In this document: positions 1 to 44,253 of the stretch, piece by piece | Numbering within the stretch: position 1 is the stretch's first letter | Layout of the letters: each line of letters opens with the position of its first letter | Source of the DNA: a virus | DNA: 44,253 bases | IMG/VR virus record: IMGVR_UViG_3300014720_002916 | Coordinates: 1-44,253 of that record | Direction: 5' to 3' (one strand) | Program-made: the position numbers and the translations under genes | Notes under the pieces: generated by a model | What the model saw: the letters and a program-made list of their open reading frames with translations, nothing else | Told to the model about the DNA's origin: nothing | Database searches by the model: none

Positions 1-1
1 A

Positions 2-733
2 TTGAAAAAGAGAGATCTACAAGGTATACCTAATATTAACCTAGATAAGTTTCATGTAATAGGTTCACAAACCGGGAAAATTTTACATGCGGAGGAGTAT
101 CTACAAATTGCTGAGAGAATTATTAATGAAGAACCCGGAGCTGTTCTAATCATAGACTCTTATTCTGCTCTATGTACAGAAGCTGAAATCACTAGCGATA
201 TGGATAAAATGCAAAGAGCAGATGGTGCCAAGCTATTGGCTAAATTTTGCCGCAAGGTAGCTAATGTAATACCAGTAAATAAAAACATAGTAATAGGTAT
301 TACTCATTTAATGGGCAATCCAACAGGTTATGGTGCGGAATTTAAAGAGAAGTCTGGACAAGCAATAGCCTATCAAACAGATATAAAATTAAGAGCAAAG
401 AGTTTCAAGCCTTGGGTGCTAAGTTCCGATAATACTCAGGTTGGTCAAGAAGTCGAGTGGCAAACCCTATGCTCTGCTCTTGGTCCTCCGGGCGGTAACA
501 TTACCAGTTATATTAGATACGGACAAGGTATAGATAAACATATGGAACTAATGTCTTTGGGTATAGATACTGGTTTAATTAATAAAGCTGGGGCTTGGTA
601 TAACCTAGCCTTTTTAAATGATGAAAAAACAAAATTCCAAGGCACTGAAAAAATTAGAGCTTTTTTGTTAGAAAACCCTAAAGTATATGATCAATTATAT
701 ATTGAAGTTAAAAAAATGATGGGATTAAAATAA
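2..733 (+). CDS. recA: RecA/UvsX-like recombinase, 5' truncated by window edge
   Basis: ATP-dependent strand-exchange recombinase for homologous recombination and recombination-dependent replication. Only the C-terminal about 243 residues are visible; the frame is open to the window edge, so the Walker A loop lies outside. Visible RecA features are the Walker B strand VLIIDSYSAL, a following segment NIVIGITHLMGNP that matches the strand before loop L2, and the RecA C-terminal core signature IRYGQGI..LMSLGI...LINKAGAWY. The last part KIRAFLLENP corresponds to the usual RecA C-terminal helix. First of a tight plus-strand replication operon, with the next ATG immediately after its stop codon. 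The TTG at the edge is not a credible start. Family call is firm; RecA versus UvsX subtype is not resolved. Confidence 0.93.
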   Translation: MKKRDLQGIPNINLDKFHVIGSQTGKILHAEEYLQIAERIINEEPGAVLIIDSYSALCTEAEITSDMDKMQRADGAKLLAKFCRKVANVIPVNKNIVIGITHLMGNPTGYGAEFKEKSGQAIAYQTDIKLRAKSFKPWVLSSDNTQVGQEVEWQTLCSALGPPGGNITSYIRYGQGIDKHMELMSLGIDTGLINKAGAWYNLAFLNDEKTKFQGTEKIRAFLLENPKVYDQLYIEVKKMMGLK

Positions 734-1138
734 ATGCAAGTTAGGGATTTGGATGGTAATCTTACCACTTGGCACTTGACAGGAAACATTGTAAAGGGTA
801 GAATCGATGGAAAGTCCTCGTTGCATCTAAGATGTAGGCTAATTTTAAAAGATCTATATCCTACGATGCAAATTTTAGAAGAAGTATCTATACAGACCAG
901 AAAATCTGAGACTTTGTATTTGGATTTCTATCTTCCATTAATTCGAGCCTGTATAGAAACGCATGGAGAGCAACACTATAATTTTACTCCGCACTATCAT
1001 AATAATAGATTAGCGTTTTTGAAATCTCAAAAAAGAGACAAGGATAAGCAAGCTTGGTGTGAGATTAATGGTATCAAATATATAGCATTACCATATAATG
1101 AAACAGACGAAGATTGGAAACAAAGGATAAATAAATGA
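734..1138 (+). CDS. Vsr/PD-(D/E)XK-fold phage endonuclease
   Basis: A 134-residue protein with the signature of small restriction-like phage nucleases: a beta strand LYLDFYLP carrying the metal-binding Asp (near residue 75), then an acidic/His motif IETHGEQHY, a basic helix with KRDKDKQAWCE, and a last strand IKYIALPYN. This order is the one seen in Vsr/very-short-patch-repair-like nucleases that many large phages carry beside recombination genes. The N-terminal about 65 residues look like an extra small beta domain. The ATG follows the recombinase stop directly and the stop overlaps the next start by four bases, so it is translated with the recombination genes. Likely a DNA nicking or branch-processing nuclease; the exact substrate cannot be read from sequence. 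Confidence 0.7.
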   Translation: MQVRDLDGNLTTWHLTGNIVKGRIDGKSSLHLRCRLILKDLYPTMQILEEVSIQTRKSETLYLDFYLPLIRACIETHGEQHYNFTPHYHNNRLAFLKSQKRDKDKQAWCEINGIKYIALPYNETDEDWKQRINK

Positions 1139-1626
1139 CACAATCAACTAAAGATCAAGTAAACGAATGGGATAAGGTTTTAGACGAATATGAAAAGTCC
1201 TTATCTCTATCTAATTATAGTACATCTCATAGTTTTACAGAAGATGAATTAAACGGATACTTTTCTATGACTAGGGATGTTATAGAAAAACAAACCCCCG
1301 AAAGTTGTGCGGAAATAGCAGCGAGACTGGTTCAATATTCTTTTTTTATACAAAGAACTTTAAATAGGGAGATTGCCCGATATAATTGGGCTGATGAAAC
1401 TATTAAAGAGGTGATAGCTGATGAGATAAATAATTATAAGGGGTATGGATATATAGAAAAATCTTTACAGGCCATAAAACATAATGAAAAGGCTACCTCT
1501 CTAAATAAGATTAGAAAATACGCTAAACAACGTATGGATAGACTATCATATTTGGCTAATAATATCAAAAATTTATCCGATGTATTTCTAGCAGTTCAAA
1601 AGGTTAAGGTGAAACATGGATCTTAA
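1135..1626 (+). CDS. Helical protein, possible UvsY-like recombination mediator
   Basis: A 163-residue, charged, almost entirely helical protein with no recognisable catalytic motif. It starts at an ATGA overlap with the nuclease gene and has an AAAGGA site eight bases upstream. The middle (residues about 58-105) and the last helix, which contains RKYAKQRMDRLSYLANNIK, resemble the general layout of phage UvsY-type recombination mediators: a long basic hairpin followed by an amphipathic C-terminal helix. Position between a RecA-like recombinase and a replicative helicase fits a loader that places the recombinase on SSB-coated DNA. This is inference from shape and neighbours only; it could also be a helicase loader or an unrelated structural helper. 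Confidence 0.4.
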   Translation: MTQSTKDQVNEWDKVLDEYEKSLSLSNYSTSHSFTEDELNGYFSMTRDVIEKQTPESCAEIAARLVQYSFFIQRTLNREIARYNWADETIKEVIADEINNYKGYGYIEKSLQAIKHNEKATSLNKIRKYAKQRMDRLSYLANNIKNLSDVFLAVQKVKVKHGS

Positions 1627-2023
1627 TGATTTAGTAAAAAATCCAGAGCAGATAAAAAGTCTCATAACTCTTCTGCAAACACTGGTTGATAGTCAGCAGC
1701 AACCAACGAATCAAACACCGGAGCCTGTAGCTAGAAAGACAAGAAACAAAAGAACCAGTTCAACAACTAGAACTAAAATAAACAAACAGTCTAATCATAG
1801 AGAAAATAAATTTTTGGATATGCCAGAAATAAATCTTCATAAAGAAGATATCGAGATAGATAGAAAGCTTCAAAAACTACCACCAACTCCTAGAAGCAGA
1901 AAGTTTAGACCAATAAAAGCCACATGCAGGGTTTGTGGTAGAACAGAAAATGTTAGTCCAGGTTATATGACAACAGAAATGGACAGATATAAGTGTAACA
2001 AGTGTTCAGGAGCGGCAGGCTAA
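1616..2023 (+). CDS. Basic protein with C-terminal zinc ribbon
   Basis: A 135-residue protein. Residues 1-25 are a helix, residues about 30-70 form a low-complexity basic Thr/Arg/Lys/Asn linker, and the C-terminus carries a four-cysteine zinc ribbon: CRVC (about 108-111), then CNKC near residue 130, separated by about 18 residues. A disordered basic tail plus zinc ribbon suggests nucleic-acid or replisome binding. It overlaps the preceding gene by eleven bases and ends in a TAATG junction with the helicase start, so it is translated just before the helicase. I do not recognise a named family. A helicase or primase accessory factor or a transcription factor are both possible. Confidence 0.6.
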   Translation: MDLNDLVKNPEQIKSLITLLQTLVDSQQQPTNQTPEPVARKTRNKRTSSTTRTKINKQSNHRENKFLDMPEINLHKEDIEIDRKLQKLPPTPRSRKFRPIKATCRVCGRTENVSPGYMTTEMDRYKCNKCSGAAG

Positions 2024-3501
2024 TGATTGTATTGAGCGATCCGTCAGCAGAAAGAGGTTTACTATCTGCTATTTATCATTTTGGCAATAAGGCTTATTCG
2101 GAAGTTTCCGATCTAGTCGATGGTAATAGTTTTACCATAGATAGCAATACGCATATTTATGCGTGTTTCAAGTATCTCTTAGATAAAGAGCAAAACCCAA
2201 CGGCCGTAATGGATATCGCTTCCGTATATTCGGCAGCGAAAGAACTCGGAATAGGCCACATTCTGAACAAGAAGGAAGAAACACAACATTTAAAAGCTAT
2301 TATAGATTTTCCTGCTAACATAGAAAATGTCAAGAAGTTCGCTGCTAAAATTAAAAAGCTTCATATAGCTAGAAAACTACATGAAAAACTAGAAGATGTA
2401 CAAGATAAAATTTTAGATGTTAAGGGTTCCGAATCCATAACACAAATTCTGAGTTTGGCCGAAGACGCTGTTTTTAATTTTTCTTCCACTCTTGAGGACT
2501 CAGACAATAATCCTGTGCATATGTTCGGAGACCTAGAAAACTATGTTAAAGAATTAGAAGATAGTCCTATAGATCAAATCGGTATATCCACAGGGTTTCC
2601 TGTATACGATCACGCTATAGGTGGAGGCTTAAGAAAAAGTACGATCAATGTTATAGCAGCAAGACCAAAAACTGGTAAAACTCTATTATCGGACAACATG
2701 GGTATCCATATAGCTCATAAGCTTAAAATACCTGTTTTGAATATGGATACAGAAATGACTAGAAACGACCATATTAACAGACTAATTGCGATGTTAACAG
2801 AAATAGAGATCAATAAAATTGAAACGGGTAAGTTTACCGAATCAGCAGCACTAAAAGCCAAGGTTGATCAGTGTGTGGGTGAGCTTAAGGAAACACCGCT
2901 ATACTATAAATCTATAGCGGGAAAATCTTTCGAAGAACAATTAGCTCTAATGAGAAGATGGCTAATAAAAGAAGTCGGTATGAATTCCGATGGAACAGCA
3001 AAAAAGTGTGTAATTTTCTACGATTATTTAAAACTCATGGACACGCAAGGAATGACACAAGATCTAAAAGAATATCAAGTTTTAGGTTTTATGATGACGG
3101 CGCTACACAATTTTGCTTGTCAATATCAGGTACCAATAGTAGCATTTATACAGTTAAATAGAGATGGTATAACAAAAGAGACTACGGATACTGCTAGCGG
3201 TTCTGATAGAATTATTTGGTTATGTAGTAATTTTACTATCTTCAAAAGAAAATCAGATGAAGAGATAGCAGAAGATGGTGGAGCTAGTGGTAATAGAAAA
3301 CTGATACCGATCATTAGTCGCCACGGAGGAGGTCTTGATGACAATGACTATATCAATTGTCATATGAAAGGTTGGTGTGCTAAAATAACCGAAGGTAAAA
3401 CAAAAATTGAAACCATGAATAGTGGAAACAGCGGCTCTGGGAAATTTATTGGTGGATTTGATGATACAACAACAAATGAAGAAGAAATCAGCTTTACTTG
3501 A
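2023..3501 (+). CDS. dnaB: DnaB-type replicative DNA helicase
   Basis: Hexameric 5'-3' replicative helicase, 492 residues. The N-terminal domain opens with SDPSAERGLLSAIYHFG, the typical DnaB N-terminal start. A RecA-like motor domain follows: GFPVYDHAIGGGL (the DnaB T-GxxxLD-like entry), Walker A ARPKTGKT at residues 213-220, a conserved MDTEM segment, Walker B CVIFYDYLKLMD, and a later VAFIQLNR sensor segment. I chose the ATG overlapping the previous stop (TAATG) because the family homology begins immediately there; an earlier in-frame ATG at 2002 adds seven residues of no clear origin. The C-terminal tail is Gly/Ser/Asn-rich and acidic. It would load with the adjacent DnaG-type primase. 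Confidence 0.93.
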   Translation: MIVLSDPSAERGLLSAIYHFGNKAYSEVSDLVDGNSFTIDSNTHIYACFKYLLDKEQNPTAVMDIASVYSAAKELGIGHILNKKEETQHLKAIIDFPANIENVKKFAAKIKKLHIARKLHEKLEDVQDKILDVKGSESITQILSLAEDAVFNFSSTLEDSDNNPVHMFGDLENYVKELEDSPIDQIGISTGFPVYDHAIGGGLRKSTINVIAARPKTGKTLLSDNMGIHIAHKLKIPVLNMDTEMTRNDHINRLIAMLTEIEINKIETGKFTESAALKAKVDQCVGELKETPLYYKSIAGKSFEEQLALMRRWLIKEVGMNSDGTAKKCVIFYDYLKLMDTQGMTQDLKEYQVLGFMMTALHNFACQYQVPIVAFIQLNRDGITKETTDTASGSDRIIWLCSNFTIFKRKSDEEIAEDGGASGNRKLIPIISRHGGGLDDNDYINCHMKGWCAKITEGKTKIETMNSGNSGSGKFIGGFDDTTTNEEEISFT

Positions 3502-4546
3502 TCAAAACAAACTAAAGATTGTTTGCGATCAGCTTTGTGATAGAATAGAAGAACTTTTGGATCATTTTGATCTAGAGTATAGACATAATACAAAATTTGT
3601 ATCTATGCCATGTCCTATTCATGAAGGAGATAATGATTCAGCCTTAAATATATATCATACTGGGGATACGTATAGAGGTAATTGGAAATGTAGAACACAT
3701 CAGTGTGATAAAATCTTTAAAGGATCAATTATTGGATTTCTTAGAGGCTTATTGTCTAGAAGGGAATTAGGATGGACCAAAGAAGGAGACGATATGTACT
3801 CCTTTCAAGATACTATTTCTTTTGCTCTTAAATTTCTGAACCTAGATTTAAAAAATGTCAAAATTTCTAAAAACCAAAAAGAAAAAGATCAGTTTATAGC
3901 AAATGCAAAGATACTTTCTCATAATCTAAAACCGGCACACCAAAATATAACCAGATCTAGCATAAAGAGATCTTTATCGATCCCTAGCCCTTACTTTATA
4001 AGTAGAGGGTTCTCTTCCGAAATATTAAAAAAGTACGACGTAGGAGAGTGTCAGACGCCGGGAAAGACCATGTTCAACCGTGCGGTTGTACCAATTTACA
4101 ACTTAGACTATGAGTATATGGTAGGATGCTCAGGCAGATCAATTGATGACAATATAAAACCCAAATGGAAACATAGTGGAGATTTTAAAGCAGAGGAAAA
4201 TTTATACAACTTCTGGTTTGCAAAAGACTTTATCAAAAGAGATAATGAGGTTATACTTGTTGAGAGCCCAGGCAATGTCTGGAGACTAGAAGAAAATGGT
4301 ATACATAACTCTGTAGCTACGTTTGGCGCTCATCTAACAGATAAGCAAAAAATGTTACTAGACACATCTGGCGCTATGACCATTATTGTAATAATGGATT
4401 CTGACGAAGCAGGAGAAGAAGCAAGAAAACAGATAGAAAAAAAGTGCTCTAAAACATACAATATTAAGCACATTAGAGTATCCAAGAATGATATAGCAGA
4501 CATGTCGAAAGATGAAATAAATAAAGAAATTAAGGAATTGTTATGA
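3476..4546 (+). CDS. dnaG: DnaG-type DNA primase
   Basis: Synthesises RNA primers for the phage fork. With this start it has 356 residues: an N-terminal CHC2-like zinc module (C46, H49, C72, H75, C77), a middle catalytic region including FNRAVVPIYNLDYEYMVGCSGR, and a Toprim domain with acidic E263 in LVESPGNV and the D-x-D pair D308/D310 in IMDSDEAG. No helicase domain and no long C-terminal helicase-binding domain are present, so it is shorter than bacterial DnaG. Starts at 3422 (GTG) and 3461 (ATG) are also possible; I prefer the ATG just before the first predicted helix because the upstream alternatives lie deep in the helicase coding sequence. It ends with a four-base ATGA overlap into the kinase gene. 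Confidence 0.9.
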   Translation: MKKKSALLDQNKLKIVCDQLCDRIEELLDHFDLEYRHNTKFVSMPCPIHEGDNDSALNIYHTGDTYRGNWKCRTHQCDKIFKGSIIGFLRGLLSRRELGWTKEGDDMYSFQDTISFALKFLNLDLKNVKISKNQKEKDQFIANAKILSHNLKPAHQNITRSSIKRSLSIPSPYFISRGFSSEILKKYDVGECQTPGKTMFNRAVVPIYNLDYEYMVGCSGRSIDDNIKPKWKHSGDFKAEENLYNFWFAKDFIKRDNEVILVESPGNVWRLEENGIHNSVATFGAHLTDKQKMLLDTSGAMTIIVIMDSDEAGEEARKQIEKKCSKTYNIKHIRVSKNDIADMSKDEINKEIKELL

Positions 4547-5142
4547 AAACTAAAATATTGGCTTTCTCTGGCAGAAAACAATCTGGAAAAAGCACGGGTG
4601 CTGAATATGTTGAATCTATTATTACTAATCATTCATTAAATATCAATTATCAAATATATAGTTTTGCCGATCCTCTCAAACAGGACATATGTATGAATAT
4701 TTTAGGTTTAACATATGAGCAATGTTATGGGTCAGATGAAGAAAAAAATACACTTACCGATTTAGAATGGGATGGTAAGAGATTAACTGCCAGAGAAGCC
4801 ATGGAGATTATAGGCACAGACATTTTTCGTAGATTAAAAAATAATGTCTGGGTCGATGCTACTATAAATAAAATACAAAGAGATAATTTAGACTTAGCTA
4901 TTATTCCAGATTGTAGATTTCCAAACGAAGTAGATACAATTCTAAAATATGGAGGGTATGTGATTCGATTAGATCTTGATCCATTTAATGCAAAATCAAA
5001 TAGCGAATCAGCTCTAGATAAAAATAATTACTTTTGGTCAAATTTTAGTTGCATCATTCATAATAGCGGAATGACTATTAATCAAAAAAATGAAGCTATT
5101 TTACGTTTTCTTTCTGATAAAGGAATACTGAATATAAGTTAA
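4543..5142 (+). CDS. Deoxynucleoside monophosphate kinase
   Basis: Phosphorylates dNMPs to dNDPs to supply phage DNA synthesis, as T4 gene 1 product does. The 199-residue protein starts with strand ILAFSGRKQSGKST, a P-loop with G15-K16-S17. It continues with YSFADPLKQDI (the LID/base-recognition segment found in phage dNMP kinases), TAREAMEIIGTDIFR (substrate-binding helix), and IIPDCRFPNEVDTI, a family hallmark strand and loop. It overlaps the primase by four bases. Oddity: the coding frame runs, after its TAA, directly into an HNH nuclease remnant in the same frame. Confidence 0.92.
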   Translation: MKTKILAFSGRKQSGKSTGAEYVESIITNHSLNINYQIYSFADPLKQDICMNILGLTYEQCYGSDEEKNTLTDLEWDGKRLTAREAMEIIGTDIFRRLKNNVWVDATINKIQRDNLDLAIIPDCRFPNEVDTILKYGGYVIRLDLDPFNAKSNSESALDKNNYFWSNFSCIIHNSGMTINQKNEAILRFLSDKGILNIS

Positions 5143-5382
5143 TGTGTTTATATTAGACAAAACAAAAAATGTGCTTTATCTGGTTTAGACATTTCCTTCC
5201 CTCCTGCATGGGGAGCTAAATCAAAAACACAAATCACAGCTTCTTTGGATAGGATCGATTCAGCTAAAGGGTATGTGAAAGGTAATCCTCAATGGGTACA
5301 CAAAACAATTAATAGCATGAAAATGGATATGACAGACCAAGAATTTATAAAACTTTGTAAAATGGTAGCTAAAAACTCATGA
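5143..5382 (+). pseudogene. HNH endonuclease C-terminal remnant
   Basis: Right after the kinase stop, the same frame encodes about 79 residues without any start codon before the conserved part. They contain KKCALSGLDISF, ASLDRIDSAKGYVKGNPQW and VHKTINSMKMDM, the C-terminal half of the widespread phage HNH nuclease family, with its Cys and D-R-x-D plus G-N-x-Q-W elements. The usual about 50-residue N-terminus is missing; the only overlapping ATG (5142, a TAATG junction) is in another frame and meets a stop after four codons. The ORF ends in an ATGA overlap with the next gene. I interpret it as a decayed, N-terminally deleted free-standing HNH homing nuclease. An ATT start at 5152 or stop readthrough from the kinase are less likely alternatives. 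Confidence 0.75.
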
Positions 5383-6419
5383 TAATAACATATTTTCGTA
5401 GTTCATCGTACAATACTCATAGTCTTTGCCAACAGCAATATTTTCTTGAATATGTGCTAGGTTGGAGAGGTCCGTCAGGACAAAAAGCAGATAAAGGAAC
5501 TATAACACATAAAGTTTTAGAAATATTAGCCGTTATCAAAAAAGCTCAACAAGATAAAAAAAGATATATACTGGATGATGTAGTTGGTCAGATAGATACT
5601 GAAAACTATAGTCTAGATACTATTAATAAAATGGTTTACGAGTATTATGTCAAAGCTAGCCCTCATCATAAATGGACAGAAAAAGATGCCAAAGACTGTA
5701 AAGCATGGGTTGATAAGGCTATTACTCTTAATAATGGTATGTTTGATCCTAGAAATAGAGATATTCTAGAACCAGAACAACACTTCGATTTCGAAATAAA
5801 AAAACCGTGGGCAAAATATTCTTATGATACATCAGAAGGAAAACTAGAAGGATATTTAGCTCTAAAAGGAACCATAGACCTAGTAACCAAAGTTGGGGAC
5901 GATACCATAGAGGTAATAGACTGGAAAACCGGTAAAAGATTAGACTGGGCTACTGGTCAAGAAAAAACCCAAGAAAAACTTGAAAACGACCCACAGCTTA
6001 TGATATACTACTATGCTATCAGGCACCTGTATCCAGAAATTAAACACATAATATTCTCTATATATTTTATTAATGATGGTGGTCCTTACTCGATATGTTT
6101 CGATCAATTTGACATGCATAAGACTGAAGATATGCTTCGTAGAAAATTCGACATTATAAAAAATACAAAAAGACCTTTATTAAATAAAAGCTGGATGTGT
6201 AGCAAGTTATGTCATTTTGGTAAAACAACATTTGAAAACACTCATATAGAACCGTTACAAGAATATCGCTCTGGTCAAACTTGTACATTGGGTTCCACTA
6301 TGACAAAGTGCGAACAGGTTAAACACGACATCGATTTGCATGGAATGCCTGATGTGGTAAACAATTACAAAAATAAACAACATTCATTTGGTTTCTATAA
6401 ATCCCCAGGCGAGGCTTGA
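5379..6419 (+). CDS. RecB/Cas4-like PD-(D/E)XK exonuclease
   Basis: A 346-residue nuclease of the RecB/AddB/Cas4 type, probably a DNA end-resection exonuclease for recombination or replication. Motifs in order: GTITHKVLE with H44, GTIDLV with D167, IEVIDWKTGK with D181 and K183 (the D-x-K catalytic core), and a Q-motif-like helix DPQLMIYYYAI. Cysteines at C17 near the N-terminus and C274, C278, C302 and C311 near the C-terminus have the split arrangement that in Cas4 and AddB holds a 4Fe-4S cluster, although spacing here is not canonical. The start overlaps the HNH remnant by four bases and the gene ends just before the polymerase. Confidence 0.82.
   Translation: MIITYFRSSSYNTHSLCQQQYFLEYVLGWRGPSGQKADKGTITHKVLEILAVIKKAQQDKKRYILDDVVGQIDTENYSLDTINKMVYEYYVKASPHHKWTEKDAKDCKAWVDKAITLNNGMFDPRNRDILEPEQHFDFEIKKPWAKYSYDTSEGKLEGYLALKGTIDLVTKVGDDTIEVIDWKTGKRLDWATGQEKTQEKLENDPQLMIYYYAIRHLYPEIKHIIFSIYFINDGGPYSICFDQFDMHKTEDMLRRKFDIIKNTKRPLLNKSWMCSKLCHFGKTTFENTHIEPLQEYRSGQTCTLGSTMTKCEQVKHDIDLHGMPDVVNNYKNKQHSFGFYKSPGEA
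6411..6414 (+). promoter_or_regulatory. Ribosome binding site fixing the dnaE start
   Basis: GAGG lies seven bases before ATG 6422. It favours this ATG over the TTG two codons upstream, which sits on the preceding gene's stop codon. Confidence 0.55.
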
Positions 6420-6421
6420 AT

Positions 6422-8314
6422 ATGTCTTCTAAAATTTATGTACCTCTACACGCTCACTCACATTATAGTTTATTAGACGGCATCAGTAAACCTAATCAAA
6501 TAGCGGAAAGGTGCAAATCTAATGGAATAACATCCTGTGCATTAACTGATCATGGTTCTATATCAGGAGCTGTTTCTTTTTACAAAGAAATGAGATCAGC
6601 CGGGATTAAACCAATTTTGGGATGTGAAATGTATATATCCAAGCAAACATCTAAGAATAAAACTAAAAATAATGCTGATTTATCTCATATGCTGGTATTA
6701 GCGAAAAATTTAACAGGTTGGCACAATCTGATTAAACTAGTGTCTACTTCTAACTTTGAAGACAACTACTATTACAAGCCCAGACTTTCATTAGATGAGT
6801 TTTCAAATCTGTCATTAGACGGGCTACTATGTATAACGGGTCATGCTGGATCAAATTTAGCCGATGCTATTATGGATAATCCAGAAACAGGGTCACTAGA
6901 TCCTGACTATATCAATAAAACAAACAGAATTATTAGTCAATTAAAAAATTTATTTGGTGCCAATAATATCTTTCTAGAGGCACAGTTAATGGATAAAGAA
7001 TATTATACCAATCAAATAAAATTAACAGAAATAATAAGAGATTTGGGTAAGAAACATAACCTTAAGGTTATCGCTACCAACGACGCCCACTATGCTGAAA
7101 AAGAAGATGCTATAGATCAAAGAGTATTATTATGCAATACTTTAAAAACTACTATACCGGAAATTAATAAAAAAATCCTGAATAATGAAAGTGTGCCTTT
7201 AGGATGCTTTTTTAGATCGGATAATTTTTATATATTGTCTCCCGATGAAATGAACGCATTGCACACCGAGGAAGAAATAGAGAACACTCTATATGTTGAT
7301 AGTCTATGTGAAAATTATGATATTTTAAAGAAACCACAGCTACCAAAATTTATAGACCAAGAAGATGAAAGATTAAGACAGCTATGTAGACAGGGTTGGT
7401 TGGATAGGGGAATGAACAATCTATCTAAAGAACAACAAGATATATATGTAGAAAGAATCAAAGAAGAACTAGGCGTTTTACAGGGAGCGGGTTTGTCTGG
7501 CTATTTCTTAATTGTTCAAGATATTGTGAACTATGTTAGATCTCAAAATTTATTACCCGGCCCAGGTAGAGGTAGCGCCGCTGGGTGTTTAGTTTCATAC
7601 CTGATAGGTATCACATCTGTAGATCCGATTAAATATAATCTACTATTCGAAAGATTTTATAATGCTGGTAGAAATACATCAGATAGAATTTCCATGCCAG
7701 ATATAGATATTGACGTTCCTATGACTTATAGAGATCAAATTATTCAATATATTAAAGACAAGTATGGTGCTCAAAACGTATCACAAATGATTACTTTTAA
7801 TACTCTAAAGGGAAGAGGGGCTCTAAAAGAAGTATTGAGAGTATACAACAATATAACATTCGATGAAATGAATCAAATTACTAAAAATATACCAGAAGAA
7901 TCTAAGATTGCCGATGATCTTCAAGAAATGAAAGAAGACACCGGAGAAGCATCAATTATAAGATGGGCTTTAGAAAACTCCCCAGAAAAATTCAGAGATT
8001 GGTGCGAATTACAAGAAGACGGTACATGCACAGGACCATTTGCTAAAAGATTTGAACAAGCTATGAGATTAGAAGGTATCAAATGTACTCAATCCAAACA
8101 TGCCGCAGGAATAGCTATATCTGCTTCTAGTCTTAGTGAGATATGCCCAATGGTGTATGATACTAAAACAGGTAACACGATAGCCGGTATGGAAATGCAA
8201 GATTTAGAGTCTTTAGGTATTGTTAAGTTTGATATTTTAGGCATAGGTATGCTAGATAAAATTATGTATATACAGTCTTTATTAAAGGAGAATAGTCAAT
8301 GTCAAACAGCGTAA
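6422..8314 (+). CDS. dnaE: DNA polymerase III alpha, N-terminal part (split gene)
   Basis: The N-terminal 630 residues of a bacterial C-family replicative polymerase. The PHP domain opens with HAHSHYSLLDG (H10, H12) and has LTDHG (41-45) and ILGCEMY. The palm carries GPGRGSAAG and MPDIDID; D427 and D429 match E. coli D401 and D403, and the third catalytic Asp is D604 in VKFDILGIG. Homology stops about 20 residues later, after MYIQSLLKEN, and six unrelated residues precede the stop. These are read from sequence that also forms the ribosome site and start of the next ORF. Thus all three catalytic aspartates are here, while the rest of the fingers, beta-binding region and OB domain are in a second ORF at 11783. 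Both halves keep full motif conservation, so the polymerase is probably active as two chains. Confidence 0.95.
   Translation: MSSKIYVPLHAHSHYSLLDGISKPNQIAERCKSNGITSCALTDHGSISGAVSFYKEMRSAGIKPILGCEMYISKQTSKNKTKNNADLSHMLVLAKNLTGWHNLIKLVSTSNFEDNYYYKPRLSLDEFSNLSLDGLLCITGHAGSNLADAIMDNPETGSLDPDYINKTNRIISQLKNLFGANNIFLEAQLMDKEYYTNQIKLTEIIRDLGKKHNLKVIATNDAHYAEKEDAIDQRVLLCNTLKTTIPEINKKILNNESVPLGCFFRSDNFYILSPDEMNALHTEEEIENTLYVDSLCENYDILKKPQLPKFIDQEDERLRQLCRQGWLDRGMNNLSKEQQDIYVERIKEELGVLQGAGLSGYFLIVQDIVNYVRSQNLLPGPGRGSAAGCLVSYLIGITSVDPIKYNLLFERFYNAGRNTSDRISMPDIDIDVPMTYRDQIIQYIKDKYGAQNVSQMITFNTLKGRGALKEVLRVYNNITFDEMNQITKNIPEESKIADDLQEMKEDTGEASIIRWALENSPEKFRDWCELQEDGTCTGPFAKRFEQAMRLEGIKCTQSKHAAGIAISASSLSEICPMVYDTKTGNTIAGMEMQDLESLGIVKFDILGIGMLDKIMYIQSLLKENSQCQTA
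8285..8290 (+). promoter_or_regulatory. Ribosome binding site inside the dnaE 3' end
   Basis: AAGGAG, eight bases before ATG 8299, encodes Lys-Glu of the polymerase N-part and at the same time serves the following small ORF, so the breakpoint of the split coincides with a translation start. Confidence 0.6.
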
Positions 8315-8478
8315 CATTTGGTTCATTAGCCGTTAATTCCGCTTTTGTATATAACGGTGTTAATTGTGTAAAAACAGAAACGGTAAGAGTGTCATGCTGC
8401 AAAACTGTTAATGCTGTGAATACTCAGAGTTCAGAAAGAATTTACATACCCGATGACGCATCTGTTCAAGTAAATTAA
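8299..8478 (+). CDS. Small conserved-type phage protein with CC-x-x-x-N-A motif
   Basis: A 59-residue ORF with a strong AAGGAG site. Its pattern, TFGSLAVNSAFVYNG then VRVSCCKTVNAV then IYIPDDASVQV, resembles a group of small phage proteins that begin with a predicted beta-barrel strand and carry a Cys-Cys pair (residues 33-34) followed by Asn-Ala. I know no function for that group. The same pattern recurs inside the downstream 863-aa protein at residues about 192-252, suggesting a common small domain. It starts 15 bases inside the end of the dnaE N-part. Confidence 0.7.
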   Translation: MSNSVTFGSLAVNSAFVYNGVNCVKTETVRVSCCKTVNAVNTQSSERIYIPDDASVQVN

Positions 8479-8506
8479 TTATAGTTAATAGGAATTAGTT
8501 TTAGGA

Positions 8507-11098
8507 ATGCCTCATACTTTAGAGATATTAGACGGTAAGTTATATGCGTATGGAGATAATTCTTTTGGCCAACTGGGGTTAGGCCACAATAGAAGAGTTA
8601 TGGAGAAATCCATAGTATTAACAGACACACCCAGCGACAACATATCGTGGATAAATTATGCTGTGGGTCGCTTTCATTCTGTTGGGTTAAAACAGGATAA
8701 TTCTCTATGGGTTTGGGGAGATAATAGATTTGGTCAATTAGCACAAGATATTAATGTAGAATTTTCTAATAAACCTATAAAAATAAATATCCCTCAATTA
8801 GAAAATATAACTAAAAAAATAGAATTAATTACTGGTCATTATTTCACTCTCTTCTATCAATACTTGGAAAAGGGTTATGGTTTTGGAGAATTTGAAAACT
8901 TTGATTCTGATTTTGTAGGCCAGTACAGAGAGATAACCCCTCTAATACCATCAAACGGTGTTAACAGCTGGGTTACTATAGATACCGGCCCCAAAACTAT
9001 AGTTGGTTTAAATGGTCAGGGCGGATATAAATACTCGGACTGGTCTGGAGAACTTTTTTCAAAAACATACGTGAGATATGAATCTCTTAAATTAGGAGAT
9101 ATATTTACATTATACGATCCAGGCAATAGGGATAGGGCTTTGTATAAAAAGGTAAGAACTTTTTCTAAAGGAAGAGGATGTTGTCCTGTTAATGCATTAT
9201 GTCTACATAGAATGTATAGAGAATTAGTAAGTAATGTTCCTCCAAATATTTTTATATTAGAGAGTCAAATTAGTGTTTTTGATATGTTAGATCCTGAAGC
9301 TAGAGAAGAGTTTGGCAAACCACTCTTATCTGTTCGTGAAAAATATGGTACAGATTTTATTTTCAAATCTGCAATTTCTCGTCATGCTAGTTTATCCAAG
9401 TATAAAGGCATCGATCCGTGGACAATGAATGCTATGTTTATGATGACTAACTCTATAAACACATTAGATATGATACTATATGATAGTTTATATTTCTCTG
9501 ATGATTTAAACGAACCATTAAATGAACAAACACTAGTAGAAAAAATATCAGCTAAAGAAATTTTTGAGCCATATAATGAATTTGATTTACCTCCTTATTT
9601 ATTGCAAAAATCTGGTTACGAGGTAAAGTTATCTAGTTATACTCTAGGAAATGATATGGCTCTTAGTTCTTTAAAAGATACATATTTTAATACAGATCAA
9701 GATATGAACAATCGTAAAGTGTATTCTACTCCTTTCGGTGGTACTAGTAGAAATACTCAGTGGTCTTCTACTCAGTATCCGTATCTATATAAAAAAAATC
9801 CTATTACAAATAAGCCTATGAGATTTACTTTTAGTACAAGATACGGCTATGGTATACCGGTTTATAGATCCAAAACAGGCAAGCTAACAGATTTTGATAG
9901 TGATAATCCTGCTGAGATTTATTATGACGATAACAAAAAACATCAAGGAATACTAGGAGCCCCATATGACGGAGAACCCAAATATATTAGGGATTTGGAA
10001 CAAGACGATTCTTTGTATACCAAAGAACTGCTAACACATATTATAGATCTTCCCATAGATGAAACGGGCCAGATAATATCTGCTAAATATATTGTTAATA
10101 GTCCGTATCTGGTTAGATACTCAATGGAACTTACTGGTAGTTCTTTTAAACAAGCTTTTATGGATCCTACCAAAAGAATTTCTACTAAATATAATGGCAA
10201 TATTAATACTGTTATTGAAGACACTGCTGGAGATCCTATGATGTTTTATACTCTAGTACCGGACCCAACATACACAGGTATAGCGGCATCACCTCCAAAA
10301 ATTCAAGTCTTTTATATTGGTGATGTCACTAGGTCTTTGATAGAAATTTTATTAGACGAAGACACACCAGCAAGAGAGGTTCACGATTATTTTGGAATTA
10401 GTAAGGTTACATTGGATCAAATGTGGACGCTGGTAAAAAATGCAACTTATCCTTATAAAACTGACGAAAAAACAGCATTTGCCAGACTCAGCTCCTTGTT
10501 CTATAATAAACTAAAGGATCAGCCAGTTATCAATGAGCTGGCGGAGGATGTTGTACAAACAGGTATAGACACTAGTAATAGAGATCAATTTTATAACTAC
10601 GGCACTTTGCAAAAAACTTGTAATACAGGAAGAGTTATAACTTGTTTCTTTTTTGAAGGAAGTATTAACTTACCTTATCTCGGTGCTTCTTGTTGGACAG
10701 ATAGGGCTGATAGATCAAAATTAATTATTTTCGGGAATTATATAGAAAATTTTAAACCAGGAAAAACAATATTGAGATACGAAACTTGGTCTGGTGATTC
10801 TTCTAAAACGAAAGCCGGAAATGATGTAAAAACTTTTACTCCACTTGGGGGTGTTATTATCGCTAAAGACGCATATCAAGAACATTCCACAACTGTTGAC
10901 ATTATCGAAGCATCCTATGACCCATCCGAATATAGAACAATTGTACAATTGAGGAATCCATTTTTAAATAACTATCTTATGGGTAATCTTTTATTTGGTA
11001 AAGACGCTTCCTACCAAGCTATGCCATTCATATATTTTAATTCTATAGCCTCTATTACGGAGAAACTACAGAGCGTACCAGCTCCATTAGTAACATGA
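8507..11098 (+). CDS. 863-aa RCC1-repeat protein, probable virion protein
   Basis: The N-terminus has at least two RCC1 beta-propeller blades: KLYAYGDNSFGQLGLGHN (11-28) and SLWVWGDNRFGQL (66-78), with the linking VGRFHSVGLKQD. Residues about 192-252 form a small domain with SLKLGDIF and GCCPVNAL that matches the pattern of the 59-aa neighbour. The rest, about 600 residues, is Tyr/Asn/Thr-rich with no motif I recognise; a segment REVHDYFGISKVTLDQMW could be a helix-turn-helix-like element. RCC1 blades otherwise occur in this window in the fibre-like protein at the right edge, so a virion or appendage role is plausible. It is the only virion-like gene on the plus strand and lies between the halves of dnaE. 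The stop overlaps the exonuclease start (ATGA). Confidence 0.75.
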   Translation: MPHTLEILDGKLYAYGDNSFGQLGLGHNRRVMEKSIVLTDTPSDNISWINYAVGRFHSVGLKQDNSLWVWGDNRFGQLAQDINVEFSNKPIKINIPQLENITKKIELITGHYFTLFYQYLEKGYGFGEFENFDSDFVGQYREITPLIPSNGVNSWVTIDTGPKTIVGLNGQGGYKYSDWSGELFSKTYVRYESLKLGDIFTLYDPGNRDRALYKKVRTFSKGRGCCPVNALCLHRMYRELVSNVPPNIFILESQISVFDMLDPEAREEFGKPLLSVREKYGTDFIFKSAISRHASLSKYKGIDPWTMNAMFMMTNSINTLDMILYDSLYFSDDLNEPLNEQTLVEKISAKEIFEPYNEFDLPPYLLQKSGYEVKLSSYTLGNDMALSSLKDTYFNTDQDMNNRKVYSTPFGGTSRNTQWSSTQYPYLYKKNPITNKPMRFTFSTRYGYGIPVYRSKTGKLTDFDSDNPAEIYYDDNKKHQGILGAPYDGEPKYIRDLEQDDSLYTKELLTHIIDLPIDETGQIISAKYIVNSPYLVRYSMELTGSSFKQAFMDPTKRISTKYNGNINTVIEDTAGDPMMFYTLVPDPTYTGIAASPPKIQVFYIGDVTRSLIEILLDEDTPAREVHDYFGISKVTLDQMWTLVKNATYPYKTDEKTAFARLSSLFYNKLKDQPVINELAEDVVQTGIDTSNRDQFYNYGTLQKTCNTGRVITCFFFEGSINLPYLGASCWTDRADRSKLIIFGNYIENFKPGKTILRYETWSGDSSKTKAGNDVKTFTPLGGVIIAKDAYQEHSTTVDIIEASYDPSEYRTIVQLRNPFLNNYLMGNLLFGKDASYQAMPFIYFNSIASITEKLQSVPAPLVT

Positions 11099-11799
11099 AA
11101 AATAAAATTTGCGTTTTTGATTTTGAAACAGATGGTTCGGATCCCACTGTTTGTAGTCCTGTACAGATAGCTGCTATTATTATTGATCCCTATACATTAG
11201 AGGTGGTAAAGGATTCTGAATTTAACATATCAGTTAAACCCGATCTATTAGAAAAAGACCCTGATCATGATTATAGCTCCAGCGATATATTAGATTTTCA
11301 TTCTAGGGTCAGAGGATGTTCTTCTGAGGAAATACTTAACTCATGGAAAAATAGTGTATCCCAGCAACAGGCTTGGCAAGCATTCAACAGTTACCTATTG
11401 ATGTATCACTATAGTAATAGTGGTAAAAAAAGCCAATTTACAGCACCTATAGCAGCCGGGTATAATATACATAGGTTCGATCTTAAAATTGTGGATAGAT
11501 ATAGTAAGCAATTCGGTTATGTCAATAAAGAAAATACGTCTTCTATTTTTTATCCTAGAGACGTTTTGGATATTATGAATTTAGTATTTTATTGGTTTGA
11601 AAATATCTCAGAGGTCAAAAGTCTAAGTTTAGATAATATGAGGGATTATTTGGGTATTTCAAAAGATGGGGCTCACGATGCCCTAAAAGATGTTAAAGAT
11701 TGTGCTGGAATATTATGTCGATTTTTAAAATTACATAGGAATTTATCTCAAAAAGTTAAGTTTAAGGACGCTTTTTTAAATTATGCTGAAGCTAGATAG
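11095..11799 (+). CDS. dnaQ: DnaQ-like DEDDh 3'-5' proofreading exonuclease
   Basis: A 234-residue exonuclease of the DEDDh class. Catalytic residues are visible in order: D9 and E11 in VFDFETDG, D129 in GYNIHRFD, and H194 plus D199 in GAHDALKDVKDC (H-x4-D). It probably supplies proofreading for the phage polymerase, since the alpha-subunit N-part has a PHP domain but no exonuclease insertion. Its start overlaps the RCC1 gene by four bases and its end overlaps the second dnaE ORF by 17, so exonuclease and polymerase C-part are likely translated together. A long insert between the E and D motifs (residues about 45-110) is larger than in E. coli epsilon. Confidence 0.9.
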   Translation: MKNKICVFDFETDGSDPTVCSPVQIAAIIIDPYTLEVVKDSEFNISVKPDLLEKDPDHDYSSSDILDFHSRVRGCSSEEILNSWKNSVSQQQAWQAFNSYLLMYHYSNSGKKSQFTAPIAAGYNIHRFDLKIVDRYSKQFGYVNKENTSSIFYPRDVLDIMNLVFYWFENISEVKSLSLDNMRDYLGISKDGAHDALKDVKDCAGILCRFLKLHRNLSQKVKFKDAFLNYAEAR

Positions 11800-13333
11800 T
11801 ATAGATACTAATTGTCCAAAAACCTGGGCTCTTTTATCCGAAGGTAACACAAAAGGATGTTTCCAATTAGAATCTAGGCTTGGTCAATCTATGTCTAAGA
11901 AACTTAAACCTTCTAATATAGAAGAGTTGGCGGCTTTGATCTCTATTATGAGGCCGGGATGCTTGGAAGCTGTCAGAGATGGTAAAACAGTGAGTCAGCA
12001 TTTTATAGATAAGAAAAACGGACAGGAATCTATTGATTATTTTCATACATCTCTAGAATCTATATTAGAGAGTACATATGGAGAAATGGTTTATCAAGAG
12101 CAGGCAATGCAAATAGCACAAAAAATAGCAGGCTTTAACCTACAAGAAGCCGACGAACTAAGAAAAAGTATCGGAAAGAAAAACACCCAGCTTATGGCAA
12201 AAGTTAAAGGTAAGTTTTTATTAGGAGCCAAAAAACTAGGTATGGTTAAAGAATCAGAAGCCGAACAAATTTTTAGCTGGATTGAAAAATCACAGAGATA
12301 CTCATTTAATAAATCACATGCTGTAAGTTATGCTATCAATGGTTATTTATCGGCTTATTATAAAGCTCATAATCCATTAGTTTTTTTTACATCTTATCTT
12401 AGATTCTCTAAGGATAAAATCAATCCACAAGAAGAAGTAAAAGAACTTGTTAACAATGCTATAGAGATGGGCATAAATGTTTCAGGTCCATCGATTGTTA
12501 AACTAAATAAAGAATTTGAATTATTTGAAGACACAATAGTTTTTGGTTTCACAAATATTAAGGGTGTTGGCGAATCGGTATATGACAAGTTAATCCTTTT
12601 AATAAATGAAAATAATTTTAATTATAAGAAAGACAATGTTTGGAAATTATTGATATTGATACTTTCCAATATAAATATTAATGCAGCAAAAGCTATCGTG
12701 ACATCTGGGGCATTAAACATATATAAAAAGTCTAGAAAGGAATTATGTTTTTGCTTAGATGTTCTAAGTAATTTGACTAAGAAAGAGAAAGAGTACATCC
12801 ATACGCTAGACCTGAATAAATTTAACACTTTTTTAGGTATTATGGAGCATGTCTATCTTAACTATAAACTAACAAAAAATAGAAAAGAAATCTTTCATAA
12901 CCATATTAATAATTTAAAAAATCCTCCATATTCATTAATGGATAATCTACAATGGATTGCAGAGAACGAAACATATCTATTTGGAGTATCTATAACTTGT
13001 AATAAATCTGATGCTTATTATAGCGAAATCAATACAATATCCTGTCAAGAATATAAACATCAGATAGCAAAGAAAAAGCTATCAGTTATAGCAGAAATAC
13101 AGAGAATTAGTGTTATAAAAACCAAAAAGGGACAGAATCCAGGAATGGATATGGCTTTTTTAGAACTAGGGGATAGTACAGGAACAATAAAGTCGGCAGT
13201 ATTATTCCCTGAACAATATCAAAAATATAAAAATTTTCTCACAGACGAAGCTGTTTTGGTTTTTTCTGGTACAAAATCCAGTAAGAGCGATAACAGTTTT
13301 ATCATAGAAAGATGCGTGATGCCGAGTTCTTGA
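11783..13333 (+). CDS. dnaE: DNA polymerase III alpha, C-terminal part (split gene)
   Basis: The 516-residue second half of DnaE. Homology starts at once with NCPKTWALLSEGNTKGCFQL, the segment that follows the last catalytic Asp in intact enzymes. It continues with LAALISIMRPGCLEAVRDG, TYGEMVYQEQAMQIAQ, ELRKSIGKKN, and YSFNKSHAVSYA (fingers and nucleotide-binding segments), VFGFTNIKGVGE (helix-hairpin-helix region) and an OB-like C-terminal domain with AFLELGDSTGTIKSAVLF. No intein, signal or linker precedes it. The protein lacks a recognisable extended tau-binding domain, as is usual for phage forms. The start ATG lies in the exonuclease 3' end and there is no strong Shine-Dalgarno site, suggesting translational coupling. 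Confidence 0.95.
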   Translation: MLKLDSIDTNCPKTWALLSEGNTKGCFQLESRLGQSMSKKLKPSNIEELAALISIMRPGCLEAVRDGKTVSQHFIDKKNGQESIDYFHTSLESILESTYGEMVYQEQAMQIAQKIAGFNLQEADELRKSIGKKNTQLMAKVKGKFLLGAKKLGMVKESEAEQIFSWIEKSQRYSFNKSHAVSYAINGYLSAYYKAHNPLVFFTSYLRFSKDKINPQEEVKELVNNAIEMGINVSGPSIVKLNKEFELFEDTIVFGFTNIKGVGESVYDKLILLINENNFNYKKDNVWKLLILILSNININAAKAIVTSGALNIYKKSRKELCFCLDVLSNLTKKEKEYIHTLDLNKFNTFLGIMEHVYLNYKLTKNRKEIFHNHINNLKNPPYSLMDNLQWIAENETYLFGVSITCNKSDAYYSEINTISCQEYKHQIAKKKLSVIAEIQRISVIKTKKGQNPGMDMAFLELGDSTGTIKSAVLFPEQYQKYKNFLTDEAVLVFSGTKSSKSDNSFIIERCVMPSS

Positions 13334-13343
13334 CATTCTCGGC
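13321..13343. repeat. Six-bp inverted repeat around the ssb -35 box
   Basis: GCCGAG (13321-13326) and CTCGGC (13338-13343) are perfect complements with an 11-base loop that contains TTGACA. It overlaps the dnaE C-part stop codon. No T-run follows, so it does not look like an intrinsic terminator; a regulator binding site or RNA hairpin is possible. Confidence 0.5.
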
Positions 13344-13357
13344 CCGTCGCATACTAT
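13330..13357 (+). promoter_or_regulatory. Sigma70-like promoter for ssb
   Basis: A perfect TTGACA -35 (13330-13335), 16-base spacer and TACTAT -10 (13352-13357, four of six consensus positions) lie about 45 bases before the ssb start, in one of the few non-coding gaps of the plus strand. The gap 13334-13402 is otherwise empty except for the strong AAGGAG ribosome site at 13390-13395. Confidence 0.65.
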
Positions 13358-13402
13358 AAGACAGCGGTTTGGTTTTGGTTTACTACTTCAAGGAGATTTT
13401 AA

Positions 13403-13777
13403 ATGAATATTGTGATTTTACGCGGCAATCTAGCTAGGGATCCAGAGTTAAGAACTATCAATGGCGGAACAGACAGGGAGACATCGGTAGTTAATTTTAC
13501 CGTGGCTGTATCTCGTGACTTTGTAAAGTCTGATGGAACGAAGGATAAGATTACGTCTTTCATCAACTGCGAAGCATGGGATAGTGGAGCCCAGCTTATC
13601 GCTTCTTCTTTCAAGAAGGGCGATTTGGTATTTGTCGAGGGTTCTATTAGAAATGACTCGTGGGAAAAGGACGGGGTTAAGCATAGCACTCTTAAGGTTA
13701 GAGTTAATAATTTTTCTAAGATTGCTAAGGTTAACAAGACCACTCAGAACGCATCCACCGAATCTGTGGCCTTCTGA
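13403..13777 (+). CDS. ssb: Single-stranded DNA-binding protein
   Basis: Coats single-stranded DNA at the fork and in recombination. The 124-residue protein has the OB-fold SSB layout: MNIVILRGNLARDPELR, VVNFTVAVSRDFV, TSFINCEAWDSGAQLI, FKKGDLVFVEGSIRNDSW and STLKVRVNNFSKI. The disordered tail is only about 15 residues and ends in ESVAF; the acidic DDDIPF-like tip of bacterial SSB is absent, though a terminal Phe remains. It has its own promoter, a consensus ribosome site and a terminator, and uses more G/C-ending codons than its AT-rich neighbours, as expected of a highly expressed gene. Confidence 0.95.
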   Translation: MNIVILRGNLARDPELRTINGGTDRETSVVNFTVAVSRDFVKSDGTKDKITSFINCEAWDSGAQLIASSFKKGDLVFVEGSIRNDSWEKDGVKHSTLKVRVNNFSKIAKVNKTTQNASTESVAF

Positions 13778-13806
13778 TCAAGGAATAGTAGTCCGAATGC
13801 TAAGAT

Positions 13807-13832
13807 GGCTGCACTAACCATGCAGCCTTTTT
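13807..13832 (+). terminator. Intrinsic terminator after ssb
   Basis: A perfect seven-bp stem GGCTGCA / TGCAGCC with a seven-base loop (CTAACCA) is followed directly by TTTTT. It ends the ssb transcript and separates replication genes from the glycosyltransferase cluster, which starts 20 bases later. Confidence 0.9.
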
Positions 13833-13852
13833 AGTATCCTAAAGGTACAATT

Positions 13853-15547
13853 ATGAATAAACCCAAAATCCTGATGTGCTCTGAGGCTTCTTATCTTCAA
13901 ACAGGATACAGTACTTATAGTAAAGAGGTGCTATCGAGACTGTATAAGACCAATAAATACGAGATAGCAGAATTCGCATCTTATGGAATGATGGGTGACG
14001 AAAGAGAGTCCTCGGTGCCATGGTTATTCTATCCAAATGCAGTAACACCTTCTGACAAAAGATATAAGGAATACGCATCGGCTGCTGATAATGTATTCGG
14101 AAAGTGGAGGTTCGACAGGGTTGTATTTGATTTTAAACCAGATATAGTTTTTGATATTAGAGATTTCTGGATGAATTCTTATCAATCAAAGTCCATATTC
14201 AGGCCCTGCTATAATTGGGTTGTAATGCCAACTGTTGATTCTGCTCCTCAACAAGAAGGATGGATCGATATATATGGTCAAGCCGATGCTGTTCTTGGCT
14301 ATTCTGAGTGGGCTGGTACTGTCTTAAAAGATCAATCCAATACTCATATTAATTATGTTGGAGAAGCTTCTCCAGGAGTAGATCTGGATGTTTTTAGACC
14401 TCTAAATAAAACCAAATGTAAGGAGTCGCTAGGGATACCAGAATCTTTTACTCTAGTGGGTTCTGTAATGAGAAACCAAAAAAGAAAACTACTACCAGAC
14501 TTATTCAAAGCATTCAGAGATCTGCTTAATAGATATCAGACAGAAGAAAATGATATAGGAGAAAATTTATATCTATATTTGCACACATCCTATCCTGATA
14601 TGGGCTGGGATATACCAGCATTACTAAAAGAAAATTCTATATCAAATAAGGTATTGTTTACATATCACTGTAAATCTTGCGATAGAACACACGCATCCAC
14701 ATTTACTCATGCTATTAAACATTGTCCATTTTGCAAAGCCGAAGCTTGTAGATTTCCTTCTTCCAATAATGGCGTATCTAACGATCAATTATCTGTTATA
14801 TATAATACTTTCGATATTTATGTACAGTATGCTATTTGTGAGGGTTTTGGTATGCCTCAAGTCGAAGCTGCTGCCTGCGGAGTGCCGGTAGCTTCTGTAG
14901 ATTATAGTGCCATGTCAGACATTGTAAGAAAATTAAATGGCTATCCGATTAGAGTTGAAAGATACTTCAAGGAAATGGAAACAGAAGCATATAGAGCATA
15001 TCCAGACAATAATCATTTAATTCAAATACTACAACAGTTTCTAGTTCTACCAACTCCAGTAAGACAAAAAAGAGGGTTTGAAACAAGAAGATTGGTTGAG
15101 GAATTTTACAATTGGGATATTGTTGCTAAAAAATGGGAAACAGTATTTGATCATATCTTAGCACAGCCAAATAAAAAAACGTGGAATCATAAACTTCATA
15201 TTATGAAACCAATAGATAAAGACAATTTACCAAAATTCAATAATAATTATGAGCTATTATCATATATTTTTGATAACAACTTAAGAAACCCTTCCGGTTT
15301 TTATGATCATTTAAATTTATATATGTTGAAGCATATTGATTATGGTTTTGTTGTTGACGGAGGAGAAATAAAGCCTTATAATATCAATAACTACATTAGT
15401 CTTCTGAATGATTATATTAAAGCCAATAATGTTGGCTATCAGTTAATGAACGAATCTGTTAAAGCCAATACAGAAGATTATTTAGTTTATGCCCACTCTA
15501 GACTCAATAAAAAACAAAAGTTAATCCAAATTAATAACAAAAAATGA
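13853..15547 (+). CDS. GT4-type glycosyltransferase with zinc-ribbon insert
   Basis: A 564-residue GT-B glycosyltransferase. The N-terminal Rossmann half starts with KILMCSEASYLQTGYSTYSKEVL (Gly-rich acceptor loop). The C-terminal half carries the retaining GT4 E-x7-E motif, E330 and E338 in CEGFGMPQVEAAACGVP, with ASVDYSAM after it. Between the halves of the donor domain sits an unusual four-cysteine ribbon, C273-x2-C276 and C291-x2-C294, which ordinary GT4 enzymes lack. About 100 C-terminal residues after the GT core are unassigned. First gene of the sugar cluster, with AAAGG upstream. Likely transfers a nucleotide-sugar-derived residue to a phage or host surface; the acceptor is unknown. 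Confidence 0.85.
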   Translation: MNKPKILMCSEASYLQTGYSTYSKEVLSRLYKTNKYEIAEFASYGMMGDERESSVPWLFYPNAVTPSDKRYKEYASAADNVFGKWRFDRVVFDFKPDIVFDIRDFWMNSYQSKSIFRPCYNWVVMPTVDSAPQQEGWIDIYGQADAVLGYSEWAGTVLKDQSNTHINYVGEASPGVDLDVFRPLNKTKCKESLGIPESFTLVGSVMRNQKRKLLPDLFKAFRDLLNRYQTEENDIGENLYLYLHTSYPDMGWDIPALLKENSISNKVLFTYHCKSCDRTHASTFTHAIKHCPFCKAEACRFPSSNNGVSNDQLSVIYNTFDIYVQYAICEGFGMPQVEAAACGVPVASVDYSAMSDIVRKLNGYPIRVERYFKEMETEAYRAYPDNNHLIQILQQFLVLPTPVRQKRGFETRRLVEEFYNWDIVAKKWETVFDHILAQPNKKTWNHKLHIMKPIDKDNLPKFNNNYELLSYIFDNNLRNPSGFYDHLNLYMLKHIDYGFVVDGGEIKPYNINNYISLLNDYIKANNVGYQLMNESVKANTEDYLVYAHSRLNKKQKLIQINNKK

Positions 15548-16695
15548 AGAATATACTCTATATAGCTCCATATAGACAAAAAGACGGGTGGGGACAAGCA
15601 GCGTATAATTATCTACAAAGTATAATTTATGCTAAAGAAAAGCTTGGATATAGTCTAAAAATCGCCCCTGTTTATTTTACTGGACAAGTATGGGAATCGC
15701 TAAAAACAAAACAAAAAGACGAATTATCTCATTTATCTAGTTTTGAAAACGCAAACATAGACAAGTTTGATACAATTATTCAAAAGGGTTTACCAGAGTC
15801 TTTATGGTATAATAATAATACAAATAATATAGCCATAACAGTACTTGAAACACAAAATTTACAGCATACAAAAAACAAACACATATTAAATAAATTCAAC
15901 CACATACTGGTACCAAGCACAGTAGAAAAAACAACTCTGCAAAAAGCTGGGGTAATCACAAACATACAAAATATTTTAGAGCCTATAGATACTCAAGAGA
16001 TAGATAACTATATACAGAAAAATCATGAATTACCAAGGAATAAATACGCTAATTATGTTAAGTTCTATTTTATAGGTGAATTTGTTCCAAGAAAAAATAT
16101 TATTGATCTTATGATAGCATTTTCACTAGCTTTTAAGTCCAGTGATAAAACGGTATTGTTTATCAAAACATCCAGCTCTGCTAATATAGAGCAATTAAAT
16201 ACTACTCTTAAAGAACGTTTTGATTCTTTAAAACACGGTTCATTAAATCATAACATAGTATTTCTTAATAAAAGGCTACCAAGAGAAGAGCTACTAAATC
16301 TTCATAATGTATCAGATATTTTTATTTGTCCTTCTCAGGGAGAAGCTTTCTGTATACCATTAGCAGAAGGTATGAGATTTGGTAATGTTCCGATAGTTGT
16401 AGAAAATACCGGACCGGTCTCTTTTGTTAATGACGCAAACGGATACATCATTCCTGCAAAACCAGAAATCTGTTTAAGTGATGATGGTTCCGCTACTCTT
16501 GATACATATAGCAGTAATGAGACGTGGATGCATCCAACAATATACGATATAGTACAAGTTCTTAGAAAAGCTAGACTTGATCTACTAAGCAATCGAGATC
16601 TAATGCTATCTAAGAAACAAAAAGCCAGAGAAACAACTGAGGCTTTTACTTATCAAGCTATAGGAGAGAAGATATGTTCTTTGGAGATAATGTAG
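15544..16695 (+). CDS. GT4-type glycosyltransferase
   Basis: A 383-residue GT-B enzyme. It starts with NILYIAPYRQKDGWGQAAYNYL, the N-terminal Rossmann strand and acceptor loop. The donor half has VKFYFIGEFVPRKNIIDLM (the R-K-N phosphate-binding segment) and the E-x7-E motif E267/E275 in GEAFCIPLAEGMRFGNVPIV, then ENTGP and NGYIIP. It overlaps the previous transferase by four bases and the next gene by 22, so the three are translated together. The sugar and acceptor cannot be told from sequence. Confidence 0.87.
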   Translation: MKNILYIAPYRQKDGWGQAAYNYLQSIIYAKEKLGYSLKIAPVYFTGQVWESLKTKQKDELSHLSSFENANIDKFDTIIQKGLPESLWYNNNTNNIAITVLETQNLQHTKNKHILNKFNHILVPSTVEKTTLQKAGVITNIQNILEPIDTQEIDNYIQKNHELPRNKYANYVKFYFIGEFVPRKNIIDLMIAFSLAFKSSDKTVLFIKTSSSANIEQLNTTLKERFDSLKHGSLNHNIVFLNKRLPREELLNLHNVSDIFICPSQGEAFCIPLAEGMRFGNVPIVVENTGPVSFVNDANGYIIPAKPEICLSDDGSATLDTYSSNETWMHPTIYDIVQVLRKARLDLLSNRDLMLSKKQKARETTEAFTYQAIGEKICSLEIM

Positions 16696-17579
16696 GCAAT
16701 ACTATACAAAGATTAACAAACACTAGTTTATATCGTATTCTTTATAGACCTCATGGTAGCTGTTTTGATCATTTTATCAGACACAGTGTTGCCCAAAAAA
16801 CAGAAAAGTTTTTCATATCTAACAAAGTAATAGTAGATAAAGCCATCAATCTAATTGATAGTTATAGTCTTGAAGAATTACTAAATACAAGATTGGTTGT
16901 GCCATATAATTTTCAGATGTGTAGCAATGTTAATAAAAACATAGAAGCAACGCTAACGTCACATATACCGCTAATATATCTTATCCACACCAAGGAGGAT
17001 CTGATAGATTTAGAAAGCAATATTTTGGGTAATTATCCATATATTATGCTAATAGCTAATAAAGCATTATATGATATAGCATTATCTTTAGATTTAGATA
17101 TTAATCGAATCTTCTACCTACCCTTCACTGTTCAAGACGATTTAGAAAACAGGATACAAAATAAGGGAAAAACAGTAGATGTATCTATCTTTTTAGGTGG
17201 TCAAGATATTAAGCAAACAACATCTATAGTAAATAGACTTAAAAATTTGAATCTAAAAGTAAATATTTGTCGTAATAATTTTTCATCTAATACATTAATA
17301 AATATATTCGAAACGTCTAAGATTATTATTGAATTAAATCCAACTAATATATACAATATTATTTACTCAATTAATTGTGGAACCCCAGCATTAATTTATA
17401 ACAAAGACCATCAAGGCAAACAAGATTATGTTTATCGTGATTTTGATGAAATGGTATCAAAAATTACACATTTCACTAATAACACAACGAGTTTACCTAA
17501 AATAGGTTTTGCAGAAGAAGGGGCTTCGGATATAGACAGTATACTAGAAAATATTAATAATAGAGGACTAGCATTATGA
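16674..17579 (+). CDS. Putative GT-B-like glycosyltransferase
   Basis: A 301-residue protein preceded by a GGAGAG ribosome site inside the upstream gene. Alternating strands and helices with VDVSIFLGGQDIKQTTSIVNRL, LNLKVNICRNN, and a late SINCGTPALIYNKDHQG segment resemble the donor-binding half of GT-B enzymes, where a Gly-Thr/Val-Pro turn follows the catalytic Glu. The Glu expected before that turn is not obvious (only ELNP nearby), so it may be a degenerate or divergent transferase. The N-terminal 60 residues, including YRPHGSCFDHF, have no counterpart I know. Cluster membership supports a sugar-related role. Confidence 0.5.
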   Translation: MFFGDNVGNTIQRLTNTSLYRILYRPHGSCFDHFIRHSVAQKTEKFFISNKVIVDKAINLIDSYSLEELLNTRLVVPYNFQMCSNVNKNIEATLTSHIPLIYLIHTKEDLIDLESNILGNYPYIMLIANKALYDIALSLDLDINRIFYLPFTVQDDLENRIQNKGKTVDVSIFLGGQDIKQTTSIVNRLKNLNLKVNICRNNFSSNTLINIFETSKIIIELNPTNIYNIIYSINCGTPALIYNKDHQGKQDYVYRDFDEMVSKITHFTNNTTSLPKIGFAEEGASDIDSILENINNRGLAL

Positions 17580-17992
17580 GCAACATACATATTTATATAG
17601 CAGAACCTAGTAATAAAGAGGAATATCAGTTATCTATACAAGAGGCTCAGGAATTAACCAATGGTACATGTGAAAGTATAATTTTTCAAGAGATTAATTA
17701 TATTGATTTTGAGGATGTCTCTAGCTTATTGTCTCTGCTTTTTGATAAAACCGCCTATGGGGGCTCATGCTTTATACAGTTTAATCATTTAGAGTCTATT
17801 ATCAATGACTATAATTTCAATAAAATTAATGAACAGAAACTAAATGAATTAATATTTAAAGGTAGAAGGAACCTTTTGAACGAAACATCAATGATATCAA
17901 TCATAACTAATGTGGGTTTTTATATTAAGCATTTAGTATATGATGAATATTTAATTAAACTAGAAATTGTTAAGAGCGTCAGTAATGAATAA
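17576..17992 (+). CDS. Unknown protein resembling a truncated SAM-methyltransferase domain
   Basis: A 138-residue protein with a GAGG ribosome site and a four-base overlap with the preceding gene. The segment from IDFEDVSSLLSLLFDKTAYG through GGSCFIQFNHLE, then MISIITNVGFYIKHLVYDE and YLIKLEIVKS looks like the C-terminal strand order of class I methyltransferases (helix, Gly-turn strand, last antiparallel pair). The N-terminal SAM-binding glycine loop is missing, so it would not bind SAM in the usual way. Similar degenerate domains occur in sugar-biosynthesis clusters of large phages, but this is a resemblance only. Function unknown. Confidence 0.45.
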   Translation: MSNIHIYIAEPSNKEEYQLSIQEAQELTNGTCESIIFQEINYIDFEDVSSLLSLLFDKTAYGGSCFIQFNHLESIINDYNFNKINEQKLNELIFKGRRNLLNETSMISIITNVGFYIKHLVYDEYLIKLEIVKSVSNE

Positions 17993-18491
17993 CAAGATAT
18001 CTTATTATTGTATAGTTTTTCTAGAATTCTTTAATGAAAATATACTAGAACAGTTATTGTCATTACAAGATGTAAATTATTTATCTATAGTTTATAAACC
18101 TAACTATCTTTATGGGCTCAATAATTTAGTCAAATATTTAGAACCTAAAAAAACGCCATATAGATGGAAAGTGCATAGTATTGTTAGGTCCGAAATAAGC
18201 GACGGCGAAATTGTAGACACAATTTTAGATACAAACTATAATCAAAGTCACACATCTCATTTAATTATTTCCAAATCTCCTAAGCTACTAAATAATAACT
18301 TTATTAATCAAGCTAATGAAATCATTACAAATTCTAAATATTCATCAGATCTATTCGGAGCTATCAGCTCTAATAATCCATATGATATTTTCTGTACAGC
18401 AGTATCTATTTATAATTCTAATGAAAAAAATAGAGATTGTGATATATTGAGTAAAATCAAAGCTTTAGACCGAAAAATATATGAAGTATAA
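17985..18491 (+). CDS. Unknown cluster protein, possible GT-A-like remnant
   Basis: A 168-residue protein starting at an ATG that overlaps the previous stop region; an upstream TTG start would add six residues. Strand YYCIVFLEFFNENILEQLLS, helices, then YRWKVHSIVRSE and a motif-poor Asn/Ser/Ile-rich C-terminus. It resembles the first strands of GT-A or nucleotide-diphospho-sugar folds only in outline; no D-x-D is visible. It overlaps the next gene by eleven bases. Function not assigned. Confidence 0.45.
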   Translation: MNNKISYYCIVFLEFFNENILEQLLSLQDVNYLSIVYKPNYLYGLNNLVKYLEPKKTPYRWKVHSIVRSEISDGEIVDTILDTNYNQSHTSHLIISKSPKLLNNNFINQANEIITNSKYSSDLFGAISSNNPYDIFCTAVSIYNSNEKNRDCDILSKIKALDRKIYEV

Positions 18492-19158
18492 TTTGGTTTT
18501 ATTACATCATGAACAAACCAAAGGCATGAAATCTTTTGGGCCCAAAGCCCTTCTTAAAATCAAACTGCATAATAAAACAGACATAGTTATTAATCATCAA
18601 TTAGAACAAACAAGCTCTAATATTGACAAAGAATCAAGAATAGTTATCGTTGTTGGTTTTGATAAAGAAAGACTAATAAAAAAATTGGACATTTCTAAAA
18701 AGCATAAAAACACTATTATAGTAGATAATACAGAATATAAAAAATGGAATCAGTCATACGCTATGATGCTAGGATTACAACAAATAGACAATGATCTGCC
18801 AACTCTTATAATGGATTCTGGTGTTTTGTTACAAAAACCATTTTCATTTGCAGAGAACTTAAGTTTAGATAATAACATTATATTTACCAACAAGTCTAAC
18901 AAAGAATTTGATATAGGATGTACTGTACATGATACAAATGTAGAGTATATGTTTTATGATCTAAATCCTAAATGGATTAATATGCTATCGATTTGTCCAA
19001 AATATAAAACAAAAATACAGACCCTTTCAAAATTACATAAGAATTCAAATATATTCGAAATTATCAACTATTCCTTAAAAGAATGCAATACCAAATTCAT
19101 ACCAATTGATAGTAAAGTCTACTATATTAAAAACCAAAAACACAAATTAGTTAAATAA
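18481..19158 (+). CDS. Sugar-nucleotidyltransferase-like protein
   Basis: A 225-residue protein. KGMKSFGPKALLKIKLHNKT corresponds in position to the nucleotide-binding loop of sugar-1-phosphate nucleotidyltransferases, where a Gly-rich loop is followed by PKAL and a short strand. RIVIVVGFDKERLI matches the next strand and turn of that fold, and TLIMDSGVLL takes the place of the usual D-x-D metal site with only one Asp. The Gly-x-Gly-x-R signature is not intact, so catalysis is uncertain. It may activate a sugar for the neighbouring transferases or be a divergent relative. Confidence 0.55.
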   Translation: MKYNLVLLHHEQTKGMKSFGPKALLKIKLHNKTDIVINHQLEQTSSNIDKESRIVIVVGFDKERLIKKLDISKKHKNTIIVDNTEYKKWNQSYAMMLGLQQIDNDLPTLIMDSGVLLQKPFSFAENLSLDNNIIFTNKSNKEFDIGCTVHDTNVEYMFYDLNPKWINMLSICPKYKTKIQTLSKLHKNSNIFEIINYSLKECNTKFIPIDSKVYYIKNQKHKLVK

Positions 19159-19159
19159 T

Positions 19160-19945
19160 ATGTTCTTATTACAGTCAACAAGCAATATTTTTACTAAGCA
19201 TTTTATATATGATATGTCCTTGATCGAACAGCCAATGGCTATAGTTCCAGGAAAATTATTCGATCAGTATCATATGCATAAAAAAGATATATCGGGTTAT
19301 TTATTTCAGTCTTCAATGATCAATAAAGAAATTATAGACTTTATTCAAAAATTTAACAAATATACCAAAATTTATTTATACTTCGATAAATTTAACTTAC
19401 AACTATACAATGATGCCTCTTCTATGATCAGATGTATAATTAGAGAAGATTTGGCAACATCCAAACAATCTCAAATCAAACAGAAAAACACTATCAAGGC
19501 TAATGCTATGTATAGCGAACAACTAATTAATAGTGTAAAATTACCAGATAATAGAATAGAGACAGAAGATATTTTAGCAGATATATCTGATATAGAGAAA
19601 CTACAGGAATCTTTAGAAAAGATCTTATATCCTAATAGTAAACTTAAAATTAAACTTTTTAATAGTTCTACTATTAATGTCTCTCAAAACTTAGGTTTTG
19701 TGGATGATGAGACGATGGTAAGGATGATAGATAGTTGCAAACTATATATTGATACTAATTTAAATTATCTTTTATATGCTCTTATACTAGATAAACAAAC
19801 AATAGCTTTAGAAAATAATAGCTTTTTGAAAAAAACAAAAGAAATAACAGAGGATGTCATATCGTCTGTGGATAAATCTAAATTACAAATTAATGATATA
19901 GTCAAAAACTCTTATAAAAATTTTATACAAAAGCATATATTATGA
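19160..19945 (+). CDS. Unknown protein in glycosyltransferase cluster
   Basis: A 261-residue protein rich in Ile, Asn, Lys and Ser, one base after the previous stop codon. Alternating strand and helix pattern (KYTKIYLYFDKFN, KLKIKLFNSSTINVSQNLG, CKLYIDTNLNYLLYALILDKQTIALENNSFL) would fit a GT-B or Rossmann-type domain in which the last segment corresponds to the donor-site helix and strand; a catalytic motif is not visible. No signal peptide or membrane segment. It ends in an ATGA overlap with the next gene. Confidence 0.4.
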   Translation: MFLLQSTSNIFTKHFIYDMSLIEQPMAIVPGKLFDQYHMHKKDISGYLFQSSMINKEIIDFIQKFNKYTKIYLYFDKFNLQLYNDASSMIRCIIREDLATSKQSQIKQKNTIKANAMYSEQLINSVKLPDNRIETEDILADISDIEKLQESLEKILYPNSKLKIKLFNSSTINVSQNLGFVDDETMVRMIDSCKLYIDTNLNYLLYALILDKQTIALENNSFLKKTKEITEDVISSVDKSKLQINDIVKNSYKNFIQKHIL

Positions 19946-20406
19946 AACAATCGATTGGTTTTCTATCTATAGAAATTGATAATAGTACAGAATCTAATTT
20001 TATTGTTAACTATATAAATAGTTTAGCAACAAAATATCCATATACTGATATGATACTATTTAATTCCGTATACAACAGACAAGATGAATCATTAAACAAA
20101 TTCTCGACATTACACATTAATGAAGCAAAGTTTTTTACATCCCCAATTATTGCTTTTAATCTAAAAAATATGCTTTTTCTAAAACATTGTATTTGTAAGA
20201 AAATTTTCTACGCCTTAAGGCCCGAGTGGTTAGTAATGAACAAAAGTATTAACTATACAGACCTGAAGGCTTTATACGAAGAATCTTGCGATGTTTTAAT
20301 GATTCCTAACCAAGAGGATCAAGAATTATATTCTTTGTGTTGGAAGAAACCGGAGGTTGTCGAGCCATCAAATTATCAGAAAGTAATGGAATATGCAAAA
20401 CTATAA
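19942..20406 (+). CDS. Unknown 154-aa protein in glycosyltransferase cluster
   Basis: A short alpha/beta protein beginning with strand SIGFLSIEIDNSTESNFIVN. It includes YTDMILFNSVYNR, PIIAFNLKNMLFLKH and DVLMIPNQEDQELYSLCWK, and ends in VVEPSNYQKVMEYAK. The order of strands, with a putative nucleotide-binding turn near IPNQED, is compatible with half of a GT-B fold, but no family is recognised. It overlaps its neighbours on both sides (4 and 14 bases), so it belongs to the same translation chain. Confidence 0.4.
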   Translation: MKQSIGFLSIEIDNSTESNFIVNYINSLATKYPYTDMILFNSVYNRQDESLNKFSTLHINEAKFFTSPIIAFNLKNMLFLKHCICKKIFYALRPEWLVMNKSINYTDLKALYEESCDVLMIPNQEDQELYSLCWKKPEVVEPSNYQKVMEYAKL

Positions 20407-21190
20407 CAAATTAACAGATACCGATAAAAAAAAGATAATTCAAGATCTTTATGTGACCAAACAATTAAGCTTTGCAGACATTGCTCAAAACTGTGGTACT
20501 TATGCTAATAAAATTAGAAGAGACGCACAAAAATTTAAAATACCAATAAGAGATAAAAGCTCTGCTCAAAAGAACGCTTTACAAAAAGGAAAGCATAAAC
20601 ATCCAACCAAAGGTAAAACCAGAGATGCCTCAGTTAAAACAAAAATAGGCATGTCCATAATGAACCATTGGCAAAATTTATCAGAAAACGAGTTAGCCCA
20701 AATAAAACAAAAAGCAAAAGACAATTGGAACAAACTGTCGGAAGATGAAAAAGAAAATATGAAACACAGCGCCCAAGAAGCAGTAAGACAATCTAGTAAA
20801 ACAGGATCAAAGCTAGAGAAGTATCTACTGAATAAACTCTTGGAGAATGGTTGGAAGGTGGATTTTCATAAGGAGCAAATGCTACTAAATACCAAGTTGC
20901 AAATAGACCTGTTTCTACCTACCATAAATACAGCAATAGAGGTTGATGGACCTTCTCATTTTGTTCCTGTATGGGGTGATGAATCTCTAAAAAAGAATAT
21001 CAAGTATGATAATAAAAAAACAGGACTAATATTAGGTAAAGGTTTGGCCTTGATTAGAATAAAACAGCTCAAGGATTTTTCTCCAACTAGAGCTGAATTA
21101 ATCTATACTAAATTAGAAGAAACCCTTAAGAACATAAAGAAAAATTTTCCGGACCCTAGTAAAAGATCAATTAATATAGAGGATGAATAA
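20393..21190 (+). CDS. HTH plus Vsr-fold nuclease, possible homing endonuclease
   Basis: A 265-residue protein of three parts: an N-terminal helix-turn-helix-like region LSFADIAQNCGTYANKIRRD, a Lys-rich middle (residues about 60-140) with GKHKHPTKGKT and repeated helices around NWNKLSEDEK that resembles NUMOD-type DNA-binding modules, and a C-terminal Vsr/PD-(D/E)XK nuclease with KLEKYLLNKL, LQIDLFLP (Asp), AIEVDGPSHF (E-x-D, His) and a last strand LALIRIKQLK. The architecture is that of free-standing homing endonucleases of the EDxHD/Vsr kind. It sits between the sugar genes and the annealing protein, overlapping the upstream gene by 14 bases and the downstream one at a TAATG. Confidence 0.65.
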   Translation: MQNYNKLTDTDKKKIIQDLYVTKQLSFADIAQNCGTYANKIRRDAQKFKIPIRDKSSAQKNALQKGKHKHPTKGKTRDASVKTKIGMSIMNHWQNLSENELAQIKQKAKDNWNKLSEDEKENMKHSAQEAVRQSSKTGSKLEKYLLNKLLENGWKVDFHKEQMLLNTKLQIDLFLPTINTAIEVDGPSHFVPVWGDESLKKNIKYDNKKTGLILGKGLALIRIKQLKDFSPTRAELIYTKLEETLKNIKKNFPDPSKRSINIEDE

Positions 21191-21939
21191 TGAGTAAGAA
21201 AAAGGACAGTGTTAGTAAAGAAGAGGTTGTACAGGCGGCATCGACGGAGAGCGGGGATGTGGTAGTAAAAAGACCCGTTACTATTCATGATATTGAATGG
21301 ACGGACCATGTTCTTAGTCTTTTGACCGATGACGAAAAGATTAGTGGGAATCCCACAACAGACGGATTAAGAAGAGTATTTGAAATTGCTCTTAATTGTA
21401 GAGTTTTGGCTTCTACTACCCAAGTGGCCCAATCTCCTTCACCAGAAAACGAAAAAAGAGCTACCGTGGTACACTCCATAACCTATCGTTTAAATCCTGA
21501 GTCCTCGGACCCCAATAATTTAAATACATTGGTTGTAGAGGGCGCTGCGGACGTTTATTGGGGTAACTGTGACAAGATATACCGTAACCATCCGGTCGCT
21601 GTTGCAGAAACCCGAGCGGAGGGTAGGGCTTTACGCAGAGGGTTAAGATTAAGAAAGGTTGTAGCAGCGGAAGAGGTAGCAAAAGAAATAGAGGATCATC
21701 CGGATGGGTTAAATGTTAGTAAAATTAGTCCTAATCAAATTAATTTCATTGACGTTATCTCAAAAAGAGTTAATATAAATGTGAAGGGTCTATTGTCAAA
21801 TCTTGGCATAGAACATTCGAATATTTATGAAATATCTCATGAAAACGCTGTTGTGGTATTGAGAGAACTATCAAAATTACAACAAAATTTGAATGATATA
21901 CCTACTGATATTATGGGCTATGACGCAAACTGGAGATAA
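21190..21939 (+). CDS. Putative single-strand annealing protein (Erf/Rad52-like)
   Basis: A 249-residue protein whose core includes ATVVHSITYRLNP, VVEGAADVYWGNC and HPVAVAETRAEGRALRRGLR. The last motif, E-T-R-A-x-G-R-A-L-R, is typical of phage Erf/Rad52-like annealing proteins. The C-terminal module ISPNQINFIDVISKRVNIN followed by ISHENAVVVLRELSKLQ is the short helical domain often attached to such proteins. The probable job is annealing of complementary strands in phage recombination, possibly with the Cas4-like nuclease and SSB encoded upstream. Codon choice here is visibly richer in G and C than in the flanking sugar genes. A GAGG ribosome site precedes the ATG. Alternative: another single-strand-binding recombination factor. 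Confidence 0.55.
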   Translation: MSKKKDSVSKEEVVQAASTESGDVVVKRPVTIHDIEWTDHVLSLLTDDEKISGNPTTDGLRRVFEIALNCRVLASTTQVAQSPSPENEKRATVVHSITYRLNPESSDPNNLNTLVVEGAADVYWGNCDKIYRNHPVAVAETRAEGRALRRGLRLRKVVAAEEVAKEIEDHPDGLNVSKISPNQINFIDVISKRVNINVKGLLSNLGIEHSNIYEISHENAVVVLRELSKLQQNLNDIPTDIMGYDANWR

Positions 21940-21941
21940 CT

Positions 21942-22271
21942 ATGAAATTAAGGTATAAAGTTGGTGATAGATTAGAGTTCGAGCTTGAAGGAGCTGGACA
22001 AAAAGAAGTATTTAAGGAATTAGCAGCGATACAAGAAATCTTCGGTGAAGAATCTTGTGGATTATGTAAAAGCCATAATCTGAGATTCGTTGTGAGAAAT
22101 GTTGATGGTAATGATTACTTCGAACTAAGATGCGCAGATTGTGGTGCTGTATTGGCTTTCGGTCAACACAAAAAAGGCGGCACATTATTTCCTAAGCGCA
22201 AAGATGATGAAGGTAATTATCTACCGAATAGAGGATGGCACAAATGGAGTAAAGAAAAAGACGCTAAGTAA
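21942..22271 (+). CDS. Zinc-ribbon protein paired with annealing protein
   Basis: A 109-residue protein, GGAG before the ATG, two bases after the previous stop. Residues about 39-70 hold CGLC and CADCG, a four-cysteine ribbon with FVVRNVDGNDYFELR between them, followed by a basic region with GGTLFPKRKDDEGN and WHKWSKEK. The ribbon with a following FGQHKKGG..FPKRK segment matches a small conserved phage protein commonly found next to single-strand annealing or recombination genes; its role is not known to me. A DNA-binding accessory factor is the most natural reading. Confidence 0.65.
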   Translation: MKLRYKVGDRLEFELEGAGQKEVFKELAAIQEIFGEESCGLCKSHNLRFVVRNVDGNDYFELRCADCGAVLAFGQHKKGGTLFPKRKDDEGNYLPNRGWHKWSKEKDAK

Positions 22272-22272
22272 A

Positions 22273-22980
22273 ATGTCTTTTTTGTTGGATCATGTTTGTT
22301 TCATAGCAGATAAGGGTTCTGTGAGATTTCAGGACCTTTTGGAACAAATATCTATTATACAAGGTATTTGTGGGAGTATTTGCTATACTTACAAATATAA
22401 TGAATCCAATATAGATAATAATCTTTTCTATAGTTATTATGGTTTACCTCCATTTAATAGAAACCCAGTATATAAGCTATCATATAAAGAATACTTTTCT
22501 ACTAGGGCTTTTGCTGTTGTCTTAAATCATTTAGAATCTTTTAAGATAGTATCAAAAAAAGATCCAAACAACTGGTCTATGATTTGTGAAGATGATATAC
22601 TTATAGATGATAAAAATAATTTTGCTAATAATTTAGAACTGATATTTAACGATAAACCTCAAGACTCGGACATATTATGGGTTTCATCCGGAAAGAGAGA
22701 TCTAAACTGCACATATAGAAACATTACGGGAGAGGATCCTAGTAGTTCATTAAATTATAAGTGTGATACTAGATTTTTCAAAGTGTCAGAATCTCGATAT
22801 GCTGACTGTGTTCTATTAAAGAATTCCGTAGCAGAAAAATTTTTAAAAGAAGCAGAAATATATAAAATATCTTATCCGATAGATTGGGAATATAATTTTT
22901 GGTTAAAAAATAATCCACAAATTAATTCGTATTGGCTACAACCCGCTATTATTAGGCAGAATCCTAAGTTTCTCAATTAG
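22273..22980 (+). CDS. GT25-like glycosyltransferase
   Basis: A 235-residue protein beginning at the ATG one base after the zinc-ribbon stop; a longer in-frame ORF upstream lies within that gene and is not used. Motifs fit the GT25 (LPS/collagen-type galactosyltransferase) fold: SFLLDHVCFIADKGSVRF at the first strand, EYFSTRAFAVVLNHLESFK, the acidic metal-site strand WSMICEDDILIDD (E106, D107, D108), then YADCVLLKNSVAEKFL and YPIDWEYNFWLKNN near the acceptor site. It is the last plus-strand gene and its stop overlaps the convergent minus-strand gene by three bases. It would add a sugar to a lipid- or protein-linked glycan. Confidence 0.72.
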   Translation: MSFLLDHVCFIADKGSVRFQDLLEQISIIQGICGSICYTYKYNESNIDNNLFYSYYGLPPFNRNPVYKLSYKEYFSTRAFAVVLNHLESFKIVSKKDPNNWSMICEDDILIDDKNNFANNLELIFNDKPQDSDILWVSSGKRDLNCTYRNITGEDPSSSLNYKCDTRFFKVSESRYADCVLLKNSVAEKFLKEAEIYKISYPIDWEYNFWLKNNPQINSYWLQPAIIRQNPKFLN

Positions 22981-23444
22981 CTAGTTGGGTCTACCGGCCC
23001 CCATTTCCCAACAGGACAAGATTGATCTGCCCAAGCTAGTTTATTCATATAGATTTTTTCTCTAACTAGATTACATCCACATTTAGTGCATGTATTATTT
23101 TTGAAAAACTCACACTGAGTACATATATTGTATCTATAATGTATTTGTTCATCTGTACATTTGGGACTACCAGCCAAAGCGTGTTTAGTGGCAGATTTAG
23201 TAAAGTTAAGAACTTTTTCCATTAGAGAAGGAGGTTGTAGTGGTGTTTCTACTTTTTTATCTTGTACCTCGACTTCAGAGACTCTAATACCATAATTTTC
23301 TGGATTATTTAAACTCATTTTTTTAGGACATATCATTATGGGTTTCTCTAATCCACTATAAGATATAAGTATTCCGCACGTATTGCATCTATATTCATTG
23401 TGATCGACTCTAACAAAGTCACACGTAAAATCATAAATATTCAT
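22977..23444 (-). CDS. 155-aa cysteine-rich zinc protein at end of tail module
   Basis: Two cysteine-rich modules. The N-terminal one, DFVRVDHNEYRCNTCGILI..ICP, is a small ribbon; the C-terminal one, NICTQCEFFKNNTCTKCGC, then CPVGKWG, is a short Cys cluster of the type found in small phage proteins near tail genes. Between them is a helical linker. Start ATG overlaps the stop of the 2288-aa gene (ATGA), so it is the last gene of the minus-strand tail operon. It may help fold or assemble the tail proteins; function is unknown to me. Confidence 0.65.
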   Translation of the reverse strand: MNIYDFTCDFVRVDHNEYRCNTCGILISYSGLEKPIMICPKKMSLNNPENYGIRVSEVEVQDKKVETPLQPPSLMEKVLNFTKSATKHALAGSPKCTDEQIHYRYNICTQCEFFKNNTCTKCGCNLVREKIYMNKLAWADQSCPVGKWGPVDPTS

Positions 23445-26400
23445 AGGGCAGATCTTTCTCTATCAAAGAATCCAGAATTATCATACTCATACGGCACCCA
23501 CTTATAATGATTTTGTGTTACAAATGTGTCAACTCCAAAGGTATCTTGAGTTGATATCTTCTGTCTCTCTCCAAACCAAGCTCTAAATATCATCTCATTA
23601 AGCACTTGATAAAATGGAGGAGTCTTATTAATTCTAGTTCTTTCATTATAAAGATTTTTAGGATTTGTTTCATGGCATTCCCAGAAATATAATTGACTTT
23701 GATTGACAGCATTTTGACCAAGCGTTATTGTAAAATCTGTTTGTATTTTTCTAGGTATATATTTAAATCTTACTCTAATCTCTTCGCTATTTCCTAAAAG
23801 CTCCCTTGCTGATATAAAACCGTGTGCGGCTTCGGGAACATAATATCTAAAAGCCAAATCAAGTCTGACAATAGAATCATTCTTAAACTCCCCACAGCCC
23901 ATATAAAAATTTTGAGTAGTCTCTCTTAATTCATAATTTACTTGTGGACATTTTTGATTACCAGACTCCAAATAGAAAACAGATAAATTTTGTGACGAGG
24001 ATGTTGTTCCAGCAGCAGCATCTTCTGGGGTTAACGGCCCGACCATCTGAGTATTACATACGTTTTGACAAGCTAAAGAAGCCCAATTAGCGCCAAGATA
24101 ATCACACCCCTGCTTAATAGAATATGGTATCTTAGAACTAGAAGCTAGTGCTCCACTAGCATCCATAGGTATAGAAATCCAATAATAATTATCGTTATAA
24201 TTCAGAATATTATTTCTGGCTACAGCGCCTCCTTCTGATGCTTCTTCTGTTGATGTCGGAGCATTTGATCCTGTCGCTCTAGAGAAAATATTGCTTGGTC
24301 CAAGTTTTACTTTTGAAAAAATATTCTCAAATTGTATCACTCCACTAGATAATGTAGTAGACTCTAATAAAAAGTCCTTATCGGCAGTTCTTAGATTGTT
24401 AACATCTTCATAAATTCTTTCTTTATTATTCCATCTATATATTATATATGTTTCATTAGGTATAATTTCTTGTTTATAATATCTTCCTGCTGTTCCTACT
24501 TTTGGTAAAACCTGACCGCTTGGTACTACAACAATATCTCCAGACGGATTATCATTATTCCAGACCCCAGACAATAATGCTGGATCTAAAGTTAAATCAT
24601 AATATGGCAAATAATATTTTGCTATATTTTTATCTAAATAATACTTTTCATATTTAGAAGAACCGAGCTCAAAATCAAATAACTTTCTATTTGCGTCTGT
24701 AATACTAAAGATATTATGAGCATAAATTCTATTTTTAATATCCCTAATATCTGTTGGATAGCCAGTATATCTAATATATTCATTATTAACAGACTGAGCA
24801 TATGGATTTGGTGGCATGTTAGAATATTTAATTCTAGGATCATATTTGAATCTAACAATTTTATTAATATTATTATTGTTAATTATTTTAATTCTACCAC
24901 AATAATCAGCTTTACCAAAATGATAATCAAAATTATGTAGTCCTAGTAGGTCTGGCGTTTTTACTATTGGGTGTATTTGAGGATTATTTTTGTCAGATCC
25001 CCAGCCATATGAACCCTCCGAGAACAATTGGTCTTTTATGTATGTAGATATCAAATTACCCATGTTTAAACTATCGGTATTTCGCCATTTTCCGAAAGCC
25101 ACAAGTGGATCATTTTCTGTATATGTTGAGTTGTATAACATCACCGTATTATTATTTATTTTTTCAATATGACCACTTACAAATTTATCTTGTCCTGACA
25201 ATAGATTTGTTCCTAAATATAAATGAGTGGTAGTGCCAGGTAATAACTGTCTATCCAAATCCCCGTCTGTTAAAACCAATGGGGCATTACTAGCTCTATC
25301 GTTTATCTCATTAAAAAAACTATTATCTATAACACTAGGAACATATTGAGGATTTTTTAGAGGAGGAACAATAATATTTCCTATATTAAACACTCCGCTT
25401 AATTTAATTGGAGAATATACAGTCGTTCCATTCTGATTCTGGGCTCTTAGAACAGTATATACTAATCTAACAGGCTCATTTCTTGTAAATGAATAAAAAG
25501 CTCTTGCCCCATCTATAGCAGCATATTCTACTCCAAACCTATCTTTAGATAGTCTGAATTGAAAATCAAAACTGGGATAATTTTCGTAGCCTTTGTACAC
25601 TAAATATTTAAACTTAGTATTTTCTAATACTGGTGAGCACTGTTCTGTATACTTAAAAATATCAGCTTCAATAGTATACCATAAACAATTTCTATATTTT
25701 ACATCTACTTCTACTTTATTGGGTATTCCATATTTATAATCTTTAGACAAAGACAAGCCCTTCATATAACCATAACCTCTTAGAAATGAGGCTGTGGTGC
25801 CTTCTACTTGAAGATAGCCCTTATTAGCTAAATATGCTCTATTTTTAGCTTTGATAGACACGTTATCAGTAAATGGATTTGGTGTCCATACGCCTCCAAA
25901 AGCCCCGTACGGCATATCATAACCCATGGCCATCATCTGATTCATAATACTAATATGAGTAAGTAAACCTACTAATGGAAAATGTATAGGAGGTATAAAT
26001 ACTGGTTCTGGAGGTATTATGGGTTTGATAAACTCTCTAGGACCGGGTGGATCTGGTTGCTCTTGACAAGGAAAATCTCCAAATTCAGTTACCTGAGAAT
26101 TATATGGAGCATCTATATTAATAGGAGGGATTAGGTGTTTTTTATTAGTAAAGTCCGCTATAAAACAATAACCACTTGGATATGCTTCCGGATTTTGAGG
26201 AAAATCAAAAGCTCTAGCATTATAAGCTAATAAATTATAAGGAGTAATAGCGGTACCTGTGGTGCCACCCATAGTATCATAATTAGGAACAGGACAACCC
26301 GTACAAACCTGAAGTTGAAAACAGGTTGAACCGGTATCTAGTCCGCCCATATCAGATATTTGCAAACCCCAAGTATTGTCTGAATCAGGAGATACAGCCT

Positions 26401-29400
26401 CGCTGTCTGTGCTAAATTCTCCAAATCCTCTTATAATACCGCTAGAACCTATATAATAATCCAAACTGTCTTCTGGTAATACAATATCATTACTTACGGC
26501 ATACTTTAAATCTCTTCCATAATTATTAAATGTTAAATGAAAGTTTTTTTGATAGTTTAATAAGCTATTATTAAATAATAAATTTCTTGGTGATGTTCTT
26601 GCCTGCATAGATAATGGACCCATCCAGCTGTTATTCTCTTTAATTCGCAATTCCAATAGTTTTTTAATTTCAGCTTCTGGTGGAGGCGGCTCTTGGCATT
26701 GTCTGGTATGAAGATCATAAGCTATAGTTTTATCGACTATATTTCCTGCTATAAATCTATATTCTCTAGGATCAAATAACGCTATTCTTAAATCTTTAGG
26801 AAAAGGATGATTTAAAAACGATAATTTAGCTGATATTAATGATATAAAAGATACATCATTATTAATATTAGTTGTTATAATATTAGGAAATACTCTGAAT
26901 CTTTTTAACTGATCAGCGTCGTATTCTTTCATAGGATCTAGTATTACTAGATAGTCTTTACCTTTTAATGGTTTAGGTTTACACTCTTTCATAGCGTCTG
27001 CTGTAGCACCTGTAACCAACTCGGGGTAGAACCTTTTTCCATATGAACCATATGTTAGACAATTAGAAATTCCACTACCTATAACAGGGGTTTTATTTTT
27101 TAATGAAGCATTACTGCCAATCAAAAATTTATTATCTATCCAGCCTTGATTTGGATGAAAAAATCCTTTACGGAATACCACTTCATTGTAAAAATATTGT
27201 GGAGATAAGAAACATTTAACCGAAGACTTATCCCTTAAAGATCCTGCTCCTGCTTCTTGAAAAGCCAGAGTTCTTTGAACAGTATTTTCTGTCAAGTATT
27301 TGGAGTTTTTTGCAGTAAATGGTAGGGTGTTTTCTGGTAGAACTTCGTAAAGTTGTGTTATTGGGTTTTTTTGAATAGGTTTGGGATGGTTTAATATTGT
27401 TACTCCTAGGCTTTCTACATCTTCTTTTCTGTGGGCTCCGTAGGCCACAATCGGTGGAGAGAATTGAGTAGTTAGCAGATGTATTTCCTCATTAAATTCG
27501 TATCCTATAACCTGGTCGTATACCCTGGTTTCATCCGACCTTATTGGTACTTTATTTGGAAAGGGTCTAAAGCCGGAGGATTCATACGTGTCTATACGTA
27601 AATTTTCTATCTCTATATCATACAGCCTAACATGCAAAAATTCATTACATTCAAACTCAATGAGCACCTTGTTTGGTCTTGTAATATTGGGGCCTGGCAA
27701 TTTTTCAACAAAGTATTGAGCATTTTGAATTGGCACTGGACCAGTTCTATAATTCCAATAAAGACTCTTGCCTATTGTAAATAGGAATAAATTTGGAAAT
27801 ACCACGCCCCCTAAACGATGAAAATATACTTCTTTAATATCTGGATAGATAGTTTTATTATTAGTGTTAGCTTCTAAAAATCTATCATCTAATAAATTTA
27901 AACTATTTTTAAATACTGGATTATCTTTATTTAAATCCTCTATCAGTTCCTGTTTACTTCGTAAGGCTTTATCGAAATCCCATGTCCAATTATTCAATCT
28001 TTTGGTTAATCTGTATGGTTCTCCATTAATTAATCCCAAATTATAAGTTTCTGAGGGGTCTCTTAAAGAATTATTAAGTGTTTTTTGTAATTCTATCACC
28101 TTATAAAATTGCTGATTTACCCCAAAAGCATCATACATCGAAGTAAGAGTACTATTGTACAATTCAGATTTATTAGCATCAAAACCTAAAAAATCATAGA
28201 TCATAATTTTTTCTTGTGCTAATCCACCCCCAGGAGCTGCTGCTGTTGTAAAAGTATCATCGGTAATAGAAAGAACCAATGATTCATTTTCTCCAGGATC
28301 AAATTCGGTATCGTCTGGTACTTTTAATTTAGTATAAACTTCTGTTCCTCCGACATTAATTCTTTGTTTATACCAAAATTCCTCTGTTTGAATACCTAGT
28401 CTTCTTTTATGTTCAAAATCCATTTTAAGATAAACTTGAGGTACCGAGATAGTCTTAGAAGACATCATTTTTAATGATTGTCCAGAATTAAACTGTAAAT
28501 AAAAGTTTTTTGAAACATTATCAAATACAGTTAAAGCTAAAGCTAAATCTTTTTTAGTTTTAATAATTCTTAAATTATCTTGTATAGACTGAACATCGTT
28601 ATGTTCTATGTTATTGTATAAAGATCTAGATACTTTATCAAAAATAGCTGATGTTATATCATCATTAACATATATGTTTTTAACAATAGAAATGGTATTA
28701 TTATCTGGTTGAAAAATAACACCGTTATCTATTTCTATTCGAACATTAGTTATTTTTTTCCATTGTGTTTTAGCAATATTTACATTATTAATAGAGATTG
28801 TAATATCATCATCAGCAAAAACCCCTGCGGGTAAATCGTATATTCTACTATTGATAGGACTGATAATTGGTGGTAAGGTCTTTAATGTTAATCTACCATA
28901 AACATCTTCTATTTGATTTTTTAAAGTAATAAAATTACCAGTTTTATATACATTTAAATCTATAGTGTCTAAAAATTTATTGTATGCGTATATAGCAGCC
29001 ATATCCACCAAAGGCCCTGTGGATAAAATTCTTGCTAAATTTTTTAAACCGACATACTTGTTTCTCTTTTCTTTGTTCATATAAATATGAATAGGTAAAT
29101 TCTCTTCTGTAGTACCTAATCCATCAGCTTCTATAAGCTTTTCTAGGGTTGTATTATTACTTAAGTTCAATAGACTGGTTAAACAGCCTCTGTATTTTGA
29201 TAGATCGTTGGTTATAAGATGGGTTTTTGGATAATACTCAAAAATAGACTCGGGTTCTTCTGTATTGGGCTCTCTCTTTATAGATTGTATTAAATAATAT
29301 GAATCATATTCAATAGTACAAAAACCATCAGATAGATATATATCTACTCCTGGTAAAAATCTCTTTGGCCCCATACAAACCCATAAACCCTCTGTAACCT

Positions 29401-30307
29401 TATATACATCCTCAGAAACTTTTCCAGAAGCATTGTTGCGAATTACAAGAACATAGTCTCCTTCTTTTAAACCAGAATGCAAACCATATAATGGTATTAT
29501 ATTAGTATTATTTGCTTGAGAAATATATGTATGATCTTCGTGTTGTTCCCTTAACTCTATTAGTTTACCATCAATTCTTACTAATTGTTTTGGTAAAATA
29601 GCAGTATTTCTTGTTTCGTTAAATCCTCCCATCGGCATATTAAAAGTTTGCTTGATTGTCGTTTCTCTTCCTATGTCGTAATGTCTATACCAAAATAGAA
29701 CACCCATAACACTACATGTTCCTAGTGTTTTAGGTATTTTCCAGTCTATTTTAGCTTGTAATCCCGGATCAATGGTCCAGCTTTTAAAAAATGGAGTAGA
29801 TATGGTGATGAAATTTTCTAAGCCTAAACCGGCCTCACAATCTTCATCGCTACCAGTATCAGAAAACTCTATATTTGTATTTTTGGCACCAGTTATAGGA
29901 TCGACATACATAATACATGGGCGCCACACACCACTAATAGTAGGATTAAAAGGAGTAATATAATTATTTAGATCATAGTTTAATGTTATATCATCTTCTC
30001 TTATCCTGTCCCAGTCTAGATCAGCTTTTAAACCTTTAAACCAAAAATTAGAGCTTTCTGTTGATAAAACCGTAGACTCTGTTACGTTGGTGTTGGTTTT
30101 TTTGTTGAGAAAACTTATAGGTTCGACAGTAGCTACTGGTGGAGGAACATTGATCCTAGTAGGTGGAACTTGGGCGGTTAGAATTTCTAAAGAGTTATAT
30201 ATATCCGTATCATAAGGTGGAAAAGATCTAATAATATTATTATTAGCGCTATCTATAACTCCTGCCGCATTATTTGTAAATGCGCTAACGGTATCAAATC
30301 TATCCAT
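23441..30307 (-). CDS. 2288-aa giant virion protein of unknown function
   Basis: An unbroken 6.9-kb ORF, mostly beta-rich, Asn/Tyr/Pro/Thr-rich and low in cysteine, with no signal peptide and no transmembrane segment. No enzyme motif is visible. The N-terminal part contains a Pro-rich linker VPPTRINVPPPVATVEP and a possible beta-sandwich start near residue 90. A Pro-rich segment PDPPGPREFIKPIIPPEPVF occurs about residue 1425. The gene follows a TAG-overlapping junction (the upstream gene stop and this ATG overlap) and is the largest in the tail module. Most likely a tail, baseplate or fibre component of a large phage, but I recognise no named family. Its size and absence of repeats suggest several fused globular domains. 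Confidence 0.8.
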   Translation of the reverse strand: MDRFDTVSAFTNNAAGVIDSANNNIIRSFPPYDTDIYNSLEILTAQVPPTRINVPPPVATVEPISFLNKKTNTNVTESTVLSTESSNFWFKGLKADLDWDRIREDDITLNYDLNNYITPFNPTISGVWRPCIMYVDPITGAKNTNIEFSDTGSDEDCEAGLGLENFITISTPFFKSWTIDPGLQAKIDWKIPKTLGTCSVMGVLFWYRHYDIGRETTIKQTFNMPMGGFNETRNTAILPKQLVRIDGKLIELREQHEDHTYISQANNTNIIPLYGLHSGLKEGDYVLVIRNNASGKVSEDVYKVTEGLWVCMGPKRFLPGVDIYLSDGFCTIEYDSYYLIQSIKREPNTEEPESIFEYYPKTHLITNDLSKYRGCLTSLLNLSNNTTLEKLIEADGLGTTEENLPIHIYMNKEKRNKYVGLKNLARILSTGPLVDMAAIYAYNKFLDTIDLNVYKTGNFITLKNQIEDVYGRLTLKTLPPIISPINSRIYDLPAGVFADDDITISINNVNIAKTQWKKITNVRIEIDNGVIFQPDNNTISIVKNIYVNDDITSAIFDKVSRSLYNNIEHNDVQSIQDNLRIIKTKKDLALALTVFDNVSKNFYLQFNSGQSLKMMSSKTISVPQVYLKMDFEHKRRLGIQTEEFWYKQRINVGGTEVYTKLKVPDDTEFDPGENESLVLSITDDTFTTAAAPGGGLAQEKIMIYDFLGFDANKSELYNSTLTSMYDAFGVNQQFYKVIELQKTLNNSLRDPSETYNLGLINGEPYRLTKRLNNWTWDFDKALRSKQELIEDLNKDNPVFKNSLNLLDDRFLEANTNNKTIYPDIKEVYFHRLGGVVFPNLFLFTIGKSLYWNYRTGPVPIQNAQYFVEKLPGPNITRPNKVLIEFECNEFLHVRLYDIEIENLRIDTYESSGFRPFPNKVPIRSDETRVYDQVIGYEFNEEIHLLTTQFSPPIVAYGAHRKEDVESLGVTILNHPKPIQKNPITQLYEVLPENTLPFTAKNSKYLTENTVQRTLAFQEAGAGSLRDKSSVKCFLSPQYFYNEVVFRKGFFHPNQGWIDNKFLIGSNASLKNKTPVIGSGISNCLTYGSYGKRFYPELVTGATADAMKECKPKPLKGKDYLVILDPMKEYDADQLKRFRVFPNIITTNINNDVSFISLISAKLSFLNHPFPKDLRIALFDPREYRFIAGNIVDKTIAYDLHTRQCQEPPPPEAEIKKLLELRIKENNSWMGPLSMQARTSPRNLLFNNSLLNYQKNFHLTFNNYGRDLKYAVSNDIVLPEDSLDYYIGSSGIIRGFGEFSTDSEAVSPDSDNTWGLQISDMGGLDTGSTCFQLQVCTGCPVPNYDTMGGTTGTAITPYNLLAYNARAFDFPQNPEAYPSGYCFIADFTNKKHLIPPINIDAPYNSQVTEFGDFPCQEQPDPPGPREFIKPIIPPEPVFIPPIHFPLVGLLTHISIMNQMMAMGYDMPYGAFGGVWTPNPFTDNVSIKAKNRAYLANKGYLQVEGTTASFLRGYGYMKGLSLSKDYKYGIPNKVEVDVKYRNCLWYTIEADIFKYTEQCSPVLENTKFKYLVYKGYENYPSFDFQFRLSKDRFGVEYAAIDGARAFYSFTRNEPVRLVYTVLRAQNQNGTTVYSPIKLSGVFNIGNIIVPPLKNPQYVPSVIDNSFFNEINDRASNAPLVLTDGDLDRQLLPGTTTHLYLGTNLLSGQDKFVSGHIEKINNNTVMLYNSTYTENDPLVAFGKWRNTDSLNMGNLISTYIKDQLFSEGSYGWGSDKNNPQIHPIVKTPDLLGLHNFDYHFGKADYCGRIKIINNNNINKIVRFKYDPRIKYSNMPPNPYAQSVNNEYIRYTGYPTDIRDIKNRIYAHNIFSITDANRKLFDFELGSSKYEKYYLDKNIAKYYLPYYDLTLDPALLSGVWNNDNPSGDIVVVPSGQVLPKVGTAGRYYKQEIIPNETYIIYRWNNKERIYEDVNNLRTADKDFLLESTTLSSGVIQFENIFSKVKLGPSNIFSRATGSNAPTSTEEASEGGAVARNNILNYNDNYYWISIPMDASGALASSSKIPYSIKQGCDYLGANWASLACQNVCNTQMVGPLTPEDAAAGTTSSSQNLSVFYLESGNQKCPQVNYELRETTQNFYMGCGEFKNDSIVRLDLAFRYYVPEAAHGFISARELLGNSEEIRVRFKYIPRKIQTDFTITLGQNAVNQSQLYFWECHETNPKNLYNERTRINKTPPFYQVLNEMIFRAWFGERQKISTQDTFGVDTFVTQNHYKWVPYEYDNSGFFDRERSAL

Positions 30308-30737
30308 CGTTAATATCTCTTAAATAAAAGTTCCTTAGTCTACTAACAATTAATGAATAAGCCAAATCCAACTGTTGAGCAACCGAAGACTTGAGATTGT
30401 TATAGAAAAATACGGCTGTTCTAATATTGGTTTTATTACTTATATTAGACAAGTGCCCAGATACAATAATATCTTTTTTCAAAATTTCTTTTTTTTCTTC
30501 CATTAAAGATAATAGTTCATTATACAATTCTGTGCCTATTTTAGGGTCTAGACCTCTATAAGCCTGTTCATTAACTATTGCTCTTTTAAGAGAAGTTTTA
30601 TATTCTTCATATTTTGAATCTATCACCAATAAAACACTATTTATAAATCTAATATCATTTACTACCACATTAGAGTTTGGGTTGGTGAGAATCTCATAAT
30701 AGTCTGGACTAAGAACTTCTCTTTCTTGATTATTCAT
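30300..30737 (-). CDS. 145-aa helical virion-module protein
   Basis: A helical, cysteine-free protein of 145 residues starting MNNQEREVLSPDYYEI. I take the ATG at 30737 because it overlaps the 1049-aa gene's TAA (TAATG) and has AGGA eight bases upstream; an upstream ATG would add ten residues. Helices carry the pattern VLLVIDSKYEEYKTSLKRAI and SLMEEKKEILKKDII. Possible small tail-assembly or baseplate linker, by position only. Function unknown. Confidence 0.6.
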   Translation of the reverse strand: MNNQEREVLSPDYYEILTNPNSNVVVNDIRFINSVLLVIDSKYEEYKTSLKRAIVNEQAYRGLDPKIGTELYNELLSLMEEKKEILKKDIIVSGHLSNISNKTNIRTAVFFYNNLKSSVAQQLDLAYSLIVSRLRNFYLRDINDG

Positions 30738-33700
30738 TATGGTCTTCCTATATTCATTAAATTCCACACGCCGTCCATGTATATAAACATGGCCCTATGG
30801 TTGGGCTTTAATTCCAAATTTAAATTATTAGTAAATTTAACACTAATTCTAGAAACATCTTGTATCATACCCGTTGTTGGTTCAGCGTAATTAGCAAAAA
30901 TATCAGCATTTAATCCTTGTTTAATAATACCAGAACAAATTATATTGGGTTTACTTATAGGTTGATAAAATCCACTGTTAGTATCATAAGAACAATATAG
31001 TTTAGCTCCTCTTGGTGCTGTGTATCCGGATCTATCTTTAACGAAAACAACTCTTCTTGTTCCGCGAGGTATTGGTTCTTTATCAAAATCTATTTCATCT
31101 AAGAAACCTCTAGCTGGATAAGTATGTCTAGAATTTCTTTCTAATATTAGATCTTCTTCTAGTGTTACATAAACATTATCATACGTTTTATCAGAATGTG
31201 CCACCCAAACTCTTCTGGATTCATCCCACCTTAGATCTATCGGTCCAACAGGCCAATTGCTCTGTTTTAGTCCCCAACCGTCTAAAAATTCTTTTTCTCT
31301 ATAAGGCTCAGACCATAAACCATCCTTCCACTCCATATTTTGTCCAACAATAATATCTCCATAATCTGGACTATTGATGTCGTTAGCACCCATAACATCC
31401 AACGCTCTTGTTCTCCAAAGAGCACCGGTAGTCGGATGTGGCTTAAATTGACCGCTGTTGATAGGATTGCCAGAAGCATTAGGCACCGGAAACCCATCGA
31501 TATCATAACCCCAACCATGCATTACCATAGGGCCTTTGAAACTAAAAAATCTTTGATTTAATTCATGTATTTTATTAATAGGAGTATTGCCCATCAAATT
31601 TCTAAAATCGTAAGATACATAATCTATATCTAAAAATGCTTTGGGAACTATCTTATTTAGAACTTGACTCGCAGCAGTATCTAATCTAGGGACTCTAGAA
31701 TTACCTGTTAAATTTGTTCCTACTACTGCTCCATCTACTATATCTTCCACTATCCTTAGCGAATTTTGGGGAGCAACATATCCTCTTCCTACAACCTCTA
31801 TCGAATGACCACAAAAATCATCAGGGTTGGCATTTTTATTTCTAAAAGTACCACTAACTGCGATTATAGGATTTAGTGTTATTAAATCTATGCCAGAACC
31901 ATCTCCACCAGTTAATGTTTTAAGAAAATTCTTGGGGTTTTGAATTAAATTTTTATCGGTAACATATTCATACACAACAGCATTCTGTGCAGCGCCATCG
32001 GATGATTCTCTTACAGTTACATTCAAACCAGAGGCTAATATGAATGGGGGTATCTTGGGTGGTTTTAACTTTTTATTTGATGCTTTATAGAAAGGCGTTT
32101 CTTCACAATAATCACAATATAATTCTACTTCACCTTGAGTCGCTCCACCGGGATGGAAGCGTATTTCTTTATATTTCTTAGTACCGTTACAAATTGGACA
32201 TTTATTTTTTTCAAATTTAGAGTACGGTACTGTATGACCCCATTTTGTCGGAAAGAAAGACACAGGAGAATAAAAACCATCCAAACTCATAAATGATTTT
32301 AAGCTATAACTAGAGGTCATTTCTCTAGGTACTTCTTTGGCATCAAATAAACCTACGTTAGACCTTTTAGTAATATAAACGCCTGTTGTAGACCCGGTAA
32401 TTCTACCAGCATAATCATAGACATTGCCTACCAAAACTTCTACAGGACTAGCGGAACTGGTGGCGCTCTGTTCCCCATTCATATTGGCATAAAACTTGTC
32501 TCTAAAAGTAGAGTACATACTAAGTTTTTTACTAAATTTGTGTTCAACATTATTTAGCTGAGTAAATAAATCTCTTCTGGCTTTTTGTTGTTTTTGCGCC
32601 GCAAGCCTCATATTATCGGCATTTTTCTTGTTAAAAATATTTAGTCTAGAAGAATATGTTTTAAAAGTATATCTTGTTTCAGGAGATCTATTTAATTGAA
32701 CAGATATGTTTGTGATATTTGGCCCGGTATTAACCGTGGCTTTTCTTCTCATAACTCCATAACCAATATATTGAGCATCTAATGGGACATAATAATTTAT
32801 AGATGATCCATGAATAGATAATTCGTCTCCTAAAGAGAATAGGGGCAATCCAGGTATGCTAAGACTTCCTGTTTCAAATCTTTGTTGATAGCTAGTCTCA
32901 GATTCGATAAGCTCCGAAGCTGCTTGATCCAATAAATACATCCCACCATAGTTTTCTGGCACAAAATCATTTTGCACCTCCACATGACTACCGCCTATCA
33001 TATTTTCTATAGCTGATATTCTTTGATTATTATTTAAGTGTGGGAAAATTTTATGTCTTTGTAGATCCGGATAGTTTACCCACGGACCATATACAAATTG
33101 TTGTGATTCAACAGGTACACCAGCGAATCCTGCCATGGCTGCTTTTGGAGCCATTTCTTTATTGAATGGGCTTTTTCTTAAATCAGCAAAACTGCCAAAA
33201 GTAGTAGAGTCTGGAGTTAAACCTCCTCCATCTGGAGTAACTTGTGTAGCAGACGTGGGTTGAGCCGGTCCATTAACCGGGGCAGCTGTTCCATTAGCTC
33301 CTATAAATGATAAGTTACCATTCTTTAACCATAATCCATAATAATGAGAAAAAAGCTGGACTAACGCATCGTGTAATTCTGTGTTTAGATTACCATTATT
33401 AATATATGCTAATATAGAAAAGTCTTCTGCGGCAGATACGGCTGAAACTTTATTGTATGGAGACTTTGCATCGCCTGTTCCTAAGTAGGTGGAAGCATTG
33501 ATTGGTATAGGTGAAGCTATATTAAGAATAGCTCTAGGGAAACCGAATCCACAAAATACATTTTCCGGATCATCATAAACAAGCTCTTCCTCTATTCCTG
33601 CTTTAACATATGTTTTTTTGATATAAATATTATTTGTTATTGAAGATAGTTCTGTTATTCCTATTCTATAACCATCAGAATGAAGAGGGTCCACATGATC

Positions 33701-33886
33701 ATAATTAGCCGCATGCATTTGAATATAATTTCTATCAGTACCATTATCATAGCTTGACATATCCAGAATAGGAAAAAAGAAATCTTCAGCACTACAATTC
33801 CAACTCCTATTTACTGCTTGTTGAGGATCTTTAGCATTTGGAGCCTGTGTTGACCTATTACCTTCGAATACAAATCTTCTAGTCAT
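30737..33886 (-). CDS. 1049-aa tail/virion protein with internal zinc finger
   Basis: A beta-rich protein beginning TRRFVFEGNRSTQAPN, with GGAGA before the ATG. An unusual internal module holds a four-cysteine motif: CPIC (C563, C566) and CDYC (C591, C594), about 24 residues apart, in the style of DnaJ-type CxxCxG fingers. A basic helical stretch near residue 415 (KQQKARRDLFTQLNNVEHK) precedes it. The rest shows no recognised enzymatic motif. Co-location with the hub-like and fibre-like genes supports a tail or baseplate role. Zinc fingers are uncommon in such proteins, so this module is probably structural. Confidence 0.72.
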   Translation of the reverse strand: MTRRFVFEGNRSTQAPNAKDPQQAVNRSWNCSAEDFFFPILDMSSYDNGTDRNYIQMHAANYDHVDPLHSDGYRIGITELSSITNNIYIKKTYVKAGIEEELVYDDPENVFCGFGFPRAILNIASPIPINASTYLGTGDAKSPYNKVSAVSAAEDFSILAYINNGNLNTELHDALVQLFSHYYGLWLKNGNLSFIGANGTAAPVNGPAQPTSATQVTPDGGGLTPDSTTFGSFADLRKSPFNKEMAPKAAMAGFAGVPVESQQFVYGPWVNYPDLQRHKIFPHLNNNQRISAIENMIGGSHVEVQNDFVPENYGGMYLLDQAASELIESETSYQQRFETGSLSIPGLPLFSLGDELSIHGSSINYYVPLDAQYIGYGVMRRKATVNTGPNITNISVQLNRSPETRYTFKTYSSRLNIFNKKNADNMRLAAQKQQKARRDLFTQLNNVEHKFSKKLSMYSTFRDKFYANMNGEQSATSSASPVEVLVGNVYDYAGRITGSTTGVYITKRSNVGLFDAKEVPREMTSSYSLKSFMSLDGFYSPVSFFPTKWGHTVPYSKFEKNKCPICNGTKKYKEIRFHPGGATQGEVELYCDYCEETPFYKASNKKLKPPKIPPFILASGLNVTVRESSDGAAQNAVVYEYVTDKNLIQNPKNFLKTLTGGDGSGIDLITLNPIIAVSGTFRNKNANPDDFCGHSIEVVGRGYVAPQNSLRIVEDIVDGAVVGTNLTGNSRVPRLDTAASQVLNKIVPKAFLDIDYVSYDFRNLMGNTPINKIHELNQRFFSFKGPMVMHGWGYDIDGFPVPNASGNPINSGQFKPHPTTGALWRTRALDVMGANDINSPDYGDIIVGQNMEWKDGLWSEPYREKEFLDGWGLKQSNWPVGPIDLRWDESRRVWVAHSDKTYDNVYVTLEEDLILERNSRHTYPARGFLDEIDFDKEPIPRGTRRVVFVKDRSGYTAPRGAKLYCSYDTNSGFYQPISKPNIICSGIIKQGLNADIFANYAEPTTGMIQDVSRISVKFTNNLNLELKPNHRAMFIYMDGVWNLMNIGRP

Positions 33887-33913
33887 TTAATTTCTCCATT
33901 ATTTTGCATGATC

Positions 33914-36900
33914 TTATGTTCCATGTCTTAATGGTTGGGTTCTTGGATCCGGAACAGGTTGTACGGAGCTGTTATCCGTAGTATCATTGTTAGTTGTACC
34001 AGCAACATTATCTAAACATACTCTTGGAGAATGAATCATGTCTCCAATCTTAAATAAAGAACCCTTTGTCTTTTCTGGATCAACTCTTTGACCATTTCCT
34101 TCTTTTAGTAATTTACAAATAAAATAAGATTCATAATCAAAACCCATACTAGACCAGAACCCTAAAATAGGACCAAGTAATCCTTGTTCATTCTGAAATA
34201 TATTAGCATACCAACCTCCAATTACCATCTGATCATCAATCATGTTTCCGGCCTCTTCCCAGGCTCCTTGAGGACTAATCTTATAGTTAGAATAAACTTT
34301 ACCGTCTCCTTCCATGATTCTCATATCGGTATTATACAATAAAGAATCATTAAATCCATCATCTATAATATATACGCTTCTATCTATATATGTTCTAATC
34401 ATTGGTAATTTAACCATAAATTGTTTACCATAAAACTCTTTACCAATATTTTCAAAAAAACTATGTAATATTCTCATGTCATCATAAAGGGCCCCAGCCA
34501 AACCAGCCTTAAGATTAATAGGATTGTTGGCTTGTAAAACGGAACCGTTCATCAAATTAATTTTTGGCATCTTAAATATTGCCATAAAAATTTTACAAAA
34601 ATCACACTCATTAAGATTATCCAAATCAAAAATAGATGTACTAGATGGTACTGATGATCCTGATCCTCCATCGTTATCCACTTGTGCTGCTTGATCAGCA
34701 GCAGCTGGGTCTCCCCTTCTATTAGGATCTGCTGCGGCACTACCTCTTTGTGTCGGTGGGTCAGTTGGTGGTACTGGTACCGTACTAGCAGATGGACATA
34801 AAAATTTTTTAATCATGTGTACTATATCGGGTTTATATAGTCTTGCACTAAGATACGCTATCCATGCATCGAATCCTCTTAAGGCTGCTCGTATTTCTGA
34901 TTCTGTAACAACAAACGATGTTCCATTAGCATAAGTACCTCGTAAAGTCATACGTGTTCTTGGAAGATCATTTATGCCAAAAACAACTAAAACTTGATTT
35001 GTCCACATATCATACCATACCGGTCTTGGTGTTTTTATATATTCTGCACTATTAGCAGAATTTGCAAAACCATCAATAGGTAGGTATTTGTAGGATCCAA
35101 AATATGGACATATAACATCATGCATTAATGGGAAAAATCTATTTATAGTTGTAATTTTTAATTTAACATTGTCTTTATTTTTTTCCGAATTAACACCTAT
35201 ATTTGAAGTATCACCTTGACCATAGACATTTGTTTGTTGCGGTGTTGTCGTTTTATTTTTCCAGGTGAGGTTGACGGTCTTCATACCGAACCATTTTGCA
35301 ACAGAATTAAGACCCAATTGAGCAGCGGAGACGGCGAAGCCTGCAACTTTGTTATAAGCACTATCGATGGTTTTTTGCATTGTATAGGAAAATGTTTTTT
35401 TGGTTGGTGCCGCTGTTTCGTTGGCATTCATTCTAGTTTTATAAACAACGATATCTCTATATCTATTAAAAACTAGAGTTGCACTTGGCAAATAGCTACC
35501 TAAAAATGTTATTGGAGATTCTGTAACTTGAAACTTGTTTCCTCTTTCTCTAGCAGATTTTAATTTTAGATTACCTCTTGATGGTTGAGGTTTACTAACT
35601 CCAGGATTTTCATCATCAGTTTCCGCTTGTTTAGTTGCCGCGGTTGGATTTGTTACCCCACCACCCCCTCCTGATCCATAATCAGTTTGATTCCAATTAA
35701 TATCATTAGCAAAAAAAGCTGTAGAAATTTCATTCAAATTAGTATTTTCTGCTCCTCTAATTAAGTTTAAAGGATGTCTGGTGGATCCAACATTTGGTAT
35801 TCTAATCTTATTTTTTTCTTTTACATCCAATATCATAAAACGTCGAGTAATAGGAGAATATATATGCACAGACTGAGTTTTTCCTAAACGAAAATTCTTA
35901 ACTTGAATTAATCGTTTTTGTTTCCCTCCGATATGCATTACTCTTGTTCTAGCATCAGCATTAAACTCTTTACCATAGTCTAGTTGTGTTTTGGCTCCAA
36001 TAAAGCCTCTTAGATACTCTTCAACAGCAGTTTCTGGAGGCTGAGTTTTTCTAGAAACTGTTCTTAACTTTAGAATATTGTATGTTGTTGTATCTCCTAT
36101 TATACCAAACGTGTTTCCAGAAACATGTAACATCTCCCAAAAATATTCACACCCTCCTTTGTCACACACATCATCAACAAATTCTGATATACTAATTGTT
36201 GGAGTACTATGAGAATCATATCTTAATAAATCCGGCATAACCGGTAATTCTGTTAGATCTAAATAATATAATTGCTTGAAAGTATTAGAAGCAACAGAAA
36301 GTTTTGGTACTATTAATCCAAAATCCCAAATGCTTTTTACGCCCGGATAAGTTTGTTCAGTAAAAACGGCCGATGCGTTCTTTAATGCGGGAGTGTCCGC
36401 TCCCGCAACATTTCCAAGAGCAGCATTAGCATTTGGTACCGATATCTTATCTTGAACCGTTGGTTTGTCGTTAAGACTAAATACTTCTGTCCATTCGTGG
36501 TTTGAACCCGCAGCATCGGGTCTTTTGAAAGGAGGTTCTGCGCTAACTCCAACCAAAGCACCAAAAGGATTAAACGGACTATTGGAATTTGGAGAACCAA
36601 GCATTGCTCCCAAGGTACCAGTAATTACATTATATTTGATTCCTAATTCGTTTTGTCTAGAGCCTCCGAAAAATCCTGGACCTAAACTTTCTAAAAATCC
36701 ATAAATATTAATAACATTAGGTAAATTACCGTCATTCTTAATATCTCCTTTCCAGCTTTGATTAACAAAGTAGTTATAAGCAGCTTGATTGGATACATAT
36801 GTATCAGTGATATTAACTGGACCAGAAATATATGCTTTGTATGTTTTTGTAAATGAAGCAAACGCCGATGGATATGCTTGTTGATAGTATGTTTCCCATG

Positions 36901-37987
36901 GTGTTAAAGGTATGCTATTATCGTATTCTACTCTTGGTGGAGGGGCTATAACAGGCACAGCCGTATTTTTTGTAAAAACACTACCGGCATAATGACCTAA
37001 TATTAATTTAGAATTTCTTAGTAGATTTACAGGTGTTTGTAAGGTAACAGTATATTGCGTGCCTCCAGAGCTTATATTTTTTTTCCAATCAGTAATAATT
37101 CCACAAAAAACAAATTCATCAACAACAAATCTTGCGGGTGCTCCTATAATATTAATTGGCCAGCCATTTAATTGCTGATAATCAAAGTTATTATTAAATT
37201 TGTCTCCTATAAAACCAGGATCTGGACCAAGCCAGTACTTTTGCTCATAGCTCTTAGTTGATGTATTAAATTCGTAATATAGTTTACCAGGAATAATAGG
37301 TCCACCATTAACATCTGTAAAAGCAGCTGGGGCTGTCCACCTATGAGCCTCCATAATAGCTCTGTATTGTGCTTCAGTATAATTTACTGGTAAAGCTGCT
37401 AGTGCTCGTTGTAAGCTTTCTACTAATGCTTTTGGAGGCTTCATTGAGTTGTAGTAATGATTAGCGGTATCTCTTACTCCTTCTGCTGCTGCTTTTAAAG
37501 CACCATAATTCATGCCAGCATATCTAGAGCTTTTGTCTGCTATGCTCTCAGCCGATACAGAGAACGTTGGCATGGGGTCTCTAACTAGAGTAACAGTTAA
37601 AGTAGAACCGTCACCACTACCCCACCCAAGACTCAAATTAAAGTCAACTACGCTACATCCTAAAAATAATGTCTGAGGAAAAGGACCGCTAACTCTCCAA
37701 TCTAATGGTGGTCTTTCTAGTTTAGCAACTGTTCTATTCGGACTGGGAGCCCTACGGGTTTGTGTTAATTGAGGATGCGGTGTGGGTATTATAGTGGCCG
37801 GAGTGGCTTGTGGTACTGGAGTAGGAGCAGGATCAGTTTTTGGTTGACACGAAGCATCAGGAACAGCATTAATAACAGCTATTCGTGCTCCAACATGAAG
37901 GCCACTCATAGTTGGCATGGGAAAAGGAGTACATACATTATCTTTATCTGATGGCAAATCTGCTGGATCAAAATTTATTCCTGACAT
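33914..37987 (-). CDS. 1357-aa tail-hub-like protein
   Basis: AAGGA precedes the ATG. After a Pro/Thr-rich segment near residues 50-90 (PAPTPVPQATPATIIPTPHP), a beta domain with FNLSLGWGSGDGSTLTVTLV followed by RDP resembles the opening of phage tail-hub (gp27/gp44-like) domains. The pattern FVVDEFVFCGIITDWKKNI fits the next strands. Further on, SISEFVDDVCDKGGCEYFWE and LRTVSRKTQPP resemble the hub's second tube-ring domain. Later parts include a PTDPPTQRG disordered segment and a C-terminal globular part. Call is based on pattern only; a related baseplate or tail-tip protein is the alternative. No lysozyme or peptidase motif was seen. Confidence 0.55.
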   Translation of the reverse strand: MSGINFDPADLPSDKDNVCTPFPMPTMSGLHVGARIAVINAVPDASCQPKTDPAPTPVPQATPATIIPTPHPQLTQTRRAPSPNRTVAKLERPPLDWRVSGPFPQTLFLGCSVVDFNLSLGWGSGDGSTLTVTLVRDPMPTFSVSAESIADKSSRYAGMNYGALKAAAEGVRDTANHYYNSMKPPKALVESLQRALAALPVNYTEAQYRAIMEAHRWTAPAAFTDVNGGPIIPGKLYYEFNTSTKSYEQKYWLGPDPGFIGDKFNNNFDYQQLNGWPINIIGAPARFVVDEFVFCGIITDWKKNISSGGTQYTVTLQTPVNLLRNSKLILGHYAGSVFTKNTAVPVIAPPPRVEYDNSIPLTPWETYYQQAYPSAFASFTKTYKAYISGPVNITDTYVSNQAAYNYFVNQSWKGDIKNDGNLPNVINIYGFLESLGPGFFGGSRQNELGIKYNVITGTLGAMLGSPNSNSPFNPFGALVGVSAEPPFKRPDAAGSNHEWTEVFSLNDKPTVQDKISVPNANAALGNVAGADTPALKNASAVFTEQTYPGVKSIWDFGLIVPKLSVASNTFKQLYYLDLTELPVMPDLLRYDSHSTPTISISEFVDDVCDKGGCEYFWEMLHVSGNTFGIIGDTTTYNILKLRTVSRKTQPPETAVEEYLRGFIGAKTQLDYGKEFNADARTRVMHIGGKQKRLIQVKNFRLGKTQSVHIYSPITRRFMILDVKEKNKIRIPNVGSTRHPLNLIRGAENTNLNEISTAFFANDINWNQTDYGSGGGGGVTNPTAATKQAETDDENPGVSKPQPSRGNLKLKSARERGNKFQVTESPITFLGSYLPSATLVFNRYRDIVVYKTRMNANETAAPTKKTFSYTMQKTIDSAYNKVAGFAVSAAQLGLNSVAKWFGMKTVNLTWKNKTTTPQQTNVYGQGDTSNIGVNSEKNKDNVKLKITTINRFFPLMHDVICPYFGSYKYLPIDGFANSANSAEYIKTPRPVWYDMWTNQVLVVFGINDLPRTRMTLRGTYANGTSFVVTESEIRAALRGFDAWIAYLSARLYKPDIVHMIKKFLCPSASTVPVPPTDPPTQRGSAAADPNRRGDPAAADQAAQVDNDGGSGSSVPSSTSIFDLDNLNECDFCKIFMAIFKMPKINLMNGSVLQANNPINLKAGLAGALYDDMRILHSFFENIGKEFYGKQFMVKLPMIRTYIDRSVYIIDDGFNDSLLYNTDMRIMEGDGKVYSNYKISPQGAWEEAGNMIDDQMVIGGWYANIFQNEQGLLGPILGFWSSMGFDYESYFICKLLKEGNGQRVDPEKTKGSLFKIGDMIHSPRVCLDNVAGTTNNDTTDNSSVQPVPDPRTQPLRHGT

Positions 37988-38009
37988 AATTTTTCCTTAT
38001 AGTTTTAAA

Positions 38010-39911
38010 TTAATCCCATTTCCACGTTACAGTTTTCCCTAATCTACCAGTCAAAGGATCCCAACTATCAGTATCGGATGTAATATACAATTCTCCGTTT
38101 AATTGTCCTCGTGGCATACTTATCCCTTGTCCTCTATTTGCCGGGTCTTGTAAAGCTTCTGAAACCAATGTTGGTGTCCAATTGGCTGGTAATATTGGTC
38201 TCATCAAATCAACATAATCTAATAATCTCTTATAATCTGGATGTCCACTATGCGCAGGACATCCTGTGAATAAAGGACTCAACTGATCAATTCTTCTAGG
38301 AATATCAGTTTGCATTTCAATACTTAAAGTTCTAGACTTACCGGTACTAGCTCCCGTATCTTGTAATAATGGTCCTCTTTTTCTTCCTAGAATAAAAATT
38401 TCATTAACTACAGACGATGGAACATCATCATTAATAGATAATCTAGTAATACGCTGCATAGAATTATTAGGTTGACTAGCGTATCTATATGAATATGTTA
38501 TTTGACCAGTTTTAGGATTAAAACCGAAAGTTTTACTAACAGGATTACGATTTAGATATACTCCGCTAGGATTAATAGAGTTAAGACCAGTTTGTGTAGC
38601 AGTATTTGGTAGTCTGTTCTGATTTCTTACCGTTATAACATTAGGATTTCTGATTGTAGATTGATTAGCCTGATTAAGATTCTCTGATCGTAACACAGAA
38701 GCTAACGCAATTGCTCTAGTGTGTAATGCTGGTTCAACATAATTGTACCACCCGTGCAATGCTGTTTCTGCTTTAGTAATAGCTATTACTTTGTTTGGTA
38801 ATAAACCACTGCCATCTATTTTTCTAGCATTTTCTGTTGTTACGCCAGTACCAGAAGGAGGAGTAACAGAAAAAGGGTTGGAGTCCAATGATCCTGTTGT
38901 TGCTATTGATAGTCCCTGAACAGAACCATTTATAGTTACAGTGCATGGTGGATTAGCCATGGTGCTATCAAACTGACTTTCACTAGCATATTCAACAGTG
39001 TAATCCTCCAAGTAGGATACGTCTTTGGTAAGAGCTAACCAAGTGTCTGTAATTTCATACGATCCATTTGTTTTGTCTATATTAAATGATCTAATGTGGT
39101 TATAAAAATTGAAGGACGTTCCTGCTGTATCTCTTTCTAAAACACCCATATTATTAGTATTAGTATTTGCGAAAGGATACGAGGAGGATAAAGACCCTTT
39201 AGATAAATAACAATGCACAAAAGATTTAGCGTTCATCCAAGCGGCAGATAATGGTCTATTGTCTGGAGCGTTTCCTGCTGGTTTTACCCCGGTAGCAGCA
39301 TTATAACTAACGGCACCTATTCTATGTGTTATTGTATATTTAAGAGCATTATTTTTAACTCCTGCTTGATTAACTCCATTTCCTGCTGTTATAATTTGAT
39401 CAGCATTCTGAGTTGGTAATATTTGTAAGTTATACCATGACTCATCCTGTTCTGGAATAATTTCCCAAGAATCAGAATAGCTTCTAATAGGAATATTTGG
39501 ACAAGGATTTCCTATGTCGGCATGAGTATTGATGTATTCTAATTCTACGCTATAATCTATACTAAAAGTCCAATTATCACTTGTTTTATTAGCATTGTAA
39601 CTTTTAACATTACAAACTACAGGCTGATTATCACAACTTAAAAATTTAAGATCTGTATTATCGCACTGTATTTTTAATTGTCCACCAGTATTTGGCTGAA
39701 ATAAAGTACGTAATTGATTTTCTAAGGGTATTAAAACACTAATACCTATTGTGGTATCGTTTTGACCAACTCTTGGTAAAAAAATCTTACCTTCTAAAGT
39801 GATAGTATTAATAACGCTATTATTCTCTCCGGTACCGGAATTGATAGATACCAGTGGCGTTGGACCGAAATAATTTAGATCTTGATTTTTAAAAAGTATC
39901 TTAACGGCCAT
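38010..39911 (-). CDS. 633-aa beta-rich tail/baseplate protein
   Basis: Starts MAVKILFKNQDLNYFGPTPL with AGGAAA just before. Two spaced motifs, FNIDKTNGSYEITDTWLAL and FGFNPKTGQITYSYRYA, share a K-T-x-G-x-(Y/I) loop and may mark a repeated beta-domain; the C-terminus LGKTVTWKWD has a similar strand. Two Cys-containing loops (CDNTDLKFLSCDN, CPNIPIRSYSD) occur in the N-terminal third. No catalytic motif. It lies between the hub-like gene and the fibre-like gene, so a distal-tail or baseplate connector is plausible; I do not recognise the family. Confidence 0.6.
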   Translation of the reverse strand: MAVKILFKNQDLNYFGPTPLVSINSGTGENNSVINTITLEGKIFLPRVGQNDTTIGISVLIPLENQLRTLFQPNTGGQLKIQCDNTDLKFLSCDNQPVVCNVKSYNANKTSDNWTFSIDYSVELEYINTHADIGNPCPNIPIRSYSDSWEIIPEQDESWYNLQILPTQNADQIITAGNGVNQAGVKNNALKYTITHRIGAVSYNAATGVKPAGNAPDNRPLSAAWMNAKSFVHCYLSKGSLSSSYPFANTNTNNMGVLERDTAGTSFNFYNHIRSFNIDKTNGSYEITDTWLALTKDVSYLEDYTVEYASESQFDSTMANPPCTVTINGSVQGLSIATTGSLDSNPFSVTPPSGTGVTTENARKIDGSGLLPNKVIAITKAETALHGWYNYVEPALHTRAIALASVLRSENLNQANQSTIRNPNVITVRNQNRLPNTATQTGLNSINPSGVYLNRNPVSKTFGFNPKTGQITYSYRYASQPNNSMQRITRLSINDDVPSSVVNEIFILGRKRGPLLQDTGASTGKSRTLSIEMQTDIPRRIDQLSPLFTGCPAHSGHPDYKRLLDYVDLMRPILPANWTPTLVSEALQDPANRGQGISMPRGQLNGELYITSDTDSWDPLTGRLGKTVTWKWD

Positions 39912-39936
39912 AATTTCCTATTTCCTATTCCGATGT

Positions 39937-42900
39937 TCATTCAGACTCAGTTGGCGTTGGTGTTGATGTTAGCGTTGGTGTTGTGGACGGTGTGGAAGTT
40001 ACGGTTTGAGAAGGAGTTATAGATTGAGTGAATCCTGGTGTTGATGTTGTGGTAGATGTTGGTTCTGGTTGAACAGATCTCGGGATGGGGATGAATAACG
40101 AATGATTAGATATGGCACTCATACCAAATAACGACACATCCGACACATCAGAACTATAGTATATTGAGCTGGTATCTCCCCAGTTATCATTAATGATAGC
40201 CGTTGGTATACTAAGAGTAGGCTGACCACCGGCGCTCTTTCTAGCATTACCTGTTTGTCCGTATTCTAAACTTCCCCAAGAATATAATCTATTATCTAAT
40301 GATTGTATAGCAAAGGAATTCACTCTTCCTCCGAATACTCTAGACCAATAGTTTCTGGTGTTGTCTTGTCTTACTAGAAGTATCTCTTGAACAATAGCAT
40401 CTGTTGGACCAGTAATAACCCTTGTTCCTCCAGAGATTGGTGCTACTTGGGCGTACTGATTGTTACCCCAACCCCATAAAGAACCATAATTGCTATTATC
40501 TTGGAATTCTTTCTTAATAGCCAATGTATGATACGCTCCACAAGATACGTCAATCCATAAATCTTGTTCGAACAATAAAGAGCTAGAAGTATTGTCAGAT
40601 ATACGATATAACATTACAGGCAATGGGGCATAAGAAAATCTTCCTGTTCTAATATTTAGATCTGCTTTTAAGAAATCTGTAATAACAGGATATGGGTCAG
40701 CTGTGACATTTAGTGTTAAAATTTTACCAGATAAAGTGTTTGCGGCATTATTCGCTAGACCGGCTTGTTGCTCTTGATTAAGGCCCCAGCACCATATTCT
40801 ACCAAAATTGTCTAAGCCTGCTGCATGGAATCTGCCTAGAGATATCTTTTTCCATGCAAATGCTCTACAATCAATTTTATCAACATAGGGCATGTTCATC
40901 ATTAAGAAACGTGGTGCAAGAGTGATGATTGGTGGCAGTATTGGGTTGCCGGAAGCGTCTACATCTTGTACTTTACCTAGACCTAACTGACCAAATTTAC
41001 CACTACCACAAGCGTAAAGTCTATCGTCTGTATCTAAAGCATACGAGTGAGCTTCACTAGCATATACATGTTTAAACGATTGATAACGATATGAATAGTC
41101 ACTATCATCATAACTATTAACAAAAGGTATAACGCTAACAAACTTGATATCATTAACCATAGGATCGCTAGAACTCTTAATATTTTCATGATCTATGGTA
41201 ATCTTTGTCGCATCTTTATTGGCATCGTAAACTATACTTAAAACTTTTAATCTTCTGTATAGATAAGGATAACTATGAGCGCCTAAAGCATTAACTTCAC
41301 ATAAATGTTTGTTGTCATTATTAATAACATCTGTTATATCTCCAGCTAACCATAAAACATTAAAAGCTTCCTTAGTAGGAGTAACACTAGGAGTAGGAGT
41401 ATTTGTTCCAGATAGTGTTGGTGTTGAAGTTACAGTTTGTGTTGGTGTGCCAGTAGGATCATTGGTTCTAGTTACGCTAGGAGTAGGAGTTCTAGTTCCT
41501 GTTTGAGTTCTAGTTGGAGTATTAGTTGGTGTCGGTGTTTTTGTGGTATCTGGGGGTAGAGTTCCAGTACTTGTGGTTGTTGGTGTTGGAGATTCTGTTA
41601 AAGATGTTGTCGGAGTACTGGTTAAAGTAGTAGTAGTTGTTGGTGTTGGAGTAGACGACAGGGTATTTGTTGTTGTAGCAGTATAGGTTTGGGTTGTAGT
41701 AGGTGTTGGTGTAGTGTTGAAAAGCTGTTTATTGTATAGGCAATAGCGATACTCCTTATATACATTTATAAGTCTTGGGAATGCTGAAGCTAATAATCCC
41801 GGATCAGTATTTAATCTAGTAACTGATACAACAGTTGATACCACTGTAGTATTTATATCTTGAGTCAGATCAAAAGTATCTATATCTAAGATATCAGGAT
41901 TATCTGTTTCTAATAGTCTCACATTCAATACAGTCTTAACATTCGGTTCATCTTCATCTTCTAAGGACGGCTCACCATATAGTTTTGCATAAACTTTAAT
42001 ATTTGCTATACCATTATAATATTCTATTTCTAGATTATCTTGTACTATATATTCATTAATACAATTACCATATACTTTTAATTCGTAAGTTTGTAGATCT
42101 TGACTGATTTGAGTTATACTGGATATAGGTCTCAGTAAGTAGTGCTGTCCTAATTGTCCATCAGAATTTCTACCCCAAGACCATACCTTTCCTGATGTGT
42201 CTAAAGCTAGTGTGTGAGACGAACCTAGACTAATTTCCTTAAAGATTGTTGATTCGTATCCAGAGGGCATAACCACAGGAGTAAAGTTTTTCTTGCCAAT
42301 ATAGTTACCTAGACCTAATTGGCCCCAAGCGTTATTACCAACAGAATGAATTTTACCTAATGAGTCTATGCCAGCACTAAAATTTGTACCAGTAGAAACA
42401 TAATCAAAATAAATAGATTGTCCATTTCCATTTTTTGTATATCTAATTACATTATCATAATTCAAAAACTTACCAGAGGTATCTTTTTCTAGATCCATAG
42501 GTAATACGAATTTTAGATTATCTACAAAACTTAACTGGTTATCTCCGTTATATCCCCAAACATAAACATTTGATTTTATTCCAGCCATTGTTGGCGTTAC
42601 GCTAGGTGTCGGAGTATTTGTAGATGTTTGTGTTGGGGTGTGCGTTGGTGTTACTGTTGGTGTTTGAGTGTTGGTCGGAGTTTGTGTTTGTGTAGAGGTT
42701 AGGGTTGTGGTTGTGGTTGGCGTTCTTGTAACGGTTTCTGTGGTTGTGGGAGTAGGCGTCTTGGTTAATGTTGTGGTAGTTGTAGGTGTTTGTGTTGGCG
42801 TTACTGTCTTAGTTGTTGTTGGTGTTGATGTCTTTGTGGGTGTTTTTGTTTTGGTGGGAGTTGCAGATAAAGTCAGTGTTGTTGTGGGAGTATTGGTAGA

Positions 42901-44253
42901 CCTAGGTGTTCTTGTTGGAGTAGATGTAGGAGTTTTTGTTAGAGTGACCGTTGTAGTTGGGGTTTGAGTAGTAGTACTAGTTATAGATGGTGTTGGTGTC
43001 GGAGTAGGAGCAACCAAAGACTGCTGCTCTACAACAGAGTATGGTTGAATATTCCTAAAAATACTAGATGACCAAGATACAGAATTACCAATAATCCATG
43101 TTGATGGAATAATTTTTCCTCTTAATCTCGGTAAGTAACCAAATGATAAACCTATAGAATATCCACAAGCAACTACACAAGGGCTCGCAAAACCATTATT
43201 ATTGGTAGTAACATAAGCTACAACTTGATTGTTACTATCAAGCATTACTAATTCTAAACTAGCATACTTTAGATTATTATAACCAGGATTATTATCTTTA
43301 AATGTTTCTATATCATCCTCATAGCTATAATTAATCGATAAATTAGGATAACTAAGCTCTCCAACTAAAAATGGAACACCTCCTAGATTATCTTTACCCG
43401 GGAATAGTGTTTTAGATTGTCCGTTTTCATTTTCTAATGACGCTGCTCCTCCAACACAATATACTCTCAATGGATATCTAACCAGAGAATAGATATTAAC
43501 CCCAATACGGAATCCGGTATCTGTAGCTCCAGAAGTATATGGTATACTATCACTATATAGTTTAGATAGTTTTTTATACTCGCTAACCGGAGTTTGAAAA
43601 GAAGACCCAAACAAAACCTTAGCTGTTTTACTATTATCCGTATTTGTATCTGTAAGTTCTTGTATATTGCCAGCTAAATGATATAACCCATAGGGAGAAT
43701 ATGCTTTTGGCCTAGTGTCACAAGCTACGTATGATTTTAGACTATTTTTGATATTACCCCAATATACATTTTGTAATGTAGCATCATTGGTTATAGACTT
43801 ATTACCATCTATTTGTAATAGGGTTGGATTATCTCCAGATGTAAATAGTATGAAATAATCATTTCTAAGTCTAAAGATGTATTTACCGTCAGAAAATACC
43901 TCATCAAAATCGTCGTAGGTTCTACCCAATCTTCTCTCAACGTAGTCTCTAAGCTTATACATCAAATCAGCATTAACGTTTACAGGAGTACTAAAATTGT
44001 ATTGATCTTTTAATTCGTTATATTCTAATTCTGTTAACAATAAATCCAAAACCCTAGAAGAATCTAGACACGAAAGACCGGGAGGATTGTCAGATATGGT
44101 TGCATACTGGTAATATTGTTTTGTGGAATTTTCATAATATGCTGCTTTGTATAGTTCGTTTTCGGTGGGAAGCCAAAACTTTGCATTTTCAGTTTTTTCT
44201 ATAACATTAGTTTTTAAATATATGTTATATGCACCTGTTTCTGTGACTCCAAC
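39937..44253 (-). CDS. FGE-sulfatase/RCC1/Thr-Pro-rich fibre-like protein, 5' end outside window
   Basis: The minus-strand frame is open to the right edge, giving at least 1438 residues; the TTG at 44049 is not the true start. Near the edge it has FWLPTENELYKAAYY, and later YGLYHLAGNIQELTD and TDTGFRIG, the hallmarks of the FGE-sulfatase (SUMF1) fold. Its remaining parts are three Thr/Pro-rich blocks alternating with RCC1 propeller blades such as NAWGQLGLG, GKVWSWGRNSDGQLG, YACGSGKFGQLGLG and SLWGWGNNQYAQVAP. The C-terminus ends in TPTPTESE. Overall it looks like a long, modular tail fibre or appendage. FGE-type domains here probably serve as a C-type-lectin-like binding fold rather than as an enzyme. 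Confidence 0.75.
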   Translation of the reverse strand, partial: VGVTETGAYNIYLKTNVIEKTENAKFWLPTENELYKAAYYENSTKQYYQYATISDNPPGLSCLDSSRVLDLLLTELEYNELKDQYNFSTPVNVNADLMYKLRDYVERRLGRTYDDFDEVFSDGKYIFRLRNDYFILFTSGDNPTLLQIDGNKSITNDATLQNVYWGNIKNSLKSYVACDTRPKAYSPYGLYHLAGNIQELTDTNTDNSKTAKVLFGSSFQTPVSEYKKLSKLYSDSIPYTSGATDTGFRIGVNIYSLVRYPLRVYCVGGAASLENENGQSKTLFPGKDNLGGVPFLVGELSYPNLSINYSYEDDIETFKDNNPGYNNLKYASLELVMLDSNNQVVAYVTTNNNGFASPCVVACGYSIGLSFGYLPRLRGKIIPSTWIIGNSVSWSSSIFRNIQPYSVVEQQSLVAPTPTPTPSITSTTTQTPTTTVTLTKTPTSTPTRTPRSTNTPTTTLTLSATPTKTKTPTKTSTPTTTKTVTPTQTPTTTTTLTKTPTPTTTETVTRTPTTTTTLTSTQTQTPTNTQTPTVTPTHTPTQTSTNTPTPSVTPTMAGIKSNVYVWGYNGDNQLSFVDNLKFVLPMDLEKDTSGKFLNYDNVIRYTKNGNGQSIYFDYVSTGTNFSAGIDSLGKIHSVGNNAWGQLGLGNYIGKKNFTPVVMPSGYESTIFKEISLGSSHTLALDTSGKVWSWGRNSDGQLGQHYLLRPISSITQISQDLQTYELKVYGNCINEYIVQDNLEIEYYNGIANIKVYAKLYGEPSLEDEDEPNVKTVLNVRLLETDNPDILDIDTFDLTQDINTTVVSTVVSVTRLNTDPGLLASAFPRLINVYKEYRYCLYNKQLFNTTPTPTTTQTYTATTTNTLSSTPTPTTTTTLTSTPTTSLTESPTPTTTSTGTLPPDTTKTPTPTNTPTRTQTGTRTPTPSVTRTNDPTGTPTQTVTSTPTLSGTNTPTPSVTPTKEAFNVLWLAGDITDVINNDNKHLCEVNALGAHSYPYLYRRLKVLSIVYDANKDATKITIDHENIKSSSDPMVNDIKFVSVIPFVNSYDDSDYSYRYQSFKHVYASEAHSYALDTDDRLYACGSGKFGQLGLGKVQDVDASGNPILPPIITLAPRFLMMNMPYVDKIDCRAFAWKKISLGRFHAAGLDNFGRIWCWGLNQEQQAGLANNAANTLSGKILTLNVTADPYPVITDFLKADLNIRTGRFSYAPLPVMLYRISDNTSSSLLFEQDLWIDVSCGAYHTLAIKKEFQDNSNYGSLWGWGNNQYAQVAPISGGTRVITGPTDAIVQEILLVRQDNTRNYWSRVFGGRVNSFAIQSLDNRLYSWGSLEYGQTGNARKSAGGQPTLSIPTAIINDNWGDTSSIYYSSDVSDVSLFGMSAISNHSLFIPIPRSVQPEPTSTTTSTPGFTQSITPSQTVTSTPSTTPTLTSTPTPTESE
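39940..40068 (-). repeat. Thr/Pro-rich coding block C (C-terminal)
   Basis: About 40 residues rich in TSTP and TPTP at the protein's extreme C-terminus; on the plus strand it reads as GT-rich GTTGGTGTT-type DNA. Confidence 0.75.
41371..41715 (-). repeat. Thr/Pro-rich coding block B
   Basis: About 115 residues of TPT, TTT and TPTP-type repeats between RCC1 blades, for example TPTNTPTRTQTGTRTPTPS. Imperfect codon-level repetition suggests slippage-prone DNA. Confidence 0.8.
42589..43011 (-). repeat. Thr/Pro-rich coding block A
   Basis: About 141 residues of low-complexity Thr-Pro sequence between the FGE-like region and the first RCC1 blade. Variants such as TPTTTTTLTKTPTPTTTETV recur. It resembles mucin-type linkers, rich in potential O-linked sites. 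Confidence 0.85.

Follow-up and report, generated by a model that had tools for sequence, protein, structure and literature searches.

A bacterial-type replicative DNA polymerase encoded in two separate genes throughout a deep lineage of large phages

The C-family replicative DNA polymerase of a deep lineage of large phages is encoded by two genes that meet at the boundary between the palm and fingers domains. This split is real, old and conserved, and is ancestral to the lineage. The replicase very probably consists of two chains that are translated together from a single operon and associate without covalent joining. We infer that these chains associate physically, that they are active together as a polymerase and that they are paired with an exonuclease encoded between them.

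Results

Gene layout of the window

The stretch of DNA analysed, referred to as the window, is a 44,253-base virus record from IMG/VR (IMGVR_UViG_3300014720_002916). Its + strand carries a replication operon, in which genes for an HNH nuclease, a DnaB-like helicase, a primase, a dNMP kinase and a PD-(D/E)XK nuclease are followed by dnaE-N, a small ORF, an RCC1-like ORF, an exonuclease gene, dnaE-C, the gene for a single-strand DNA-binding protein (SSB) and genes for glycosyltransferases. The dnaE-N gene (6422..8314) encodes the PHP and palm half of the polymerase, which consists of 630 aa when translated from the ATG at 6422; the TTG at 6416 is an alternative start. The dnaE-C gene (11783..13333) encodes the fingers, HhH and OB half of 516 aa. 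ORF calls and Pfam matches confirm the two polymerase ORFs reported in an earlier note on this DNA. The PD-(D/E)XK nuclease gene immediately before dnaE-N (5379..6419) is kept in relatives, and the SSB gene after dnaE-C (13403..13777) is usually kept. The small ORF (8299..8478, 59 aa) contains a conserved CC motif and overlaps the end of dnaE-N. It is followed by the RCC1-like ORF (8507..11098, 863 aa), which has RCC1-like repeats at its N-terminus, and by the gene for a DEDDh-type 3'-5' exonuclease (11095..11799, 234 aa). The start of dnaE-C falls inside the final 17 bases of the exonuclease gene, in agreement with the proposal of a two-chain C-family polymerase with an exonuclease gene coupled to its second half. 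The only non-coding room in the block between the halves is the 28 bases at 8479-8506.

HNH homing-endonuclease-like ORFs are located at 734-1138, right after a UvsX-like ORF at the window edge, and at 20393-21190. The minus strand contains three giant ORFs at 23441-30307 (2288 aa), 30737-33886 (1049 aa) and 33914-37987 (1357 aa), none of which has a family match in the library with which each was compared.

Completeness of the split polymerase

Pfam assigns PHP (E 5e-40) and DNA_pol3_alpha (1e-72) to the dnaE-N protein, and DNA_pol3_finger (3e-46), HHH_6 (2e-7) and a weak OB match to the dnaE-C protein. According to these and the structural matches, the PHP, palm, fingers, HhH and OB domains of DnaE are all present in this order, shared over the two ORFs. 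The catalytic aspartates D427, D429 and D604 are all located in the palm of the dnaE-N protein, as had been claimed together with the PHP domain, and are invariant across 62 aligned proteins. In the sequence alignment with Taq alpha, the N-half extends to residue 638 and the C-half picks up at residue 645. The positions matching N611 and C10 are separated by 28 residues (19 + 9) in the window and by 19-30 residues, mostly 25, in intact bacterial DnaEs. Therefore, nothing is missing at the break, and the alignment of both ORFs to intact DnaE bears out the claim that homology is complete across it but for a few residues at the linker.

The structures predicted by AF2 for each half modelled singly have mean pLDDT values of 93.7 (N-half) and 93.5 (C-half). 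In structural matches, these predicted halves tile E. coli alpha (1-581 and 583-1074), the DnaE1 structure 5lew (7-610 and 611-933) and Taq alpha (5-642 and 642-1125). The cut falls between palm and fingers: the third catalytic aspartate is followed by a helix, and the break is in the linker directly after this helix. The C-half protein ends after the OB fold, with its alignment stopping at residue 1074 of E. coli alpha and residue 1123-1125 of Taq alpha, and no counterpart of the C-terminal tau-binding domain of E. coli alpha is aligned in the C-half by structural comparison. An extension of about 25 residues bearing a CxC motif (YTFDCGCKFP...) is present at the head of the C-half in 106 of 117 distinct relatives and absent from that of the window. 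It has been lost from the window's C-half.

Conservation of the split

Two profile scans of IMG/VR yielded 162 loci with both halves. In this first survey, the polymerase is split, the C-half is intact and the exonuclease gene lies between the halves at all 162 loci. Addition of a second group, which is 46-50% identical and was found via the contig L172, and of the locus L270 (41%) gave a set of 181 loci, with 117 different sequences, which fall into 103 clusters at 95% nucleotide identity. The order N-half, exonuclease, C-half is found at all 181 fetched loci holding both halves, so that the break that was looked for in relatives is present in every one of them. The two halves are separate ORFs with their own starts and stops at 181/181 loci, as against a single frame in 78 of the 79 bacterial DnaEs compared. 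The split loci all group together as a single clade (SH-aLRT 100) in a tree of 45 rows, and no intact polymerase is found within the lineage among the fetched loci. The dN/dS values, where computable, are 0.02-0.09 for both halves, indicating that strong purifying selection acts on both.

A broken gene and a split gene can look alike, and the C-half could in principle be a decaying relic, or the arrangement an assembly chimera. Both explanations are exceedingly improbable. A separately assembled record (L001), which is near-identical to the window, has identical junctions, which argues against a chimera. Every relative holding both halves has an intact C-half, the order is the same at all loci of the first survey, and the strong purifying selection on both halves argues against decay. 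Also against decay, no other polymerase is recognised in 12 large contigs. Thus, the survey, the second record and the dN/dS values refute both explanations, and neither the chimera nor the decay of the C-part that the earlier note had named as grounds for withdrawing its reading was found.

The contig L172 (JABXKB010000087.1), which carries the same split polymerase, has been assigned to a Lokiarchaeota MAG. Because its N-half is 93% identical to those of IMG/VR virus contigs, this contig is viral, and has either been mis-binned or derives from an archaeal virus. At another locus (L141:3205-4933), residues 425-458 are missing from the N-half, among them two catalytic aspartates, and a frame change is seen. 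This gap is likely an assembly or sequence error, or the mark of a dead copy.

Other polymerases and clamp in large contigs

In each of twelve contigs of 178-244 kb (G001-G012), the palm piece and the fingers piece are each present once. Neither PolA nor PolB nor a further DnaE is recognised in these contigs, which are fragments, so that absence is not proof. The beta clamp family likewise has no match in them, although a C-family polymerase is clamp-using. Since neither a clamp nor a counterpart of the tau-binding domain is found, processivity would have to come from elsewhere.

Possible joining of the two halves

The halves might be joined after or during expression, either by protein trans-splicing through a split intein or by RNA splicing that removes the block. 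Cyanobacterial DnaE is likewise encoded by two genes, but its products are joined by the pieces of a split intein, and at another site. Elsewhere in the polymerases of the present lineage (L127, L132, L161 and L270), split inteins also occur, with a nuclease gene separating their pieces. At the palm/fingers break, however, the N-half ends a few residues past its domain in all relatives inspected, without an intein-like tail, and the head of the C-half (Y-F-D-C-G-C...) in aligned relatives lacks an intein C-block ending in HN. An intein at this break is therefore ruled out. Group I and group II introns are argued against by the lack of any Rfam ribozyme or intron match in the window and eight relatives and by the presence of only 28 non-coding bases. 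In addition, the block between the halves is filled by conserved genes, and the two chains already contain every residue of the intact linker. Joining of the halves by either route is thus highly unlikely, and the absence of an intein and the near absence of room for an intron, both suggested previously, are upheld.

At three loci (L127:2957-6036, L132:2240-5319 and L161:2954-6030), the N-half is broken again between GPGRG and SAAG by a split-intein-like pair, with an endonuclease-like ORF between the pieces. At L270:11018-13850, it is the C-half that is broken again, between FNK and SHA, by a split-intein-like pair that encloses an ORF; the exonuclease gene of this locus is flanked by an HNH gene and a methyltransferase-like gene. 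Because of this extra intein-type break, the polymerase is encoded in three pieces at these four loci. In L127, L132 and L161, one break has intein pieces and the other does not.

Comparison with other split polymerases

The arrangement had been presented as an unprecedented third route to a split polymerase. This does not hold, because the same break is present in phages that have been isolated, namely Rossellomorea phage phiT1 and the mycobacteriophages Cuke and Fowlmouth, and a split PolIII alpha has been described in jumbo phages (PMC7824862). In the cultured Mycobacterium phage Cuke (gp86/gp87), DnaE is cut at the palm/fingers seam, as mapped at the junction, and no intein is seen. Fowlmouth (gp85/gp86) is likened to Cuke, with matching gene sizes, and MrMiyagi is similar to both, whereas their relative Indlulamithi has an intact DnaE gene. 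The Cuke-type phages differ from the window lineage in that their two ORFs overlap one another and no gene intervenes, and they are distant from it, at a level of about 30% identity and elsewhere in the DnaE tree. In phiT1 (gp20/gp18), the same seam is cut, with the N-half ending near reference residue 564-573 and the C-half starting at 576. Its halves are separated by a small ORF (49 aa) without an exonuclease gene, and it groups in the tree with the intact DnaE of Sundance, apart from the window lineage.

The palm/fingers split requires three changes on the tree, and the hypothesis that all of these splits share one origin is rejected (AU p 2e-5), in a quick tree with some long branches. These results argue moderately strongly that the cut arose independently, with at least three origins. 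Other phage DnaEs, in phages of Bacillus, Microbacterium and Gordonia among others, are broken at other sites: ahead of the catalytic aspartates (Jayan), within the fingers and accompanied by an HNH gene (KLEB27-3), or between PHP and palm (Rachella and Suzy). The dnaE genes of phages BS-TP1 (L284) and phiST (L295) have ends that resemble those of split inteins; the pieces in BS-TP1 are separated by a gene for a Dda-like helicase, and the C piece is without annotation.

In group 2.2 jumbo phages, a minimal PolIII alpha is split into two proteins that have been proposed to reassemble (PMC7824862). This polymerase lacks PHP and other domains, and its genes are far apart and accompanied by a family B polymerase. 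In contrast, the window lineage has the full PHP-palm-fingers-HhH-OB order in adjacent genes of one operon, without PolB in the 12 large contigs. In T4-like phages 25 and 44RR, gene 43 (PolB) is split, and the gp43A/B pieces of phage 25 co-purify and show polymerase activity (PMC2988022). Aeh1, which had been cited as a further example of a split DNA polymerase, has a split nrdA instead according to the same paper. The enzymes of phages 25 and 44RR likewise consist of two unjoined pieces, but they belong to family B, with a different fold and cut, and their split is described for single phages, whereas here it is the rule of a deep lineage. Split phage polymerases are thus already known, and this lineage is a variant of them rather than a category of its own. 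No paper on the split in this lineage was found in a literature search of open-licence papers.

Block between the halves

The earlier note had described a 3.5-kb block between the halves. A block of this length is present in the window, but it is not one unit, and the space in most relatives is 0.88-1.02 kb and lacks the RCC1-like ORF, which accounts for the length in the window. This shorter space contains an ORF of about 60 aa with the CC motif and the DEDDh exonuclease gene. The 863-aa RCC1-like ORF is a late insertion outside the core arrangement, because it is found only in the window's subclade (L001, L014, L094 and L095). It diverges fast, being about 20-37% identical to its counterparts in subclade members other than L001, and its restriction to one subclade rules it out as an essential part. 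RCC1-like repeats are also present in another ORF of the window (39937-44253). Other insertions, in the gaps of other members, are HNH nuclease genes (L080, L132 and L270), a methyltransferase-like ORF (L270) and a nuclease-like ORF with a further small ORF (L256 and L258). The ancestral content of the block is the small CC-motif ORF and the exonuclease gene only.

A small ORF with CC occupies this place in 106 of the 117 distinct relatives; it has no match in Pfam, PHROGs or phage records. The exonuclease matches Pfam RNase_T (1e-12). It has no match among solved structures when queried as a single sequence, and a weak match, nearest to PolC-type exonuclease, when queried as a profile. At 110 of 115 loci, the exonuclease stop and the C-half start are at most 30 nt apart. 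The metal site of the PHP domain is intact in 34 of 35 aligned main-group members and degenerate in L011 and L270, so that proofreading throughout the lineage cannot be ascribed to the PHP domain.

The presence of the exonuclease gene between the halves at all loci and of the small CC ORF in most relatives, together with the tight overlap of the reading frames, would also be expected if the exonuclease or the small CC protein were an obligatory bridge between the two chains, and the gene order reflected a fixed replicase of three or four subunits. This is unlikely. In phiT1 and Cuke, the same cut occurs without an exonuclease gene at this place, so that the cut itself needs none. The members represented by L172 and L256 have a different small ORF, without CC in the sequences read, and gene order alone may reflect co-translation only.

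Discussion

The results are best accounted for by a replicase of two unjoined chains. The chain containing PHP and palm and the chain containing fingers, HhH and OB would fold separately and then associate non-covalently at the natural palm/fingers seam, rebuilding the active site. This association would probably occur on primed DNA, and proofreading would be supplied by the DEDDh exonuclease encoded between the halves. Transcription as one operon with overlapping or abutting frames would provide matched amounts of the chains and keep the nascent chains close together. The RCC1-like ORF, HNH nucleases and methyltransferase-like ORF would have been gained later in the spaces between the genes, and such insertions would have been harmless because the polymerase was already in two pieces.

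It may further be speculated, though this is rather doubtful, that C-family replicases in general have a natural breakpoint at the palm/fingers seam, and that in the present lineage the replicase is an obligate multi-subunit enzyme, in which the exonuclease, and perhaps the CC protein, bridges or gates assembly, such that activity is controlled by assembly.

For annotation, the two halves should be regarded as genes for one enzyme, neither as two polymerases nor as a broken one. The cutting of the seam on at least three independent occasions makes it a testable modular joint of C-family polymerases, for which the mycobacteriophages Cuke and Fowlmouth, as compared with the intact Indlulamithi, are tractable cultured models. 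In this deep, widespread and uncultured phage lineage, a large group of viruses of microbes, a bacterial-type replicase is stably encoded in two pieces that carry no intein at the break, as a rule and not as a rare accident.
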